A DNA stretch of 64,000 nucleotides, taken from NCBI RefSeq assembly GCF_900111495.1, contig NZ_FOIU01000004.1, forward strand, positions 145,116 to 209,115, read 5' to 3'. The position numbers and the translations under genes are program-made. This stretch comes from Chryseobacterium wanjuense (lineage in GTDB: Bacteria; Bacteroidota; Bacteroidia; Flavobacteriales; Weeksellaceae). Below the pieces are notes generated by a model, which made no database searches, was not told where the DNA came from, and saw only the letters and a program-made list of their open reading frames with translations. Shown piece by piece: positions 1 to 64,000 of this stretch (position 1 is the first letter of the stretch; every line of letters starts with the position of its first letter).

Positions 1-473
1 GCCTGATTGGAAGCATTTCCGAGAATTCCTCCCAAAAGATCTCCCAAACCACCGGCACCAACATTATTCTGTTGTTTTTCTCTGCCGATATATCCCATGA
101 TTACCGGAGCCAGCATTGATAAAATCGGTCCGATCTTGTCAATGGAAATCCCTGTATTCTGAGAAAGCTGATTTTCTACATTCTGCTTATCTCCACCAAA
201 AATATGATTTAGAATAGAGCCTCCTTCAGCCTGTCTTGCATCTGCCTGAGAAACATCGTCCAGGATGCTTCCGTCATGATCTTTATCCAAAGCATTGTTC
301 AACGCTTCAGCTTCATTCGTGTCCTGAGATTTGTTTCTGAGATAAGAAATAATCAATGGGGCAGCTACTGCCAATAAAGCAATGACCTGGTTTCTGCTGA
401 TCCCGAATTTGTTTTCGGCCTGTTCAGCAACCTGATTGCCTGTGTTTCCTGTAAGTAGGTCGATTAAACTCAT
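1..473 (-). CDS. DUF937 domain protein (C-terminus cut by window edge)
   Basis: The reverse strand from the ATG at 473 reads MSLIDLLTGNTGNQVAEQAE and continues open to base 1, giving about 157 residues with the C-terminus missing. The pattern of a short leader, an AEQAENKFGISRNQVIALLAVAAP-like helix, an acidic DKDHDGSILDD segment, a second GIS-D-IGPILSMLAPVIMGYIG helix and a glycine-rich GLGDLLGG tail is that of the DUF937 (YidB-like) family, whose function is unknown. There is no signal peptide, so it is probably cytoplasmic. The next gene on the same strand lies 123 bp further upstream and has its own promoter-like box. The family assignment is firm by motif pattern; no function is claimed. 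Confidence 0.85.
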   Translation of the reverse strand, partial: MSLIDLLTGNTGNQVAEQAENKFGISRNQVIALLAVAAPLIISYLRNKSQDTNEAEALNNALDKDHDGSILDDVSQADARQAEGGSILNHIFGGDKQNVENQLSQNTGISIDKIGPILSMLAPVIMGYIGREKQQNNVGAGGLGDLLGGILGNASNQ

Positions 474-504
474 AGTTTGTGTTTATTTTAATTGTTAAGT
501 AAAC

Positions 505-512
505 CAAAGTTA
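505..512 (-). promoter_or_regulatory. -7 box of the DUF937 gene
   Basis: The reverse strand reads TAACTTTG, matching the flavobacterial TAnnTTTG box, 31 bp upstream of the ATG. No good TTG -33 element is seen at the right distance. An imperfect inverted repeat at 511-531 (TATCAAA/TTTGATA) lies just upstream and could be an operator. Confidence 0.45.
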
Positions 513-596
513 TCAAAAATATTCTTTGATAATTTTTTTTAATTAAAAAACACTGTTAAAGTTTATAGAATTCTTTAAGCTATTGATTTTAAAATA

Positions 597-1106
597 TTAA
601 TTTTTAAAAACCGGAACGTTTGAACACGCCTCTCCGAACATTAAAGATTTTACGATCGGCTTCAGTTGTTCTACCAATTCGATATAAGCATTTTCGGGAA
701 TTTCTTTGTCTGAACAGCCTTTTACCAATACTCTTTTTCCCCTCATTTCCCCGAAATCATGATTTCTAATGGCATTATGCATTAAAATGACTTCCAGATC
801 TTCGCGGTCTCCAAAAACGATCTTTTTAGTGACATCCGTAAGTCTGGCCGTGATTAAAAAATACGCCCAAAGCGGAACAATAGCATCCGCAGAATTGTAG
901 ATGTAAACATATGTGTCGCGATACTCTTCAACATTGATGTCTGCCACTTTTTCACGAAAATCTTTCTCTTTTAAAATCATTTCCATGAAGAGAAAATCTT
1001 TCAGATCAATCCCTTTTCTCTCTCCTTTCGGAACAAGATCGGTAAGATCAAAATTGATGAGGCCACTTTCTGCAACTTTATTTCGGATTTCAAATTCTTC
1101 TGACAT
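597..1106 (-). CDS. DUF2480 family protein
   Basis: This 169-residue protein starts MSEEFEIRNKVAESGLINFD. The features IRNKVAESGL, FDLTDLVPKGER, a FLFMEMILKEKDFREKV segment and a late KGCSDKEIP segment match the DUF2480 family, a Bacteroidetes-restricted family of unknown role. No signal peptide or membrane segment is visible, so it should be cytosolic. The length is typical and the ATG at 1106 is well placed. A reverse-strand TAAATTTG box at 1127-1134 gives a plausible promoter with a short leader. The downstream neighbour is DUF937 on the same strand; lpxB diverges upstream. No biochemical function can be inferred from the sequence. Confidence 0.85.
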   Translation of the reverse strand: MSEEFEIRNKVAESGLINFDLTDLVPKGERKGIDLKDFLFMEMILKEKDFREKVADINVEEYRDTYVYIYNSADAIVPLWAYFLITARLTDVTKKIVFGDREDLEVILMHNAIRNHDFGEMRGKRVLVKGCSDKEIPENAYIELVEQLKPIVKSLMFGEACSNVPVFKN

Positions 1107-1126
1107 TTTTTATCATTATCTTTGAA

Positions 1127-1134
1127 CAAATTTA
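1127..1134 (-). promoter_or_regulatory. -7 box of the DUF2480 gene
   Basis: The reverse strand reads TAAATTTG, 20 bp upstream of the ATG. A reverse-strand TTG (1150-1152) lies 15 bp further upstream, slightly closer than the usual 17-23 bp. Confidence 0.5.
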
Positions 1135-1265
1135 CAAATTAAGATCGTACAAAGGCTTAATTTGTTCTCTATTCCTATCATAGAAACCTCCCATAATTCA
1201 AATTTAATTTAAATAGAATAAAAGAGATTCTTGATGACATATAAATAATAAGAGATTTCAGAAAA

Positions 1266-2369
1266 ATGAAGTATTATATTATCGCAGGAGAGGCTTCCGG
1301 AGACTTGCACGGCAGTAATTTGATGAAAGCCTTGAAGAAAAAAGATCCCGCTGCAGAATTTAGATTTTGGGGTGGCGATCTGATGGCTGCTCAGGGTGGA
1401 ACATTGGTAAAACATTACAAAGACCTTGCTTTTATGGGCTTTTTGGAAGTGGCAAAAAATCTTCGTACCATTCTGAATAATATTAAATATTGCAAACAGG
1501 ATATCAAAAACCATCAGCCGGATATTTTGATTTTGGTTGATTATCCGGGATTCAATTTAAGAATTGCAAAATTCGCCAAAGAGCTGGGGATAAAAGTTGT
1601 GTATTATATTTCACCGCAGCTTTGGGCCTGGAAAGAAGGAAGGGTAGAGATCATCAAAAAATATGTAGATGAAATGATGGTGATTCTTCCGTTCGAGGAA
1701 GATTTTTATAAAAAACATGGGGTTCACTCACACTTTGTGGGGCACCCTTTATTAGATGCCATTTCAGACCTGCAGGAAATTAATACTGAAAATTTTAAAG
1801 CAGAAAACGGCTTAAACGAAAAAGAAATCATAGCCCTTTTGCCCGGTTCGAGAAAACAGGAGGTGGAAAAAATGTTGGAAATGATGCTTTCTGTGAGACC
1901 TTATTTTAAAGAATATCAATTTGTAATTGCCGGAGCGCCAAGTCTTCCGAAAGATTTTTATCAGACGTATGTTGATGATAATGTGCATTTTGTTTCCAAT
2001 AAAACCTATGACTTATTGCGATGTTCGAAAGCGGCTCTAGTAACTTCTGGAACAGCCACTTTAGAAACTGCTTTACTCAATGTTCCGGAAGTGGTCTGCT
2101 ATCGGGGAAGTAAAATTTCTTACGCTATTGCGAAAAGATTAGTTAAAAATATCAATTATATTTCTTTGGTTAATCTCATTATGGATCGGGAAGTTGTAAA
2201 GGAATTGATCCAAAATGATTTGAATACTAAAAATTTAGTTGAAGAATTGAAAAAGATTATAGATGGTGATAAAAGAGCACAGGTTTTGAATGATTACGAA
2301 CTTTTGAGGAAGAAATTAGGAGGTAGCGGAGCCAGTGATCATGCGGCTGAGGTGATTTTGAAAGTTTAA
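1266..2369 (+). CDS. lpxB: Lipid-A-disaccharide synthase
   Basis: LpxB (GT19 family) condenses UDP-2,3-diacylglucosamine with lipid X to make the disaccharide core of lipid A at the inner face of the inner membrane. The 367-residue protein begins MKYYIIAGEASGDLHGSNLM, containing the GEASGD signature at residues 8-13. It continues with ILVDYPGFNLRIAK, YYISPQLWAWKEGR, HFVGHPLLD and LLPGSRKQEVEKML, then the late TSGTATLETALLNVPEVVCYR segment, all family landmarks. Length is normal. The stop codon lies inside the first copy of a duplicated terminator (see 2362-2420). The gene probably stands alone in transcription here. Confidence is high. Confidence 0.97.
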   Translation: MKYYIIAGEASGDLHGSNLMKALKKKDPAAEFRFWGGDLMAAQGGTLVKHYKDLAFMGFLEVAKNLRTILNNIKYCKQDIKNHQPDILILVDYPGFNLRIAKFAKELGIKVVYYISPQLWAWKEGRVEIIKKYVDEMMVILPFEEDFYKKHGVHSHFVGHPLLDAISDLQEINTENFKAENGLNEKEIIALLPGSRKQEVEKMLEMMLSVRPYFKEYQFVIAGAPSLPKDFYQTYVDDNVHFVSNKTYDLLRCSKAALVTSGTATLETALLNVPEVVCYRGSKISYAIAKRLVKNINYISLVNLIMDREVVKELIQNDLNTKNLVEELKKIIDGDKRAQVLNDYELLRKKLGGSGASDHAAEVILKV

Positions 2370-2420
2370 AATTTTTTTAAAAATATAATATAAATCGTAG
2401 AAGTTTTTCTGCGATTTTTT
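2362..2420 (+). repeat. Direct repeat copy 1 with terminator hairpin, 3' of lpxB
   Basis: This 59-bp stretch covers the lpxB stop codon and a hairpin with arms AATCGTAGAA and TTCTGCGATT followed by a T run (rho-independent terminator). It is almost identical to 3888-3945, which lies after the next gene; differences are two or three single-base indels and one substitution. The two copies bracket the FAD oxidoreductase gene. Confidence 0.85.
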
Positions 2421-2524
2421 ATTTGTAATATAATTTTCATTACATTTAAGACGCGTACCTTCTGTTGGATATATGTTTTTGAGCGCATTGATATTTAAAA
2501 AACTTTTAACCAAAAACATATTTT

Positions 2525-3880
2525 ATGACAACGAGAAGGTCCTTTATACGACAAGGTCTGCTTGCTGCCGGTGGTCTGATGATTCCGAGCTCGTCTTTTG
2601 CCAATTTCATTTTATCAGGTAAAAAGAAAGTCATCGTAATCGGAGCCGGCTTTTCCGGGCTTGCAGCCGCAAATAAGCTCAATCAAAGAAATTTTGACGT
2701 AACCGTACTGGAAAGCCAAAACCGAATTGGCGGCAGAGTGTTTTCTCACCAGATGAATGATAATCTGGTTGTAGAACTCGGCGCTGAATGGGTAGGCAAT
2801 TCACACAACAGAATTCTTGAGCTTTGTAATGAATTGAAATTAGATTTATCCGAAAACCAAATGGATACCCACCTTTTGTACAAGGGCATTTATAGTCCTG
2901 CACGACAATGGGATTTCAGTAAAAACTGGAAATTAAAAATGGAAAGCCTGCTGGAAAACTACAGGCATCTTAATGATAAAGATAAATTGATTCTTGATAA
3001 AATGGATTGGTGGCGGTATTTGGTGAATAACGGCTGCAAAGACCGTGATCTTGATCTTCGGGAATTGATGGACAGCACAGATTTTGGAGAAAGCATAAGA
3101 AAAGTCTCGGCCAATGCAGCCCTTTCCGAATATGTGGAAAATACCGGAGATACCCAAAATCAAATGGACAAGAAAATTATCGGGGGCAACACGATGTTGG
3201 CTCAAAGACTTTCGGAAAAATTAGGAAAAGAAAAAATACTGCTGAATCATGCTGTAACCCGCATTGAACAAGGCGATAAGGTAAAAGTATATTGTGCCAA
3301 CGGAAAAGTTTTCGAAGCGGATAAAGTCATTTGTACCCTGCCGACTTTTGCCCTTAAAAATATAGACTGGAAGCCCGGTTTACCTGAAAATAAAATCGAA
3401 GCTCTTAATGAACTTCAATATGCACGGATTAATAAACATGCCATGCTGTTCGACAATCGTTTCTGGAAATCAGAAAATTTTGATATGGTGACCGATCAGT
3501 TGCCACATTATTTCTATCACGCGACCCAAGGGCAATCCGGATCGTCGGGCGTGCTGATTTCTTACAGTATTGGCGACAAAGCCGCAGTGATAGCCAATCA
3601 AAACGATATGACCAATTTTAAAAGTGTTCAGGAGACATTGCAGCCTGTTTTCGGGGATGTAAAGTCTCACCTGAAGCAGCAGGCCAATTATTATTGGGGC
3701 AACGATCAGCGGTCACACGGTTCTTATGCGATTTACGGTCCCGGACAGTGGTTCCGCGTGAGGCCGGTATTGAAAGAACCTTTTATGCATACACATTTTG
3801 CGGGAGAACATCTTGCAGATTGGCAGGGTTTTATGGAGGGAGCGATTGTTTCCGGAGAAGAGGCTGCCGGAGAATTTTGA
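2525..3880 (+). CDS. Flavin monoamine oxidase family FAD-dependent oxidoreductase, Tat-exported
   Basis: The 451-residue protein opens with MTTRRSFIRQGLLAAGGLMI, a twin-arginine signal (RRSFIR then a hydrophobic stretch), so a folded flavoprotein is probably exported to the periplasm. A dinucleotide-binding motif VIVIGAGFSGLAAANKL (about residues 35-52) is followed by VLESQNRIGGRVFS, the second FAD motif of amine oxidases. The C-terminal HFAGEHLADWQGFMEGAI is the closing FAD signature of the same family. The substrate cannot be predicted; amine or amino-acid oxidation is likeliest. The gene is flanked on both sides by nearly identical terminator-bearing direct repeats, which suggests it was inserted between lpxB and the comEC-like gene. 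Confidence 0.88.
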   Translation: MTTRRSFIRQGLLAAGGLMIPSSSFANFILSGKKKVIVIGAGFSGLAAANKLNQRNFDVTVLESQNRIGGRVFSHQMNDNLVVELGAEWVGNSHNRILELCNELKLDLSENQMDTHLLYKGIYSPARQWDFSKNWKLKMESLLENYRHLNDKDKLILDKMDWWRYLVNNGCKDRDLDLRELMDSTDFGESIRKVSANAALSEYVENTGDTQNQMDKKIIGGNTMLAQRLSEKLGKEKILLNHAVTRIEQGDKVKVYCANGKVFEADKVICTLPTFALKNIDWKPGLPENKIEALNELQYARINKHAMLFDNRFWKSENFDMVTDQLPHYFYHATQGQSGSSGVLISYSIGDKAAVIANQNDMTNFKSVQETLQPVFGDVKSHLKQQANYYWGNDQRSHGSYAIYGPGQWFRVRPVLKEPFMHTHFAGEHLADWQGFMEGAIVSGEEAAGEF

Positions 3881-3887
3881 TTTTTTT

Positions 3888-3945
3888 AAGTTTAAAATTT
3901 TTAAAAATATACTATAAATCGTAGAAGTTTTTTCTGCGATTTTTC
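3888..3945 (+). repeat. Direct repeat copy 2 with terminator hairpin, 3' of FAD oxidoreductase gene
   Basis: This is the second copy of the 2362-2420 repeat. It carries the same AATCGTAGAA/TTCTGCGATT hairpin plus T run, and the same AAGTTTAAAATTTTT lead-in just after the stop codon. It should terminate the oxidoreductase transcript. Confidence 0.85.
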
Positions 3946-4016
3946 TTTTAAATAATGAATTTGATGAGGTTTTTAAAATTCTGAAATTTTGATGTGCAAA
4001 TTTTTATCTGAATAAA

Positions 4017-4025
4017 TATTTTTGC
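4017..4025 (+). promoter_or_regulatory. -7 promoter box that decides the comEC-like start
   Basis: TATTTTTGC fits the TAnnTTTGC consensus perfectly. The nearest upstream TTG (3989-3991) is 25 bp away, slightly long. If this box is used, transcription begins near 4031. That excludes the TTG codon at 4022 and favours the in-frame TTG at 4046. Confidence 0.55.
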
Positions 4026-4045
4026 GGAAACACAAATTTTTTCAG

Positions 4046-5815
4046 TTGAATAAACAGCCTTTACTCATTCTTGCAGTTTGTTTCATTGTTGGAGTTTTGC
4101 TTCAGGACAAACTTTCTTTGGATAAAAATTATATTTATCTTGTTATCGGGATCTGCCTTTTGGTATTTATTGCTACGTTTTTCAAGTCGTATTTTTTGCA
4201 TAAAGCAAAACCTTATTTATTAGGAATAATGTTTTTCGGAATTGGAATTATTCTACATTTTTTTAATTCTTTTTCACCTCAAAGTTTATCTGTTCCTAGA
4301 AATGAATTTATTATTTTTAAAATTTCCAAGAAATTAAATTCAACTGAAAAAAATAAAAAGTATGAAGCGGTAATTAATGTTGATAAGAAAACTGTGAATG
4401 CGGTTTTGTACGTTCCGAAAGATCATCAGGAATTGGATTTTAATCATTATTATAAAACAAAAGCTTTTATCACAAGTCCCAAACCTGCAAAATATGATTT
4501 CCAGTTTGATTATGCTAAATATTTAAAAAGAAAAAGTATTGATTATCAGTGTTATAGTAATGGTGATATTTTGTCTGCTGGAAGAAAAGATGTAAGCTTC
4601 ATTGAAAAATTTTCACAAAAACGACTGGAACTGCTTCAAAATATTGATAAGTCAGAGATCTCTCAAAAGACAAAAGATTTTCTAAAAGGAATTATTCTCG
4701 CCGATCGTACAGAGATAGATTCGCAGACCATACAGGATTTCAACCGATCCGGATTGGTGCATTTTCTGGCCATTTCGGGAACACATATCGTTGTGATTTT
4801 TGGATTGTTTTATTTTTTATTGATGAAATTTTTTCCTTTAAAATTTAGAAAGTATGCAATTATTTTAAGTTTAATTTTCATCTGGCTTTTTGCTTTATTG
4901 ATTGGATTGGGAAATTCGGTGGTACGTTCCTGTGTTATGTTGAGTGTTTATTTTGTGTATGTATTGCTTCAAAGGAAGCCGGATGTATTGCATTCTCTGG
5001 CTTTATCTGCTTTTATTATTTTGATTTTTGATACGCAACAGATTTTTGATGTCGGATTTCAATTGAGTTTTCTGGCGGTTTTAGGAATTTTCTGGCTGAA
5101 TCAGCCGATTTTAAAATATTTTCCAAAACAGAATAATTGGTTTAAAAAATTAATTTTCAATACGATTTCAATTTCCGTATCTGCACAATTGGCTACATTG
5201 CCTTTGGTATTGTATTATTTTCATCAATTTTCTTTGATTTCCATCGTGGCCAACTTTTTCATTGTTCCGTTTTCGGAAATTATTATTGTCTTCTCATTTG
5301 TCATGACGGGTTTGATTGCTTTCAGTCTTGATTTTACTTTAATAAATACCGTTTACGACTATATTATTCAAATTTTATTAAAAGTGATTCATTGGTTTGC
5401 GGATTTCGACAGTGTGTTTTTTGAAAATATTCCTATGAATCTGGCTGAAGTTTTTTCTTTGTTTTTGATTGTTTATTTGATGAGGTTTGCCATTTTAAAA
5501 TATAACTTTAAAAATTTGGCAAGATTGATGATGGCTGTGCTTACATTTTTCATTTTAAGGATAGGATTCAACTTTTATGAAAATCAAAAGACGGAAATTC
5601 TGGTTCACGATTTCTCTAAAAATAAAGTATTATCAATAAAAGAAGGAAATAAAGTGTGTTTCTGGATCAAGGAAAATTCAGATAAACAGAAGATTACGCA
5701 GTTTATTATTAATCCTTATTGCTCTTCAAGAAGGTTGGATAATGTTGAAATGAAGGTTGCCCCGAAGTCTGCCCGGCAAGTTGTTTATGATGGTAAAATT
5801 TATGAGATAAATTAA
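4046..5815 (+). CDS. ComEC/Rec2 family membrane protein
   Basis: This is a multi-pass inner-membrane protein of the ComEC/Rec2 family, whose members form the channel for single-stranded DNA during natural transformation. An N-terminal DUF4131-like region with three hydrophobic helices is followed by a soluble OB-like segment. The competence domain then starts at GLVHFLAISGTHIVVIFGLF and runs through about eight more hydrophobic helices. A short soluble tail follows the last helix, with no metallo-beta-lactamase domain. No ATG fits: the first in-frame ATG is far inside. The reading frame is open from a TTG at 4022, but a -7 box overlaps that codon. The TTG at 4046 (then NKQPLLILAVCF) is therefore preferred; 4022 is the alternative. 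Without the C-terminal MBL domain, a competence role is inferred, not shown. Confidence 0.85.
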   Translation: MNKQPLLILAVCFIVGVLLQDKLSLDKNYIYLVIGICLLVFIATFFKSYFLHKAKPYLLGIMFFGIGIILHFFNSFSPQSLSVPRNEFIIFKISKKLNSTEKNKKYEAVINVDKKTVNAVLYVPKDHQELDFNHYYKTKAFITSPKPAKYDFQFDYAKYLKRKSIDYQCYSNGDILSAGRKDVSFIEKFSQKRLELLQNIDKSEISQKTKDFLKGIILADRTEIDSQTIQDFNRSGLVHFLAISGTHIVVIFGLFYFLLMKFFPLKFRKYAIILSLIFIWLFALLIGLGNSVVRSCVMLSVYFVYVLLQRKPDVLHSLALSAFIILIFDTQQIFDVGFQLSFLAVLGIFWLNQPILKYFPKQNNWFKKLIFNTISISVSAQLATLPLVLYYFHQFSLISIVANFFIVPFSEIIIVFSFVMTGLIAFSLDFTLINTVYDYIIQILLKVIHWFADFDSVFFENIPMNLAEVFSLFLIVYLMRFAILKYNFKNLARLMMAVLTFFILRIGFNFYENQKTEILVHDFSKNKVLSIKEGNKVCFWIKENSDKQKITQFIINPYCSSRRLDNVEMKVAPKSARQVVYDGKIYEIN

Positions 5816-5908
5816 TTGTTAAGTTTTTCTTAAATTCCTTTATTTGTACCATTTTAAGCTCTTATTTAGAAAGATTACAAACTGTCTAATTGTGAGATTT
5901 CTCACTTT

Positions 5909-5936
5909 TTGATATAGTTAACATTTCTTAATTTTG
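5909..5936 (+). promoter_or_regulatory. Promoter of the sdhCAB operon
   Basis: TTG (5909-5911), 17 bp, then TAATTTTG (5929-5936) is a textbook flavobacterial promoter. The box overlaps the TTG at 5934 that would extend the sdhC frame, so translation should start at the ATG at 5961. Confidence 0.75.
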
Positions 5937-5960
5937 TGGGAAATCAAATTTAAACTTTTT

Positions 5961-6626
5961 ATGGCAGGTTTAACGAGTTCTACGATAGGTAGAAAATATG
6001 CTATGGCATTATCAGCTTTATTTTTGCTGATTTTTCTTATACTGCATTTGACGACAAACTTATTATCTGTATTGCCGAATCGTGATATTTTCAACACGGC
6101 TTCTGACTTTATGGGGTATAATCCGTTTGTACAGTTCTTAATGCAGCCTATTCTTGGTTTTGCGGTTCTTTTCCATTTCATTATGGGATTTGTTCTTGAA
6201 ATTAAGAATAACAAAGCACGTCCTGTAAAGTACGCTGCAAACAATCCTTCTGTGAACTCTTCATGGATGTCTAGAAATATGATTATTTCCGGAGCTGTTG
6301 TGTTGGCTTTCCTGGCATTACACTTTTACGATTTCTGGTTACATGAGATCAATTATAAGTATGTAGAAGGTATTGCTCCTGATGCAGAACGTTTCTGGCC
6401 AGAATTGCACGAAAAGTTTGCTGATATCTGGAGAGTGGCTTTGTATGTAATTGCTTTTGTATTATTAGGATTACACTTGGCTCACGGGTTTCAGTCGTCT
6501 TTCCAGTCAGTGGGAGCGAGACATCCAAAATATACTCCGGTAATTAAGGCATTTGGAAAATGGTATTCAATCCTTATTCCTGCAGGTTTTATTTTTATCG
6601 CAATTTTTCACTTTGTAACTCAATAA
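5961..6626 (+). CDS. sdhC: Succinate dehydrogenase cytochrome b subunit
   Basis: This is the membrane anchor of the Bacteroidetes-type (class B) succinate:quinone oxidoreductase, which carries haem b and passes electrons from succinate oxidation to menaquinone. From the ATG at 5961 ([20 protein letters not shown]) the protein has about 222 residues and five hydrophobic helices. Conserved histidines lie in helices, as in [38 protein letters not shown] and AIFHFVTQ, fitting a di-haem single-subunit anchor with no separate SdhD. The frame remains open upstream to a TTG at 5934, but the promoter overlaps it. sdhA follows after 16 bp, and the three genes form one operon. Confidence 0.95.
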
Positions 6627-6642
6627 TAATATCAATATACTT

Positions 6643-8655
6643 ATGAGTAAATTAGATTCAAAAATTCCAGCAGGTCCTTTAAAGGATAAATGGAAAAATC
6701 ATAAAGACCATATGAACCTTGTTGCACCAAACAACAGAGATAAGATTGATATTATTGTTGTGGGAACAGGTTTGGCAGGTGGTTCTGCTGCGGCTACTTT
6801 AGCGGAGCAGGGATATAACGTAAAGGCATTCTGCTATCAGGATTCTCCAAGAAGAGCACACTCTATTGCGGCTCAGGGAGGTATCAACGCAGCTAAAAAT
6901 TATCAGGGAGACGGTGACTCTACATACAGATTATTCTATGATACCATCAAGGGTGGTGACTATAGAGCGAGAGAGGCCAACGTTTACAGATTAGCTGAAG
7001 TTTCTGCAAATATTATCGACCAATGTGTTGCTCAGGGTGTTCCTTTTGGACGTGAGTACGGAGGTCAACTAGATAACCGTTCATTTGGTGGGGTTCAGGT
7101 AAAAAGAACTTTCTACGCAAAAGGACAAACTGGTCAGCAGTTATTATTAGGTGCATATTCTGCAATGAGCCGTCAGATCGGTAAAGGTAGAATTAAAATG
7201 TACAACCGTCACGAAATGATGGATCTTGTAATCGTAGACGGAAAAGCAAGAGGTATCATCGCAAGAAACCTGGTAACGGGTGAGATCGAAAGACATTCTG
7301 CTCACGCTGTTGTCATTGCATCCGGAGGTTACGGAAACGTATATTTCCTTTCTACCAATGCAATGGGATCCAACGTTTCTGCAGCTTGGAAAATCCACAA
7401 AAAAGGAGCGTACTTCGCAAACCCTTGTTATGTACAGATTCACCCGACTTGTATTCCGGTGCACGGAACGCAGCAGTCTAAATTGACGTTGATGTCTGAA
7501 TCATTAAGAAACTCAGGAAGAATCTGGGTTCCTAAGAAAATTGAAGATTCAGTAGCCATCAGAGAAGGGAAATTAAGACCTGAAAATATTAAAGAAGAAG
7601 ACAGAGATTATTATTTGGAAAGAAGATATCCTGCGTTTGGTAACCTTGTACCTAGAGACGTTGCTTCTAGAGCAGCTAAGGAAAGATGCGACGCTGGTTT
7701 CGGAATCGAAAATAATGATACTCAGGAAGGTGTTTACCTTGATTTCTCTACAGAGATCATGAAAAAAGGTAAAGAAGCCGCTATCGAAAAACATATTCAT
7801 AACCCGACCGAACAGCAGATCTATGATCTTGGTAAAAAGTGGATTGAGGAGAAATATGGTAACTTATTCGTAATGTACGAAAAAATTACTGCTGATGATC
7901 CTTATAAAACTCCAATGAAGATTTATCCTGCAGTTCACTACACAATGGGTGGTGTTTGGGTAGATTACAACCTTCAATCTACCATCCCTGGATGTTTCGT
8001 AATCGGTGAGGCCAACTTCTCGGATCACGGAGCGAACAGATTGGGAGCTTCTGCGCTGATGCAGGGTCTTGCAGACGGATATTTTGTACTTCCTTACACG
8101 ATCGCAGATTACTTATCTGCAGATATCAGAACGGGAGCTATTCCTACAAATTCACCTTCATTCGACGAAGCTGAAAAAGGAATTAAAGAAAAGGTTGATT
8201 TCTTCTTAAATAATAAAGGAACACATTCAGTAGACCATTTCCATAAGCAATTAGGAAACATTATGTGGAATAAAGTAGGAATGGGAAGAACTCCTGAAGG
8301 TTTAAGAGAAGCGATCAAGGAAATCGAAGAAGTAAGAAACGATTTCTGGAAAAATGTTAAGGTTCCCGGAGATAATAACGGGATGAACACTGAGCTTGAA
8401 AAAGCATTCAGAGTAGCAGACTTCCTGGAATTGGGACAATTAATGGCTATCGATGCATTGCACAGAAATGAATCTTGTGGAGGACATTTCCGTGAAGACC
8501 ACTCAACTCCGGACGGAGAAGCGGAAAGAGATGACGTGAATTACAAATACGTCGGAGCTTGGGAATATCAGGGAGGTGATATCAACGCGGAAGTGTTGCA
8601 TAAAGAAGAGCTGATCTACGACAACATCGAAGTTAAAACGAGAAGTTACAAATAA
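6643..8655 (+). CDS. sdhA: Succinate dehydrogenase/fumarate reductase flavoprotein subunit
   Basis: SdhA oxidizes succinate to fumarate with covalently bound FAD in the TCA cycle; class B enzymes can also reduce fumarate. Of 670 residues, the motif [22 protein letters not shown] (about 37-58) binds [17 protein letters not shown] holds the histidine that bears FAD. The active-site region includes [18 protein letters not shown] and the late [12 protein letters not shown] and [18 protein letters not shown] segments. The length of about 670 residues is that of the Bacteroides/Wolinella class rather than the shorter proteobacterial form. It is co-transcribed between sdhC (16 bp upstream) and sdhB (24 bp downstream). 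Confidence 0.97.
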
Positions 8656-8679
8656 TCTCCAATCTTTAAATATAACATT

Positions 8680-9447
8680 ATGAGTGCAAAAAAAGGCTTA
8701 CATCTTACGCTGAAAATTTGGAGACAAAAAAATAATAAATCTAAAGGTCAGTTTGAGACTTATAAAATATCGGATGTTTCTACAGATTCTTCATTCTTGG
8801 AAATGTTGGACATCCTTAACGAAAATCTTATTAACGAAGGAAAAGAGCCGGTAGCTTTCGACCACGACTGCCGTGAGGGGATCTGCGGGATGTGTTCTCT
8901 TTACATCAATGGTAGAGCACACGGTCCGGATACAGGGATTACTACCTGCCAGCTTCACATGAGAATGTTCAAAGACGGTGAAACGATCGTTATTGAACCT
9001 TGGAGAAGTGCTGCTTTCCCGGTTATTAAAGATTTAATGGTAGACAGAAGCGCATTCGACAGAGTAATGGCTGCAGGTGGTTTCATTTCGGTGAACACTT
9101 CAGGTAATACTTTGGACGCCAATGCAATTCCGGTTCCTAAAGAAGATGCAGACAAAGCAATGGATGCTGCGGCTTGTATCGGATGTGGAGCTTGCGTGGC
9201 TACATGTAAAAACGGTTCTGCAATGTTATTCGTTGGGGCTAAAGTTTCTCAGTTTGCACTACTTCCTCAGGGTAGAGTAGAAGCGAAGAGAAGAGTTCTG
9301 AACATGGTGAAAGCTATGGACGAAGAAGGCTTCGGAAACTGTTCAAACACAGGTGCGTGTGAAGTGGAATGTCCTAAAGGAATTTCCCTTGAAAACATCG
9401 CCAGAATGAACAGAGAGTACATGGCGGCTTTCGTTGATCAAGGATAG
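8680..9447 (+). CDS. sdhB: Succinate dehydrogenase iron-sulfur subunit
   Basis: SdhB carries the three Fe-S clusters that wire FAD to the membrane anchor. In 255 residues, C64, C69, C72 and C90 (CREGICGMC and the later C) form the [2Fe-2S] site. The [11 protein letters not shown] motif (about residues 166-176) and the late [15 protein letters not shown] motif supply the ligands of the [4Fe-4S] and [3Fe-4S] clusters. The start at [16 protein letters not shown] is typical for Bacteroidetes. A rho-independent terminator follows at 9467-9502, closing the sdhCAB operon. Confidence 0.97.
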
Positions 9448-9466
9448 AATTGATTTAATATACCAC

Positions 9467-9502
9467 AAAAAAATCGTCTCCTTATTGGATGGCGATTTTT
9501 TT
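9467..9502 (+). terminator. Terminator of sdhCAB
   Basis: The arms AAAAAAATCG and CGATTTTTTT surround a loop, with the T run downstream. Confidence 0.8.
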
Positions 9503-9532
9503 AGTTAAATCTTTCATAAAAGTAGTATTTAA

Positions 9533-9565
9533 TTGTAATTAGTTTATCGAAAAACTTATTTTTGC
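9533..9565 (+). promoter_or_regulatory. Promoter of the thioredoxin-fold lipoprotein gene
   Basis: TTG at 9533-9535, 21 bp, then TATTTTTGC at 9557-9565, which lies 18 bp before the ATG. Confidence 0.65.
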
Positions 9566-9583
9566 GTAATTATAAAATTCAAA

Positions 9584-11134
9584 ATGAAAAAATATCTTTT
9601 ATTGTTTATCATCGCGGTTTTTGCGGTGTCTTGCTCTAAAAAAGTAGAAGTAAAAGGAAAAATTACTGGCGGTTCTCCTTTGGAGAGAATCGAATTCATT
9701 GAAGCTTCGGGAGTTGCTACATTACCATTAATCAATATCGGGGTAAATAAAGACGGAACTTTTTCCGGAAATTTTGAAGCTCCTAAAAGCGGAATGTATG
9801 TAATTTCTTATGGTGGAAAACAAAATTTAATTTATCTAAAAGGAGGTCAGAAACTTGAGATTTCAGGTAATGCATTGACTTTCCCATCAGAATATGTGAT
9901 CACTGGAGATGCTAAGAAAAACAACGATTTCTTTACAGCTACTCAAAAATATCTTTCAACATATGCTCAGACAGTTAACATGAATGAGTTGATCATGAAA
10001 GATGAAAAAACTTTCTTAAAAGGAATTGAAAAAGTTCAGGCAGATATCAATAAGAATATCGATGAAAATGTAAAAAAATTCAGTCCTGATAACGAAATCA
10101 TCACTTGGAAGAAAAACGATCTGGCGAGTACTTTATTGACGATCATGAACCAATATGAGCTGACTCACAAGCAAATGGGTAACCCATCTTTCAAAGTGAC
10201 GAAAGCTTTCACAGATTTTGAAAACAAACTTCAGGAGAATAAAGATGTAATGGTAAAAGAAAACCCTTACTACAGACAATACCTTTTAGGGAAAATGAGT
10301 TCAGATTTCCAGAAATATGCAGAAGCAAACAGCAAAGGAAAAACGGATATTACAACTACAGAATTGTTCTCTGAGTATTTGAAAAAGAATCAAAAAGATC
10401 TTTCACAAACCGCTAAAGATTATCTTTTGGCTTTTGTAATGGCTCAGTCAGATATGCATCTTGGAAGCTCTGAAAAGACTGTTGAGAAAATCAAAAAGAT
10501 CATCGATACAGATATTAAAGATGCTACCATCAAGGAAGATTTAAAGAAAATTCAGTTTGCTATCAATGGTTTCAAAGTGGGTGAATTAGCTCCTGAAGCA
10601 TCATTGGTAAAACAAGACGGAAAAGCTTACAAACTTTCTGAAAATAAAGGAAAACCTTACTTATTAACTTTCTACGCATCATGGAATCCTTACATCGGTG
10701 AATCGACAATCCCTGTATTGAAAGAAGTTGTGAACTTTTACAAGTCTAAAATGAATTTCGTATTCGTAAATGTAGATGATACGAAAGATCAGTTCATAAA
10801 AACAAGTAACTCTCTACTGAAAGGAATTGCAGGAACTAATGTATATGGAGAAGGAGGATTAAATTCTGAAATTGCAAAAAAATACGGAGTTTACGGATTC
10901 AAATTACCTTGTTTCATCGTTGTAGATAAAGACGGTAAAATTGCAAGCAAAGTATTTGTAAACTTGGGAGAACAAGATGTAATAACAGTATTGGATAAAC
11001 AAACTGGGCTTTCTGCTCCGAAAGTAAATCCTAACGTTCAGTTACAACCGGGAATGGGTATGGATCCTGCTGTAGTAGCGGCTCAACAGGCAGCTCAGCA
11101 ACAGGCAAATCCTCAACCGGCTCAGACAAAATAA
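9584..11134 (+). CDS. DUF4369/thioredoxin-fold lipoprotein lacking the catalytic CxxC
   Basis: The 516-residue protein starts with a lipoprotein signal, MKKYLLLFIIAVFAVSC (lipobox Cys17), so it should be membrane-anchored and face the periplasm. Residues about 20-115 resemble the DUF4369 beta-domain found before thioredoxin domains in Bacteroidetes. The C-terminal part (about 325-470) has the AhpC/TSA-thioredoxin layout: VGELAPEASLVKQDGKAYKLS, LLTFYASW, FVFVNVDDT, YGVYGFKLPCFIVVDKDGKI with the cis-proline. Where active proteins have WCxxC, this one has WNPYIG, so classic thiol-disulfide exchange is lost. The last 35 residues are a Gln/Pro/Ala-rich tail. It is transcribed alone, with a UUCG-loop terminator downstream. 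The role is unknown; a folding or binding function is more plausible than redox. Confidence 0.85.
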   Translation: MKKYLLLFIIAVFAVSCSKKVEVKGKITGGSPLERIEFIEASGVATLPLINIGVNKDGTFSGNFEAPKSGMYVISYGGKQNLIYLKGGQKLEISGNALTFPSEYVITGDAKKNNDFFTATQKYLSTYAQTVNMNELIMKDEKTFLKGIEKVQADINKNIDENVKKFSPDNEIITWKKNDLASTLLTIMNQYELTHKQMGNPSFKVTKAFTDFENKLQENKDVMVKENPYYRQYLLGKMSSDFQKYAEANSKGKTDITTTELFSEYLKKNQKDLSQTAKDYLLAFVMAQSDMHLGSSEKTVEKIKKIIDTDIKDATIKEDLKKIQFAINGFKVGELAPEASLVKQDGKAYKLSENKGKPYLLTFYASWNPYIGESTIPVLKEVVNFYKSKMNFVFVNVDDTKDQFIKTSNSLLKGIAGTNVYGEGGLNSEIAKKYGVYGFKLPCFIVVDKDGKIASKVFVNLGEQDVITVLDKQTGLSAPKVNPNVQLQPGMGMDPAVVAAQQAAQQQANPQPAQTK

Positions 11135-11152
11135 TTTAAATTGAATATAGAT

Positions 11153-11183
11153 AAAAACCTTGTCTTCGGATAAGGTTTTTTTT
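11153..11183 (+). terminator. Terminator of the lipoprotein gene (UUCG loop)
   Basis: AAAAACCTTGTC, a TTCG loop and GATAAGGTTTTT with further T bases form a strong hairpin. The T run abuts the next promoter box at 11188. Confidence 0.85.
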
Positions 11184-11187
11184 ATTG

Positions 11188-11196
11188 TATTTTTGC
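11188..11196 (+). promoter_or_regulatory. -7 box of the rlmD operon
   Basis: TATTTTTGC matches the consensus. The nearest TTG (11160-11162) is 25 bp upstream. The leader of about 85 nt contains an inverted repeat at 11211-11239 (GATTTTC..TTG / CAA..GAAAATC) that could be a regulatory hairpin. Confidence 0.5.
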
Positions 11197-11287
11197 AAAC
11201 TGAAATGCAGATTTTCGACTTTGTCAAAGTTGAAAATCTCTGACAAAGTTTAAATATAAAAACAATACGAACAATAGAAATCTCTTA

Positions 11288-12697
11288 ATGAAAAGAAATA
11301 AGAAGAATCTCATTCTTGAAAATATAAAGCTTTTAAATGCTGGAGCCAAAGGAGTAGCAATCGGAAGAACTGAAGAGGGAAAAACGGTAATGGTTTCCGG
11401 AGCAATTCCCGGAGATATTGTTAATGTAAGAGTAAAAAAAGCAAAATCAAAATACTACGAAGGGGAAGCGATAGAAGTTCTTGAAAGATCTCCTGACAGG
11501 GTAGAACCGAAGTGTATCCATTTTGGGGTCTGCGGCGGCTGCAAATGGCAGAATATGAGCTATGAAAAACAGCTTGCCTTCAAACAGGAAGAGGTTTATA
11601 ATAATATTAAAAGAATCGGAGGCATTGATGACTTCGAAACAGTTCCAATCTTAGGTTCGGAAGAACATTATTTTTACAGAAATAAAATGGAGTTTTCTTT
11701 CTCCAATGCGAGATGGCTTACTCAATATGAAATAAGTTCTGAAGAAAATTTCGGAAATAAAGACGCTCTGGGTTTTCATATTCCCGGAATGTGGAGCAAA
11801 ATTCTCGACCTTAAAGAATGTTTCCTTCAGGAAGATCCTTCTAATGCTATAAGATTAGCGGTAAAAGACTATGCCGTGAAGAATGGCTTAGATTTTTTTG
11901 ATGTTAAAAATCATGAAGGTTTCTTACGAACTTTAATGATGAGACAAAACTCAAAAGGTGAGTGGATGGTTCTTTTCCAGCTGTACAGAGAAGAAAAAGA
12001 AAACAGAGAAAAGCTTTTTGAATTCTTACTGGAAAAATTCCCGCAAATTAAAACGCTGGTATATGCGATCAATCCTAAACCTAATGATTCTATCTACGAT
12101 TTAAATATTAATACCTATTTCGGAGAAGGATTCTTAATGGAAGAAATGGATGGATTGAAGTTTAAAATAGGTCCAAAATCTTTCTTTCAGACCAATTATA
12201 AGCAAGCCCTGGAATTGTACAGAAAAACGTTGGAATTTGCTGATTTAAAAGGTGATGAAGTAGTGTACGATTTATACACGGGAACAGGAACAATTGCTCA
12301 ATATGTGGCAAGAAATGCAAAGCAGGTGATCGGAATAGAATCTGTTCAGGAAGCCATCGATGCAGCCATCGAGCACGCCGAACTGAACGGATTGACCAAT
12401 ACAACATTCTATTGCGGCGATATGAAGGATATTTTCAATGATGAATTCCTTGCCAATCATCCAAAAGCAGACGTGCTGATCACCGACCCGCCAAGAGACG
12501 GGATGCATCAGAAGGTAGTAGAACAGATATTGAAGCTTTCCCCTGAAAAAGTGGTGTATGTAAGCTGTAATTCTGCAACTCAGGCGCGAGATCTGGCTTT
12601 AATGAAAGAACATTATAAGGTTGTGAAGATCTTACCTGTAGATATGTTCCCGCAAACGCATCACGTAGAAAATATTGCATTGCTGATTAAAAAATAA
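11288..12697 (+). CDS. rlmD: 23S rRNA (uracil-C5)-methyltransferase, RlmD family
   Basis: This is an S-adenosylmethionine-dependent m5U methyltransferase of the RlmD/TrmA class; RlmD modifies a uracil in 23S rRNA. In 469 residues an N-terminal TRAM domain (about 8-68) binds RNA. A [4Fe-4S] motif follows with C76, C82 and C85 (CIHFGVCGGCKWQ) and a later Cys in LKECFLQ. The C-terminal SAM fold has VVYDLYTGTGTIAQYVA, then LITDPPRDGMHQKVVE and VVYVSCNSATQARDL, in which the Cys is the catalytic nucleophile. Length is normal. DUF6452 and DUF6048 genes follow within the same transcription unit, an arrangement I recall from other flavobacteria. The exact target uracil cannot be read from the sequence. 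Confidence 0.93.
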   Translation: MKRNKKNLILENIKLLNAGAKGVAIGRTEEGKTVMVSGAIPGDIVNVRVKKAKSKYYEGEAIEVLERSPDRVEPKCIHFGVCGGCKWQNMSYEKQLAFKQEEVYNNIKRIGGIDDFETVPILGSEEHYFYRNKMEFSFSNARWLTQYEISSEENFGNKDALGFHIPGMWSKILDLKECFLQEDPSNAIRLAVKDYAVKNGLDFFDVKNHEGFLRTLMMRQNSKGEWMVLFQLYREEKENREKLFEFLLEKFPQIKTLVYAINPKPNDSIYDLNINTYFGEGFLMEEMDGLKFKIGPKSFFQTNYKQALELYRKTLEFADLKGDEVVYDLYTGTGTIAQYVARNAKQVIGIESVQEAIDAAIEHAELNGLTNTTFYCGDMKDIFNDEFLANHPKADVLITDPPRDGMHQKVVEQILKLSPEKVVYVSCNSATQARDLALMKEHYKVVKILPVDMFPQTHHVENIALLIKK

Positions 12698-12733
12698 TTT
12701 ATTTAAATTTGACCATCAAATCTGAATAGGAAG

Positions 12734-13216
12734 ATGAAATATTTTAAACTTCTCATAGCCATTTGTTTTTTAGGCTTGCTGTTTTCTTGCGGTGGCGATG
12801 ATGATATTTGCGAAAGCGGAGAAGGAACGCCGAGAATGAAAGTGTCATTCAAAAATTTTGATACAGGAAAAGAAAAAACGATGGATTCTCTATATGTAGC
12901 CGTAGATTATGGCTCAGGAAAAGTGGAGCTTGGTAAGCAGACATCCATTACTTCCAGGGTAATTCCTTTAAGAGTGGACGATTCGCCCTTTACAGATGTG
13001 TATTTCAGAACTTCAAAAACCGGTGCTGAATCGAAAGTGAGAATAAATTATACGACAAAATCTATTTACGTTTCTCCGGGTTGCGGAATTAAGAAAACGT
13101 ACGAAGATTTGAATTCAGTATTAGATCCTACAACAACTAATCCGGTAAAAGCTTTGGAAGCCGGACAAAACTTTATTGAGAATGAAGACAAGACTAATCT
13201 TTACCTTCTTTTTTAG
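12734..13216 (+). CDS. DUF6452 family lipoprotein
   Basis: This 160-residue protein has a lipoprotein signal, MKYFKLLIAICFLGLLFSC with lipobox Cys19, followed by GGDDDICESGEGTPRMKVSF. The CESGEGTPR motif, the beta-rich middle and the YVSPGCGIKKTYEDLN segment match the DUF6452 family, a Bacteroidetes lipoprotein family of unknown role. It lies 36 bp after rlmD, and its 3' end overlaps the next gene by 35 bp in another frame, so translation of the two is probably coupled. It is likely an outer- or inner-membrane lipoprotein facing the periplasm. Confidence 0.85.
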   Translation: MKYFKLLIAICFLGLLFSCGGDDDICESGEGTPRMKVSFKNFDTGKEKTMDSLYVAVDYGSGKVELGKQTSITSRVIPLRVDDSPFTDVYFRTSKTGAESKVRINYTTKSIYVSPGCGIKKTYEDLNSVLDPTTTNPVKALEAGQNFIENEDKTNLYLLF

Positions 13217-13841
13217 TGTAATAAGCCTTTTGAGCTTTGCTCAGGAGAATAAGGAAGCCAAAAAAGAAAAATGGAAATACAAACCGAATTTTATGGTTGG
13301 TTTTGATGTTCTGAATACAGGAGTTTCTTTTTTCTCAGACAGAAAATTGTATCAGGGTTTTATATCATCAAAAGTTAAAGATAATATTCACGGAATCATC
13401 GAGGCCGGCTTTGAATCTAATGTTTATAATAAAAACAGTTATGATGCAAAAGTCAACGGTCCTTTCCTGAAATTAGGTGCATTTTATATGCTGGCTAGAG
13501 ATCCGGAAAACGAGTTCAACGGCTTTTTCGCCGGAGGGAAAATCGGAGGGTCATTCTATACGCAGGAATATATGGCAGTTCCGGTTCGCGGTTACGGAGG
13601 AAGCAATTCTTCTATTGCATTTCCGTCATCTACACAGTCTTCGTATTGGCTGGAAGGCACGATTGGAGGAAGAGTTCAGCTATTTGAGTCTGATTTTTAT
13701 ATCGATGTTAATCTTCAGCCGAGATATTTGGTGTTTACCACAAAACAGGATGATATTCAGCCTATGATTGTTCCCGGATTTGGAAGAAGCTCTTCTAAAT
13801 TTAATATGGGTTTTGCCTGGAATATTGCTTATAAATTCTAA
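13182..13841 (+). CDS. DUF6048 family outer-membrane-like protein
   Basis: The frame is open from a TTG at 13176, but the ATG at 13182 gives a clean signal peptide (MKTRLIFTFFFSVISLLSFA then Q), so that start is used. The mature part of about 200 residues is rich in alternating beta-strand patterns, and ends in a terminal aromatic strand (MGFAWNIAYKF), like small outer-membrane barrels. The family assignment is DUF6048, which accompanies DUF6452 in flavobacteria. The gene starts 35 bp inside its upstream neighbour, showing tight operon organization. A terminator follows at 13896-13924. Function is unknown; a joint envelope role with the DUF6452 lipoprotein is inferred from the conserved pairing. 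Confidence 0.85.
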   Translation: MKTRLIFTFFFSVISLLSFAQENKEAKKEKWKYKPNFMVGFDVLNTGVSFFSDRKLYQGFISSKVKDNIHGIIEAGFESNVYNKNSYDAKVNGPFLKLGAFYMLARDPENEFNGFFAGGKIGGSFYTQEYMAVPVRGYGGSNSSIAFPSSTQSSYWLEGTIGGRVQLFESDFYIDVNLQPRYLVFTTKQDDIQPMIVPGFGRSSSKFNMGFAWNIAYKF

Positions 13842-13895
13842 TATATCTTTAATTTAAATAATATTTTAAAGTATTAAGCTAAATAAATAATGAAG

Positions 13896-13924
13896 GCCTT
13901 GAATAGTATTATTCAGGGCTTTTT
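13896..13924 (+). terminator. Terminator of rlmD-DUF6452-DUF6048
   Basis: GCCTTGAATA and TATTCAGGGC form a hairpin with one G:T pair, followed by TTTTT. Confidence 0.8.
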
Positions 13925-14022
13925 ATTGTTAAATGTAAAAAATAAGTCTTATCCATTATTTTATTTGAAAAAATAATTTTTAATAATTTATTTATGTTAA
14001 AATATTCTTTTTAATAATTTTT

Positions 14023-14057
14023 TTGACATCTTGTAAGCCTAAAAGGTATATATTTGC
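14023..14057 (+). promoter_or_regulatory. Promoter of the M43 metalloprotease gene
   Basis: TTGAC begins at 14023 and TATATTTGC lies at 14049-14057, with 23 bp between TTG and TA. The phrase AAAAGGTATATATTTG is shared almost exactly with the box before the next protease gene (16271-16286), so the two may be co-regulated. Confidence 0.65.
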
Positions 14058-14078
14058 GAAATTAAAAAAAAGGATTAA

Positions 14079-16091
14079 ATGCGAAAATCTACTACTTCTA
14101 AAGTATTTCTTTTTATGCTATCTTTTTTTGCAGCAGGAATAAATGCTCAAAATACAGGTGGAAAAAAGAATGCTGAATTTAATGTAAACAAACCACAGAG
14201 TGAACTTGCAAAATCGAATGGTTTTGACAGATGTTCTACTGTAGAATACGAAAATTATCTTCAGGAGAAATTTCCTGGAAGAATGACTGCCGAACAGTTT
14301 GAATCTTGGCTGGCTCCTTTGATCAGAAACGCAAAAGTAGAAAAATCACAAAACGGAAATATTATTACGATTCCTGTTGTTGTCCATGTTATTCATAATG
14401 GTCAGGCGGTAGGAGTGGCTCCGAATATTGTTGATGAGCAGGTAATTTCTCAAATCACGGTAATGAACAACGATTTCCGTAGATTAGCAGGAACTCCGGG
14501 TTTCAATACAAATGCAGTAGGGGCTGATACACAAATTCAGTTTGCTTTGGCAAAAGTAGACCCGAATGGTAACCCAACAAACGGTATCGACAGGGTAAAT
14601 CTTTGCCAGCCTTCATGGACTCAGGCTCAGATCGAAACATTTGTAAAACCAGAAACAATCTGGGATACTACAAAATATATGAATATGTGGAGTATAAACT
14701 TCCCAAACAGTTCTACGATTTTGGGATACGCTCAATTCCCTTCAGGATCTGGTCTTCCAGGTCTGAATGCTAATGGAGGAGAAGCATACACAGATGGTGT
14801 GGTTGCGAGATACACAACATTTGGAAGCAGTGATTATAACAATGGAACGTTTATATTGGCTGCACCTTATGACAAAGGTAGAACAATGACTCACGAAGTA
14901 GGACACTTTTTAGGGTTAAGACATATTTGGGGAGATCTTGCTTGTGGTACAGATTACTGTGCAGATACACCAACGGCACATACTTCCAACTATACTTGTA
15001 ACGCAAGTATTGCTAGCTGCGATAGCCCGTCGATTTTCGAAATGGTTCAAAATTACATGGACTATACAAACGATACTTGTATGAATGTTTTTACGGTGAA
15101 CCAGAAAGACAGAATCACAGCGGTAATGAACAATTCTCCTAGAAGACTTGAACTTAAAACTTCAACTGCAGATATGCCAATTGCATTATTTGCAAATGAT
15201 GCTGAAGTGAAACTGGAAAGAGATTGCAGCACAATAGGTTGTTCTACAACAACAGCTCAAAACGTAAAAGTTTCTCTTTATAACAGAGGAACAAGCCCGT
15301 TAACTTCAGCTGTTATCACATATTCTGTAAACGGAAACACACAAACTTACAACTGGTCAGGAAACCTGGCTCAGGATAAATTTGATATTGTAACTTTACC
15401 GATGAACGCAGCTTCATTAGGAGGCTATATGAACATCAATGTAACTTCAGCTAATGGAGGAGCAGATCAGAGAGCTTCAAACAGTAATATTTCTGTTAAT
15501 TATTTAGGAGCTCCTACAAGAATGGATACAAACGTTGTATTTAATCTTCAGTTGGATTCTTACGGAACTGAAACGACTTGGTCATTGAAAAACAGCGCAG
15601 GAACAGTAGTTGAGAGCGGTGGTCCTTATACAGATGTTACATTTCCTACTTTACCGGCTTTAAAGACATTTAACTGGACTTTGAATCCGAACGAGTGTTA
15701 TACATTTACAATCAATGACTCTTACGGAGATGGGCTTTATCCATACGGAGGATATTATAATATCAAATCTCAGTCAGGTAATGTATTGCTTTCGGGATCT
15801 CATTTCAGCTCTACACAAAGCAGAACATTGAAAGCTCAGGTATTAGCTACCCATGAAGTGGTGAAAAAAGAAACTTTCGGATTGTATCCTAATCCTGCAA
15901 ATGATGTATTAAACATCACGAATGTTTCAAACAAAGCTAAATTTGAAATCCACAATGCAGTGGGCCAGCTTGTAAAAGGCGGAACCATTGACAATAATCA
16001 GGTAAGAGTTGCTGATTTAGTAAAAGGAACTTATATCATTACTATTAAAGACAATACTATTTCTGAAAGCATTAAATTCATTAAGAAATAA
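14079..16091 (+). CDS. Secreted M43 (pappalysin-like) zinc metalloprotease with T9SS sorting domain
   Basis: The 670-residue precursor has a signal peptide (MRKSTTSKVFLFMLSFFAAGINA). A propeptide precedes a catalytic domain with HEVGHFLGLRH at residues 272-282, the HExxHxxGxxH zinc motif, and a Met-turn region NYMDYTNDTCMN downstream. Together with several paired cysteines this fits peptidase family M43 (cytophagalysin/pappalysin). A beta-sandwich region of about 200 residues follows. The last 75 residues (from LYPNPANDVLNI) are a type A T9SS C-terminal domain ending in IKFIKK, so the enzyme should be secreted across the outer membrane. It has its own promoter and terminator. The substrate is unknown; extracellular protein degradation is expected. 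Confidence 0.92.
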   Translation: MRKSTTSKVFLFMLSFFAAGINAQNTGGKKNAEFNVNKPQSELAKSNGFDRCSTVEYENYLQEKFPGRMTAEQFESWLAPLIRNAKVEKSQNGNIITIPVVVHVIHNGQAVGVAPNIVDEQVISQITVMNNDFRRLAGTPGFNTNAVGADTQIQFALAKVDPNGNPTNGIDRVNLCQPSWTQAQIETFVKPETIWDTTKYMNMWSINFPNSSTILGYAQFPSGSGLPGLNANGGEAYTDGVVARYTTFGSSDYNNGTFILAAPYDKGRTMTHEVGHFLGLRHIWGDLACGTDYCADTPTAHTSNYTCNASIASCDSPSIFEMVQNYMDYTNDTCMNVFTVNQKDRITAVMNNSPRRLELKTSTADMPIALFANDAEVKLERDCSTIGCSTTTAQNVKVSLYNRGTSPLTSAVITYSVNGNTQTYNWSGNLAQDKFDIVTLPMNAASLGGYMNINVTSANGGADQRASNSNISVNYLGAPTRMDTNVVFNLQLDSYGTETTWSLKNSAGTVVESGGPYTDVTFPTLPALKTFNWTLNPNECYTFTINDSYGDGLYPYGGYYNIKSQSGNVLLSGSHFSSTQSRTLKAQVLATHEVVKKETFGLYPNPANDVLNITNVSNKAKFEIHNAVGQLVKGGTIDNNQVRVADLVKGTYIITIKDNTISESIKFIKK

Positions 16092-16117
16092 AAAAACTTA
16101 ATTGTAATATTAAAAAT

Positions 16118-16148
16118 AAAGCCTTGGGTATCTGCTCAAGGCTTTTTT
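16118..16148 (+). terminator. Terminator of the M43 protease gene
   Basis: AAAGCCTTG and CAAGGCTTTTTT pair around a ten-base loop. Confidence 0.85.
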
Positions 16149-16278
16149 ATTATGTAGAATATCTTTAAAAATTAAATAATGATATCACTATTGGTTGAAA
16201 AAAATAGTCTTATTAAATTATCTGCATTATAATATACGTTTTATTGAAAATTAACTGGATACATAGTGCTTAAAGGTA

Positions 16279-16286
16279 TATATTTG
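16279..16286 (+). promoter_or_regulatory. -7 box of the first reprolysin-like protease gene
   Basis: TATATTTG, 24 bp before the ATG, in the same AAAGGTATATATTTG context as the M43 gene. No good TTG is found at the usual distance; CTG at 16255-16257 is the nearest. Confidence 0.5.
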
Positions 16287-16309
16287 TTAATGTAAAAAAA
16301 TACTCTTAA

Positions 16310-19216
16310 ATGAAAAAACTTATTACAACTTTATTCTGCAGCTTTTTAGGAGGTGCCCTGTTTGCGCAATGGGCTCCGACTACATTTGCTGGGGGAACGG
16401 ACAAAACTTCTCATATAAGAAGTTATTATAAGCTGGATCTTAATAAGATCAGACAACAGCTTAAAGATGCTCAGGAAACAGGAAAAAATGCAAAGCCAGT
16501 AGAAATTTCTTTACCTACTTTGGATGGTAGAATTGAAAAATTTGCAGTGTACAGCTTTCCTGTAATGGCTAAAGATCTTGCAGACCAATATCAATTAGGG
16601 TCATATGTAGGAGTAGGGATTGATGATCCTTCGAAATACTTGAGATTTTCAGTAGCTCCGAACGATTTCCAGTCTATGATCATCAAAAATGGGGCGTATG
16701 AATTTATAGAACCGGTTGATGCCAATAAAACAACGTATGGAGTACATCCTAAAACGAATAAAGGCAACGGAGATTTCACATGCTCTACTACTGAAAGTAA
16801 AGTATCAAAAGATGAAATGAAGAAGCTTTACGAGATGGGGAAATCCTTTACCAACCAGCCAACAAATTTTGCTAAAAATTCTGATAAGAAATACAGAACG
16901 ATGAGACTGGCAATGTCTGTAACAGGAGAATATACCCAATATTTCGGAGGTACGGTTGCTGGGGCGCTTACGGCAATTAATGCTACGATGACCAGAGTAA
17001 ATGGTGTTTTCGAAAAAGATTTTGCTTTACACTTAAATATGCAGAATTATCCGGCTATCATATATACTAATCCTTCAACCGATCCTTATTCACCTGCATC
17101 ACAAATGGGCAACTGGAATTTGCAGTTACAGCAAACGTTGACAACAAACGTAGGAGATGCCAATTACGACATTGGTCACTTATTCGGAGCTTCCGGAGGT
17201 GGAGGTAATGCGGGGTGTATCGGTTGTGTATGTATAGCTCCAACAACAGCAGATCCTGAAGGAAAAGGATCAGGATATACTTCTCCTGCAGATGCAATTC
17301 CGCAGGGAGATAATTTCGATATTGATTATGTGGCTCACGAAATGGGTCACCAGTTAGGAGCCAATCATACATTTTCACAAAATATAGAAGGAACAGGGGT
17401 AAATATGGAGCCAGGTTCCGGATCTACGATTATGGGATATGCAGGTATTGTTCCGGGAGCAAACGTTCAGATGCACTCAGATGCATACTTCCATGTGGCA
17501 AGTATCGAGCAGGTTCAGACTAATTTAATGAGTAAAACTTGTGATGTTGAAACTACAATTACAAACAATCCTCCGGTAATAGGTGCACTTTCAAATTATA
17601 CAATTCCAAAAGGAACGGCATTTGTTTTAACGGGAACAGCAACTGATCCTGAAAATGATCCGATGACGTATACATGGGAAGAATATGATAGCGCTACTTC
17701 CCCGGTAACAACCGTTACAGGAAACAATACAACAGGAGCATTATTCAGATCCTGGACTCCGACAGCAACAGGTAATACAAGATATTTTCCTAAATTATCA
17801 TCAGTTTTAGCAGGTAACCTTACTGTTCCTGCAGATTGGGAAACAGTATCTAATGTTGCCCGACCTACAAACTTTAAATTAACGGTAAGAGACAACAATC
17901 CTGTTACTACTTCTCAACAAACACAAAGTGGTCTGGTGACTGTTACAGTATCGAATGATGGACCATTTAAAGTAAATACACCTAATGCTCCTCATACAGT
18001 ACCTGCAACAATTCAATGGACTGTAGCCAATACAGCAGCAGCACCATACAACGCAGCTAATGTTAAAGTCGATTATACAACAGATAACGGAACAACGTGG
18101 ACAGTATTGTCGGCTTCAACTCCAAATGACGGGACAGAAAATTTTACTTTCCCTGCAGCTTTAAGTGGACAGACGATAAAATTGAGAATTTCTTCGATAG
18201 GAAATGTATTTTATGCAGTAAAGCCAATTGCTATTTATACGATGACTCCATGTGATGGTTCGGCACCTACAGGAGTAACGACAAGTAATATTACACAAAA
18301 TACAGTAGATGTAAACTGGATGCTAGTCTCAGGAGCTACTTATATTATCCGTTATAAAAAGCTTACCGACACAACTTGGCAACAAACCACCTCTACAACT
18401 AATAGTATAACGTTGTCAGGTCTTGAAGACAGTACAACTTATGAAGTTCAGGTAGCAGCAGTTTGTTCAGGAACTCCGGGAGCTTATTCAGCTTCTTCAA
18501 ACTTTACAACACAGGGGATGGCCTATTGTACATTAGCATCTGTAGATTCGAATTATGAATATATTTCAAATGTAACGCTGGCAAATGTTAATAATAATTC
18601 CATGGCGAGTACATATACCAACTATACGACAGACCCTACTAAAGTGGTGAATCTAGTGAAAAATTCAACAAATAACGTAGTATCTGTTTCTAAGTCATGG
18701 GTGAGTACTCTATATGATGAAGCGGTAAGAGTATGGATAGACTTTAATAAAAACGGAACTTTTGATGCTTCTGAATTAGTAATGGATTCTCCATTAAGTA
18801 AAACCACCCCGGTTACGGCCACCTTTACAGTCCCTTCTACAGCTGTTGTAAATAAAGTATTAAGAATGAGAGTGGCAATGAGTGATTCAGCGTCGCCACC
18901 TACATGCGGAACTTTTCAGTATGGTGAGGTTGAAGATTATAATGTAATGATCTCCGATGTATTGGCAACAAATGATCTGAATGGTCCTAAAAATGACATC
19001 CAACTATATCCAAACCCTGTTTCAGATATCTTGAATGTAACTAAAGTTTCTGATAAAGCAGCTTATAAAATTTACAGTGCTGCAGGTCAATTGGTTGAAA
19101 GCGGAACTATTAATGGTGGAAAAATTAACGTTTCAGCCTTAATAAAAGGAGGTTATGTGATTACCATTGAAGATAAAGGAAGAGATTTATTTAAATCTAA
19201 GTTTATCAAAAAATAA
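16310..19216 (+). CDS. Reprolysin-like metallopeptidase with FN3, GEVED and T9SS domains (copy 1)
   Basis: The 968-residue precursor has a signal peptide (MKKLITTLFCSFLGGALFA then Q) and a conserved propeptide. The catalytic domain has HEMGHQLGANH at residues 343-353, the HExxHxxGxxH motif, followed by GSGSTIMGYAG, a Met-turn. This is the reprolysin/M12B-like pattern of Bacteroidetes secreted proteases. Next come Ig-like segments, an FN3 domain (about 645-735), a GEVED domain ending in GEVEDYNVM near residue 871, and a T9SS type A tail from LYPNPVSDILNV. It is first of four tandem paralogs. Its final 70 residues are identical to those of copy 2, while its N-terminal half is more divergent. 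Confidence 0.92.
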   Translation: MKKLITTLFCSFLGGALFAQWAPTTFAGGTDKTSHIRSYYKLDLNKIRQQLKDAQETGKNAKPVEISLPTLDGRIEKFAVYSFPVMAKDLADQYQLGSYVGVGIDDPSKYLRFSVAPNDFQSMIIKNGAYEFIEPVDANKTTYGVHPKTNKGNGDFTCSTTESKVSKDEMKKLYEMGKSFTNQPTNFAKNSDKKYRTMRLAMSVTGEYTQYFGGTVAGALTAINATMTRVNGVFEKDFALHLNMQNYPAIIYTNPSTDPYSPASQMGNWNLQLQQTLTTNVGDANYDIGHLFGASGGGGNAGCIGCVCIAPTTADPEGKGSGYTSPADAIPQGDNFDIDYVAHEMGHQLGANHTFSQNIEGTGVNMEPGSGSTIMGYAGIVPGANVQMHSDAYFHVASIEQVQTNLMSKTCDVETTITNNPPVIGALSNYTIPKGTAFVLTGTATDPENDPMTYTWEEYDSATSPVTTVTGNNTTGALFRSWTPTATGNTRYFPKLSSVLAGNLTVPADWETVSNVARPTNFKLTVRDNNPVTTSQQTQSGLVTVTVSNDGPFKVNTPNAPHTVPATIQWTVANTAAAPYNAANVKVDYTTDNGTTWTVLSASTPNDGTENFTFPAALSGQTIKLRISSIGNVFYAVKPIAIYTMTPCDGSAPTGVTTSNITQNTVDVNWMLVSGATYIIRYKKLTDTTWQQTTSTTNSITLSGLEDSTTYEVQVAAVCSGTPGAYSASSNFTTQGMAYCTLASVDSNYEYISNVTLANVNNNSMASTYTNYTTDPTKVVNLVKNSTNNVVSVSKSWVSTLYDEAVRVWIDFNKNGTFDASELVMDSPLSKTTPVTATFTVPSTAVVNKVLRMRVAMSDSASPPTCGTFQYGEVEDYNVMISDVLATNDLNGPKNDIQLYPNPVSDILNVTKVSDKAAYKIYSAAGQLVESGTINGGKINVSALIKGGYVITIEDKGRDLFKSKFIKK

Positions 19217-19307
19217 CGAATTCTCTAAATAATAATGAATCCTCATGTTCGCATGAGGATTTTTTATTTTTTTAAGGGGTATGATGAATAAAAAACTTTT
19301 TTTTGTT
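19003..19307 (+). repeat. Duplicated 3' end and terminator block, copy 1
   Basis: About 300 bp spanning the T9SS-tail coding region, the stop codon, the UUCG terminator and flanking DNA are nearly identical to 22088-22392, with only a handful of base differences. The match runs past the gene into non-coding DNA, showing a recent duplication or conversion. Confidence 0.85.
19239..19265 (+). terminator. Terminator of protease copy 1
   Basis: ATCCTCATG, a TTCG tetraloop and CATGAGGAT form a perfect 9-bp stem followed by TTTTT. Confidence 0.9.
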
Positions 19308-19322
19308 AATTGAGGTTTAAAG

Positions 19323-19355
19323 TTGATATTTGATTGCTTAAATTAATTATATTTG
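19323..19355 (+). promoter_or_regulatory. Promoter of protease copy 2
   Basis: TTG (19323-19325), 22 bp, TATATTTG (19348-19355), 24 bp before the ATG. Confidence 0.55.
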
Positions 19356-19379
19356 AATAATAAACATAATTGAAAAGCT

Positions 19380-22301
19380 ATGAAGAAATTTTTTACTTCT
19401 TTCTTTTCTCTTTGTGTGTTGGGTGCAGTGAGTGCACAATGGTCGCCAACGGCATTTAAAGGAGAGAAATTAAGAAAAGAGGCTAATATCAAAGCCTATT
19501 ATTCATTGGATATTTCAGCACTAAGATCTCAATTGGCCAATGCTCAGGAGACCGGAAAAGGTGCGAAAGCAGTTGAAATTTCTTTACCGACAATGGATGG
19601 TAAAGTTGAAAAATTTGCAGTTTACAGTTTACCTGTAATGGCAAAAGATCTTGCAGATCAATACCAATTAGGGTCATATGTAGGTGTCGGAATTGATGAT
19701 CCTTCAAAATATTTGAGATTCTCTGTAGCACCGAACGATTTCCAGTCTATGATTATCAAAGGCGGGGAATATGAATTTATTGAGCCGGCCAATACCGCTA
19801 AAACAGTTTACGGAGTGCATCCTAAAACAAACAAAGTAGCAGGAGGTTTCCTTTGCAGCATGAATGAAAGTGCATTGTCTAAACAACAAATGGATGCCTT
19901 ATATGCAAAAGGTAAAACTTTTACGAATCAGCCTACAAATTTTGCTAAAAGTTCTGATCAGAAATACAGAACGATGAGACTGGCAATGTCTGTAACTGGA
20001 GAATATACCCAATATTTTGGAGGTACAGTAGCAGGAGCCCTTACGGCAATTAATGCTACAATGACCAGAGTAAACGGAGTTTTCGAAAAAGACTTTGCTT
20101 TACACTTAAATCTACAGAGTTTCCCGGGGGTAATTTATACCAACCCGGCCACTGACCCTTATTCTCCAGCAGCAACAGGTGCAGCAGGTGCATGGAACTT
20201 AGAACTCCAAAATACATTAACTACCAATGTAGGAAATGCTAACTACGACATTGGTCACTTATTCGGAGCTTCCGGAGGTGGAGGTAACGCAGGATGTATT
20301 GGCTGTGTATGTACAGACCCTACAACTGCGGAACCGGAAGGGAAAGGATCAGGATATACTTCTCCTGCAGACGCAATTCCGGAGGGAGATAATTTTGATA
20401 TCGATTATGTTGCTCACGAAATGGGTCACCAGTTAGGAGCTAATCACACATTCTCACATAATATTGAAGGAACAGGGGTAAATATGGAACCAGGTTCCGG
20501 ATCTACCATTATGGGCTACGCAGGTATTGTTCCCGGAGCAAACGTTCAGATGCACTCAGATGCATATTTCCATGTAGCAAGTATTTTACAGGTTGAAGAT
20601 AATCTTTCAACTACAACTTGTGATGTTGAAACAAACATTATTAATAACCCTCCTGTGATCGGAGCTCTTACAGATTATACAATTCCAAAAGGAACAGCTT
20701 TTGTTTTAACAGCAACAGCTACTGACCCTGAAAATGACCCAATGACGTATACTTGGGAACAGTTTGACAGTGCAAGTACTTCGGTAACAACTGTTACAGG
20801 AAACAATACAACAGGAGCATTATTCAGATCTTGGACTCCAACAGCTACGGGTAATACAAGATATTTCCCTAAGTTATCATCAGTATTAGCAGGTAACCTT
20901 ACCGTTCCGGCAGATTGGGAGACAGTATCGAACGTAGCGAGAGCAACCAACTTTGTTTTAACAGTAAGAGATAATAATCCTGTTGCAACTTCTCAGCAGA
21001 CTCAAAGTGATATCGTAACGGTTACGGTAGGTAGTCAAGGACCATTTAAAGTAAACACTTCTCAAGTATACCATAACACACCGTCAACTGTAGCATGGGA
21101 TGTAGCAGGTACTACTGCAGCACCATACAATGTTGCCAATGTTAAAATCGATTATACAACAGATAACGGAACAACATGGACAGTTCTTTCTGCTTCTACT
21201 CCAAATGATGGGTCAGAAAACTTTACTTTCCCGGTTGCTCTAAATGGACAAAATATTAAACTAAGAGTTTCGGCGATCGGAAATATTTTCTACGCTGTAA
21301 AATCAATTTTAGTAACAGCCGCTGCTCCTTGTAACGGAACTGCTCCTACAAACGTAACATTTACAAATATCACATCTTCGTCAGCAGTTGTAAACTGGAA
21401 TACGATTTTAAATGCTACTTATATTATCAGATATAAAAAATCTACGGAAACAGCTTGGCAACAAACGACTTCCACTACAAATTCAGTTACATTAAATACT
21501 TTGGAAGAAGGAGTTAGATACGATGTTCAGGTAGCGGCGGTTTGTTCAGGAACTCCTGGAGCTTATTCTGCAAACAGCCAGTTTATTACACTGTCGTCTG
21601 TTTCTTATTGTACATTGACGTCTTCTGATCCTTCTGAAGAGTATATCTCCAATGTTACATTAGCCAATGTTAATAATACTTCAGGTTCTAGTACTTATAC
21701 GGATTATGGACCGGATCCTGCAAAATTGATAAATCTTATAAGCGGATCTACCAATAACAATGTTTCTGTAACTAAAACTTGGCCGGCTGATATTTATCCG
21801 GAAGGGGTAAGAGTTTGGATCGATTTTGACAGAAACGGAACTTTTGATACAGCTGAAATGGTATTGAATTCTGCAGCTGGCACAACACCAACAGTAAGTG
21901 CAACATTTACAGTTCCTGTAACAGCAGTACAGAATAAAACTCTTAAAATGAGAGTGGCACTGAGATATAATACTGTACCTGCTGCTTGTACATCTTATAC
22001 ATATGGAGAAGTGGAAGATTATAATGTGATGGTTACACCTACTGCATTAGCTACAAATGATCTTAATACTCCTGAAAATGCAATTCAATTATATCCAAAC
22101 CCTGTTTCAGATATCCTGAATGTAACTAAAGTTTCTGATAAAGCAGCTTATAAAATTTACAGTGCTGCAGGTCAATTGGTTGAAAGCGGAACTATTAATG
22201 GTGGAAAAATTAATGTTTCAGCCTTAATAAAAGGAGGTTATGTGATTACCATTGAAGATAAAGGAAGAGATTTATTTAAATCTAAGTTTATTAAAAAATA
22301 A
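19380..22301 (+). CDS. Reprolysin-like metallopeptidase with FN3, GEVED and T9SS domains (copy 2, mosaic)
   Basis: The 973-residue paralog has a signal peptide (MKKFFTSFFSLCVLGAVSA), propeptide, zinc motif HEMGHQLGANH at 346-356 and Met-turn GSGSTIMGYAG. Ig-like segments, one FN3 domain (from about 650), one GEVED domain (GEVEDYNVMV near 875) and a T9SS tail follow. Its signal peptide, propeptide and catalytic region are nearly identical to copy 3 (for example ANIKAYYSLDISALRSQLAN in both), whereas its last 70 residues are identical to copy 1. It therefore looks like a recombinant of its neighbours. It should act outside the cell as a zinc protease; the FN3 and GEVED modules probably bind substrate or surface. 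Confidence 0.92.
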   Translation: MKKFFTSFFSLCVLGAVSAQWSPTAFKGEKLRKEANIKAYYSLDISALRSQLANAQETGKGAKAVEISLPTMDGKVEKFAVYSLPVMAKDLADQYQLGSYVGVGIDDPSKYLRFSVAPNDFQSMIIKGGEYEFIEPANTAKTVYGVHPKTNKVAGGFLCSMNESALSKQQMDALYAKGKTFTNQPTNFAKSSDQKYRTMRLAMSVTGEYTQYFGGTVAGALTAINATMTRVNGVFEKDFALHLNLQSFPGVIYTNPATDPYSPAATGAAGAWNLELQNTLTTNVGNANYDIGHLFGASGGGGNAGCIGCVCTDPTTAEPEGKGSGYTSPADAIPEGDNFDIDYVAHEMGHQLGANHTFSHNIEGTGVNMEPGSGSTIMGYAGIVPGANVQMHSDAYFHVASILQVEDNLSTTTCDVETNIINNPPVIGALTDYTIPKGTAFVLTATATDPENDPMTYTWEQFDSASTSVTTVTGNNTTGALFRSWTPTATGNTRYFPKLSSVLAGNLTVPADWETVSNVARATNFVLTVRDNNPVATSQQTQSDIVTVTVGSQGPFKVNTSQVYHNTPSTVAWDVAGTTAAPYNVANVKIDYTTDNGTTWTVLSASTPNDGSENFTFPVALNGQNIKLRVSAIGNIFYAVKSILVTAAAPCNGTAPTNVTFTNITSSSAVVNWNTILNATYIIRYKKSTETAWQQTTSTTNSVTLNTLEEGVRYDVQVAAVCSGTPGAYSANSQFITLSSVSYCTLTSSDPSEEYISNVTLANVNNTSGSSTYTDYGPDPAKLINLISGSTNNNVSVTKTWPADIYPEGVRVWIDFDRNGTFDTAEMVLNSAAGTTPTVSATFTVPVTAVQNKTLKMRVALRYNTVPAACTSYTYGEVEDYNVMVTPTALATNDLNTPENAIQLYPNPVSDILNVTKVSDKAAYKIYSAAGQLVESGTINGGKINVSALIKGGYVITIEDKGRDLFKSKFIKK

Positions 22302-22392
22302 CGAATTTTTTAAATAATAATGAATCCTCATGTTCGCATGAGGATTTTTTATTTTTTTAAGGGGTGTGATGAATAAAAAACTTTTTTTCAAT
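22088..22392 (+). repeat. Duplicated 3' end and terminator block, copy 2
   Basis: This is the partner of 19003-19307. Both include the T9SS tail, the stop codon and the ATCCTCATG-TTCG-CATGAGGAT terminator. Confidence 0.85.
22324..22350 (+). terminator. Terminator of protease copy 2
   Basis: Same perfect 9-bp stem and TTCG loop as at 19239, followed by T bases. Confidence 0.9.
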
Positions 22393-22432
22393 AATTAAGA
22401 TTGAAATTTATCATCCGAAAGCTTAAAATAGC

Positions 22433-22440
22433 TATATTTG
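22433..22440 (+). promoter_or_regulatory. -7 box of protease copy 3
   Basis: TATATTTG, 25 bp before the ATG, in the same AGCTATATTTGG-like setting as the other copies. No TTG is found at standard spacing. Confidence 0.45.
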
Positions 22441-22465
22441 GCTCCGTAAATTTAATTGAAAAGCT

Positions 22466-25405
22466 ATGAAGAAATTATTTACTTCTTTCTTTTCTCTTTG
22501 TATGTTGGGTGCAGTAAGTGCACAATGGTCGCCAACAGTATTTAAAGGAGATAAGGTAAGAAAAGAGGCTAATATTAAAGCCTATTATTCTTTGGATATT
22601 TCAGCACTAAGATCTCAATTGGCTAATGCCCAGGAGACAGGAAAAGGTGCGAAAGCAGTTGAAATCTCTTTACCGACAATGGATGGTAAAGTTGAGAAGT
22701 TTGCAGTATACAGTTTACCTGTAATGGCAAAAGATCTTGCAGATCAATACCAATTAGGCTCATACGTGGGTGTTGGAGTTACTGATCCTTCAAAATATTT
22801 GAGGTTCTCTGTGGCACCGAACGATTTCCAGTCTATGATTATCAAAGACGGGGAGTACGAATTTATTGAGCCTGCCAATACTGCTAAAACAGTTTACGGA
22901 GTGCATCCAAAAACGAATAAAAACGGACAAGGCTTCTTATGTTCTACAAATGAAAGCCCGGCTGCTGTAAAGCAGATGCAAGAATTATTGAAACAAGGTA
23001 AAACTTTTACGAATCAGCCTACGAATTTTGCGAAAAGCACTGATCAGAAATACAGAACCATGAGATTGGCAATGTCTGTAACAGGTGAGTATACGCAATT
23101 TCATGGAGGTACAGTAGCAGGAGCTCTTGCAGCGATCAATGCTACAATGACCAGAGTAAACGGAGTTTTCGAAAAAGACTTTGCTTTACACTTAAATCTG
23201 CAAAGTTTCCCGGGGGTAATTTATACCAATCCAGCTACTGACCCTTATTCTGCAGCAGCAGCGGGTGCAGCAGGTGCTTGGAACTTAGAACTTCAGAATA
23301 CATTAACTACCAACGTAGGAAATGCCAACTACGATATCGGTCACTTATTCGGAGCTTCCGGAGGTGGAGGTAATGCAGGGTGTATCGGTTGTGTATGTAC
23401 AGACCCTACAACTGCGGAACCGGAAGGGAAAGGATCAGGATATACTTCTCCAGCAGATGGAATTCCACAAGGAGATAATTTTGATATCGACTATGTTGCT
23501 CACGAAATGGGTCACCAGTTAGGAGCTAATCACACATTCTCACATAATATTGAAGGAACAGGGGTAAATATGGAACCAGGTTCCGGATCTACTATTATGG
23601 GTTATGCAGGTATTGTTCCTGGGGCAAACGTTCAGGCACATTCAGATGCATATTTCCATGTAGCAAGTATTTTGCAGGTTGAAGACAATCTTTCAACTAC
23701 AACTTGTGATGTTGAAACAAACATTACTAATAGCCCTCCTGTGATCGGGGCTCTTACAGATTATACGATTCCGAAAGGAACAGCTTTTGTTTTAACAGCA
23801 ACAGCTACTGACCCTGAAAATGATCCAATGACATATACTTGGGAGCAGTTTGACAGTGCGACTTCTTCAGTAACCACAGTTACAGGAAACAATACAACAG
23901 GAGCATTATTCAGATCTTGGACTCCGACAGCTACAGGTAACACGAGATATTTCCCTAAATTATCATCAGTTTTAGCAGGTAACCTTACCGTTCCGGCAGA
24001 TTGGGAAACAGTATCGAATGTAGCAAGACCGACAAACTTTGTATTAACGGTAAGAGACAACAATCCTGTTGCGACTTCTCAGCAGACTCAAAGTGATATC
24101 GTAACAATTACAGTAGGAAATAACGGACCGTTCAAAGTAAATACTCAGTATGCAAACGTAAACACTCCGGCTCCAATTGAGTGGGATGTAGCAGGTACTA
24201 CTGCAGCTCCTTACAATGTTGCCAACGTTAAAATCGATTATACAACAGATAACGGAACGACTTGGACAGTTCTTTCTGCTTCCACTCCAAACGACGGATC
24301 AGAAAACTTTACTTTCCCTTCATCAATGAACGGACAGATTATTAGATTGAGAGTTTCTGCTATCAATAACGTATTCTATGCAGTAGGAAAAATCACAGTA
24401 GCTGCTTTTGCTCCTTGTGACGGTTCTGCTGTTACAGGTGTGACAACTAGTAATGTTACTGTTAGTGGAGTTACAGTAAACTGGACGCCGGTTTCGAATG
24501 CTACATACATTATCCGTTATAGAAAAGTAGGAGAAACAACTTGGCAACAAACAACTTCTACTACTGCTACGGTAACATTATCAGGTTTAACTGACAGTAC
24601 AAATTATGAAGTACAGGTAGCAGCTGTTTGCTCAGGAACTCCTGGTGCTTATTCTACATCAGCTACATTTACTACAAGTGCGATACCATATTGTACAGCT
24701 TCAACAGTTACTGCTGCTAACCTTTATATTTCAAAAGTACAGGTTGCAAATATCAACAATAACTCTGCAGGAAGCACATATACAAGTTATACAGCAAACC
24801 CGGCTCTTCAGATCAACCTTGTAAAAGGAACTGCTTATCCGATGACTATTAATAGTAATATTGCAGCTTACGATGCAGCAATGGTATTTATTGATTACAA
24901 CAGAGATGGTGTATTTGCTGCTACTGAAAGAGTATTGAACTTCCCTGTAGCCAATGTTTCTACATTCACAGGATCGTTCACGGTTCCAACTACTGGAGTT
25001 GTTGAAGGTCAAACATTAAGAATGAGAGTTCTATTAGGCTATGCGGGACAAGATAACGCTGGACTAAGTGCACCTGCAACATGGGTATGTGGAGTTAATT
25101 TTAATGACGGAGAAGTTGAAGACTACAATGTTGTTGTAACTGCTACACCTTTAGCAACGGATGAAGTTTCTGGTCCTAAAAATGATATTCAAATATATCC
25201 AAACCCGGTATCAGACATCTTAAATATCACTAAGGTATCTGATAAGGCTGCTTATAAAATTTATAGTGCTGCCGGACAATTGGTAAAACACGGAACTATC
25301 AATAACGGACAAATCAATGTTACTGAGCTTATCAAAGGAGCGTATGTAATTACGATTGAAGATAAAGGAAAAGATCAATTCTCTTCTAAATTTATCAAGA
25401 AATAA
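22466..25405 (+). CDS. Reprolysin-like metallopeptidase with FN3, GEVED and T9SS domains (copy 3)
   Basis: The 979-residue protein has the signal peptide MKKLFTSFFSLCMLGAVSA, zinc motif HEMGHQLGANH at 346-356, Met-turn GSGSTIMGYAG, Ig-like region, FN3 domain (about 650-740), GEVED domain (GEVEDYNVVV near 880) and a T9SS tail (IYPNPVSDILNI). The N-terminal two thirds are nearly the same as copy 2. The GEVED domain and tail differ (for example KHGTINNGQINVTELIKGAY), so divergence is concentrated at the C-terminus. Substitutions in the accessory domains and shared catalytic domains suggest diversification of targeting rather than chemistry. It has a separate promoter box and terminator. Confidence 0.92.
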   Translation: MKKLFTSFFSLCMLGAVSAQWSPTVFKGDKVRKEANIKAYYSLDISALRSQLANAQETGKGAKAVEISLPTMDGKVEKFAVYSLPVMAKDLADQYQLGSYVGVGVTDPSKYLRFSVAPNDFQSMIIKDGEYEFIEPANTAKTVYGVHPKTNKNGQGFLCSTNESPAAVKQMQELLKQGKTFTNQPTNFAKSTDQKYRTMRLAMSVTGEYTQFHGGTVAGALAAINATMTRVNGVFEKDFALHLNLQSFPGVIYTNPATDPYSAAAAGAAGAWNLELQNTLTTNVGNANYDIGHLFGASGGGGNAGCIGCVCTDPTTAEPEGKGSGYTSPADGIPQGDNFDIDYVAHEMGHQLGANHTFSHNIEGTGVNMEPGSGSTIMGYAGIVPGANVQAHSDAYFHVASILQVEDNLSTTTCDVETNITNSPPVIGALTDYTIPKGTAFVLTATATDPENDPMTYTWEQFDSATSSVTTVTGNNTTGALFRSWTPTATGNTRYFPKLSSVLAGNLTVPADWETVSNVARPTNFVLTVRDNNPVATSQQTQSDIVTITVGNNGPFKVNTQYANVNTPAPIEWDVAGTTAAPYNVANVKIDYTTDNGTTWTVLSASTPNDGSENFTFPSSMNGQIIRLRVSAINNVFYAVGKITVAAFAPCDGSAVTGVTTSNVTVSGVTVNWTPVSNATYIIRYRKVGETTWQQTTSTTATVTLSGLTDSTNYEVQVAAVCSGTPGAYSTSATFTTSAIPYCTASTVTAANLYISKVQVANINNNSAGSTYTSYTANPALQINLVKGTAYPMTINSNIAAYDAAMVFIDYNRDGVFAATERVLNFPVANVSTFTGSFTVPTTGVVEGQTLRMRVLLGYAGQDNAGLSAPATWVCGVNFNDGEVEDYNVVVTATPLATDEVSGPKNDIQIYPNPVSDILNITKVSDKAAYKIYSAAGQLVKHGTINNGQINVTELIKGAYVITIEDKGKDQFSSKFIKK

Positions 25406-25433
25406 TCTATACGATTTAAAATAATATTTAGAA

Positions 25434-25462
25434 ATCCTCAGGTTTACCTGGGGATTTTTTTT
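25434..25462 (+). terminator. Terminator of protease copy 3
   Basis: ATCCTCAGG, TTTA loop and CCTGGGGAT with eight T bases. Confidence 0.85.
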
Positions 25463-25729
25463 GTTTTTATTTAATCTAAAAAATGCCGGTATGATCTTTT
25501 TGGAGAAATATGTTTTCTAAATTGAAATGCATTAAAAGATTAATTCACTTTAAAGTTTCTTTAAAATAATTAAGAATACTTTAAATATGGGGAATAGTAG
25601 GGGATTTTTTTATTTTGAATACATAAATTGAATTGTTGTGAAATTTGTATAAAAAAAATGGATATATTTATAAATTAATAACAAAAAATGATTAGATTTG
25701 TGTAATTAATATAATATATTGAGAAAGTT
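25463..25729 (+). promoter_or_regulatory. AT-rich intergenic region with -7 box before the giant protease
   Basis: This region has no coding sequence. TAGATTTG at 25693-25700, 30 bp before the ATG, is the best -7 box; a second element is not obvious. The rest is very AT-rich with no clear repeat. Confidence 0.4.
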
Positions 25730-28700
25730 ATGAAGAAAAAATTTACTTCTTTCTTTTTCCTCTTTTTGTTTGCGATAACCAGTGCACAATGGAGTCCCAC
25801 GACATTCAGGGGAGAAAAAAACAGAGCGAATGCCGACATTAAAGGCTATTACTCTCTAGACATTTCTTTACTAAAGTCTCAATTGGCAAAAGCGCAGGAA
25901 ACGGGCAAAAATGCAAAGCCCGTCACCATCTCTTTGCCAACTTTAGGAGGGAAAATTGAAAAATTTGCCGTTTACAGCTTCCCAGTAGTGGTGAAGGAAC
26001 TGGCAGATCAGTATCAATTAGGATCTTACGTAGGAGTTGGGATAGACGACCCCAACAAGTATCTGAGATTTAGTTTGGCGCCCGACGATTTTCAGTCGAT
26101 GATTATCAAGGAGGGCAAATACGAATTTATAGAACCGGTCGACAAAAACAAAACAGTTTACGGTGTGCATCCAAAAACTGATAAAAGTAATGAAGGCTTC
26201 CTATGTTCTATGAACGAAGATCGACTATCTAAACAAGAGATAGAAAATCTTTACACGACAGGAAAAGCATTTTCTAATCAGACAATGAATTTCTCTAAAA
26301 ATTCTGATAAGAAATACAGAACAATGAGACTGGCAATGTCTGTAACAGGAGAGTACACCCAATATTTCGGAGGCACTGTTGCCAATGCATTAACGGCTAT
26401 TAATGCTACCTTAACAAGGGTAAATGGTGTATTTGAAAAAGATTTTGCTTTACACTTAAACTTACAGAACTTTCCGGGGGTAATTTATACCGACCCGGCT
26501 ACTGACCCTTATTCACCTGCAGCACAGATGAACAACTGGAATTTGCAGCTACAGCAAACGCTGACTGCAAATGTAGGGAGTGCCAATTATGATATTGGGC
26601 ATTTATTCGGTGCGACAGGAGGTGGTGGTAACGCAGGATGTATCGGCTGCGTTTGTATTGATCCTGCTAATAATACAGCGACTCAGAAAGGATCAGGATA
26701 TACTTCTCCTGCAGATGGAATTCCGCAGGGAGATAATTTCGATATTGATTATGTGGCTCACGAAATGGGACACCAATTGGGAGCTAACCACACATTCTCT
26801 CACGGTCTGGAAACAGCTGGTGTAAACCAGGAACCTGGTTCCGGATCTACTATTATGGGATATGCAGGTATCACGGGTGCAAATACTGATGTTCAGCCGC
26901 ACTCAGATCCTTATTTCCATATTGCAAGTATTAAACAAGTTCAGACAAACCTGATCAACAAAAATTGTGATGTTGAAACTACAGTTACAAACAATCCGCC
27001 TGTAATTGCGGCTCTGCCTGCTTATACTATTCCTAAAGGAACGGCTTTCGTGTTAACAGCTTCTGCTACAGATGCTGAAAATGACCCGATGACGTACTGC
27101 TGGGAAGAAGTAGATAATGCAAGTGTTACGATTAATAAAAATAATTTAGGAACAACTGCAAGCGGAGCAAGCTTCAGATCACTTAATCCTACAACCAGCC
27201 CTACAAGGTACTTCCCTAAGTTATCTTCTGTATTGGCTGGAGTTTTAAATAACTCAAACAACCAATGGGAATCTGTTTCCACTATTGCAAGAAACTCTAA
27301 GTTTGCCGTAACAGTAAGAGACAACAATCCTGCTGCAAACCAACAACAGACTCAGTTTGCAGAACAAACGATTACCGTAGGAAACGACGGACCTTTTAAA
27401 GTAACTACTACGACTGCTTACAATAACGGTCCTACAAACGTTACTTGGGATGTTGTGAATACAACGGCTGCTCCTTATAGTACTGCTAACGTTAAAATTG
27501 ACTATACAACAGACAACGGAGTAACATGGACTGTACTTTCTGCTTCTACTGCTAACGACGGAAATGAATCATTTAACATTGCCGGTCTTACTGTAGGAAA
27601 TATTATTAAAATCAGAGTAAGTGCAATCGGAAATGTATTCTATGCAATAGGTAGTGCTACAATAGCAAGTTTGGCTAACTGTACAACTGCTCCTCCAACA
27701 GGTATCACAGTGACTGCAATTACGCAGACTACAGCTACAGTTTCTTGGACAGCAGCTGCTAATGCAACATACGTAATTCAGTATCACCCTGTAGGAAGCA
27801 CAACTTGGACTACCGTTACGTCTACCGGAAACTCTATAGGTCTTACAGGTCTTAGTGATGGTATTCAGTATGAAGTACAGGTGGCTACAGTGTGTAGTGG
27901 TGTTCAGGGACCTTTCTCTGCATCTACCAACTTTACTACACTGGGACTTACTTACTGTACTATGACGTCTAGTAACTTTGGTTCAGAATATATTTCAAAC
28001 GTAAGTGTAACGCCTATCGGAGCTGCTCCTATGAGTAACAACTCTGCAGGTTCTACTTATACTGACTATACTACTACGCCAAGTGCTTTAGTAAACCTTG
28101 TCATCGGATCTACCGGAAATACAATTTCTGTTACTAAATTCTTCCCTGGTACTCAATGGAGTGAAGCCGTGGGAGTTTGGATTGACTTTAACAGAAACGG
28201 AACATTCGAAGCTACGGAACAAATCATGAATACACCAGCTAACACGACTACTCCTGTTACTGCTACATTCAACGTTCCGGCTACGGCTTACAACGGACCT
28301 GCAACGACAAGAATGAGAGTTGCAATGAGATACAGTACAGCTCCTGTAATGTGTCAGAGCTTTGGTGATGGTGAAGTTGAGGATTATGCTGTAAAATTAA
28401 TTCAGCCGATTCCTTGTACAAGTAATGCTCCATTAAACCTTAATGTTACAAGTATCACGGCAACTTCTGCTTTTGTAACTTGGGATCCGGTAACGGGAGG
28501 TACTTATGTTCTTCAATGGAGACCGGTTGGTTCTACTACATGGACTACGGTTCCTTTAACTACACCTTCTTATGTTATTAATGGTTTAACAGAGCAGACT
28601 CAATATGAAGTACAGGTGGCTTATGTTTGTTCGGGTGTTACAGGTACATTCACTGCACCTTATCAGTTTACAACACCTCCGGTTACGTATTGTAATAATA

Positions 28701-31700
28701 CTCCTACCGCTAATACGAATGGTTATATTTCTAATGTAACAATTACTCCAACAGGTTCTTATGTGATGAGTAATAACTCAGCAGCAAGCACTTATACAAA
28801 CTTTTCTGCAGACCCTGCTAAATTGGTTACATTAGTTCGTAACTCTACAAATAACACTATTTCTGTTTCTAAATCTTGGTCTGGAACATTCCAGTCTTAT
28901 ATAGCAACTTCTGCTTGGATTGACTTTAACAGAAACGGTATTTTTGAAGCTAGTGAAAAAGTAATAGGCGTAGGTACAAGTATCACTACACCTATCACAG
29001 CTACGTTTACGGTTCCGGCGACTTCTTACAACGGACCGTTGACATTGAGAATGAGAGTGATTGTTGCTACTAGTACAATCAATGATCCTTGTGCAACAAT
29101 TTCAGAAGGTGAGGTAGAAGACTACGCGGTTAAGATCATCGATCCGCAGCCATGTACAACAGCTCCTCCGACTCCGATTATTGTTTCAAACGTAACAGCT
29201 TCTACAGCCCTTGTTTCTTGGGTAAGTACTACCGGAGCTACTTATACATTAAGATATAGAACAGGTACAGGTGCTTGGACGGTGATTGCTGCTGCTACCA
29301 ACCCGTATACTATTATTAACTTAAATGCTTCTACTACTTATGAAGTACAGGTAGCGACAATCTGTGGCGGTACTACAGGTGCTTGGTCAAACTCTGTAAA
29401 CTTTACGACTCCTACAAGTACATATTGTAACTCAGGAACAGCTACGGTTACGGATGGTTATATCAATAATATAACAGTGACGGGTACCAGCACACCAACT
29501 ATGTCTAACAACTCTGGTGCTACTACATATACAGATTATTCAAACGATGCTACTAAGATTATCACATTAGCTCGTAACTCTACGGGTAACATCTTATCTG
29601 TAGGAAGAACAATCTTATCCAGTACATATTCTACATATGCATGGCTGGATTTCAACGGTGACGGAATATTTAATAATAACCCGGTTACTGTTCCAGGAGG
29701 GGAGAGAATCATGAATTTAGGATATTCTTCTACAACTCCTGTTACTGCTACATTTGCTGTTCCTGCCGGAGCTTATGCTGGTACGAACAAAGTGAAAATG
29801 CGTGTAATTGTATACTTCTTGACTCCAACTGATGCTTGTTCACCGCTTACAAGTAACGGGGAAGTTGAGGATTATCAAGTGAAATTTATCGATATTCAGC
29901 CTTGTACTACAGCAGCTCCTACGGGAATTACAGTTACGAATATTGCAGCTACTACAGCTACAGTATCTTGGATCTCTTCTACAGGTGCTACTTATTTAGT
30001 AAGATGGAGAACTACTTCTCCGATTGGAGCATGGAACGTATCTCCTGCACCGATCACAGGTAATACTTATAATATTACAGGTCTTACAGAGCAAACAGCT
30101 TATGAAGTACAGGTTGCGACAATATGTGGTGGTGTTCAGGGACCTTGGTCTACTTCATTACCATTTACAACGACACCTATTACGTATTGTAATATGACAG
30201 GTACGGGAACTACTGATTTCATTTCTAATGTTACAATGACTTCCGTGAATCCTGGTCTACCGGTGATGAGTAATACTTCAGTTCAAACGAACTATATCAG
30301 CTATACTACGCCAGCGACACTTATTAACCTTGAAATTGGTTCTACAGGTAATAAAATTTCTGTAGCTAAAGGATGGTCTGGTGCTACACAAAGTGATGCA
30401 GTATCTGCTTGGATTGACTTTAACAGAAACGGTGTATTTGAAACTACAGAGCAAATCATGGCTTCTGCAGCAAGTACTACTACTCCTGTGACGGCATTAT
30501 TTAACGTACCTTCAACAGCATACAACGGGCCATTGACAACAACAATGAGAGTGGTTCTGAAACGTTCAAGTGCTCCTGTAATGTGTCAGAATGCAGTGAA
30601 CGGTGAAGTTGAAGATTACGCTGTGAAGTTGAGACCTTGTGCTACAACGATGCCAACGAACGTAGCAATCAATACGATTACTCACGTTTCAGCTAACGTA
30701 AACTGGACGGTACCTGCTGGTACGCTTACATTCATCGTAAGATACAGAGTTGCGGGTACTACAACATGGACAGAAGTAACTGCTTCTACATTGTCTGGAA
30801 ATCCACCGATAGCTTTAACAGGTTTAACGCCGGCTACTACGTACGAAGTACAGGTTGCAGCAAGCTGCGGAACGACACCAGGTACATTTACCAATATTCA
30901 GACGTTCACGACGAGATGTGATCCTACACCTCCGAACGTTACAATCGGTACGATAACCACAAACTCTGCAGTAGTAAACTGGGCTCCGATTGCAGCTAGC
31001 TCAACGTATGTGATTAGATACAGAATTGTAGGAACTACAACTTGGACTACAATTAACGTTACAACTCCGCCTTTCGGTTCTTATACTATTACAGGTTTAA
31101 GCCCATATACAACATATGAGGTACAGATAGCAAATATGTGTAACGGTGAAACTACAGTTAACCCTTGGTCTAACCCTAAAGTATTTACTACAGAAAGAAC
31201 TTGTGAACTTCCGCCTCCGGGACTTACTATCACGAACCTTACGCCTACAACGGCAGTAGTGGTTTGGGATCCGTTCCCAGGTGCGACTTATATCTTAAGA
31301 TATAGAAAAGTAGGTATTCCGAGCTGGACAAATGTTCCTTCTTCTACGAATACGGTTACATTAACAGGATTGACAGAACTGACTCAGTATGAAATGCAGG
31401 TTGCAAACGTATGTAATGGTACACCAGGTACATATACACTGCCGTATTTCTTCACAACACCTACTGTAGTGTACTGTCAGATGGCTTCTACAGCTTCAAA
31501 TTCAGAATATATTTCAAAAGTTAATGTGAAGCCTACTGGTAAGCCTGAAATGGACAATCCGTCTAATGCTTCGAACTACACAGATTATACAGGTATTCCT
31601 GCAACATTTATCGAATTGGTACAAGGTTCTTCAAACAACCAGATTACGATCGAGAAAAAATTATCAGGAAATGCTCAGGCTGGAGTTGCAGTTTGGATCG

Positions 31701-32182
31701 ACTTTAACAGAAATGGATATTTTGATGTTAATGAAAGAGTCCTTGTTTCTTCACCGAATAATCAGCAGACGGTAAGCGGAACATTCTCTGTACCGGCAGA
31801 CGCGTTCATCAGCTTGACGGACTACAAATATGTAGTAATGAGAGTAGCGATGTCGAAAGATGCTATCCCAGTGAACTGTACAAGCTTCCCGAATGGTGAG
31901 GTAGAAGATTATACCGTAAGAATTTCTAAACAAATTGTACCGAACCCGGTAAACCAAACGGATATCTTGATTTATCCTAACCCGGTAAGCTCAGTATTGT
32001 ATGTGAAAAATATCAGCAAAAAAGCTAATTATAAGATCTACAATGCTGCAGGACAATTGGTGTCAAGCGGAATTATCTTAAACAACAAGATTGATGTACA
32101 TGCATTGATAAATGGAGTTTATGTAATAGACATCCAGGATGGAGATGCAATATCTGTTCAGAAGAAATTCATCAAAGAATAG
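25730..32182 (+). CDS. Giant reprolysin-like metallopeptidase with seven FN3, five GEVED and a T9SS domain (copy 4)
   Basis: The 2150-residue precursor shares the signal peptide, propeptide and catalytic domain (HEMGHQLGANH at 344-354) of copies 1-3. After the Ig-like region it carries, in order, FN3-GEVED four times, then three FN3 domains in a row, then a fifth GEVED and a T9SS tail. FN3 starts lie near residues 649, 895, 1140, 1390, 1636, 1730 and 1824. GEVED signatures lie near 879, 1125, 1374, 1623 and 2055. The FN3-GEVED unit therefore repeats every 246-249 residues. This looks like internal expansion of the single module found in the neighbours. The elongated protein should be exported by T9SS. 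The modules probably bind protein or carbohydrate, but that is inference. Confidence 0.9.
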   Translation: MKKKFTSFFFLFLFAITSAQWSPTTFRGEKNRANADIKGYYSLDISLLKSQLAKAQETGKNAKPVTISLPTLGGKIEKFAVYSFPVVVKELADQYQLGSYVGVGIDDPNKYLRFSLAPDDFQSMIIKEGKYEFIEPVDKNKTVYGVHPKTDKSNEGFLCSMNEDRLSKQEIENLYTTGKAFSNQTMNFSKNSDKKYRTMRLAMSVTGEYTQYFGGTVANALTAINATLTRVNGVFEKDFALHLNLQNFPGVIYTDPATDPYSPAAQMNNWNLQLQQTLTANVGSANYDIGHLFGATGGGGNAGCIGCVCIDPANNTATQKGSGYTSPADGIPQGDNFDIDYVAHEMGHQLGANHTFSHGLETAGVNQEPGSGSTIMGYAGITGANTDVQPHSDPYFHIASIKQVQTNLINKNCDVETTVTNNPPVIAALPAYTIPKGTAFVLTASATDAENDPMTYCWEEVDNASVTINKNNLGTTASGASFRSLNPTTSPTRYFPKLSSVLAGVLNNSNNQWESVSTIARNSKFAVTVRDNNPAANQQQTQFAEQTITVGNDGPFKVTTTTAYNNGPTNVTWDVVNTTAAPYSTANVKIDYTTDNGVTWTVLSASTANDGNESFNIAGLTVGNIIKIRVSAIGNVFYAIGSATIASLANCTTAPPTGITVTAITQTTATVSWTAAANATYVIQYHPVGSTTWTTVTSTGNSIGLTGLSDGIQYEVQVATVCSGVQGPFSASTNFTTLGLTYCTMTSSNFGSEYISNVSVTPIGAAPMSNNSAGSTYTDYTTTPSALVNLVIGSTGNTISVTKFFPGTQWSEAVGVWIDFNRNGTFEATEQIMNTPANTTTPVTATFNVPATAYNGPATTRMRVAMRYSTAPVMCQSFGDGEVEDYAVKLIQPIPCTSNAPLNLNVTSITATSAFVTWDPVTGGTYVLQWRPVGSTTWTTVPLTTPSYVINGLTEQTQYEVQVAYVCSGVTGTFTAPYQFTTPPVTYCNNTPTANTNGYISNVTITPTGSYVMSNNSAASTYTNFSADPAKLVTLVRNSTNNTISVSKSWSGTFQSYIATSAWIDFNRNGIFEASEKVIGVGTSITTPITATFTVPATSYNGPLTLRMRVIVATSTINDPCATISEGEVEDYAVKIIDPQPCTTAPPTPIIVSNVTASTALVSWVSTTGATYTLRYRTGTGAWTVIAAATNPYTIINLNASTTYEVQVATICGGTTGAWSNSVNFTTPTSTYCNSGTATVTDGYINNITVTGTSTPTMSNNSGATTYTDYSNDATKIITLARNSTGNILSVGRTILSSTYSTYAWLDFNGDGIFNNNPVTVPGGERIMNLGYSSTTPVTATFAVPAGAYAGTNKVKMRVIVYFLTPTDACSPLTSNGEVEDYQVKFIDIQPCTTAAPTGITVTNIAATTATVSWISSTGATYLVRWRTTSPIGAWNVSPAPITGNTYNITGLTEQTAYEVQVATICGGVQGPWSTSLPFTTTPITYCNMTGTGTTDFISNVTMTSVNPGLPVMSNTSVQTNYISYTTPATLINLEIGSTGNKISVAKGWSGATQSDAVSAWIDFNRNGVFETTEQIMASAASTTTPVTALFNVPSTAYNGPLTTTMRVVLKRSSAPVMCQNAVNGEVEDYAVKLRPCATTMPTNVAINTITHVSANVNWTVPAGTLTFIVRYRVAGTTTWTEVTASTLSGNPPIALTGLTPATTYEVQVAASCGTTPGTFTNIQTFTTRCDPTPPNVTIGTITTNSAVVNWAPIAASSTYVIRYRIVGTTTWTTINVTTPPFGSYTITGLSPYTTYEVQIANMCNGETTVNPWSNPKVFTTERTCELPPPGLTITNLTPTTAVVVWDPFPGATYILRYRKVGIPSWTNVPSSTNTVTLTGLTELTQYEMQVANVCNGTPGTYTLPYFFTTPTVVYCQMASTASNSEYISKVNVKPTGKPEMDNPSNASNYTDYTGIPATFIELVQGSSNNQITIEKKLSGNAQAGVAVWIDFNRNGYFDVNERVLVSSPNNQQTVSGTFSVPADAFISLTDYKYVVMRVAMSKDAIPVNCTSFPNGEVEDYTVRISKQIVPNPVNQTDILIYPNPVSSVLYVKNISKKANYKIYNAAGQLVSSGIILNNKIDVHALINGVYVIDIQDGDAISVQKKFIKE

Positions 32183-32211
32183 AAATACCATTTAATATTA
32201 ATCCAATTTAG

Positions 32212-32240
32212 ATAGGCTCTCAGAAATGGGAGCCTATTTT
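32212..32240 (+). terminator. Terminator of the giant protease gene
   Basis: ATAGGCTCTC and GGGAGCCTAT pair (one weak pair) and are followed by TTTT. Confidence 0.8.
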
Positions 32241-32272
32241 GTTGATTTTTCCTTAAGATTTTATGAGGATTC

Positions 32273-32305
32273 AAACCTAACAGGTTTCAAAAACCTGTTA
32301 GGTTT
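32273..32305. repeat. Perfect 15-bp inverted repeat
   Basis: AAACCTAACAGGTTT, a CAA loop and AAACCTGTTAGGTTT form a perfect hairpin between convergent genes. It resembles dispersed palindromic repeats of flavobacterial genomes. Confidence 0.8.
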
Positions 32306-32324
32306 TGATTGACAGAACTTTATC

Positions 32325-32490
32325 ACTAGCCCCCATTGAAACGATATCCTTTTTATCGGGCGGAACATGGAGCATAAACTGAAACTTTACGAACGTAGTT
32401 CAGGAGCCCGTAACCAAAAAGATACAGCACTTCGACAGGCTCAGCATAAAATTCAAGCGGGAGAAAGTTTCAAATAAAAGAAGTAGCACA
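32325..32490. repeat. Intergenic repeat-like element
   Basis: The stretch contains phrases I recognise as recurrent intergenic elements in Chryseobacterium-type genomes: CTAGCCCCCATTGAAACGA, TATCCTTTTTATCGGGCGGA and CTTCGACAGGCTCAGC. An internal inverted repeat CTGAAACTTTACG/CGTAGTTCAG is visible. It has no coding potential. Assignment rests on memory of similar sequences and needs a genome-wide search. Confidence 0.45.
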
Positions 32491-32524
32491 AAAAAACTCG
32501 CAGGAAGTTTATCCGGCGAGTTTA
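32491..32524 (-). terminator. Terminator of coaE
   Basis: AAACTCGCAGG and CCGGCGAGTTT form a stem 3' of coaE. T runs on both strands suggest it works in either direction. Confidence 0.7.
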
Positions 32525-32542
32525 ATTTTTTAGTTAAAAATT

Positions 32543-33178
32543 TTATTCGATATCGAAGATTATTTTTTCGGTTTGATGCTTTAAATCTTCCAAATTTGTA
32601 TTGTTGTAGATAATACAGTCGGCCAGTTTTATCTTGTCTTTTTCGGGCATCTGCTTTTCCATAATGGCCTGTACTTCACGGTAGGTTTTACCGTCTCTGT
32701 CCATCACCCTTTTTATTCTGATATTATCTTCGGCCGTTACCAGAATAGATTTGTAGCATTGCAGATTTAGCTTTAATTCAAATAATAAGGCGGTTTCTTT
32801 AAAAACCAGATATTTGGTCTGTTTCTTCACCCAATCCTCAAAATCAATGCGTACTGCGGGATGAATGATTTCATTTAATTGATGAAGTAATTCTTTATTG
32901 TTAAAAACTTTTTCAGCGACGAATTTTCTGTCGTAAAGATCATCTTTATCGTAAGCTTCTTCGCCTAAAAGTTCTTTGATTTTTTGTTTTAAATCATCAT
33001 TGTCGTTCACAATTTCCTTCGCTCGGTCGTCTGAGTAATATACCGGAAATCCACATTCTTCAATGAATTTTGCAACGGTAGTTTTCCCCGAACCGATCCC
33101 GCCTGTTAAACCAATAACTTTGGATGCTGATAACGGCTCCGGTTCTGCCTTTTGGGGCTCTGAATGTAATTCTTCCAT
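32543..33178 (-). CDS. coaE: Dephospho-CoA kinase
   Basis: CoaE phosphorylates the 3'-hydroxyl of dephospho-CoA, the last step of coenzyme A synthesis. The 211-residue protein has a P-loop GGIGSGKT at 26-33, then the family segment FPVYYSDDRAKEIV, and EIIHPAVRIDFEDWVK, followed by VFKETALLFEL and RVMDRDGKT. A Glu/Pro-rich extension of about 20 residues precedes the core; starts closer to the P-loop are not supported by an ATG. It lies 10 bp after the MBL hydrolase gene on the same strand and is probably co-transcribed with it. Confidence is high. Confidence 0.95.
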   Translation of the reverse strand: MEELHSEPQKAEPEPLSASKVIGLTGGIGSGKTTVAKFIEECGFPVYYSDDRAKEIVNDNDDLKQKIKELLGEEAYDKDDLYDRKFVAEKVFNNKELLHQLNEIIHPAVRIDFEDWVKKQTKYLVFKETALLFELKLNLQCYKSILVTAEDNIRIKRVMDRDGKTYREVQAIMEKQMPEKDKIKLADCIIYNNTNLEDLKHQTEKIIFDIE

Positions 33179-33188
33179 AGTTTAAAAA

Positions 33189-34055
33189 TTAATATCCAAA
33201 AACATCATTAAAACTAAAAGTCTCATCCAGCCTCACTCCTTTTTCGGTCATTTTAAGGCTCGCCAATTCGTTGTGAGCATCATGTTCAAAGAACAATAAG
33301 TATTCATTATCCACACACTGTTTCAGGAATTTTCCTTTTTCCTCCAATGTCAAAAGTGGTCTTGTATCATATCCCATCACATAAACATGCGGGATGTGTC
33401 CAGCGGTCGGAATAAGATCTGCTGCAAAAACGATCGTCTTTTCCTGATACTGAATGACAGGTAACATTTGCTTTTCTGTATGGCCGTCAACGAAAATTAC
33501 ATCCATTTTCAGGTCAGGGGCAAAACCATAATTTCCCGTCGTAGGAAGCGGTAAAAAGTTCAGCTGACCACTCTCCTGAATCGGAATAATATTTTCCTTT
33601 AAAAAGCTTGCTTTTTCTCTTGCATTAGGCTCTGTTGCCCATTTCCAGTGGTTTTCGTTGGTCCAGAACTGTGCGTTTTTGAAGGCAGGTCTGTATCCTG
33701 TTCTGTCATCATTCCATTCGATGGCGCCGCCACAGTGGTCGAAGTGAAGGTGAGTAAGGAAAACATCTGTAATATCTTCTCTTACAAAACCGTATTTTTT
33801 TAAGTTTTTATCCAGATTATCGTCACCCCAAAGCGAATAGTGACCAAAGAATTTGTCATCTTGTTTGTTTCCAAGACCGCAATCTATTAAGATTAATTTT
33901 TTTCCGTCTTCTACAAGAAGGGAGCGGGTTCCCAGCTCAATCAGGTTTCTTTCGTCTGCAGGATTGGTTTTTTCCCACAGACTCTTTGGGACGACCCCAA
34001 ACATGGCACCGCCATCCAGTTTAAATTTTCCGCATTGTATTGGATATAGCTTCAT
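33189..34055 (-). CDS. MBL-fold metallo-hydrolase
   Basis: The 288-residue protein has the metallo-beta-lactamase zinc motif HLHFDH at residues 102-107, with an upstream ILIDCGLG strand, a later VDGHTEKQML histidine and VFAADLIPTAGH aspartate, giving a full di-zinc site. There is no signal peptide. The layout is like AiiA/lactonase-type and related hydrolases of the fold, but the substrate cannot be assigned. It lies directly upstream of coaE on the same strand (10 bp gap) and downstream of the PaiB-like gene (57 bp). The start MKLYPIQCGKF is normal for the family. Confidence 0.9.
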   Translation of the reverse strand: MKLYPIQCGKFKLDGGAMFGVVPKSLWEKTNPADERNLIELGTRSLLVEDGKKLILIDCGLGNKQDDKFFGHYSLWGDDNLDKNLKKYGFVREDITDVFLTHLHFDHCGGAIEWNDDRTGYRPAFKNAQFWTNENHWKWATEPNAREKASFLKENIIPIQESGQLNFLPLPTTGNYGFAPDLKMDVIFVDGHTEKQMLPVIQYQEKTIVFAADLIPTAGHIPHVYVMGYDTRPLLTLEEKGKFLKQCVDNEYLLFFEHDAHNELASLKMTEKGVRLDETFSFNDVFGY

Positions 34056-34112
34056 ATATATTTTTGATTAGTTATCTTTTAATTATTTAATATTTCTAAA
34101 TTAAAACTTTTT

Positions 34113-34721
34113 TTATTTAATGAGTTTCATTTTCTCAGCAATTTTCCTTGCATTTTCATCGCCTTCCTCAAGATTTGAAATGATATTCCGGAAGTCATGC
34201 TCTTTTCTGTTTTGCGAAAGTTTTTGTTTAATAAAAATCTCAGTCGGAATTATTTTTAAGCCGAAAGCTCCTTTCATTTCCTTTTCCACAAATTCTCTTC
34301 CCATATCTTTTACCATTACAGGACACTGCTGAACTTTTTCGTATTTATAGGTTAATTTTTCCAAATGATGATAGAGTTCCGCATCATTCATCAGTTCTAC
34401 TTTTCCGTAGATTTGTACCGCTTCATAGTTCCAAGTCGAAACATTGATATGATCGTACCAGCTGCTTGAAATGTAGGTATGAGCGCCCAGAAAATCACAA
34501 AGAACTTCATCACCGTTTTTCAACGTTTTCGCCTGTGGATTGGCTCTGGAAATATGGCTCTCAATATAAACATTTTCCGGATCATCTTCATTCAGCATCA
34601 TCATAGAATGGGTAGCCCGGATTTTATCAACTGAAGAAATTAATAAAGCAAAAGAATTTTCTCTGATGATTTCCTTCATCAAATCGTAGTCTTCACTTTT
34701 ATATAATTTCGGTATAAACAT
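34113..34721 (-). CDS. FMN-binding PaiB family protein
   Basis: The open frame begins at 34751, but PaiB proteins start with an M-[FY]-I-P-K pattern. The ATG at 34721 gives MFIPKLYKSEDYDLMKEIIR, so this start is chosen (about 202 residues). Segments such as NSFALLISSVDKIRATH, LNGDEVLCDFLGAHTYISSSWY and VEKEMKGAFGLKIIPTEI correspond to the FMN-binding split-barrel of the PaiB family, described in Bacillus as a negative regulator. No DNA-binding domain is seen, so a flavin-dependent enzymatic or metabolite-related role is equally possible. It is followed on the same strand by the MBL and coaE genes. Confidence 0.88.
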   Translation of the reverse strand: MFIPKLYKSEDYDLMKEIIRENSFALLISSVDKIRATHSMMMLNEDDPENVYIESHISRANPQAKTLKNGDEVLCDFLGAHTYISSSWYDHINVSTWNYEAVQIYGKVELMNDAELYHHLEKLTYKYEKVQQCPVMVKDMGREFVEKEMKGAFGLKIIPTEIFIKQKLSQNRKEHDFRNIISNLEEGDENARKIAEKMKLIK

Positions 34722-34829
34722 AAATTCTTTTATTTTAAATTTTAACCACAAAAGCTTTAGTTTAAATTAAAGAAAATTACAGATTAAAAATCTTTGGTGA
34801 CTTTTGCGGTAAAAAAACTTTAAACCAAA

Positions 34830-35852
34830 CTAAAAAAGCTCTCCCGGATTTCTAGGGATGGCAATATTCAGATGTTTATATGCTTTTTCGGTAACTTCTC
34901 TACCTCTCGGTGTTCTGATAATAAACCCTTCCTGAATCAAAAATGGCTCATACACTTCTTCCAGTGTCTCAGGGTTTTCAGCTATCGATGTTGCCAACGC
35001 TGAAATTCCGACAGGTTTCCCTTTGAAATTTTCTATCATCACCCGCATGATCTTATTGTCCATTTCGTCTAAACCGAATTCATCAACATTTAAAGAATTT
35101 AAAGCATATTTTGTGATATTAATTTCAATTTCACCATTGCCTTTAATCTCTGCAAAATCACGAACCCTTCTCAAAAGAGCATTCGCAATTCTGGGTGTTC
35201 CACGGCTTCTTCTTGCAATTTCTATCGCTGCGTCTTCGTATATTTTTACGCCTAAAACTCTTGCACTTCTGATGATAATCGTCGACAACAATTCTATCGT
35301 ATAATATTCCAGCCTGCTTTGAATCCCGAATCTTGCTAGCATCGGTTTTGTGAGCATTCCGCTTCTTGTCGTTGCGCCTACCAATGTAAAAGGATTTAAG
35401 CCGATCTGAACACTTCTTGCATTCGGCCCGGTTTCGAGCATGATATCGATTTTGTAATCTTCCATTGCAGAATACAGATATTCTTCCACAACAGGCGAAA
35501 GACGGTGAATTTCATCAATGAAAAGCACGTCGTTTTCTTCAAGATTCGTCAACAGACCGGCCAAACTGCCGGGTTTGTCCAAAACAGGTCCTGAAGTAAC
35601 TTTACAATTAACCCCAAGTTCATTGGCAATAATATTGGCTAAAGTGGTTTTACCCAACCCTGGAGGTCCGTGCAACAGGACATGATCGAGCGCTCCGCCA
35701 CGTTTTTTGGCAGCAGTCACGAAAACTTCAAGATTTTCCAAAGTTTTCCTTTGTCCCGCAAAATCTTTAAAACTCTGGGGACGGATCTGTTCTTCCTGCA
35801 TGAGCTCTTCGCGGGAATAATTGTCTTTATCTGGATGTAAAAAATCTGGCAT
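34830..35852 (-). CDS. ruvB: Holliday junction branch migration ATPase RuvB
   Basis: RuvB is the hexameric AAA+ motor that, with RuvA, drives branch migration of Holliday junctions in recombinational repair. In 340 residues, [15 protein letters not shown] opens the protein, Walker [10 protein letters not shown] lies at 62-70, and Walker B with [22 protein letters not shown] near 112-130. The sensor [19 protein letters not shown] and arginine motif [18 protein letters not shown] follow, then a winged-helix C-terminus ([21 protein letters not shown]). The length is typical. It has no close same-strand neighbour. Confidence 0.97.
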
Positions 35853-36070
35853 TAACTCAATTTCATTTACCGTAAAGATAGGAAATTTAGGTTTAGATTG
35901 AGGTTGAGGCTGAGATTAATTTCAGGCAAAGATTGAGATTACAATTGATAGTGTTTAGGATTTACCAGATTGATATATTTTAAGTATTTTTGAGAGAGAA
36001 AATAAGATAAAACTGTCTGGCATATTTCTATGCAGGTATTCTTAAGGAATGGCAATGTTAAACGCAACTT

Positions 36071-36090
36071 TTGTCATGCTGGAAGCATCT
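36071..36090. repeat. Single copy of a 20-bp palindromic-repeat arm upstream of hutI
   Basis: TTGTCATGCTGGAAGCATCT differs by one base from the arm at 37449-37468. Copies also lie at 37403 and, in interrupted form, at 37821. The copies cluster around hutI and the GIY-YIG gene. Confidence 0.75.
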
Positions 36091-36144
36091 AAGCAAAGTA
36101 CAGTCAAAATAATTTTATCTAAAGTTTAGCTTTAAAAAAAATAA

Positions 36145-37374
36145 ATGAAACTTATAGGCCCCTTCAAGCAAGTCGTAACACTTGCCAACCTTCCTTTAAG
36201 AGGAAAACTTTCTGACGATCAACTTGAAATTATTGCAGATGGAGGAATTTTAGTTGATAACAATACCATTCAAAAAGTCGGAAATTTTGAAACATTAAAA
36301 TCGGAAAATCAAAATATAGAAATCGAATCTATTGAAGGCGAACAAATCGTTCTTCCAGCTTTCGTTGATTCCCACACGCACATCTGCTTTGGTGGAAACC
36401 GGGCAAATGACTTTGCCATGCGCAATGCCGGGAAAACATACCTTGAAATCGCAGAAAGCGGAGGCGGAATCTGGAGTTCCGTTCAGCATACAAGAAACGC
36501 ATCGGAAGAAGAATTATTAAAAACGATTTTAAAAAGAATTGATTTTTTAATCGCTTTGGGAATCACAACTATTGAAATAAAAAGCGGTTACGGTTTAGAT
36601 GTAGCTAATGAGCTGAAAATGCTTCGAATCATTAAAAAAGCACAGGAACAGACGAAAGCTACTTTGGTTCCGACCTGTCTTTCGGCACATTTGAAGCCGA
36701 GAGATTTTGATGGTAGCAATGAAGAATATTTACAATATATTTTAACTGAAATTTTGCCTAAAGTAAAAAAAGAAAATCTAGCAAAACGCGTTGATATTTT
36801 CATTGAAAAATCAGCATTTCAGCCGGAAGAAAGTAAGGGTTTTTTGCTTAAAACTAAAGATTTAGGTTTTGAAATTACTGTTCATGCAGATCAGTTCACG
36901 CCGGGAAGTTCAAGAATTGCTGTGGAAGTGGGAGCGCAATCTGCAGACCATTTGGAAGCAACCATTGATGAGGATATCGAGTTTTTGGCACAATCAAATA
37001 CGGTGGCGACGGCTCTTCCGGGGGCGAGTTTAGGATTGGGAGAAAAGTTTACTCCGGCAAGAAAATTATTGGATGCAGGAGCCATTTTAGCAATTGCGAG
37101 TGACTGGAATCCGGGTTCTGCTCCGATGGGAAATCTCGTTACTCAGGCTTCTATTTTAGCAACATTCGAAAAATTGACTACTGCTGAAGTTTTAGCGGGA
37201 ATGACTTTCCGTTCGGCTTTTGCGTTGGGATTGGAAGACAGAGGAAAATTGGAAAATGGGTTGAAGGCGGATTTTGTAACTTTTAAAACGAATAATTTCC
37301 AAAATGTTTTGTATAATCAGGGAAGCTTGAAGGCAGAGCGTGTTTATATTGATGGGAATAAAGTTTTAAAATAA
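36145..37374 (+). CDS. hutI: Imidazolonepropionase
   Basis: HutI hydrolyses 4-imidazolone-5-propanoate to N-formimidoyl-L-glutamate, the third step of histidine degradation. The 409-residue amidohydrolase has the metal-binding HTH (H77, H79) in VLPAFVDSHTHICFGG, then GITTIEIKSGYGLDV, a TVHADQFTPG metal histidine and ASDWNPGSAPMGNL, all characteristic of HutI. Length is normal. The hutG gene, encoding the next enzyme, lies 517 bp downstream with a GIY-YIG gene between them, breaking what would be a hut gene pair. No hutH or hutU is in this window. Confidence 0.95.
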   Translation: MKLIGPFKQVVTLANLPLRGKLSDDQLEIIADGGILVDNNTIQKVGNFETLKSENQNIEIESIEGEQIVLPAFVDSHTHICFGGNRANDFAMRNAGKTYLEIAESGGGIWSSVQHTRNASEEELLKTILKRIDFLIALGITTIEIKSGYGLDVANELKMLRIIKKAQEQTKATLVPTCLSAHLKPRDFDGSNEEYLQYILTEILPKVKKENLAKRVDIFIEKSAFQPEESKGFLLKTKDLGFEITVHADQFTPGSSRIAVEVGAQSADHLEATIDEDIEFLAQSNTVATALPGASLGLGEKFTPARKLLDAGAILAIASDWNPGSAPMGNLVTQASILATFEKLTTAEVLAGMTFRSAFALGLEDRGKLENGLKADFVTFKTNNFQNVLYNQGSLKAERVYIDGNKVLK

Positions 37375-37402
37375 ATTATGTTTTATATTACAAACTAGAC
37401 TG

Positions 37403-37468
37403 AGATGCTTTCAGCATGACAAACATTGTGCATAATATACCATACGAATTGTCATGCTGAAAGCATCT
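37403..37468. repeat. Inverted-repeat pair with 20-bp arms upstream of the GIY-YIG gene
   Basis: AGATGCTTTCAGCATGACAA (37403-37422) and TTGTCATGCTGAAAGCATCT (37449-37468) are perfect reverse complements separated by 26 bp. They lie between hutI and the GIY-YIG gene. Confidence 0.9.
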
Positions 37469-37501
37469 GAACATAGAATTTAACACAAATGATAAAAAAC
37501 A

Positions 37502-37822
37502 ATGTTTGAATTAAATGAAGGTATTTATAAATTTTACGTATATATTTTAACCAACAAAAACAGAACAGTTTTATATACAGGCGTTACAGGAAATTTACAT
37601 CAAAGATTAAAGGAACATGTAAATAAAATTAATCCGACTAGTTTTACCGCAAAATATAATACTTGTTTTCTAATTTATTATGAAAAATTTGGTTGGATAC
37701 AACAAGCTATAGAAAGAGAAAAAGAGATAAAACTTTTAAAAAGAAACTATAAATTTGAGTTGATAAGAAATGTAAATCCTAATTTGGAATTTTTAAATCA
37801 CCTTTTTCAACAAGCCGTTTAG
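37502..37822 (+). CDS. GIY-YIG nuclease family protein
   Basis: The 106-residue protein carries a single GIY-YIG domain: YKFYVYILTNKNRTVLYTGV holds the YVYILT and YTGV strands, then R in LHQRLKEH, followed by a conserved Glu in IEREKEIKLLKR. This is the small stand-alone (YhbQ/UPF0213-like) form. The gene separates hutI from hutG and its TAG stop codon lies inside a third palindromic-repeat element (37821-37863), while a perfect inverted-repeat pair precedes its start. Such placement suggests a small mobile cassette, though mobility is inferred. The GIY-YIG fold predicts DNA cleavage; its target is unknown. Confidence 0.88.
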   Translation: MFELNEGIYKFYVYILTNKNRTVLYTGVTGNLHQRLKEHVNKINPTSFTAKYNTCFLIYYEKFGWIQQAIEREKEIKLLKRNYKFELIRNVNPNLEFLNHLFQQAV

Positions 37823-37863
37823 ATGCTTTGACTACGTCGAACCTAAAGGTTTCAGCATGACAA
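37821..37863. repeat. Interrupted palindromic-repeat arm overlapping the GIY-YIG stop codon
   Basis: AGATGCTTT (37821-37829) and TTTCAGCATGACAA (37850-37863) together make one arm of the 20-bp repeat, with a 20-bp insertion between them. The TAG stop of the GIY-YIG gene ends at 37822. Confidence 0.75.
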
Positions 37864-37890
37864 GTGGGACGCAAATTAAAATTATCAATA

Positions 37891-38820
37891 ATGAACAACA
37901 ATATCTGGCAGGGAAGATTAGACGGTGAAGAACTTCTTTACCACAGAATATTTCAGAGAGTAAGAGAAGAAAGTAACTACGATACGATTTCAACTAATGA
38001 TTTCGTTTTACACGGATTTGCAGTAGATGAGGGCGTTAGAAGGAATAAAGGGAGACAGGGTGCAAAAGATGCTCCGGATATCATCAGGAAAAATATGTCT
38101 AATTTTCCGGTGATTCTTCCTGATTTTTCATTGCTTGATTTTGGAAATATCACCTGTGACGACGGAAATTTGGAGGAAACCCAAAACAATCTTGCGAAAA
38201 ATGTTTCTAAAGTTCTGTTGAAAGGCGGAAAGTCGCTGGTTTTAGGAGGAGGGCATGAAGTGACGTATGCTCATTATTTGGGTATAAAAACTGCTTTTCC
38301 TGAACAGAAAATAGGGATCATCAATATTGATGCTCATTTCGATAACAGACAACCCGAAAATGGAATAGGAGCAAGCTCAGGAACAGGATTCTGGCAGATC
38401 GCGCAGGAAGGTGAAATTAATTCTTTACATATCGGAATTCAAAGAAATTCCAACACCTTGAAATTATTTGATACAGCCCACCAATACGGAATGAAATATA
38501 TCCTTGCCGATGAGCTTTTCTTTGAAAATTTACCATCAATTTACCAACGGATTGATGAATTGCTGAATAGTGTAGATTACGTCTATTTAACGATTTGTAT
38601 GGATGTTTTTAATGTTTCAATTGCACCGGGAGTTTCAGCTTCTGCATACAATGGGATTTTTGCTGATGCGACATTTATGCATCTTTACAGGCATATTTTA
38701 AAGAATGAAAAACTTTTGGCGCTGGATGTGGCGGAAGTTAATCCTGCTTATGATATCCAGGACAGGACAGCAAGACTGGCGGCATGTCTTATGAATGAAT
38801 GGTTTATGATAATGCCATGA
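37891..38820 (+). CDS. hutG: Formimidoylglutamase (arginase superfamily)
   Basis: HutG converts N-formimidoyl-L-glutamate to glutamate and formamide, the last step of one histidine-degradation route. The frame is open from a GTG at 37864, but the ATG at 37891 (MNNNIWQGRLDGEELLYHRI) is the better start, giving about 309 residues. The arginase-fold metal site is visible in GGGHEVTYAHYLG, NIDAHFDNR and YLTICMDVFNVSIAPGVSA. In the last motif the first metal-ligand Asp of classical arginases is Cys, which I believe recurs in HutG-like members but cannot verify here. It is the functional partner of hutI, separated from it by the GIY-YIG insert. Confidence 0.88.
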   Translation: MNNNIWQGRLDGEELLYHRIFQRVREESNYDTISTNDFVLHGFAVDEGVRRNKGRQGAKDAPDIIRKNMSNFPVILPDFSLLDFGNITCDDGNLEETQNNLAKNVSKVLLKGGKSLVLGGGHEVTYAHYLGIKTAFPEQKIGIINIDAHFDNRQPENGIGASSGTGFWQIAQEGEINSLHIGIQRNSNTLKLFDTAHQYGMKYILADELFFENLPSIYQRIDELLNSVDYVYLTICMDVFNVSIAPGVSASAYNGIFADATFMHLYRHILKNEKLLALDVAEVNPAYDIQDRTARLAACLMNEWFMIMP

Positions 38821-38952
38821 AATTATATTTTTTCGATAGAGAAAATCATTATTTAATTTCACTATAAGGAATAAAATTTGTTACCATCATGATGCTTTTA
38901 AATAGGGCAATACAAATCATTATTCTGAAATTTAAAGTACAGAAACTACATT

Positions 38953-40245
38953 ATGGAACAATCAATTGAAAATAAACTTATTAAAGCAGATAAGACATTT
39001 TCAGAATGGAAAAAAGTACCATTCGAAGACAAACAAAAACTTATTGCAAAAGCTGCTGAAGTTATAAAAGCAAATTCCGAAAAGTTTGGCAGGATCATCA
39101 CATCGGAAATGAATAAACCAATTTCCCAGTCGATCGCTGAAATTGAAAAATCTGCTTTAATGATGAATTATTATGCAGATGCCGAGAATATTTTAAAGCC
39201 TGAAAAAATAGATTCTGAATTTGGCTATTCCGAAATTCATTATGCTCCCAAAGGGGTAATTTTAGGTGTAATGCCTTGGAATTTTCCTTTCTGGCAGGTT
39301 CTGAGATTTGCTATTCCTACAATTTTAGCGGGTAATACGGTAGTTCTAAAACATGCTTCCATTTGTTTCGGTAGTGGAAATGCTATTGAAGAAATCTTTT
39401 TAGAAGCAGGTTTCCCAGAAGGTGTTTTCCAAAATCTTGAGGTAGGACATAAGGTAGTGAAAGAAATTCTTGAACACAAAACAGTAAAAGGAGTAAGTCT
39501 CACGGGAAGCGAAAAAGCAGGAGGTGAAGTAGCATCTATTGCCGGTCTGAATATCAAAAAATCTTTGCTTGAGTTAGGAGGAAGTGATGCTTTTCTCGTT
39601 CTGGATGATGCAGATCTTGATGAAGCGGCAAGAGTAGGAGCTTGGGCAAGACTTCAGAATTGCGGCCAAAGTTGTATTGCTGCAAAGAGATTTATTATTG
39701 AAGAAAAAATAGAGGATGTTTTTCTTCCGAAATTTATTGAAGAATATAAGAAATTTGTTGCTGCCGACCCGATGGACAAAGAAACTAAGCTTGGTGGTAT
39801 GGCAAGACCCGACTTAGCAGATGAGTTGGAAAAACAATTCCAAAAAGCATTGGAAAACGGTGCGGAGATCATTATTCCTCTGGAAAGAATTTCAAGCAAT
39901 GAATTCAAGCCAGGATTGATCAGGGTGAAAGAAGGTAACCCGATCTTACAGGAAGAGTTTTTTGGTCCGCTTGGAATGGTAATGGTGGCAAAAAATGACG
40001 AAGAAGCCTTACAAATGGCCAATGATATTCCTTTCGGGCTTTCTAATTCTGTCTGGACAAAAGATATAAACCGACAGTTATTTTTCGTCGAAAACCTTGA
40101 ATCGGGAACGGTGAGTGTTAATAAAATGACAAGCTCAGATCCGCGTTTTCCATTTGGAGGAACCAAAACTTCCGGCTATGGAACGGAACTTTCTTTATTA
40201 GCTTTAAAAGAATTTGTGACAGCAAAAATGATTGTCGGAAATTAA
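38953..40245 (+). CDS. Aldehyde dehydrogenase, succinate-semialdehyde dehydrogenase type
   Basis: This 430-residue cytosolic NAD(P)-dependent enzyme oxidizes an aldehyde to the acid. The cofactor region GVMPWNFPFWQVLRFAIPTILAGNTVVLKHA, the general base LELGGSDAF (Glu near 206) and the catalytic Cys in NCGQSCIAAKRF are all present, followed by EEFFGPLGMVMV and FPFGGTKTSGYGTELS. The closest family by pattern is the YneI-like succinate-semialdehyde dehydrogenase, which is about this length and lacks the longer N-terminus of GabD. The substrate is an inference. A bidirectional terminator separates it from the convergent pyk. Confidence 0.88.
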   Translation: MEQSIENKLIKADKTFSEWKKVPFEDKQKLIAKAAEVIKANSEKFGRIITSEMNKPISQSIAEIEKSALMMNYYADAENILKPEKIDSEFGYSEIHYAPKGVILGVMPWNFPFWQVLRFAIPTILAGNTVVLKHASICFGSGNAIEEIFLEAGFPEGVFQNLEVGHKVVKEILEHKTVKGVSLTGSEKAGGEVASIAGLNIKKSLLELGGSDAFLVLDDADLDEAARVGAWARLQNCGQSCIAAKRFIIEEKIEDVFLPKFIEEYKKFVAADPMDKETKLGGMARPDLADELEKQFQKALENGAEIIIPLERISSNEFKPGLIRVKEGNPILQEEFFGPLGMVMVAKNDEEALQMANDIPFGLSNSVWTKDINRQLFFVENLESGTVSVNKMTSSDPRFPFGGTKTSGYGTELSLLALKEFVTAKMIVGN

Positions 40246-40267
40246 TTTTAAAAATAAAATTAAACAT

Positions 40268-40299
40268 AAAAAAACTCCCGAATATTCCGGGAGTTTTTA
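40268..40299. terminator. Bidirectional terminator between the aldehyde dehydrogenase gene and pyk
   Basis: AAAAACTCCCG and CGGGAGTTTTT form the stem of this hairpin between convergent genes. Confidence 0.85.
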
Positions 40300-40331
40300 T
40301 TTTATAAAGAAAGCAATGTTGCTTTGTTGTA

Positions 40332-41777
40332 TTAAACTGTTGTTAATCTCAATGTGTTTGTTTTACCTCCTTCATAAGACGGAGTCGCATTGATGTTGAT
40401 TACAAAATCTCCACCTTCGATATATCCATAATTGTGCGTCAACATATTTACCTGGATGATTGTCTCGTCAGTAGGTTTTTTCATGTCATAATAATAAGCG
40501 TGAACGCCCCAAAGAAGATTCAGCATCGTGATTACCCTTTTGTTTCCGCTGTATACGATGATATGTGAATTTGGTCTGTGAGCTGCCAATTGGAAAGCGG
40601 TGTAACCAGAATGCGTCAAAGTAACGATAGCTGCTACATTGGTCGTTTTTGCAATCCTTACCGCTGCAAGACATACTCTGTTTGTAATGAACCTGTCGTC
40701 GATACAGTTGTAATCTTTCTCGATCGGCTCATTTTTGTGTTGGTAAAAATGGGTCATCTCGATATTTTTCACAATTTTCGCCATATTTTCCACTACCTGT
40801 ACCGGATATCTTCCTACAGAAGTTTCTCCGGAAAGCATTACCGCATCAGCACCATCCAATACAGAGTTGGCAACGTCATTTACTTCCGCTCTTGTCGGCG
40901 TCAAGCTGTTGATCATTGTTTCCATCATCTGTGTAGCGATGATTACCGGCTTAGAATAAAATCTTGCCTTTTCTACCAAAGTTTTTTGGATGGCAGGAAC
41001 TTCTTCCATCGGAACTTCAACACCAAGGTCACCACGGGCAACCATCAATCCGTCGCATTCCAATAGAATTTCGTCGATATTTTTTACTCCTTCAGGCTTT
41101 TCAATCTTCGCGATAATCGGAGTTTTGAATTTACCATTCGGATGTTTTGCAATTAATTCTTTTAAATCAATAATGTCCTGAGCATGACGAACGAATGAAA
41201 GCGCAACCCAGTCAACCTCCTGATCTAGCATGAAGTTGGCATCCTGAATATCTTTTTCCGTTAAAGCAGGAAGAGAAACGTTGGTATTCGGAAGGTTTAC
41301 ACCTTTCTTAGAACTTAGCGGCCCCCCTTGAATTGTTTTTGCTTTTACGGTATCTTTTTCGTTAGTTTCGATCACCTCCAAAACCAGTTTACCATCATCA
41401 ATAAGGATTCTTTCCCCTACTTGTACATCCTGTGGAAACTGTTGATACGTCATATAAACTTTCGTAGAGTCTCCTTCTATTTTTTCATTGGTAAAAGTAA
41501 GAACGTCACCCGGGTTTAGATAAGAGCCTTCCTTTACAACACCTACTCTCAGCTTAGGACCTTGTAAGTCTCCTAAAATACCTACTGAGAAACCGTATTC
41601 TTTGTTGAGTTCTCTTATTATTTCAATATTTTTTCGAACCAAGTCGTAATCCGCATGTGAGAAATTTATTCTGAAAATGTCAACACCTGCTTTCATCAAT
41701 CCTAACATAACTTCCTTCGACGATGAAGCCGGCCCAAGTGTCGCGATAATTTTTGTCTTCTTTAAATACTTATTCAT
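40332..41777 (-). CDS. pyk: Pyruvate kinase
   Basis: Pyruvate kinase transfers phosphate from phosphoenolpyruvate to ADP in the final step of glycolysis. The frame is open to 41807, but the ATG at 41777 gives MNKYLKKTKIIATLGPASSS, the usual start, for about 481 residues. The signature TPIIAKIEKPEGVKNIDEIL holds the catalytic Lys and metal-binding Glu; GLMVARGDLGVEVP, IATQMMETMI and SGETSVGRYPVQVVE follow. The C-terminal allosteric domain is present. Its start overlaps the end of the IPExxxVDY gene by 8 bp, showing coupling in the fabF-rnc-IPExxxVDY-pyk run. Confidence 0.96.
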   Translation of the reverse strand: MNKYLKKTKIIATLGPASSSKEVMLGLMKAGVDIFRINFSHADYDLVRKNIEIIRELNKEYGFSVGILGDLQGPKLRVGVVKEGSYLNPGDVLTFTNEKIEGDSTKVYMTYQQFPQDVQVGERILIDDGKLVLEVIETNEKDTVKAKTIQGGPLSSKKGVNLPNTNVSLPALTEKDIQDANFMLDQEVDWVALSFVRHAQDIIDLKELIAKHPNGKFKTPIIAKIEKPEGVKNIDEILLECDGLMVARGDLGVEVPMEEVPAIQKTLVEKARFYSKPVIIATQMMETMINSLTPTRAEVNDVANSVLDGADAVMLSGETSVGRYPVQVVENMAKIVKNIEMTHFYQHKNEPIEKDYNCIDDRFITNRVCLAAVRIAKTTNVAAIVTLTHSGYTAFQLAAHRPNSHIIVYSGNKRVITMLNLLWGVHAYYYDMKKPTDETIIQVNMLTHNYGYIEGGDFVININATPSYEGGKTNTLRLTTV

Positions 41778-42243
41778 AATACTGGATAATTTGATAAAGT
41801 TCTTCATCAGAACTTAATGTGTAATCTTGAATTGGAAATACAAGATTTTCAGGGAGCAAAATTACGGAAAAATCAGGAAACTGTTCCGAACTATGCAAAA
41901 TATATTGCACATCTACCTGATTATTTAATAAAAATTTAATGTTTTCTTCTTCTGAGAAGAGTTCTGTTTGTATTTTTTTTTGTTTACTTTCTGAGGATTT
42001 GTTTGAAATGAAAGTAAAACAAGTCTTTGTAAACTTGTGATAAGCCTCAAATCTTGGAAAAAAATAATCATAATACGCACCGTGAAAGATGAGATCGTCA
42101 ATCCTTTTAAACGTCAGGTCGTTTTTTTGGTTGACATTGAAAAAAAACTCGTGATCGGGTATATTTTTTGCTAATCTTACCAAGCCTATGGCAATATCTT
42201 CAAATTCTATATCATCAAGATCATAAAGTTTTTGGATTTCCAA
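41770..42243 (-). CDS. IPExxxVDY family protein
   Basis: This small protein (157 residues) of unknown function is recognised by its place between rnc and pyk and by its general layout. There is an N-terminal YDLDDIEFEDIAIGLVRL segment, a phenylalanine/tyrosine-rich middle, and a LLPENLVFPIQDYTLSSDEE region close to the name-giving motif. It has no signal peptide and is probably cytosolic. It overlaps rnc by 23 bp and pyk by 8 bp, so all three are likely translated in a coupled way. The conserved linkage suggests a role near RNA processing or central metabolism, but nothing in the sequence says which. Confidence 0.8.
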   Translation of the reverse strand: MEIQKLYDLDDIEFEDIAIGLVRLAKNIPDHEFFFNVNQKNDLTFKRIDDLIFHGAYYDYFFPRFEAYHKFTKTCFTFISNKSSESKQKKIQTELFSEEENIKFLLNNQVDVQYILHSSEQFPDFSVILLPENLVFPIQDYTLSSDEELYQIIQYYE

Positions 42244-42982
42244 GTATATTTTCTTTTTTATTTAAAATATAAAATGCTCTCTGTGCGGCTTTTTCTTCTG
42301 CCTTTTTCTTGGAAGTTTCTGTAGCATTGGCGATTCTTTCTTCTCCGAGCCAGACATGACACCGGAAAACAATCGATTTGTTTACCTGTATTTCTTCGCA
42401 AGTTTCGTACTTTATATTTAGCTTTTTCTTCTGGCTCCATTCGAGCAGAAGACCTTTGTAGCTTACAATTTTATTTTCAAGCTTGTTAATCTCAGTGGGC
42501 GTAAGAAGTCTTTCCAAAATGATCTTTTTACAGGCATCATATTGGAAATCCAGATAAACCGCACCGATAAGTGCCTCAAATAAATTCCCGGAGATATTCT
42601 CACCTAAAGCCACAGAACCTGATTTTTGCAAAAGATCTGTCAGTTTTAAGTCTTCCCCTAATTTATTAAGATTTTTCCTATTAACAATCTTAGATTTCAT
42701 CTGTGTCAGGTATCCTTCATTAGCCTGAGGATAAGTCTGGAACAAATGACAAGAAATAATTGTACCCAAAACAGAATCTCCCAAAAACTCAAGTCTCTCG
42801 TAATTACTGTCTTGATTTTTAGAAGAGTTTTTCAATGAAAAAGCTTCACGATAAAGAGCAACATTTTGTACCTCAGTACCTAACATTCTGCTGAGTTCGG
42901 TGCTGAGAAAGTAATCTCTTTCGGTTAATTTTCTTTTTCTGTTTTTGAGAAGGAATTTAGAAAAGTATTTCTGTAACTCCAT
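42221..42982 (-). CDS. rnc: Ribonuclease III
   Basis: RNase III cleaves double-stranded RNA in rRNA and mRNA maturation. The 253-residue protein has the signature NYERLEFLGDSVLGTIIS (catalytic acidic cluster), the second catalytic Glu region GNLFEALIGAVYLDFQ, and a C-terminal dsRNA-binding domain ending in KKKAEEKAAQRAFYIL. The N-terminal extension of about 25 basic residues is common in Bacteroidetes. It sits 9 bp downstream of fabF on the same strand and overlaps the following IPExxxVDY gene. The acpP-fabF-rnc order is widely conserved in bacteria. Confidence 0.96.
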   Translation of the reverse strand: MELQKYFSKFLLKNRKRKLTERDYFLSTELSRMLGTEVQNVALYREAFSLKNSSKNQDSNYERLEFLGDSVLGTIISCHLFQTYPQANEGYLTQMKSKIVNRKNLNKLGEDLKLTDLLQKSGSVALGENISGNLFEALIGAVYLDFQYDACKKIILERLLTPTEINKLENKIVSYKGLLLEWSQKKKLNIKYETCEEIQVNKSIVFRCHVWLGEERIANATETSKKKAEEKAAQRAFYILNKKENILGNPKTL

Positions 42983-42991
42983 TCATTGAAT

Positions 42992-44236
42992 TTAGATTTT
43001 CGTAAATAGAACGCAAGCGTTATGCCCACCAAACCCAAAAGTATTACTCATGGCTACTTTTACATCTTTCTTCACAGCTTCGTTGAATGTAAAATTCAAT
43101 CTGCTGTCGATATTTTCATCATCAGTAAAATGGTTGATGGTAGGAGGAACAATACCATGAATAATAGTTCCCAACGCAGCAATAGCTTCAATAACACCTG
43201 CAGCACCCAGAAGGTGGCCAGTCATTGACTTAGTAGAATTAATCTGAATGTCGTAAGCGTGCTCTCCTAATAATTTTGAAATCGCATTGGATTCTGCAAT
43301 ATCTCCTAATGGAGTAGATGTACCATGCATATTGATGTGATCTACTTCATCAGCAGTTAATCCTGCATCTTCCAGACAATTTTTCATTACCAGATAAGCT
43401 CCTAATCCTTCAGGATGCGGTGCAGTCATGTGATGTGCATCTGCACTCAGACCGCCGCCTTTTAATTCTGCATAGATTGTAGCACCACGTTTTACCGCGT
43501 GCTCATATTCTTCAAGAACGATACATCCTGCTCCTTCGCCCAATACAAAACCATCTCTGTCTTTGTCGAAAGGTCTTGAAGCTGTTTTAGGATCGTCATT
43601 TCTTGTAGAAAGTGCCATCATTGCATTGAATCCACCGACACCACTTGCTGTAACGGCTGCTTCAGAGCCTCCACACACAATCACGTCTGCTTTTCCTAGC
43701 TGGATCAGCATTTTGGAATCAATTAAAGCATTTGCAGAAGAAGCACATGCAGAAACAGTAGTATAATTCGGACCGTGGAAACCATACTCGATAGAGATAT
43801 GCCCCGGCGTGATGTCCGCAATCATTTTCGGAATAAAGAAAGGATTGAATCTAGGAATGTCTGTATTGGCCCATCCTAAAACTTCAGTTTCGAAAGTCTC
43901 TAAACCTCCGATTCCTGATCCCCAGATTACTCCGACTCTGTTTTTGTCTACGCTGTCTTCGATAATTCTTGAGTGTGTCACTGCTTCTCTTGCAGCTACA
44001 AGCCCAAGCTGTGTATTTCTATCCATTTTTTTTGCTTCTTTCTTATCGAAATGCTGCAACGGATCGAAATTCTTCACTTCGCAAGCGAATTTTGTTTTGA
44101 AGTTTGTGGCATCAAAAAGAGTAATCGGAGCTGCACCGCTCTCACCTTTCACAAGATTTTCCCAGTATTCTTTTGCATTATTTCCAATCGGTGTTATTGC
44201 TCCAAAACCGGTTACAACTACTCTTTTTAATTCCAT
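42992..44236 (-). CDS. fabF: 3-oxoacyl-[acyl-carrier-protein] synthase II
   Basis: FabF elongates acyl-ACP with malonyl-ACP in fatty-acid synthesis. In 414 residues the catalytic Cys lies in TTVSACASSANALIDS, the two catalytic histidines lie in NMHGTSTPLGD and KSMTGHLLGAAGVIEAIA, and the N-terminus RVVVTGFGAITPIGN is typical. GVPP-type and SNTFGFGGHNACVLF C-terminal signatures are intact. It follows acpP by 34 bp and precedes rnc by 9 bp, forming the conserved acpP-fabF-rnc operon. Function is assigned with high confidence. Confidence 0.97.
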   Translation of the reverse strand: MELKRVVVTGFGAITPIGNNAKEYWENLVKGESGAAPITLFDATNFKTKFACEVKNFDPLQHFDKKEAKKMDRNTQLGLVAAREAVTHSRIIEDSVDKNRVGVIWGSGIGGLETFETEVLGWANTDIPRFNPFFIPKMIADITPGHISIEYGFHGPNYTTVSACASSANALIDSKMLIQLGKADVIVCGGSEAAVTASGVGGFNAMMALSTRNDDPKTASRPFDKDRDGFVLGEGAGCIVLEEYEHAVKRGATIYAELKGGGLSADAHHMTAPHPEGLGAYLVMKNCLEDAGLTADEVDHINMHGTSTPLGDIAESNAISKLLGEHAYDIQINSTKSMTGHLLGAAGVIEAIAALGTIIHGIVPPTINHFTDDENIDSRLNFTFNEAVKKDVKVAMSNTFGFGGHNACVLFTKI

Positions 44237-44270
44237 AAACTTTGTTTAATTTCTTTTTTGTTGAAGAATA

Positions 44271-44510
44271 TTATTTATTTACTACTTCCTCGATATAAGC
44301 GATAGCGTGTCCTACAGTAGTAATTTTTTCAGCCTGATCATCAGGGATTTGAATGTTGAATTCTTTTTCAAACTCCATGATCAATTCAACTGTATCCAAT
44401 GAATCAGCTCCTAAATCGTTAGTGAAGCTAGCTTCAGGAGTTACTTCTGTTTCTTCAACGTCAAGCTTATCAGCGATGATAGCTTTTACTCTTGATGCAA
44501 TGTCTGACAT
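44271..44510 (-). CDS. acpP: Acyl carrier protein
   Basis: The 79-residue acidic protein carries growing acyl chains on a phosphopantetheine attached to Ser37 in the [10 protein letters not shown] motif. The start [16 protein letters not shown] and the four-helix length are standard. It is first gene of the acpP-fabF-rnc-IPExxxVDY-pyk run on the reverse strand. A TATATTTGC box lies 30 bp upstream. Beyond that is a long non-coding array of repeats. Confidence 0.98.
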
Positions 44511-44540
44511 AGTAAATTATTTTTTTAATTGTTAGATGGT

Positions 44541-44549
44541 GCAAATATA
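44541..44549 (-). promoter_or_regulatory. -7 box of the acpP operon
   Basis: The reverse strand reads TATATTTGC, a perfect TAnnTTTGC. No clear TTG element is found further upstream. The box precedes the acpP start by 30 bp. Confidence 0.6.
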
Positions 44550-44724
44550 TAAAATTCTTTACGATAAAACATTTTTTTAGTCTTTTTTGTGGCTTACTGA
44601 TAGTTATTTTGTGATGAGCGTGTTTAGTATTTTAGTTTTCAGGTATTTATAAATTGTATGTATGGGAACAATCTTGATCGATTTTAATAATAATGTTGAA
44701 AATGGTTTTTAATCCTTATATATA

Positions 44725-45430
44725 TGATCTGATTTTTAAGGTCTTGAGTGTAGTTTTTTTATTAGCGCAATGCTCGCAAGGTTTTATTGAAAGCTTATTT
44801 GTGTTTTTTGTTCGCAAGGGCACTTCGTTCAGCGAATGATAGCAGAGGGCTAGTTGATGAAACTCTATTTTAAATAAAAAAATATACTATGGTTTTAAAC
44901 CTTCTGATTTTTAAGGTCTTGTGTGTAGTTTTTTTTATTAACGCAATGCTCGCAAGGTTTTATTGATAGCTTATTGTGTTTTTTTGTTCGCAAGGGCACT
45001 TCGTTCAGCGAATGATAGCAGAGGGCTAGTTGATGAAACTCTATTTTAAATAAAAAAATATACTATGGTTTTAAACCTTCTGATTTTTAAGGTCTTGAGT
45101 GTAGTTTTTTTTATTAACGCAATGCTCGCAAGGTTTTATTGATAGCTTATTGTGTTTTTTGTTCGCAAGGGCACTTCGTTCAGCGAATGATAGCAGAGGG
45201 CTAGTTGATGAAACTCTATTTTAAATAGAGAAAATATACTATGATTTTAAACCTTCTGATTTTTAAGGTCTTGTGTGTAGTTTTTTTTTATTAACGCAAT
45301 GCTCGCAAGATTTTATTGATGGCTTATTTGTGTTTTTTGTTCGCAAGGGCACTTCGTTCAGCGAATGATAGCAGGGCTAATTGATGAAACTCTGCTCAGC
45401 AGATAATAGCATAAAGCCTTGGCGGAGTGT
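44725..45430. repeat. Four-copy 176-bp tandem repeat array
   Basis: Units begin near 44725, 44901, 45077 and 45253, with 176-bp spacing. Each holds TTTTTAAGGTCTTG, AACGCAATGCTCGCAAGGTT, GTTCGCAAGGGCACTTCG, CAGCGAATGATAGCAG and TATACTATGGTTTTAAACC-like phrases. Units differ from one another by a few bases and small indels. No open reading frame of note crosses the array. The fourth unit decays at its 3' end and leads into an inverted repeat (45333-45451). Confidence 0.9.
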
Positions 45431-45451
45431 AACGCCCTTGCGAACGAAAAA
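45333..45451. repeat. Fold-back element at the end of the 176-bp array
   Basis: TTTTTTGTTCGCAAGGGC (45333-45350) and GCCCTTGCGAACGAAAAA (45434-45451) are reverse complements at 17 of 18 positions. The 83 bp between them also contain partly complementary segments. This looks like a non-autonomous, MITE-like or palindromic intergenic element from which the array units may derive. Confidence 0.7.
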
Positions 45452-45629
45452 TATTTTCAAAGTTTATTTTTAAAAAAACTTTGCGGGTATAGTGTTTAGA
45501 AATATTAAAAAAGTTTAATTAAGATTAATTTAAAAATGACTTTTTTAACAAAGTAACATTGAGCTTTTTAACAAAACAGTTGTCTCCATATTTGACGGAC
45601 ATTTGTATCAAACAAAATCAGTAATAAAA
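45452..45629. other. Non-coding DNA upstream of the SDR gene
   Basis: This AT-rich stretch holds no gene. No good TAnnTTTG box is seen; GACATTTG close to the SDR start is the nearest match. Confidence 0.4.
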
Positions 45630-46526
45630 ATGAAAAAAGTTTGGTTTATCACAGGAAGCTCAAAAGGGTTAGGAAAAAGCCTTGTTGAAGCAGTTTTAGC
45701 AAAAGGAGATTATGTAGTAGCGACTGCAAGAAATCCTCAACAGTTAAATGATTTGGCCGGAAAATATCCGGAACAGCTTTTACCATTAGAATTGGATGTT
45801 CAAAATAAAGAACAAATCTATGCGACGGTGGATGAAGCCGTGAATCATTTTGGGAAAATCGATGTTTTGGTAAATAATGCAGGTTTCGGAATCACGGGTG
45901 CGGCTGAAGCGTTTACCAATGAGCAGGTTAGAAATCAGCTGGAGGTTAATTTATACGCTCCGATTGAAGTGACAAGAGCAGTTTTACCATATATGAGAAA
46001 AGAAAGGTCAGGACATATTTTGCAAATCAGCTCAATTGGAGGAAGAGTAGGGAACGCCGGACTTTCTATTTATCAGGCAGCAAAATTCGGATTGGCGGGC
46101 TTTTCAGAATCGTTGAGTAAAGAAGTTGCTCCTCTGGGAATTAAAGTAACCTGCATCGAACCTGGTGGTTTCCGTACAGAATGGGCCGGTTCTTCCATGA
46201 GTTTTGCTAAGGATATTGAAGGCTATGAAACGACTGTGGGAGGTGTGAAAGAACATTTGACTTCCGGGAAATTCATTCCGATGGGTGATCCTGCAAAAGC
46301 AGCAAAAGTAATGACCGAAATCGTTGAAAATGAAAATCCTCCATTACATTTGGTGTTGGGAAGTGAAGCTGCAGCTATCCTGAGAGCGACGGATGCAAAA
46401 AGAAAGGAAGAATTTGAAAAATGGCTGGATGTCACCGTTTCTACCGATCATGATGATGCCGTGAATATTTTTGAAACAGAATATGGAAAGCAATACCTGG
46501 CTCATAAAGGAATTAACGTAAAATAA
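45630..46526 (+). CDS. SDR family oxidoreductase
   Basis: This is a classical short-chain dehydrogenase/reductase of about 298 residues. The frame is open from a TTG at 45603, but the ATG at 45630 gives MKKVWFITGSSKGLGKSLVE with the coenzyme motif TGSSKGLG right at the N-terminus. NNAG in VLVNNAGFGITG, the catalytic Ser in LQISSIGGRVGN and the YQAAK tyrosine-lysine pair are intact; GxxxGxG spacing is NADP(H)-like. The substrate is unknown. A divergence-free AraC regulator gene starts just 57 bp downstream on the same strand, so the pair may respond to one signal. A terminator hairpin at 46535-46565 lies between them. Confidence 0.9.
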   Translation: MKKVWFITGSSKGLGKSLVEAVLAKGDYVVATARNPQQLNDLAGKYPEQLLPLELDVQNKEQIYATVDEAVNHFGKIDVLVNNAGFGITGAAEAFTNEQVRNQLEVNLYAPIEVTRAVLPYMRKERSGHILQISSIGGRVGNAGLSIYQAAKFGLAGFSESLSKEVAPLGIKVTCIEPGGFRTEWAGSSMSFAKDIEGYETTVGGVKEHLTSGKFIPMGDPAKAAKVMTEIVENENPPLHLVLGSEAAAILRATDAKRKEEFEKWLDVTVSTDHDDAVNIFETEYGKQYLAHKGINVK

Positions 46527-46534
46527 TTTTAAAT

Positions 46535-46565
46535 AATGAGACTGTAAATATTGCAGTCTCATTTT
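46535..46565 (+). terminator. Terminator of the SDR gene, abutting the AraC promoter
   Basis: AATGAGACTG and CAGTCTCATTTT form the hairpin. Its T run runs into the next gene's -7 box. Confidence 0.8.
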
Positions 46566-46568
46566 AAT

Positions 46569-46576
46569 TATCTTTG
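46569..46576 (+). promoter_or_regulatory. -7 box of the AraC-type gene, implying a nearly leaderless mRNA
   Basis: TATCTTTG lies only 7 bp before the ATG at 46584. A TTG (46551-46553) lies 15 bp upstream. Transcription would begin within a base or two of the start codon. Confidence 0.55.
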
Positions 46577-46583
46577 TATTACA

Positions 46584-47390
46584 ATGAAATCTAAAAGAGA
46601 AGATTTTGGAAATATCGTCTATTCCTGCTACACTCAGGTGAGCCGGCAGGGAGAGCATTTTGTATCTGATCATGTTTTGAGTTATCAGATTGCGGGAGAC
46701 CTGGTGCTGAATGACGGTTTTAAAGACTATTCTGCAACCGACGGATCGATTCGGTTTTTGAAAAGAAATCAGTTATTGAAATTCACGAAACAGCCACCCC
46801 CGAGTGGAGAATTTAAGTCCTTGTCGGTTTATCTGGATCAGCAGATTTTAAAAGATTTCAGCGTAGAATATGGCCTGACGGCGGAGAAAAAATATGTGGA
46901 CAAATCTTTATTGTTATTAACTGAAAATCCATTATTGCAAAATTTTATGCAATCACTGCTGATTTATCAGTTTTCGGATAAGCTTTCAGATTCCCGTTTG
47001 GTAGAAGTGAAAGTGAAGGAAGTATTAATTTTACTCTTGCAGGAAGAACCGGATTTAAAAGACGTTTTATTTGATTTCAATGAACCCGGGAAACTGGATA
47101 TCGAGGCGTTTATGAATAAAAATTATCATTTTAATGTTAATTTAGACCGTTTTGCCTATCTCACCGGAAGAAGTCTGGCAACTTTCAAGCGAGATTTTGA
47201 AAAGATCTTCGGAATCACACCCGGGAAATGGCTGCTTCAAAAGAGATTGAAAGAGGCGCATTATCTTTTAGAAAAAGGAAAAATGGCTTCTGATATTTAT
47301 CTGGATCTTGGTTTTGAAGATTTGTCTCATTTTTCATTTGCCTTCAAAAAACAATATGGTTTGGCTCCCAGTAAAATAATTTCAGCTTAA
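46584..47390 (+). CDS. AraC family transcriptional regulator
   Basis: The frame is open from a TTG at 46551, but the ATG at 46584 (MKSKREDFGNIVYSCYTQ) follows the -7 box and is preferred, giving 268 residues. The N-terminal half is a sensor region of unknown ligand. The C-terminal 100 residues contain the two AraC helix-turn-helix motifs: FAYLTGRSLATFKRDFEKIFG and SDIYLDLGFEDLSHFSFAFKKQYG, with ITPGKWLLQKRLKEAHYLL between them. It should bind DNA and probably controls the adjacent SDR gene, or itself; this is inferred from position only. Confidence 0.9.
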   Translation: MKSKREDFGNIVYSCYTQVSRQGEHFVSDHVLSYQIAGDLVLNDGFKDYSATDGSIRFLKRNQLLKFTKQPPPSGEFKSLSVYLDQQILKDFSVEYGLTAEKKYVDKSLLLLTENPLLQNFMQSLLIYQFSDKLSDSRLVEVKVKEVLILLLQEEPDLKDVLFDFNEPGKLDIEAFMNKNYHFNVNLDRFAYLTGRSLATFKRDFEKIFGITPGKWLLQKRLKEAHYLLEKGKMASDIYLDLGFEDLSHFSFAFKKQYGLAPSKIISA

Positions 47391-47398
47391 AATTTTTA

Positions 47399-47878
47399 AT
47401 GAAAAAACTCATTTATATTACATTAATTTTTATTTCTAATGTATTTTTTTCTCAGGTAAAAGGGAAGATTGTTGGTGTGAAAGACGGAGATACCGTTGTC
47501 ATTTTATTAACGAATAAAACTCAGGAAACATTAAGATTGGCGGACGTCGATTGCCCGGAAAATGGACAGCCTTTCGGAAAAAATGCCAAACAATTTACCA
47601 GTTCGCAGATTTTTGGGAAAACAGTAACGTTCTACAGAATCGGGAAAGACCGGTACAGAAGAACGATCGCCAAAATCTTTTATGATAATGATAAATATCT
47701 CTCCGCAGAAATTATAAAAGCCGGTTTCGGATGGTGGTATTATAAAGCCTCAAGAAATACGGAACTGCAAAAGTTACAGGATCAGGCAAAGGCAGGAAAT
47801 CTGGGATTGTGGGCGGATAAAAACGCCGTGTCACCCTGGGATTTCAGGGAAAGTAAAAAGAAAAAGAAAGTGTTATAA
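47399..47878 (+). CDS. Secreted thermonuclease family protein (staphylococcal nuclease-like)
   Basis: The 159-residue protein has a signal peptide (MKKLIYITLIFISNVFFS then Q) and then an SNase OB-fold. KGKIVGVKDGDTVVILL, LRLADVDCPENGQPFGKNAKQF, then YRRTIAKIFY and AGFGWWYYK are family landmarks. The catalytic Arg/Asp/Glu pattern (LRLADVD, FGKNA, RYRR) appears intact. It is expected to digest DNA or RNA outside the cytoplasm. It starts 8 bp after the AraC gene and may be transcribed with it. A basic KKKKK tail ends the protein. A terminator follows at 47909-47940. Confidence 0.9.
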   Translation: MKKLIYITLIFISNVFFSQVKGKIVGVKDGDTVVILLTNKTQETLRLADVDCPENGQPFGKNAKQFTSSQIFGKTVTFYRIGKDRYRRTIAKIFYDNDKYLSAEIIKAGFGWWYYKASRNTELQKLQDQAKAGNLGLWADKNAVSPWDFRESKKKKKVL

Positions 47879-47908
47879 TATTTAAACTAAAAATTTAGAT
47901 GAAAATAA

Positions 47909-47940
47909 AGAGGTTCTGTGAGTGGCAGAATCTCTTTTTT
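47909..47940 (+). terminator. Terminator of the thermonuclease gene
   Basis: AGAGGTTCTG and CAGAATCTCTTTTTT pair around a seven-base loop. Confidence 0.85.
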
Positions 47941-47976
47941 ATTTAAAAGTTTTTAATGAATAGTATAGCAATTGTC

Positions 47977-48016
47977 TTGTAGTACTTTTACTACAAATTG
48001 TAGTACTTTTAGTACA
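47977..48016 (+). promoter_or_regulatory. Two 19-bp direct repeats (operator) before the cell-surface operon
   Basis: TTGTAGTACTTTTACTACA (from 47977) and TTGTAGTACTTTTAGTACA (from 47998) match at 18 of 19 positions with a 21-bp period, two helical turns. The first copy is also a hairpin dyad (TTGTAGTA/TACTACAA). They end about 10 bp before the -33 element, the position for an activator. Confidence 0.75.
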
Positions 48017-48026
48017 GTTGTCATTC

Positions 48027-48056
48027 TTGTAAACGCTTCAGAATCATATACCTTTG
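48027..48056 (+). promoter_or_regulatory. Promoter of the IgGFc-binding-like operon
   Basis: TTG (48027-48029), 19 bp, TACCTTTG (48049-48056). The spacing fits, and transcription near 48063 excludes the TTG at 48054 as a start codon. Confidence 0.7.
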
Positions 48057-48125
48057 GTGGGAGTCTCTGATTTGCATCTTTTTGCAAAAAAGAAGATTTT
48101 AATAACTGAGAAAAAAGATACGACT

Positions 48126-50165
48126 GTGAAACGATTTTATTTATTAACGGCATTTTTGATGCTCAATTTTGCCTATGCGCAACTCGATAATCTGCATTAT
48201 CTTCAGCCCATTATTTTTGGAGCTTATACAGACGCTACTATTGTGGCAGAGCATATTTATTTATCTACGCCATCTACCAGCAATATTACTGTAACTGTAA
48301 GAAGAGCAGACGGAACAACGATCCCAAGGCTTTATGTTTATAATATTAATGCGGAAACAGGTTCATATGTAGCTTCAGGTTCGGTCACTTTTAGCAATAC
48401 AACTCCTATACGGATAAACATTGTGAATGCGTCCAATGTTATTCTGGATGCGGGAACCTCACCTATGACACGTCCTACTAACACAGCAGGAACAATAATT
48501 CAGGGGAGTGCAGGAGGATTAATTTTTCAATCCACGGATAATTTCTATGTCAACTATAGAGGACGATCCGAATCCCAGGCCGGTTCTGTAATGACTAAAG
48601 GAAGAGTAGCTTTAGGGAAGAACTTTTTTTGGGGCGGAACTCCGAACGAATACACCACACAGGTTCCTGAAGTAGGAAATATGGTTTCTATCATGGCAAC
48701 GGAAAATAATACATCTGTTACCATTAATAATATCGATTCGGGAACGCAGTTTATAAATGGAACGAATGCAACGCCATTAACTGGGACTACCTTTACAAGA
48801 ACCTTACAAAAGGGACAATCTTTTATTCTTTATGCTAAAGTAAAGCTCAATGCATTAAGCTTGCAAGACAGAGGTTGGCTTGGCGCAAAAATAACGGCTG
48901 ATAAAAATATAGCTGTGACAGTAGGAGGACTCATGCAGCAAGGAGGAGCAACAAGCGGAACGGTCTCGGACAGTCGAGATTTTGCGGTGGATCAGCTGGT
49001 TCCTGTGGAACAGTTAGGAAACGAATATGTAGTCATGCAGGGAAATGGAGGAGCTCAGGAAAGAGTGATTGTGGTTGCTACACAAGCCAATACAACGATC
49101 AGTATGAATGGAAGTACCACTCCTAATTATACCCTGACAAATATAGGAGATTACCAGATTGTTCCGGCATCGTTCTTTACCAATAAAAATATGTACATAA
49201 AAACAAATAAAGCAGTGTATGTTTTTCATAAAATTTATGGAAGTACAGCACTTAATACCAATAGTTTTATGTTTATTCCGCCTTTGTCATGTTTTGGGCA
49301 GACATCCGTAAATATGATTCCAGATGCCAAACGAATCGGATCAAATGAATATGCCAACACGCAGCTTGCCGTACTGGCTGCAGCAGGTGCTCCTCCTACA
49401 GTAACGGTGGGTGGAACGACTGCGAACCCTATTGCAGGAACAGCAAACATTGCCGTACCGGGAAATCCGAACTGGACGAGCTACCGATACAATATTGCAG
49501 CAGCAACAGGAGGAACAGCCACCATTAAAAATGTAAGAATAAGCTCTACGGGTGCGATACAGGCTGAGCTTGTAGGAGCAGATGTTGATGCCGGATTCGG
49601 CGGTTATTATTCAGGTTTCGGAGCTGCGCCGAATGTGGAAATTAATATCACAGGAAGCCCAAATCCTGCAAGACCTTGTACGGGAGGTACGGGAAATTCT
49701 GTTTTAACGGTGAGCTCAGGGTTGGGAACCTATCAATGGTATAAAGACGGGGTAGCTATTTCGGGAGCAACGACCAACACTTATTCTATTCCGGTTACGG
49801 ATACTACAGCTGCGGAATATAATGTGATTGTAACGGTTCCGGGAGGATGTCTTGTGTATTCTAATGTGGTGACATCATTCGCTTGTCCGTGCTATAAACC
49901 GGGCGTAACGGGAACTCCGGAAATTACAAAAATCGGAATCTCCACCAGAACAACAGCCAGCACGCCAAACTTCCCTGCAGACAGAAACAACGGATTTATT
50001 GCCCTTGAATCTAATGATAAAGGAATGGTGATCAGTAGAGTAGCAGAACCGGAAGTATCCATTACAAATCCCGTAGACGGAATGATGGTGTATGATACGG
50101 ATGATAATTGTTTAAAAATATATAACGGAACCCAATGGAGCTGTATAAACCAAACATGTAATTAA
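48126..50165 (+). CDS. Secreted IgGFc-binding-like surface protein
   Basis: The frame is open from 48054, but the promoter overlaps that point. A GTG at 48126 opens a clean signal peptide (VKRFYLLTAFLMLNFAYAQ), so this is the chosen start, giving 679 residues. The first part (to about residue 490) matches the N-terminal domain of IgGFc-binding proteins in its repeated beta units, for example VSIMATENNTSVTINN and ISMNGSTTPNYTLTNIGDYQ. It is followed by an Ig-like domain with YQWYKDGVAISGAT. The C-terminal CPCYKPGVTG region and the final GMMVYDTDDNCLKIYNGTQW recall Bacteroidetes surface proteins. There is no T9SS tail. It shares its C-terminal YNGTxW motif with the next gene, in the same operon. 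Confidence 0.85.
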   Translation: MKRFYLLTAFLMLNFAYAQLDNLHYLQPIIFGAYTDATIVAEHIYLSTPSTSNITVTVRRADGTTIPRLYVYNINAETGSYVASGSVTFSNTTPIRINIVNASNVILDAGTSPMTRPTNTAGTIIQGSAGGLIFQSTDNFYVNYRGRSESQAGSVMTKGRVALGKNFFWGGTPNEYTTQVPEVGNMVSIMATENNTSVTINNIDSGTQFINGTNATPLTGTTFTRTLQKGQSFILYAKVKLNALSLQDRGWLGAKITADKNIAVTVGGLMQQGGATSGTVSDSRDFAVDQLVPVEQLGNEYVVMQGNGGAQERVIVVATQANTTISMNGSTTPNYTLTNIGDYQIVPASFFTNKNMYIKTNKAVYVFHKIYGSTALNTNSFMFIPPLSCFGQTSVNMIPDAKRIGSNEYANTQLAVLAAAGAPPTVTVGGTTANPIAGTANIAVPGNPNWTSYRYNIAAATGGTATIKNVRISSTGAIQAELVGADVDAGFGGYYSGFGAAPNVEINITGSPNPARPCTGGTGNSVLTVSSGLGTYQWYKDGVAISGATTNTYSIPVTDTTAAEYNVIVTVPGGCLVYSNVVTSFACPCYKPGVTGTPEITKIGISTRTTASTPNFPADRNNGFIALESNDKGMVISRVAEPEVSITNPVDGMMVYDTDDNCLKIYNGTQWSCINQTCN

Positions 50166-50167
50166 TT

Positions 50168-50683
50168 ATGAAAACAACCTATTTTACTATATTCTTTTTT
50201 GTTCTTAATGGTCTTTTACAAGCTCAGATAGGCGTGGAAAAAGAGTCTGTAGACGGAAGTGCTTTAATGGATTTTCCCACAGGTACTGCAAAAGGAATTA
50301 TTCTTCCACAGGTTCAAAATAATACTTTAATGACAGACGTTACGGCAGGAACTTTGGTTTTTGACGGAGCGACAGCGAAAACAAAATATTTTGACGGAAC
50401 AAACTGGATCGAACTTTTCGGAGAAAGTGGATTGGCTGAATCTTTACTTTCGGGTGCCGAAAAAAACGTAACAAAAGGAGTCATTATCGGAGCTGCTGAT
50501 TCGGCAGCGAAGGGAGTTCTTGTTTTTGAATCTGAAGATAAAGCGCTTATCCTTCCTAAAGTTATCGACCCTGTAAACACAGTAAAATCTCCCACTGCAG
50601 GAATGATGTGTTATGATCCTGTGGCAAAGCTGGTCTGCTTCTATAACGGGGCGAGCTGGTCTTTCTGGGGGAATATCAATTAA
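50168..50683 (+). CDS. Small secreted protein with YNG-W surface motifs
   Basis: This 171-residue protein starts 3 bp after its upstream neighbour and is doubtless co-transcribed. It has a signal peptide (MKTTYFTIFFFVLNGLLQA then Q). Two motifs of the type G(T/M)xVxDxxxxxxxYxGxxW are visible: TAGTLVFDGATAKTKYFDGTNW and TAGMMCYDPVAKLVCFYNGASW, similar to the end of the preceding surface protein. I do not know a function; the shared motif suggests that both proteins sit at the cell surface or in the same complex. A terminator closes the operon at 50763-50796. Confidence 0.75.
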   Translation: MKTTYFTIFFFVLNGLLQAQIGVEKESVDGSALMDFPTGTAKGIILPQVQNNTLMTDVTAGTLVFDGATAKTKYFDGTNWIELFGESGLAESLLSGAEKNVTKGVIIGAADSAAKGVLVFESEDKALILPKVIDPVNTVKSPTAGMMCYDPVAKLVCFYNGASWSFWGNIN

Positions 50684-50762
50684 CAATCAAAAAAAACGTC
50701 TTAGAATTAATTTGTGCGATTAATCATAGAGTTTATTTTATCAAATGCTTAGTTTTAATTTG

Positions 50763-50796
50763 GCATCACAGGTTTCCCTACTGTGATGCTTTTTTA
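50763..50796 (+). terminator. Terminator of the surface-protein operon
   Basis: GCATCACAG and CTGTGATGC form a perfect stem followed by six T bases. Confidence 0.9.
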
Positions 50797-50832
50797 TTTT
50801 AAAATTAATGATTGTTGGGCCGTAAAAAAAGC

Positions 50833-50860
50833 GATCTGTCAGATCGGAATCCGACAGATC
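50833..50860. repeat. Palindromic hairpin repeat
   Basis: GATCTGTC (50833-50840) and GACAGATC (50853-50860) flank an inner partly paired core. It resembles dispersed palindromic repeats in this phylum, but that is from memory. Confidence 0.6.
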
Positions 50861-50977
50861 AGGGATGAAAAAAAGACAATTATCTTATAAGTGTCCACTG
50901 AGTTTGTTATTAAGTAATAACATAAATTATTTCTGGAACAAAATTATTCAATCCCTTAAAAATTCCAGCATGAATCG

Positions 50978-51006
50978 CGTAGTAATAAAACTACGTATTT
51001 GTAGTA
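50978..51006. promoter_or_regulatory. Second GTAGTA direct-repeat pair
   Basis: GTAGTA at 50979-50984 (within CGTAGT..ACTACG) and at 51001-51006 have a 22-bp period, like the operator at 47977-48016. No start codon follows on the + strand, so its target is unclear. Confidence 0.5.
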
Positions 51007-51062
51007 TTTTGTTGACAAGGTTCTACAGATAGCTCCAATTATTTATCGAAAAATGATTGCTG

Positions 51063-51524
51063 TTATATTGTTAATCCATGAGTATTTTTTATCTGAGCCA
51101 TCACAAATGTGCTGTGGGTGCTCCCTATCGATGGAACGGCACCAAGAATATTAAAAACAAAATTTTGATACTGCTTCATATCCCGCACATGAACCTTCAG
51201 AAGGAAATCAAAATCCCCAGAGATACTGTAGCATTCTGCCACTTCCTCGATCTCCATAATTTCACGTTCAAATTCTATGGCCAGGTAACTGTCGTTACTT
51301 TTTAACTTTAACTGACAATAAACGGTAAATCCAAGATTGAGCTTTTCTGCATCAAGAACGGCAGCGTATCTTTTAATATAACCTTCCTGTTCGAGTCGTT
51401 TTACCCTTTCAAAAACGGGGGATGGAGAGAGGTTTACCTCTTTGGCAAGTTCTTTAACGGTGAGTTTTGCGTCGCTTTGAAGCAATCTAAGTAATTGTAA
51501 ATCTTTGTTATCAAGATGTTCCAT
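51063..51524 (-). CDS. Lrp/AsnC family transcriptional regulator
   Basis: The 153-residue protein has an N-terminal winged HTH (DLQLLRLLQSDAKLTVKELAKEVNLSPSPVFERVKRLEQEGYI) and a C-terminal RAM effector domain (VYCQLKLKSNDSYLAIEFEREIMEIEEVAECYSISGDFDFLLKVHV). This is the typical length and order of the feast/famine regulators, which sense amino acids. The start at 51524 (MEHLDNKDLQ) is supported by a TATCTTTG box at 51557-51564. Two palindromes AGAATnnnATTCT flank this box on both sides, 41 bp apart, making autoregulation likely. The ligand is unknown. Confidence 0.93.
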   Translation of the reverse strand: MEHLDNKDLQLLRLLQSDAKLTVKELAKEVNLSPSPVFERVKRLEQEGYIKRYAAVLDAEKLNLGFTVYCQLKLKSNDSYLAIEFEREIMEIEEVAECYSISGDFDFLLKVHVRDMKQYQNFVFNILGAVPSIGSTHSTFVMAQIKNTHGLTI

Positions 51525-51578
51525 AGAATATTATTCTTTAAGTGTGAGTATTTATTCAAAGATACAGAATTATATTCT
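51525..51578 (-). promoter_or_regulatory. Promoter and palindromic operators of the Lrp-type gene
   Basis: AGAATATTATTCT (51525-51537) and AGAATTATATTCT (51566-51578) share AGAAT-N3-ATTCT and lie 41 bp apart centre to centre, four helical turns. The reverse-strand -7 box TATCTTTG (51557-51564) lies between them. The first palindrome overlaps the start codon region. Confidence 0.7.
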
Positions 51579-52248
51579 TTATAGGATTTGCTTTGGAGCA
51601 TAATTTGCTTAATTATTGCCAGATAGTTATTTATTTATTCGTTATATATATCTTTAGACAACAATAAGGCTTTTAAAAAATCAACATAAAATTAAAAGTA
51701 AGGGAATATTTTATAATGGGATCACTCTAATTAACGAGTGGTCTCTTTTTAAACTTAAAAATTTTATGTGATTCAATAATTTACATTAAAAATTTCTTCA
51801 TTAAAAAATAAATTTAAAAGTTTTACTTATTAAATAATCTTAGGGAGACAGCTGTACAATGTATGGCTGTTTTTGTTTTTTGAATAATGATGATAAATAT
51901 TCTATGAGATATTGTACGTTTTAAGTCATTGTCTTTGTTGATTTTATCTTGCTGTTTAGAATATTATTCTATCATTTTTGAAATTCCAGCAGTGTTTTAG
52001 ATTTTTATTCTGTTTCATAATTTATTTAAAGATTAATTTGCTTATCTTTAATATATTAATTGTGTTTTTATTCTTTATTTCTACTTTTAAATGAAATAAA
52101 TGATTTGTAATTTGTAATTGAGTTTGAAATAAATACCTGTAAAAAAGGAAAGGTAAAATTAATCACTAGATTAATAATTTTGCTGAGACAACTGCATGAT
52201 TTGTAGTTGTCTTTTTATGTATGATTAAGGTTCAATATAATTAAAAAT
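51579..52248. other. Non-coding region with three terminator-like hairpins and a third operator palindrome
   Basis: Hairpin 1 (51718-51750) pairs GGGATCACTC with GAGTGGTCTC before TTTTT. Hairpin 2 (51848-51880) pairs ACAGC with GCTGT and TAC with GTA before a T-rich run. Hairpin 3 (52186-52216) pairs AGACAACT with AGTTGTCT before TTTTT. A third AGAATATTATTCT copy lies at 51958-51970. TATCTTTA-like boxes precede hairpins 1 and 3 (near 51645 and 52032). No coding sequence is seen; the layout could be tandem small RNAs or stray terminators. Confidence 0.55.
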
Positions 52249-52276
52249 AAAAAACCACTGGAAGTCAGTGGTTTTT
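52249..52276. terminator. Bidirectional hairpin at the left edge of the island
   Basis: AAAAACCACTG, GAAGT loop and CAGTGGTTTTT. The perfect stem immediately precedes the tRNA-like remnant. Confidence 0.8.
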
Positions 52277-52277
52277 G

Positions 52278-52300
52278 TGGAGTTGGAGGTTTTTGAACCT
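52278..52300 (-). other. Possible attachment-site remnant resembling a tRNA 3' end
   Basis: The reverse strand reads AGGTTCAAAAACCTCCAACT then CCA, which resembles the T-arm and 3' acceptor strand of a tRNA (usual form GGTTCGAATCCC..CCAACTCC). The integrase gene starts 130 bp away. No full tRNA is present in the window, so this is a candidate att sequence only. Confidence 0.35.
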
Positions 52301-52429
52301 ATCATATTTTAACATAACCTAAAATATGTAATGTATCTATTTATCAGTATTTTAACTATATTTGTATAAGCTAATATACTTAGTTTTTATGTCTAAATAT
52401 AGAAGAAGTAGCACCTAAACTGGCACCTG

Positions 52430-53671
52430 ATGAACTACACTTTTAAACTTAAACAGCCCAATGGTACAAAGGAATCTTTGATTTATTTCCGTTCTTTTTT
52501 CAACAATGAAAATAAGAATTTCATCTATTCTACGGGTGAGAAAATAAAACCAAGCGAATGGGATTTTGAAGGCAGACAACCAAATGATCTAAACGGGAGG
52601 ACTAAAAGGGCAGAAATTCATCGAAGCGTCAAAATGCAATTAGATCGGTACAGCAGTTTCTTCACAGAGATCGTTAATCGATATAAGAACATAAATGAGG
52701 AACTTACCGTCGATATTCTTAAACAAAGATTTGATGAAAAGTTCAAAAAAATTACTGTTAAAAGTGATTTCTTTAGAATTTATCAGGAGTTTTTAGATGA
52801 GAAAGAAAATGACTATACTGGGAATTCAATTTCAAATTCTACTTTAAAGCGTTACAAATGCAATAAGAATCTACTCGAAGATTTTGAAAGCAATTGTAAA
52901 GTTAAGATTACTCTGGGAAAATTTGATGATAAACTTTACAATAGGTTTTTAAAGTACTGTATTGAGGAAAAAAAGCATTCTGCAAATACATTACATAGAA
53001 ATGTTGGTTTGCTCAAAACTTTCCTTCTTTGGGCTCTCAATAAAAAATATACATACAATAACAATTTTATTACTTTTAAAAAACCTGCGAAATTCACAAC
53101 TGATGAAATAGCTTTAAATTATGAACAAGTTGAGCTCATATACAATTATGACTTCAGTGATAATAAAAGATTGGAAAGGGTACGTGACCTTTTTGTTTTT
53201 GGATGCACTACAGGGATGAGGTTTGGCAATTACAGCACGATTTCAAAAAGTGATGTTGATGGTAATTTCATACGAGTGATCGATTTAAAAAGTAAATCTA
53301 AAAACTTAGCAATTCCTTTAAACAGTATTTCTAAATCAATACTCGAAAAGTATGATTATAACCTGCCTAGTATTACAAATCAGAAGATGAATGAGTATAT
53401 TAAGGAGGTTTTTAAAAAGCTAGAATTTACTGATGAAATAAAGAAGACTATGAAGTATGGTGATGAGTTGGTAGACCAAAAAGCTGAGTTTTGGACAAGA
53501 ATTTCCTCACATACTGCAAGGAGGAGTTTCATCACTATAATGAAGAACAAACGAGTTCCGGATAAAGTAATTATGAGTTACACTGGTCATACTAGCTTAG
53601 AAGTCTTTAATGCTTATTACAGACCAAGTGAAGATGATAAGATCAACTATATGAATGAAGTTTTTAAATAA
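52430..53671 (+). CDS. Tyrosine-type site-specific integrase
   Basis: The 413-residue protein matches Bacteroidetes tyrosine recombinases: an arm-binding N-terminus, a SAM-like core-binding domain (about 100-215) and a C-terminal catalytic domain. The catalytic Arg is in TGMRFGNY (near 263), HxxR in SSHTARRSF (near 360), a His in YTGHTS (near 386) and the nucleophilic Tyr in FNAYYRPSE (near 394). All the key residues are present, so it should be active. It probably inserted the island at the nearby tRNA-like remnant. A 15-bp gap separates it from the next gene, which should be co-transcribed. Confidence 0.93.
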   Translation: MNYTFKLKQPNGTKESLIYFRSFFNNENKNFIYSTGEKIKPSEWDFEGRQPNDLNGRTKRAEIHRSVKMQLDRYSSFFTEIVNRYKNINEELTVDILKQRFDEKFKKITVKSDFFRIYQEFLDEKENDYTGNSISNSTLKRYKCNKNLLEDFESNCKVKITLGKFDDKLYNRFLKYCIEEKKHSANTLHRNVGLLKTFLLWALNKKYTYNNNFITFKKPAKFTTDEIALNYEQVELIYNYDFSDNKRLERVRDLFVFGCTTGMRFGNYSTISKSDVDGNFIRVIDLKSKSKNLAIPLNSISKSILEKYDYNLPSITNQKMNEYIKEVFKKLEFTDEIKKTMKYGDELVDQKAEFWTRISSHTARRSFITIMKNKRVPDKVIMSYTGHTSLEVFNAYYRPSEDDKINYMNEVFK

Positions 53672-53686
53672 TCTCCACTTTACGTT

Positions 53687-54421
53687 ATGGATCAGAAAAA
53701 ACTTTACGGACGTTGGAATTTTTGGGAAGAATTTGTAGGCTATCCAATGATGATTTATTTATGGATTAGAAGGCCAAAAATTCACAAACGTTTGCGAAGT
53801 AGAATTGAAAAAGCGCAACAAAAATCCTCTAAAATCGTTCTCGATGAAAAGTTGAGAAATGAATTTTTGATTAGATATGACAAGTTAGACAATTTCTTCA
53901 GTTTTCATTTCAGAGATATTGATGCATCAAGAAATCACAATTTTGAAGAAAAGATCCAATACTGTTTGGATCAATATAAAAAAGAATCAAACAGCCTGTT
54001 AAGTTCAAGTAATCTGATGAAATTGCAGGGCAATTTTTTAAATGGTGTCGAAACTACACTTTTTCTATATTTCGCCTTAAAACATAAAACAAATAGAGAA
54101 ATTAGTTTATCTGATATTATGATTGGTGATAACAGTTCAAAAATTTTCCTCGCTTTTTTAAAAGACAAAAAATTCATCGATGAAAATCACAACCTGCTAG
54201 TAGATCAGAAATCTTCATTTATAAGAATTCACCGTTTTCTAAAAGACAATCACATAATCAATCCAGATTTTCAAGATACTACAATAATCGAGGCTATGGA
54301 AAATGAATATAATACCAATTTTGACAAAGGAACATTTTCTAGGGCAGTTACTGTAAAAGCTAATGATTTTGAAGAAAATATCTATCAAGAGTTATCTAAG
54401 ATTTTCAATATTAAATTTTAA
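53687..54421 (+). CDS. Hypothetical protein encoded next to the integrase
   Basis: I do not recognise this 244-residue protein with confidence. It has an N-terminal short hydrophobic patch (VGYPMMIYLWI) in a basic, charged setting (KIHKRLRSRIEKAQQKSSK). A mostly alpha-helical body follows, with a C-terminal TFSRAVTVKANDFEENIYQE segment that resembles the small domains found in Bacteroidetes mobile-element genes. No catalytic motif is visible. It follows the integrase by 15 bp, a position often held by integrase-associated genes in these islands. A DNA-binding or element-control role is a guess. Confidence 0.7.
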   Translation: MDQKKLYGRWNFWEEFVGYPMMIYLWIRRPKIHKRLRSRIEKAQQKSSKIVLDEKLRNEFLIRYDKLDNFFSFHFRDIDASRNHNFEEKIQYCLDQYKKESNSLLSSSNLMKLQGNFLNGVETTLFLYFALKHKTNREISLSDIMIGDNSSKIFLAFLKDKKFIDENHNLLVDQKSSFIRIHRFLKDNHIINPDFQDTTIIEAMENEYNTNFDKGTFSRAVTVKANDFEENIYQELSKIFNIKF

Positions 54422-54510
54422 GCACTTTCTATAAACTATCCCAATATTACTTTCGGCAAATTGCTTATATTTGATTTTAGCTGCAATTAAACAAACACAT
54501 TAAAGAAAAA

Positions 54511-55266
54511 ATGGGACACTACGATGCTTATTTAGTATGTGAAAATGGACACGGAGTTAATGACTCTTTTTACAAGAATCCAGAATTTAATAAGAATTTC
54601 TGTACAACTTGTGGTGCTAAAACATTAAAAAATTGCCCAACCTGCGGTAAAGAAATTCAAGGCGATTATCATATTGAAGGAGTTATTGATTTAACAGCAG
54701 GCCCAACGCCTGTCCCAGACATATGTAAATATTGTGGTACAGACTTTCCTTGGAAGTCTATAAGGGCAAAAATAGCAGAGAATGTAAAATCAACCAATAA
54801 AGACGATATATTGATATTGGAAACAATTATGGACAAGTTCCATCTTGTTGTTAAACAAATAAGACAGCGATATAATGACCGTACTACATTAGACGTTGAA
54901 GATGAATATGATGTTCAAGACTTGTTACATTCACTTTTGAAAATATACTACGACGATATACGAACTGAAGAATGGAATCCTAGCTATGCAGGAAGTAGCA
55001 CGCGGTCGGACTTTTTACTTAAAAATGAAAAAATCGTTATTGAGGTCAAAAAGACAAGAAACACTTTAAGAGCAAAACAATTAGGAGAACAACTTATTAT
55101 TGACATTGCAAAATATAAAACGCACCCCGATTGCAACCTACTGTTTTGTTTTGTTTATGATCCCGATGGCTATATCAATAATCCTATCGGAATAGAAAAT
55201 GACTTAAAGCAAGACAGGAAGGAAGAAATGCAAGTCAAAGTAAAAATTATTCCGAAAGGACATTAG
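54511..55266 (+). CDS. DUF2321-like zinc-ribbon protein fused to a DpnII/MboI-like PD-(D/E)XK nuclease domain
   Basis: The 251-residue protein has an N-terminal zinc-ribbon region with CxxC pairs at C31/C34, C42/C45 and C72/C75 and the DUF2321 pattern HYDAYLVCENGHG and FCTTCGAKTLKNCPTCG. The second half contains EDEYDVQDLLHSLLKIYYDD and then TRSDFLLKNEKIVIEVKKTR. The latter holds D167 and E178-V-K180, a PD-(D/E)XK active site like the REase_DpnII-MboI family. Both halves are recognisable families; the fusion suggests DNA or RNA sensing coupled to cleavage. It stands as a single gene of the island, 89 bp after the previous one. No methylase is adjacent, so classic restriction-modification is unlikely. 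Confidence 0.85.
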   Translation: MGHYDAYLVCENGHGVNDSFYKNPEFNKNFCTTCGAKTLKNCPTCGKEIQGDYHIEGVIDLTAGPTPVPDICKYCGTDFPWKSIRAKIAENVKSTNKDDILILETIMDKFHLVVKQIRQRYNDRTTLDVEDEYDVQDLLHSLLKIYYDDIRTEEWNPSYAGSSTRSDFLLKNEKIVIEVKKTRNTLRAKQLGEQLIIDIAKYKTHPDCNLLFCFVYDPDGYINNPIGIENDLKQDRKEEMQVKVKIIPKGH

Positions 55267-55409
55267 ATAATTCGCGGTTAATCATCTCTTGTGTAAGTTA
55301 TTTCTAAACTTTGTCTTTGTTGACTATAATAATCTAAGTTTCGTTAGCTGAAACCCGTCTTGAAGAAAGTATCCAAATCACTGTTCCGAATTAATAAAAA
55401 ATTACATCT

Positions 55410-56147
55410 ATGAAGAAATGTTCTTATTGTGGAAAAGAATCTAAATTAACTAAAGAACATATTTGGCCAAAATGTATTATTAAAAGAGCTCCTGAGCTAA
55501 ATATGAAATACTTAGAAAGTCAAAAGAAAGTATTTTCCCGAGAATTAGTTATTTCTGATGTTTGTTCTGATTGCAATAACACTAAACTGTCATATCTAGA
55601 TGCATATATTTGTCAGTTATATGATAGATACTTCAAATTTTTTAAAGACAAGAGAGAAACTTTTGAGTTTGAATGTAACTATGATTTATTGCTTAGAAGT
55701 CTTTTAAAAATAACTTACAACTCTTCTAGAACTATTGTAAAATCAAATAATTTCTTTCAAAAATACAAAGATTATATCCTTGAAGGAGGAAGGACTAGAG
55801 AAGATATAATAGTAAAACTTGATATAGTTATACCGGCAATTATTGATGGAAATAAAGTTTATCCAAAATCTGCGAGATGTGGAACTTTAGATATAGGAAT
55901 AACTTCCGAGAATTTTATAATGCGGACAGTTGCCATAAATTCATACTATTTTTCAATTCTTTTTTCGAAAGAAGAACAAATTCCGGATACATTTTTACCT
56001 GAACTAAATAATATTTTACAACGTATTCCTGGCTCAATAATCAATCCGTATGATTCTATTACAGTTATCAAGCATTTTTCAAATGAAAATACAATATCTG
56101 TACACGAAGGTTTAATAAATAAAATATCAGAAGCGAAAAAAAGATAA
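55410..56147 (+). CDS. HNH endonuclease-like protein
   Basis: The 245-residue protein opens MKKCSYCGKESKLTKEHIWPK, with zinc cysteines C4 and C7, the HNH histidine H17, and a second pair in VCSDCNNTKLS (C52, C55, with N56 and N57). This is the CxxC..EHIWP..CxxCNN HNH pattern found in phage and defence-linked nucleases. The rest (about 60-245) is a novel, mostly mixed alpha/beta domain without known motifs, possibly substrate-specific. No methylase or other partner is adjacent. It stands alone 143 bp after the DpnII-like gene. Cargo nuclease of the island. Confidence 0.82.
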   Translation: MKKCSYCGKESKLTKEHIWPKCIIKRAPELNMKYLESQKKVFSRELVISDVCSDCNNTKLSYLDAYICQLYDRYFKFFKDKRETFEFECNYDLLLRSLLKITYNSSRTIVKSNNFFQKYKDYILEGGRTREDIIVKLDIVIPAIIDGNKVYPKSARCGTLDIGITSENFIMRTVAINSYYFSILFSKEEQIPDTFLPELNNILQRIPGSIINPYDSITVIKHFSNENTISVHEGLINKISEAKKR

Positions 56148-56346
56148 ATAAATTCAAATTATCTATTTACTTACAGGAATTTATAATTTATTGAAATCTT
56201 AAATTCTAACATATAATACATTATTCTAATTCTGTGTTTAGATTAAATTGCTTAATATCAGCTATCAAACTTTACGCAATTGAGTAGAATTGCATCATTA
56301 GTTATTCCAATCATACAATTTTGTCTGCAAATAAATACAACAGATT
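56148..56346. other. Short non-coding gap between HNH and excisionase-like genes
   Basis: AT-rich spacing of about 200 bp. No repeat, terminator or promoter of note is seen. Confidence 0.4.
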
Positions 56347-56625
56347 ATGCAGGCAACAAATCCATTCCAAACCATTCTCGACGAATTAGAGGAAGTAAAA
56401 GACTTACTCTATTCTCTCAAAAAAGAACCTGAAATTGAGTTGAAAAAAAAACTATACTCTATCAAAGAGTGCTCAGAAATTCTTAAACTTGATTATCAGA
56501 CCGTACGCTCACACATTTTAAAAGGTAACATCAAAGCGGAGCAAATAGGAAGATTCTACAGGGTTAACCATTTTGATCTGATGGATGCTTTAAACGAGGT
56601 CAAATCGCTTAAGTACAGAAGATAG
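56347..56625 (+). CDS. Helix-turn-helix (excisionase-like) DNA-binding protein
   Basis: This is a 92-residue basic protein with an N-terminal coiled-coil (NPFQTILDELEEVKDLLYSL) and a MerR/excisionase-type winged HTH: LYSIKECSEILKLDYQTVRSHILKGNIKAEQIGRFYRV. Such proteins bind att or oriT regions in integrative elements, acting as Xis or Rep-accessory factors. It is located with the primase-helicase gene 72 bp downstream, beginning the replication and mobilization core. The likely role is excision or control of replication of the island. Confidence 0.85.
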   Translation: MQATNPFQTILDELEEVKDLLYSLKKEPEIELKKKLYSIKECSEILKLDYQTVRSHILKGNIKAEQIGRFYRVNHFDLMDALNEVKSLKYRR

Positions 56626-56696
56626 GTTAGACTTTATTTATCAAGCATTGTAATTCACCTTTCTGTACTTCCTGTACAGAATCAAACCTTAAAAAT

Positions 56697-57935
56697 ATGA
56701 GCGAAAAAATCCCATACCTCAGAGTAGGCACAACCTATTATAAAACTATCGAGAAACCATTGATCTCCGGAGACAAGATTTCAATTTTGGTGCGTTGGAA
56801 CCGTGAAACGATAATTAGCGACCACGGAAAAATCTACGTATCAAAAGTTTCAAAGTATGATGGCTTCTGCTGTATTCCTTCTCATCTTGACTACAAGCAG
56901 ATCATTGACGGATTCTACAATATTTATAATGAGATTCCTTATCAACCAATCAATGAAAATACTAATTCTGAAGATTTAGAAAACAAAATTCCATTCTCAC
57001 TTAAATTTATGGAGCATATTTTCGGAGAGCAATTAGAATTAGGTTTAGATTACATAAAGATATTGCTTGAATATCCAACACAGATACTTCCTATTCTATG
57101 TTTGGTAAGTAAGGAAAGATCTACCGGAAAATCAACTTTCATAAAATGGCTGAAATCCATCTTTGGATTAAATATGACCTACATCAAAGGTGACTCATTC
57201 AGCAGTCAGTTCAATTCAGATTGGACTTCGATGCTGATCGTTGCGATTGACGAAGTATTCTTTGACAAAAAGGAAATCACAGAACGCTTAAAATATCTTT
57301 CGACGACTGACAAAGATAAGAAGGAGGCAAAGGGAAAAGACCGTGAAGAAGTCGAATTCTTTGGCAAATTCATTCTCTGTTCCAATAACGAGGACAACTT
57401 TATTCAGATCGATGAAAATGAGATCAGATTCTGGATTATCAAAGTAAAATCAATCAAAAGCGAGAACACCGAATTTCTAAAAAATCTCAATGAAGAGATC
57501 CCGTATTTTCTTCGATACCTAATTCAAAGACCTTTCCACAGTCATAAACAGACAAGGATGTGGTTCACGGATTCACAGATCAGAACAAAGGCTCTTCAAA
57601 GATTGGTTTGGAAGAACAACAATAAACTGGAATCCAAGATTATCGAACTTTTATATGAGTTTTTCGAAAGTAATGAAGACAGCAAGATCCATTGTATTCC
57701 TCAGGATATTTTCAATATGCTCGGTAAGATGTTCAGCAAACAATATTGGACAGTCAATGATGTCCGGAAAATCTTGAAAGAAAACTGGAAACTTGAACCT
57801 CAAAGTAATTCTTTGGCATATGTAAAATACGACCTCGATTATGGTTTGAGTTTTTTCCAACAGAACAAAGCAGGACGGTATTTTACAATAGAAAGAAATT
57901 TTATTCTTCAGAGATTTGATGAAATGATGAGTTAA
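56697..57935 (+). CDS. Primase-helicase family protein (DUF5906-like)
   Basis: The 412-residue protein has an SF3-type helicase core: a Walker A-like SKERSTGKSTF (138-147; the first Gly is Ser, as in some DUF5906 relatives), Walker B LIVAIDEVFF (180-189), then a sensor segment with FILCSNNEDNFI. The N-terminal about 95 residues are unassigned. A C-terminal helical domain ends in LDYGLSFFQQNKAGRYFTIER. Such proteins initiate replication of integrative and mobilizable elements. The iteron-like cluster begins 33 bp downstream. It should work with the Toprim primase encoded next. Confidence 0.85.
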   Translation: MSEKIPYLRVGTTYYKTIEKPLISGDKISILVRWNRETIISDHGKIYVSKVSKYDGFCCIPSHLDYKQIIDGFYNIYNEIPYQPINENTNSEDLENKIPFSLKFMEHIFGEQLELGLDYIKILLEYPTQILPILCLVSKERSTGKSTFIKWLKSIFGLNMTYIKGDSFSSQFNSDWTSMLIVAIDEVFFDKKEITERLKYLSTTDKDKKEAKGKDREEVEFFGKFILCSNNEDNFIQIDENEIRFWIIKVKSIKSENTEFLKNLNEEIPYFLRYLIQRPFHSHKQTRMWFTDSQIRTKALQRLVWKNNNKLESKIIELLYEFFESNEDSKIHCIPQDIFNMLGKMFSKQYWTVNDVRKILKENWKLEPQSNSLAYVKYDLDYGLSFFQQNKAGRYFTIERNFILQRFDEMMS

Positions 57936-57967
57936 TTGATAATGAAAATAAAATCAATTAGTTACAT

Positions 57968-58145
57968 CTCATCAAAAGCCTCATCAAATTTTTTAATATT
58001 GGTTTTTGATGAGAGTATGATGAGTAGAATATTTCCACTTTGATGAGACGATGAGACTTTGATGAGGATTTAAATTATTGTTATTCAATTTTTTCCAAAG
58101 CTTTCTCATCAATTCATCAAAAATTACTCAAATACAAACTCATCC
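57968..58145. repeat. Iteron-like cluster of TTTGATGAG/CTCATCAAA motifs (candidate oriV)
   Basis: Ten copies of a CTCATC/GATGAG core occur in 178 bp. On the + strand, CTCATCAAA is at 57968 and 57980, with related CTCATCAA at 58105, TTCATCAAA at 58113 and CTCATCC at 58139. TTTGATGAG is at 58005, 58039 and 58058, with related ATGATGAG at 58017 and CGATGAG at 58049. Both orientations are present between the helicase and primase genes, typical of a replication origin. Confidence 0.75.
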
Positions 58146-58202
58146 GCTTTCGCCAACAGGGGATATTCTATTTATTATTAAAAAACATTAATTATTATAA
58201 CA

Positions 58203-59189
58203 ATGAACTGCAAAAAATTTAACAGCATATCGTTGGAAGAAGTCCTCCTTTCTCTCGGACACCTTCCCACGAAACAAAATGAAAAAGAAGCTTGGTATCT
58301 CAACCCCTTTGCCAGCGAATCCCAAGCCTCTTTTAAATTGGATAAAAAAATTAACGCTTGGTATCTTCACTCAGAGGGTATAGGTGGGAATAACACCGAT
58401 TTTATGAAAAAGTATTTGAAAACTTCGGTCAATGAAGTTCTGGAATGGGCACAAAAACAAAATTTTTCTTTTTTTCATCAGCAACAACAACATTTTAAAA
58501 AGTCGGAACCAAATTACAGAATTGATGGAATACTGAATTTAGAGAATCCAAACCTGAAAAAATATTTACAGGGACGAGGCTTGACCTCAAAAATATACGA
58601 TCACATTAAAGAAATACGATTTACAGTCGGAGAAAAGAAACTCTACGCAATTGGATTCGAAAATTTATCCGGAGGCTTTGAGCTTCGTAATTCATTTTAC
58701 AAAGGTTCATTGTTGAAAAAGGATATTTCAATAATCGATCTCAATAATAATGCAATGGCTTTATCAAATGTTCAAGATAAAAACATCAAAGCCGTGGCGG
58801 TTTTTGAAGGCTTTATGGATGCCTTGTCTTTTATAGAAATGCAAAGATCTTTCGCCGGAGATCTTCTCGTAATGAATTCCATTGCTCTTTTAAACAAATC
58901 CATAGAACGTTTGAAAAACTACTCTGATATCAATCTGTTTCTCGACAACGATAATGCAGGAATTAAATGTAAATCTCAGATCATAAAATCTTTTTCGCAA
59001 GCAAAAGATTACTCCGGAATTTATTCCAACCATAAAGATCTCAACGAATTTTTGATACATCGAATAAAAAATGATGTAGTTAATAAATTAGGAAAACAAT
59101 CTGAAAAATTTCCTGAAGCGGACGAATTGCAAATAAGACATCAGGAAACTGAACTTAAAAATTTAAATGGTTTTAAAAGGAAACGTTGA
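58203..59189 (+). CDS. Toprim-domain primase-like protein
   Basis: The 328-residue protein has an N-terminal region with WYLNPFASESQASFKLDKKINAWYLHSEGIGGNNTDF, resembling the CHC2-type primase domain without the cysteines, followed by a Toprim domain. In that domain FEGFMDAL holds E202 and INLFLDNDNAG holds D248 and D250, the catalytic acidic residues. This is the bacterial DnaG-type primase lineage of mobilizable elements. It sits downstream of the iteron cluster and primase-helicase gene and should prime replication of the island. The missing zinc finger is common in this lineage but is noted as atypical. Confidence 0.85.
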   Translation: MNCKKFNSISLEEVLLSLGHLPTKQNEKEAWYLNPFASESQASFKLDKKINAWYLHSEGIGGNNTDFMKKYLKTSVNEVLEWAQKQNFSFFHQQQQHFKKSEPNYRIDGILNLENPNLKKYLQGRGLTSKIYDHIKEIRFTVGEKKLYAIGFENLSGGFELRNSFYKGSLLKKDISIIDLNNNAMALSNVQDKNIKAVAVFEGFMDALSFIEMQRSFAGDLLVMNSIALLNKSIERLKNYSDINLFLDNDNAGIKCKSQIIKSFSQAKDYSGIYSNHKDLNEFLIHRIKNDVVNKLGKQSEKFPEADELQIRHQETELKNLNGFKRKR

Positions 59190-59465
59190 TAAAGCTTGCT
59201 GTATGTTTTACCAACTACCTGCAGAAGTTAGGAGCGCATTCGCAACTTTGAAGGTCGTTCCTCCCAACAAAGTTTCAAATACGCTCTGCGAGGCTTCAAC
59301 CTGAGTAAAATAGCATAAGGTTGATTGTTACCAACCTGTGTAAAAAATACGCAGGTCTTTAACGAAGGTGTGTAAAAAATGCACAGGTAAATTTAATTGC
59401 TGTATAATTTTTATACAACAATTTTGATTGGAAACATATAGCACAAACTTCAAAGATGAAAACTA
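59190..59465. promoter_or_regulatory. Candidate oriT with direct repeats and hairpins
   Basis: Direct repeats GTGTAAAAAATACGCAGGT (59338-59356) and GTGTAAAAAATGCACAGGT (59370-59388) differ at two of 19 positions, 32 bp apart. Each can fold on itself (for example CCTGTGTA/TACGCAGG). A perfect inverted repeat TGTATAA-TTT-TTATACA lies at 59401-59417. The region is upstream of the relaxase gene, where nick sites lie in mobilizable elements. Confidence 0.55.
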
Positions 59466-60626
59466 ATGAAGACTTCGATAAATTTCAAGGCAGTCAAATC
59501 GGACTCTGAAACTCATAATTTCAGAAAGAAAACTTTCGACTACATCCGTAAAGATCTGACACCAAACAATGAATATTGGTTAGAACAGAAAATATCTATT
59601 AGAATGCAGAAGATTGAAGCATATTGCAAAGCTAAGTCAGGAAGAAAATTGCAAAAGAATGCAATGCCAATTCGGGAAGCTGTAGTTGTTATAAAAGAAA
59701 ATACGACGATGTTGGAACTTCAAAACTTGGCAAAAAGACTGGAAGATGAACTGAAAATCCGTGTTTTTCAAATTGCTATACATAAAGATGAAGGTCATAC
59801 CGATAAGGACACGAAAGAATGGAAGCCAAATTACCACGCTCATTTGGTGGCTGATTGGCAAGATTTGGAAACGGGTAAAACACTTAAACATCAATCTTAC
59901 CACTATTCAAAAATGCAAGATCTGACAGCTGAATGCCTGAATATGGAAAGGGGGATTTCTGGATCTAGAGGAAGATTGGAAGCTATTGAGTTTAAGATTC
60001 AAAAGAAAGAAGAAGATCTCAAAGTTTTGGAAGAAATGTATAACAAAATGAAATCTGAGATGAGTTTAGATAAATCCCAGCAACTGATTGTAAAGGAAAA
60101 TGATTTTTTGGGTTTTAAAAGACTCAATACTGATAAAACAATTGCGAATTATGAAAAAACATTTCGAATCTATAGAAGCACAATTCAAAAAAGTAAAACA
60201 GACTTGGAATCTAAGTCCAAACAGATTGCTGAACTCAGTACAAAAGTTGATAGCTTAAATAAAGAAGTTCAATCATTCAAAAATAAGTATTCCGTGCTAT
60301 TGACTGAGCCAAATGTTTTTGCTTCAGAAAAGAAAAAATATTTAGATTCTGTCACCAATATTCTTGAAAGAAAGGTCAAATTTGAAAGATATAAATATCC
60401 TAATATTGACAGGACAGAAAATCAAAAGCTAATATCGGAAATGGGGCAGATTGCAGAAAACATTTGTAAAGAAAATAATATCCCATTCTCTGCTATTAAT
60501 GAGATTTTTAAAAATAATGAGATGGCAGTTCAGCTTTTCTCTATACTACGTTTCGGTACTAATGATGCAAATTATATGACTGAGGATATTCCAATTGGCA
60601 AGCAAAAGAGGAGAAAAAGACTGTAA
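59466..60626 (+). CDS. Relaxase/mobilization protein, MOBV-like
   Basis: The 386-residue protein has the MOBV-type metal site: H106-K-D108-E109-G-H111 (IHKDEGHTD) and H124-A-H126 in PNYHAHLVADW. It would nick oriT and lead single-stranded transfer. From about residue 185 a long alpha-helical/coiled-coil region (EEDLKVLEEMYNKMKSEMS and SKTDLESKSKQIAELSTKVD) follows, typical of the MOBV tail. The catalytic N-terminal Tyr is not pinpointed. It needs the conjugation machinery of a helper element, since no T4SS or coupling protein is in the window, making the island mobilizable rather than self-transmissible. Confidence 0.85.
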   Translation: MKTSINFKAVKSDSETHNFRKKTFDYIRKDLTPNNEYWLEQKISIRMQKIEAYCKAKSGRKLQKNAMPIREAVVVIKENTTMLELQNLAKRLEDELKIRVFQIAIHKDEGHTDKDTKEWKPNYHAHLVADWQDLETGKTLKHQSYHYSKMQDLTAECLNMERGISGSRGRLEAIEFKIQKKEEDLKVLEEMYNKMKSEMSLDKSQQLIVKENDFLGFKRLNTDKTIANYEKTFRIYRSTIQKSKTDLESKSKQIAELSTKVDSLNKEVQSFKNKYSVLLTEPNVFASEKKKYLDSVTNILERKVKFERYKYPNIDRTENQKLISEMGQIAENICKENNIPFSAINEIFKNNEMAVQLFSILRFGTNDANYMTEDIPIGKQKRRKRL

Positions 60627-60981
60627 ATACAAGTAGTGTCAAAATGTGTCTTTTTGCCTTTGAGTTAAAAGAATCTATTCATTCCGGAAATTTTTCCTAT
60701 GTAAGATCACCAAACTAAAAATATGTTTTCATAATTGAATTAATACTTCAATTTTTTATAAGAGCAATGGAGTTCATTTTATCTGCATTTGTTCTCACAA
60801 AACATTTTTAAATCCATAGAAAATTAAAAAATAATAAATATTTGTAAGCGCTTATTTATCAAATCATCAAAATAAATTTTAAATTAGTGATAAGAATTAC
60901 AATAGGAAGTTCTATAAATGAAATTACTTGTTCGGCAAGCGCCCAACCACTAGGCAATATTTATCATCATGAAAAATACAT
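60627..60981. other. Non-coding gap after the relaxase gene
   Basis: About 355 bp of AT-rich DNA. No repeat, tRNA or strong promoter is seen. TTTGTAAGCGCTTATTT at about 60840 is an inexact palindrome. Confidence 0.35.
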
Positions 60982-62391
60982 ATGGAAAAAGATATCATTA
61001 CATTTGGATTTGAGATTCCAGGTTATTCAAATTTTGAAAAAAATATAACATCCAACGTATCCCTTATGGATGCTGATATTGTTGTTATTTGTCCAGAAAT
61101 AATAAAGCCAAGTAGTCATAGTTGGGTGAGCTTTTCATCAGGTGGCGGCGGTTGTTATGATGTGTCAGCTTCGACAAATTTTATTAACAAGTTGCAGCAT
61201 TTGAAAAAAGAATTAACTGACATGCTTAAACTTGGGAAAACAATCTTTATACTTTTAAGTGAAAAAAATACATTCCTTATTGCTTTAAGCACTTCACATC
61301 CCAGAAAAGGACAAACTACATACAACACAACCTCCTCATCAAATTATGATTTTTTACCAATTAGTATTGGGAAGCTAACCTCTGCATCTGGTGACAAAAT
61401 AATTTTTACGGGAAATTCGATTTTTGCTAATTTTAATAAAGAATACAATAAGAATTTGGTTTATAAAGCTTACGTAGAAAATTCAGAGAACTGCAATATT
61501 GTATACACCGGAAAAGACACAAACAAAATTTTAGGTTCAATTCAAAAAGTTGGAAATGGTCATTTGATAACATTACCGATGATAGAGTTTAATAAAGACT
61601 TCACAAAGTACGATGAGGAAAAGGATAAATATTTTTGGACAAAGGAAGGAGTTAGTTTTGGTAAAAACTTCATTCAAAATTTATTAGAAATTGACAAAAA
61701 TCTCACAAGTAATTCGAATAAAACCCCTATCCCAGATTGGGCTTCGTTAGATGAGTTTGTAACTTCAAAAGCAAAATCTATTGAAAAATCTATCGAAACT
61801 AATAATAAGAAGATACTTGAGCTGAAAGAAAGCAATATTAAATACAATGATTTACTGCTTGAAGAAAATAAAATTAAAGATTTACTTTTCGAATCGGGTA
61901 AACCATTGGAGGATGCGGTAACTAATGCTCTAAATATTTTGGGCTACGAAGCACAAAATTATGAAGATGGCGTATTAGAACTTGATCAAGTCATAGTAAG
62001 TCCCGAAAAGCACCGATTCATAGGTGAATGTGAGGGAAAAGATACTAAAGATATTAATATCACAAAATTTAGACAACTCTTAGAATCTTTAAATGCTGAT
62101 TTTGCAAGAGATGAAGTTCAAGAAAAAGCTTTCGGTATTTTATTTGGAAACCCTCAAAGATTATCTGAACCAAATTCGAGAACTTTAGATTTTACAGAAA
62201 AGTGCAAAATTGGTGCTGAAAGAGAAAAAATAGCATTAGTAAAAACGTCGGATTTATTTTTTGTTATTAAATATTTAAAAGAAAATGATAACGATAATTA
62301 TAAGAAAAAATGTAGAGATGCCATTTACAAAGGGCTCGGTAAAATTGTAACTTTTCCTCCAATTCCAAAAACTAAATCTCGCCAAACATAG
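60982..62391 (+). CDS. Unrecognised protein: Rossmann-like domain, coiled coil and PD-(D/E)XK-like nuclease domain
   Basis: I do not recognise this 469-residue protein as a named family. Residues 1-235 look like a Rossmann/flavodoxin-like or glutamine-amidotransferase-like fold (DADIVVICPEII at 30-41, KTIFILLSEKN, GNGHLITLPMIEF). Residues 256-300 are a coiled coil (KSIEKSIETNNKKILELKES). From 302, LLFESGKPLEDAVTNALNILGYEAQNY and LELDQVIVSPEKHRFIGECE (with GK next) give a PD-(D/E)XK-like active site: D335, E349 or E351, and K353. This sensor-coiled coil-nuclease layout is seen in several anti-phage and plasmid-interference proteins, but no specific family is claimed. It is a stand-alone gene 103 bp before the PLD gene. 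Confidence 0.65.
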   Translation: MEKDIITFGFEIPGYSNFEKNITSNVSLMDADIVVICPEIIKPSSHSWVSFSSGGGGCYDVSASTNFINKLQHLKKELTDMLKLGKTIFILLSEKNTFLIALSTSHPRKGQTTYNTTSSSNYDFLPISIGKLTSASGDKIIFTGNSIFANFNKEYNKNLVYKAYVENSENCNIVYTGKDTNKILGSIQKVGNGHLITLPMIEFNKDFTKYDEEKDKYFWTKEGVSFGKNFIQNLLEIDKNLTSNSNKTPIPDWASLDEFVTSKAKSIEKSIETNNKKILELKESNIKYNDLLLEENKIKDLLFESGKPLEDAVTNALNILGYEAQNYEDGVLELDQVIVSPEKHRFIGECEGKDTKDINITKFRQLLESLNADFARDEVQEKAFGILFGNPQRLSEPNSRTLDFTEKCKIGAEREKIALVKTSDLFFVIKYLKENDNDNYKKKCRDAIYKGLGKIVTFPPIPKTKSRQT

Positions 62392-62493
62392 GTTTTGCAA
62401 AATGTAGAATTAAGTATAAAGTTATATTTCCACTATTCTGCAAATTGGATTTTTATTTTGATAAGCTACAATTTAAACCTAGACTAAAAGCAA

Positions 62494-63297
62494 ATGAAAC
62501 TTTCCGACCTAACAATAGAAAGCATTAAAGAATTTATATCAGGCGACAATGGTTTGACTCCTGGACTTTCTGGACCATTAATTTTGAAACTTTTTAATCA
62601 AGTTGGTTTTAAAGATGTTTATAAATGGGAAGAAGGCGGAATGCCACGAAAATTAAGCCGAAATGCTTATATAATAGAAAAACTTACTGAAATCAATGGA
62701 CAAAAAGAATTAATTCAATTATTAGAAATAGTTTTTGACCCAAGACACTTTGCGAAAGATGTAAATAAGGATATTGCAACTGCTGTTGAAAAAATAAATG
62801 TATTATTACAGCAAGACGGTTATAGACTTGAAGATATTGATGGTAAATATAAAATCATTGGTGCTGAATTACCGGATGACATTGAAGTAGAAGTGCATTT
62901 CGAAGAAATTCAAAGGCAAATAATCGAACAAATTAGACTTGCAAAATTTACTATATGGGTAGCAGTAGCTTGGTTTACTGACAAAGATTTAATGAGGGAA
63001 CTCTATGAACAAAAGCAAAAAGGAATAAATGTCCGCTTGGTTATACTTGACGATGAAATAAATGCTAAAAATGGTTTTCAATACGAGAAATATTTTGAAA
63101 CAAAACGAGTTCATAAAACAGGAATCTATCAGAATATCATGCATCATAAATTTTGCATAATTGACTTGAAAACAATAGTACACGGTTCATATAATTGGAC
63201 AACAAAAGCGAAATGGAATAGAGAAACAATAAGTATCGAAAATAGCAGAGAATTAGCAGAAAAATATGCGACAGAATTTAAACAACTAATAAAATAA
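62494..63297 (+). CDS. Phospholipase D-like nuclease with single HKD motif
   Basis: The 267-residue protein has a complete PLD motif, HxKx4Dx6GSxN, at H217, K219, D224 and G231-S232-x-N234 (MHHKFCIIDLKTIVHGSYNW). With only one HKD it would work as a dimer, like bacterial Nuc/PLD nucleases. The N-terminal about 125 residues (MPRKLSRNAYIIEKLTEINGQ ... INVLLQQDGYRLEDIDGKY) resemble, from memory, helical N-terminal domains attached to abortive-infection effectors of the AbiJ type; this match is unverified. It is cytosolic with no signal peptide, and a neighbour of the preceding nuclease-like gene, suggesting one or two defence effectors. Confidence 0.8.
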   Translation: MKLSDLTIESIKEFISGDNGLTPGLSGPLILKLFNQVGFKDVYKWEEGGMPRKLSRNAYIIEKLTEINGQKELIQLLEIVFDPRHFAKDVNKDIATAVEKINVLLQQDGYRLEDIDGKYKIIGAELPDDIEVEVHFEEIQRQIIEQIRLAKFTIWVAVAWFTDKDLMRELYEQKQKGINVRLVILDDEINAKNGFQYEKYFETKRVHKTGIYQNIMHHKFCIIDLKTIVHGSYNWTTKAKWNRETISIENSRELAEKYATEFKQLIK

Positions 63298-63384
63298 TCA
63301 TCAGCATTTCAAATGAGGTTTAGCACTTCATAGTTTGTCAATTCACCAAACTGCAAATGGCTATCAGCTAGCTTATAGAAAATT

Positions 63385-63909
63385 ATGGCACAAAGAACGA
63401 CATTAGAAGATTTTTTAAGAAGATCTAAAGAAATTCATGGTAACAAATATGATTATTCAAAGGTAGTTTATAAAACAACCGAATCTAGAGTAATAATAAT
63501 TTGTCCAGAGCACGGTGAATTTGATATGAGACCACGTGCTCACTACGCAGAAAACAGAGGTTGTCCAAAATGTGACAATAGTCATAAAAGTGGATTTCAT
63601 AAAAGTATATGGTATGATAAAAGCAAATATATATATTTAATTGAATGCTACGGAAACAATGAAAAATTCTTAAAATTTGGTGTTACAATTACTGATATTG
63701 AAACAAGGACATTAAAAGGTGAATTACCATATTCATATACACGATTATTTTCAAAAAAAATTGAAATTGGAGAAGAAGCTATGAAAATTGAAGTCAAATT
63801 AAAAAAGAAATATGCAAGTTTGTCATATAAACCATTGTTGAAATTTAGAGGAAGTACGGAGTGTTTAGTATTGGGAATAAAAGAGAACATTTTAAATTAT
63901 TTAAAATGA
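63385..63909 (+). CDS. Zinc-ribbon protein with GIY-YIG/T5orf172-like C-terminus
   Basis: The 174-residue protein opens with TLEDFLRRSKEIHGNKYDYS, then YKTTESRVIIICPEHGEFDM and GCPKC, a phage-type DUF723-like zinc domain (with CPEHG and CPKC ligands). The second half, YIYLIECYGNNEKFLKFGVT followed by ETRTLK, fits a T5orf172/GIY-YIG-like domain (YIYLIE, FGVT, later R). Such proteins occur in phages and islands and are thought to cut DNA. The catalytic Glu is not certain. It is the last complete gene in the window. Confidence 0.75.
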   Translation: MAQRTTLEDFLRRSKEIHGNKYDYSKVVYKTTESRVIIICPEHGEFDMRPRAHYAENRGCPKCDNSHKSGFHKSIWYDKSKYIYLIECYGNNEKFLKFGVTITDIETRTLKGELPYSYTRLFSKKIEIGEEAMKIEVKLKKKYASLSYKPLLKFRGSTECLVLGIKENILNYLK

Positions 63910-63919
63910 ATTAGTCAAT

Positions 63920-63970
63920 ACTTAATCTGACAGTTATAATCAAATTAAATAACTTTAAAACAGATTAAGT
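63920..63970. repeat. 10-bp inverted repeat before the transposase start
   Basis: ACTTAATCTG (63920-63929) and CAGATTAAGT (63961-63970) are perfect reverse complements 3 bp before the final ATG. It may lie in the left end of an insertion sequence. Confidence 0.55.
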
Positions 63971-63973
63971 ATT

Positions 63974-64000
63974 ATGACAACACAACAAAAAATTATCAAA
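63974..64000 (+). CDS. Start of a possible IS481-type transposase (cut by window edge)
   Basis: Only nine codons are visible (MTTQQKIIK). This matches the usual N-terminus of IS481-family transposases in Bacteroidetes, and the inverted repeat just upstream fits an insertion-sequence end. With so little sequence, this is tentative. Confidence 0.35.

Follow-up and report, generated by a model that had tools for sequence, protein, structure and literature searches.

Positions 52278-64000 of the window, the 64,000-nucleotide stretch of Chryseobacterium wanjuense DNA analysed here, form the half of an integrative mobilizable element (IME) that carries the integrase gene; the element is inserted in ssrA, the gene for tmRNA. 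The other half, on a second contig (C7), encodes an ECF sigma factor, a nuclease-dead Cas12f relative (dCas12f) and a small RNA of about 95 nt, and this sigma-dCas12f module recurs in the element family. Taken as a whole, the island is likely to be an ssrA IME that combines exchangeable cargo with an RNA-guided sigma module. The window half contains the following features:

52277..52299, minus strand: displaced 3' fragment of ssrA (tmRNA), the attachment site at the integrase end (pattern search, one other genomic place)
52430..53671, plus strand: tyrosine integrase, 413 aa (PF00589 3e-12, PF13102 4e-8)
53687..54421, plus strand: conserved 244-aa element gene without assigned function (recurrence in relatives)
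54511..55266, plus strand: cargo, DUF2321 zinc ribbon and DpnII/MboI-type restriction endonuclease, REase (PF18742 4e-55, PF10083 2e-27)
55410..56147, plus strand: cargo, HNH_5-like protein, weak (PF14279 E 0.001, below cut-off)
56347..56625, plus strand: excisionase-type HTH protein (PF12728 6e-7; TIGR01764 below cut-off)
56697..57935, plus strand: DUF5906/VapE-like helicase (PF19263 2e-18)
57967..58123, no strand: iteron-like direct and inverted repeats, TTTGATGAGA (repeat search)
58203..59189, plus strand: Toprim/DnaG-like primase (PF13155 6e-14; TIGR01391 1e-12, below cut-off)
59232..59388, no strand: oriT-like inverted and direct repeats, putative oriT (repeat search)
59466..60626, plus strand: MobA/VirD2-like relaxase, weak profile match (PF03432 E 0.005)
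60982..62391, plus strand: cargo, orphan GATase/ThuA-like and FokI-like PD-(D/E)XK protein, 469 aa
62494..63297, plus strand: cargo, single PLD domain with a weak AbiJ_NTD3-like N-terminus (PF13091 1e-22; PF18860 1e-4, below cut-off)
63385..63909, plus strand: cargo, DUF723-type protein, GIY-YIG-like by analogy alone (stop codon provided by the insertion sequence, IS)
63907..64000, plus strand: left end of the IS, four copies in the assembly, at the contig end (7-bp duplication TTTAAAA matches the C7 end)

When up to two mismatches are allowed, the only further genomic match to the pattern of the ssrA fragment is the intact ssrA 3' end (C7:45463-45485). The site-specific integrase gene adjoins the displaced fragment and the intact ssrA lies at the opposite end, bordering the island part of C7, which gives an island of about 19.6 kb plus the IS. 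Moreover, 16 of 20 related copies have a 13-base core of the fragment just 5' of int, and homologues of window genes 42992 or 44271 come next after ssrA in 4 of 23 relatives. The window contig (C4) terminates within the IS, and no one contig spans both sides of the C4-IS-C7 junction, as would be expected if the halves were two separate elements, or contigs related by chance, with the window island ending elsewhere. We regard this as extremely unlikely: the 7-bp target duplications pair the IS ends uniquely for all four IS copies, joining the window end to C7, and the backbone genes of both halves share order and orientation in the uninterrupted relatives L084 and L085.

The first-pass annotation had described a mobilizable island with a mobilization core and unrelated cargo genes, and comparison across relatives bears this out. 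The 244-aa gene, whose product gave no match in a Pfam profile search, is present in 46 of 296 family genomes, counting fragments, and adjoins int, called as one ORF, in 17 of 20 copies (int is split in one and uncalled in two). Relaxase homologues (77-81%) lie at the same place in six of the 20 relatives (L083, L084, L085, L088, L090 and L096). Across the 20 copies the backbone recurs and the cargo varies, the window's nuclease genes being among the variable part. The integrase and the HTH protein would excise and insert the IME at the ssrA 3' end, the DUF5906 helicase and the Toprim primase would replicate the excised element, acting at the iterons, and the relaxase would nick oriT and use the secretion system of a resident conjugative element; such borrowing is proposed because the scan of island proteins matched no secretion-system family.

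The cargo slots may hold exchangeable nuclease or defence genes: REase, HNH-like, GATase-FokI-like, PLD and DUF723 genes in the window, and Hachiman on C7. A cognate methylase for the DpnII-type REase was sought among the window island ORFs and none matched, in agreement with the earlier description of nuclease cargo without a restriction methylase. The DUF723-type protein showed weak DUF723/DUF4379 matches only, and a test for a GIY-YIG domain found PF13455 in 3 of 120 listed relatives. The 469-aa protein represents an orphan family with GATase/ThuA-like and FokI-like domains; a PD-(D/E)XK fold and D...ExK residues are present, and Foldseek matches to its model are weak by TM-score. Since this family is widespread (Bacteroidota, CPR bacteria and one archaeon among 28 loci) yet has no Pfam match, it offers a clean single-gene candidate for assay. 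The 469-aa, PLD and DUF723 genes are closely spaced on the same strand, an arrangement that would suit five window nucleases co-operating in one defence system. Such a joint system is very unlikely, because no neighbour of the 469-aa gene recurs across the 28 loci, and on this ground a single multi-gene nuclease system was rejected; furthermore, the REase and HNH genes sit in another cargo slot, on the far side of the backbone, and PADLOC reports no system.

The window proteins scanned with PADLOC were matched in part at best: the REase, PLD and primase proteins gave partial matches, and no match was obtained with the 244-aa, HNH, relaxase, 469-aa and DUF723 proteins. Hachiman is a known phage-defence system, and on C7 its HamB helicase was matched by PADLOC (6.8e-81, residues 10-662 of 671). 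The adjoining gene is weakly HamA-like, with a partial PADLOC match (2.4e-4) and no Pfam match; the C7 pair resembles Hachiman in its HamB-like helicase and adjacent HamA-like gene and differs in the weakness of the HamA match. With Hachiman HamB present on the C7 half (HamA at 2e-4 only), the idea of a defence island finds support at the level of the complete element, whereas for the window's own nuclease genes, with PADLOC matches partial or absent, defence is a putative role. Nuclease-like genes borne on a mobilizable element whose window half yielded no methylase match could instead target rival mobile elements or merely maintain the element by addiction, rather than act against phage. We consider this possible, if improbable, and the presence on the same element of Hachiman, a phage-defence system recognized here by profile match, speaks against it.

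This interval had also been singled out as the best place in the window for an undescribed system, and the most unusual part of the element turns out to lie beyond it. The C7 sigma factor has sigma-70 domains (TIGR02937, 67.3 bits against a cut-off of 42.9), and a sigma homologue stands 5' of dCas12f in 30 of 30 loci (L104-L133). The Cas12f protein was matched by PADLOC (1e-51), and its closest chain is PDB 9n9c, 'Nuclease-deactivated Cas12f' (E 9e-160), which we take to be a solved homologue from a sigma-dCas12f system. In the alignment with Cas12f 9nzr, an Asp and a Glu, presumably the catalytic motif positions, are replaced by Tyr and Lys, and the C-terminal part is absent, suggesting a Cas12f relative without catalytic residues. 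No CRISPR array was found beside dCas12f (one two-copy repeat of at least 20 nt in the interval searched, L015:10400-13530), and the nuclease residues that a CRISPR-Cas type V-F effector would carry are missing as well. Close dCas12f relatives on plasmids or phages were likewise ruled out, as the 53 plasmid and 2 phage records all fall below 60% identity (21-29% among the matches listed).

The small RNA lies directly 3' of dCas12f and has a conserved scaffold, and the segment after ..ATATACAA differs among clades, as guides do. This putative guide begins GGCGTGGG in 29 of 30 RNA loci. In 21 of the 30 loci its consensus 11-mer, with no or one mismatch, occurs 5' of the sigma gene, inside a conserved noncoding region that on C7 separates the HTH-Hachiman genes from the sigma gene. 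For 400 shuffled guides the mean was 0.06 and the maximum 8 sigma upstream regions, and the usual form of the trans site is found at 0 of 14 sigma-linked versus 30 of 33 trans sites; the loci are related, so both the shuffle and the Fisher figures overstate independence. CTA-GGCGTGGGCTC is a candidate site form for dCas12f/sigma. Of 320 family genomes, 171 contain the extended site (the reversed pattern has none among the matches listed), which lies next to SusC or a gene without assigned function in 26 of 30 sampled. In the C. wanjuense genome itself, the 11-mer at up to one mismatch gave 29 matches versus 22 for the reversed pattern, a perfect copy was found nowhere but in the RNA, and the sole extended-site copy is the self site, with two mismatches to its own guide; perfect or one-mismatch targets elsewhere in this genome were thus discarded, the one-mismatch sites being near the control level.

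General autoregulation was rejected as a rule because 9 of the 30 loci have no self site at up to one mismatch and the more distant dCas12f copies carry other guides without a convincing own-locus match (runs of 5-10 nt at best). A pattern made specific for two of these distant guides hit nothing but the guides themselves, in 7 genomes. Among trans-site loci, PADLOC was applied to 15 of 20 fetched; in each, one or two of the larger genes to the left of the HTH gene were scanned. Six gave clear defence matches (Druantia, Gabija, type IIG RM with HerA, PDC-S49, Septu PtuA and AbiL-like), one a weak match and eight none, so that defence genes at every trans locus are not the rule. One of the eight negative loci carries a lantibiotic dehydratase. 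A virus origin of the site or the RNA was dismissed, the exact patterns being absent from IMG/VR.

Our tentative proposal is that the island family carries a fixed-guide, RNA-guided sigma factor that would read a structured control region scattered in Chryseobacterium-group genomes, beside nutrient-receptor operons and exchangeable defence genes, and would alter resident loci in trans; its own copy is altered, in the flanking triplet or a seed position, which would limit or tune self-targeting. As for the mechanism, it is most likely that the RNA guides dCas12f to the short conserved site within the structured leader region, where the sigma factor would recruit RNA polymerase. Alternatively, the RNA tail may be no DNA guide at all, acting on RNA or being plain terminator sequence, with the GGCGUGGGCUC segment a transcription attenuator that pairs upstream (GCUCACG) or downstream (AGAG..CAUGCC, then a U-run) and the RNA competing for the downstream arm. 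In the consensus fold the site does pair with the downstream arm, which precedes a T-run, and pair 174/234 shows compensatory changes; the RNA tail itself leads into a T-run in most loci. Moreover, at least 94 genomes have the site but no dCas12f (171 versus 77), which implies that the site is kept for another reason. Covariation is modest in the conserved region, where both sides changed in 5 of 38 pairs, and slight in the RNA (1 of 13 pairs), and the structured region of seven loci submitted to Rfam matched no family at E 0.5. We nevertheless consider the attenuator doubtful, given the position of the RNA directly after dCas12f, its conserved scaffold with a clade-variable, guide-like segment, the existence of a dCas12f homologue with solved structures, and an RNA consensus structure with only two pairs in the tail. 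If the guide reading is true, a hitch-hiking element would switch host loci (SusC-type receptors, defence neighbourhoods) by means of a programmable sigma factor directed by RNA, and mobility, defence and the control of nutrient receptors would thereby be linked. The module also lends itself readily to testing, since its guide is fixed, natural sites are numerous and the self copies supply natural variants of the site.

Sigma-dCas12f is an RNA-guided transcription system, and the present module shares with it a nuclease-dead Cas12f beside an ECF sigma factor and an RNA downstream; it differs in being IME-borne, in having the same guide start at 29 of 30 loci and in matching a structured leader region, its own included. 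No report of an IME-borne sigma-dCas12f was found; the key sigma-dCas12f paper lies outside the literature covered, and novelty is not established. IMEs carry a relaxase, primase/helicase and variable cargo, as does the present island, which departs from them in bearing sigma-dCas12f as a recurring module. The Islander principle for tDNA-integrated genomic islands rests on a tyrosine integrase and a split target gene with a displaced fragment (PMC4383910), and the split tmRNA gene with its displaced fragment follows this plan. The Chryseobacterium ICE ICECspPOL2 is a 116-kb conjugative element at tRNA-Glu that encodes type IV secretion and carries resistance genes of its own (PMC8694125); both elements come from this genus and are inserted at the 3' end of a gene of the tRNA type, whereas the present island is about 20 kb, sits in ssrA and had neither secretion nor resistance functions matched among the proteins scanned. 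TldR proteins are nuclease-dead, TnpB-derived and phage-encoded regulators of flagellin (PMC13418256). They too are RNA-guided regulators encoded by a mobile element, exapted from TnpB and carried on phages, in contrast to the Cas12f relative and sigma factor of the present island.

The window (C4:145116-209115) ends where contig C4 ends, and its last open reading frame takes its stop codon (63907-63909) from the start of an insertion sequence (IS). Since the protein database holds a 179-aa copy that is identical throughout the 174 residues, the window copy is altered at its end. In the Chryseobacterium wanjuense assembly the left end of the IS is common to four contig ends and its right end to four others, and 7-bp target duplications pair the contig ends uniquely at all four copies.

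Contig ends joined by IS copies, each pairing marked by a 7-bp target duplication
C4 end with C7 end
C5 end with C6 end
C3 start with C1 end
C1 start with C7 start

This unique pairing thus gives an element made up of three parts: some 7.95 kb at the end of C7, the IS itself, and the 11.6 kb that lie within the window.

At its other boundary, window 52277-52299 reads GTGGAGTTGGAGGTTTTTGAACC, which is similar to the ssrA 3' end. With up to two mismatches allowed, the genome has a single further occurrence of the pattern, at C7:45463-45485, where an intact tmRNA gene has its 3' end. Among 20 fetched loci carrying the conserved 244-aa gene that lies beside the integrase gene, a 13-base core of the ssrA fragment was found about 150 bp upstream of the integrase gene in 16, only at the ssrA end in L084, and not in L100-L102; ARAGORN placed a tmRNA at the far end of the element in L084 and L096. 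To see what follows ssrA, its 3' end was compared in 24 genomes, our own and 23 relatives, a 25th giving no match above the cut-off. Because 4 of these relatives (L241, L242, L245, L253) carry homologues of window genes 42992 or 44271 less than 1.5 kb beyond ssrA, the left flank of the window probably once adjoined ssrA. Most other relatives carry different genes there, including distant integrases in two. In our genome about 8 kb separates gene 44271 from the island; this stretch (window 44300-52276), which includes a long open reading frame (48054-50165), is possibly a further insertion.

The open reading frames and most domains of the first-pass annotation were borne out, while its relaxase, HNH and GIY-YIG labels drew weak matches only. 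Its proposed comparison of island content across related genomes revealed, in the 20 copies, a recurrent backbone with varying cargo. Counting fragments, 46 of 296 family genomes have the 244-aa gene. Homologues of the HTH protein, DUF5906 helicase and primase are present in all 20 copies (the primase fragmented in L102), and the integrase is a single frame in 17, split in L088 and not called in L084 and L100. Downstream of the helicase there are two backbone types, with primase identities of 77-83% versus 47-49%; homologues of the window relaxase (77-81%) occur in six copies. Judged from reading-frame lengths, cargo is unlike between many copies, though some copies have genes in common, and the 469-aa cargo gene was found in 1 of 120 family genomes, our own. 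We interpret the island as an integrative mobilizable element and the window nucleases as its cargo.

The C7 half adds a probable Hachiman defence system and a sigma-linked Cas12f relative.

Genes of the C7 half
Membrane protein
324-aa protein, function not assigned
HamB (match 6.8e-81)
HamA-like gene (weak match, 2.4e-4)
HTH gene, divergent
ECF sigma factor (sigma-70 regions 2 and 4; TIGR02937 over cut-off)
Cas12f relative, 364 aa

Against PDB 9n9c, 'Nuclease-deactivated Cas12f', the Cas12f relative gives an E value of 9e-160. In an alignment with 9nzr it has Tyr and Lys for the presumed catalytic Asp and Glu and lacks the C-terminal part. No CRISPR-like array was found in the 3.1 kb surrounding this gene (dCas12f). 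Counting fragments, 77 of 320 family genomes have a relative, and 7 of the 20 element copies contain one, with a broken frame in L088; by coordinates, L087, L091 and L092 have a copy 0.3-1.5 kb past the fetched end. At five further loci (L224, L225, L228, L229, L231) the sigma-dCas12f pair adjoins another relaxase, 58-62% identical to that of the window, and none has a sigma-linked site of the kind described below; they probably represent a second type of mobile element.

Downstream of dCas12f, about 95 nt are conserved, a putative small RNA. Its end, TACAAC and then GGCGTGGG, is identical in 29 of 30 loci; in the exception, L110, the RNA gene is broken by an end of the IS type found at window 63907. 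The bases beyond GGCGTGGG vary slightly (YTC, YTT or CTTC, then T-rich). Distant dCas12f copies (54-61% identity) retain the RNA scaffold while the sequence past ATATACAA differs, which is the behaviour expected of guides. By eye, three distant guides look as though they read the site sequence described below with a shift or with changes; against their own loci they gave no convincing match (best runs 5-10 nt), and a 14-mer search with two of them hit nothing beyond the guides, in 7 genomes.

In 21 of 30 loci, the 450 bp preceding the sigma gene contain the consensus guide 11-mer GGCGTGGGCTC, either exactly (11 loci) or with a single mismatch (10 loci), and the start codon is about 170-180 bp away. 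Among 400 shuffled guides, the highest count was 8 loci and the mean 0.06. Our own genome has GGCGTGAGCTC at L015:11056, with two mismatches to its guide. Of 320 family genomes, 171 contain an extended pattern, CGACNNNGGYGTGRGCTC, the reversed pattern having no match among the rows listed. For 30 sites with sequence from these 171 genomes (L134-L163, around position 1501), all within a conserved noncoding region, a divergent frame of 70-125 aa, HTH-like where inspected, lies to the left in all 30; to the right stand family c0 in 14, SusC in 12 and sigma-dCas12f in 3, with none of these within 1.5 kb at one site. Two members of family c0 (about 170-260 aa, e.g. L136:2234-2779) gave no Pfam match over the cut-off, and one gave no NCBIfam match. 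Left of the region, 6 of 15 scanned loci (L193, L194, L200, L205, L206, L208) have defence genes, namely Gabija, AbiL-like, Septu PtuA, Druantia, PDC-S49 and type IIG RM with HerA, and a lantibiotic dehydratase gene adjoins it at L192:4575-6779.

This noncoding region is structured, measures 230-330 nt (by eye), matched no Rfam family at E 0.5 in 7 loci, and begins with TATATTTG, a Bacteroidota promoter-like sequence. In the consensus fold the site pairs with a downstream arm preceding a T-run, and both sides are changed in some sequence for 5 of 38 pairs. Since an upstream arm could also pair with the site and the flanking arms seemingly covary (both by eye), the region is a possible attenuator.

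Sites of the form CACGACNNNGG(C/T)GTG(A/G)GCTC were classified in 80 fetched loci, with identical contexts removed; this form does not cover the more diverged sigma-linked sites of L133, L094 and L095. In the sigma-linked set, exact or near-exact sites follow CGC or TTC, and GGCGTGAGCTC follows CTA; CTA-GGCGTGGGCTC was seen in 0 of 14 sigma-linked sites versus 30 of 33 others (Fisher 2e-9, a figure weakened by the relatedness of the loci). Self-avoidance would be only one reading of this difference, given that relatedness and because the A form is also compatible with RNA pairing changes.

Of the elements with dCas12f in the fetched stretch, 7 of 7 also have the region there, in its usual or a diverged form, versus 0 of 13 without; counted in these 13 are the three in which dCas12f sits just outside the stretch. 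The RNA of the sigma-dCas12f module is probably the means by which the module reads the structured region, a reading on which retention of the site in genomes without dCas12f sets a strong limit. The extended pattern has no trans match in our own genome, so any action of the module there would be on its own divergent region, which lies between the Hachiman and sigma genes.
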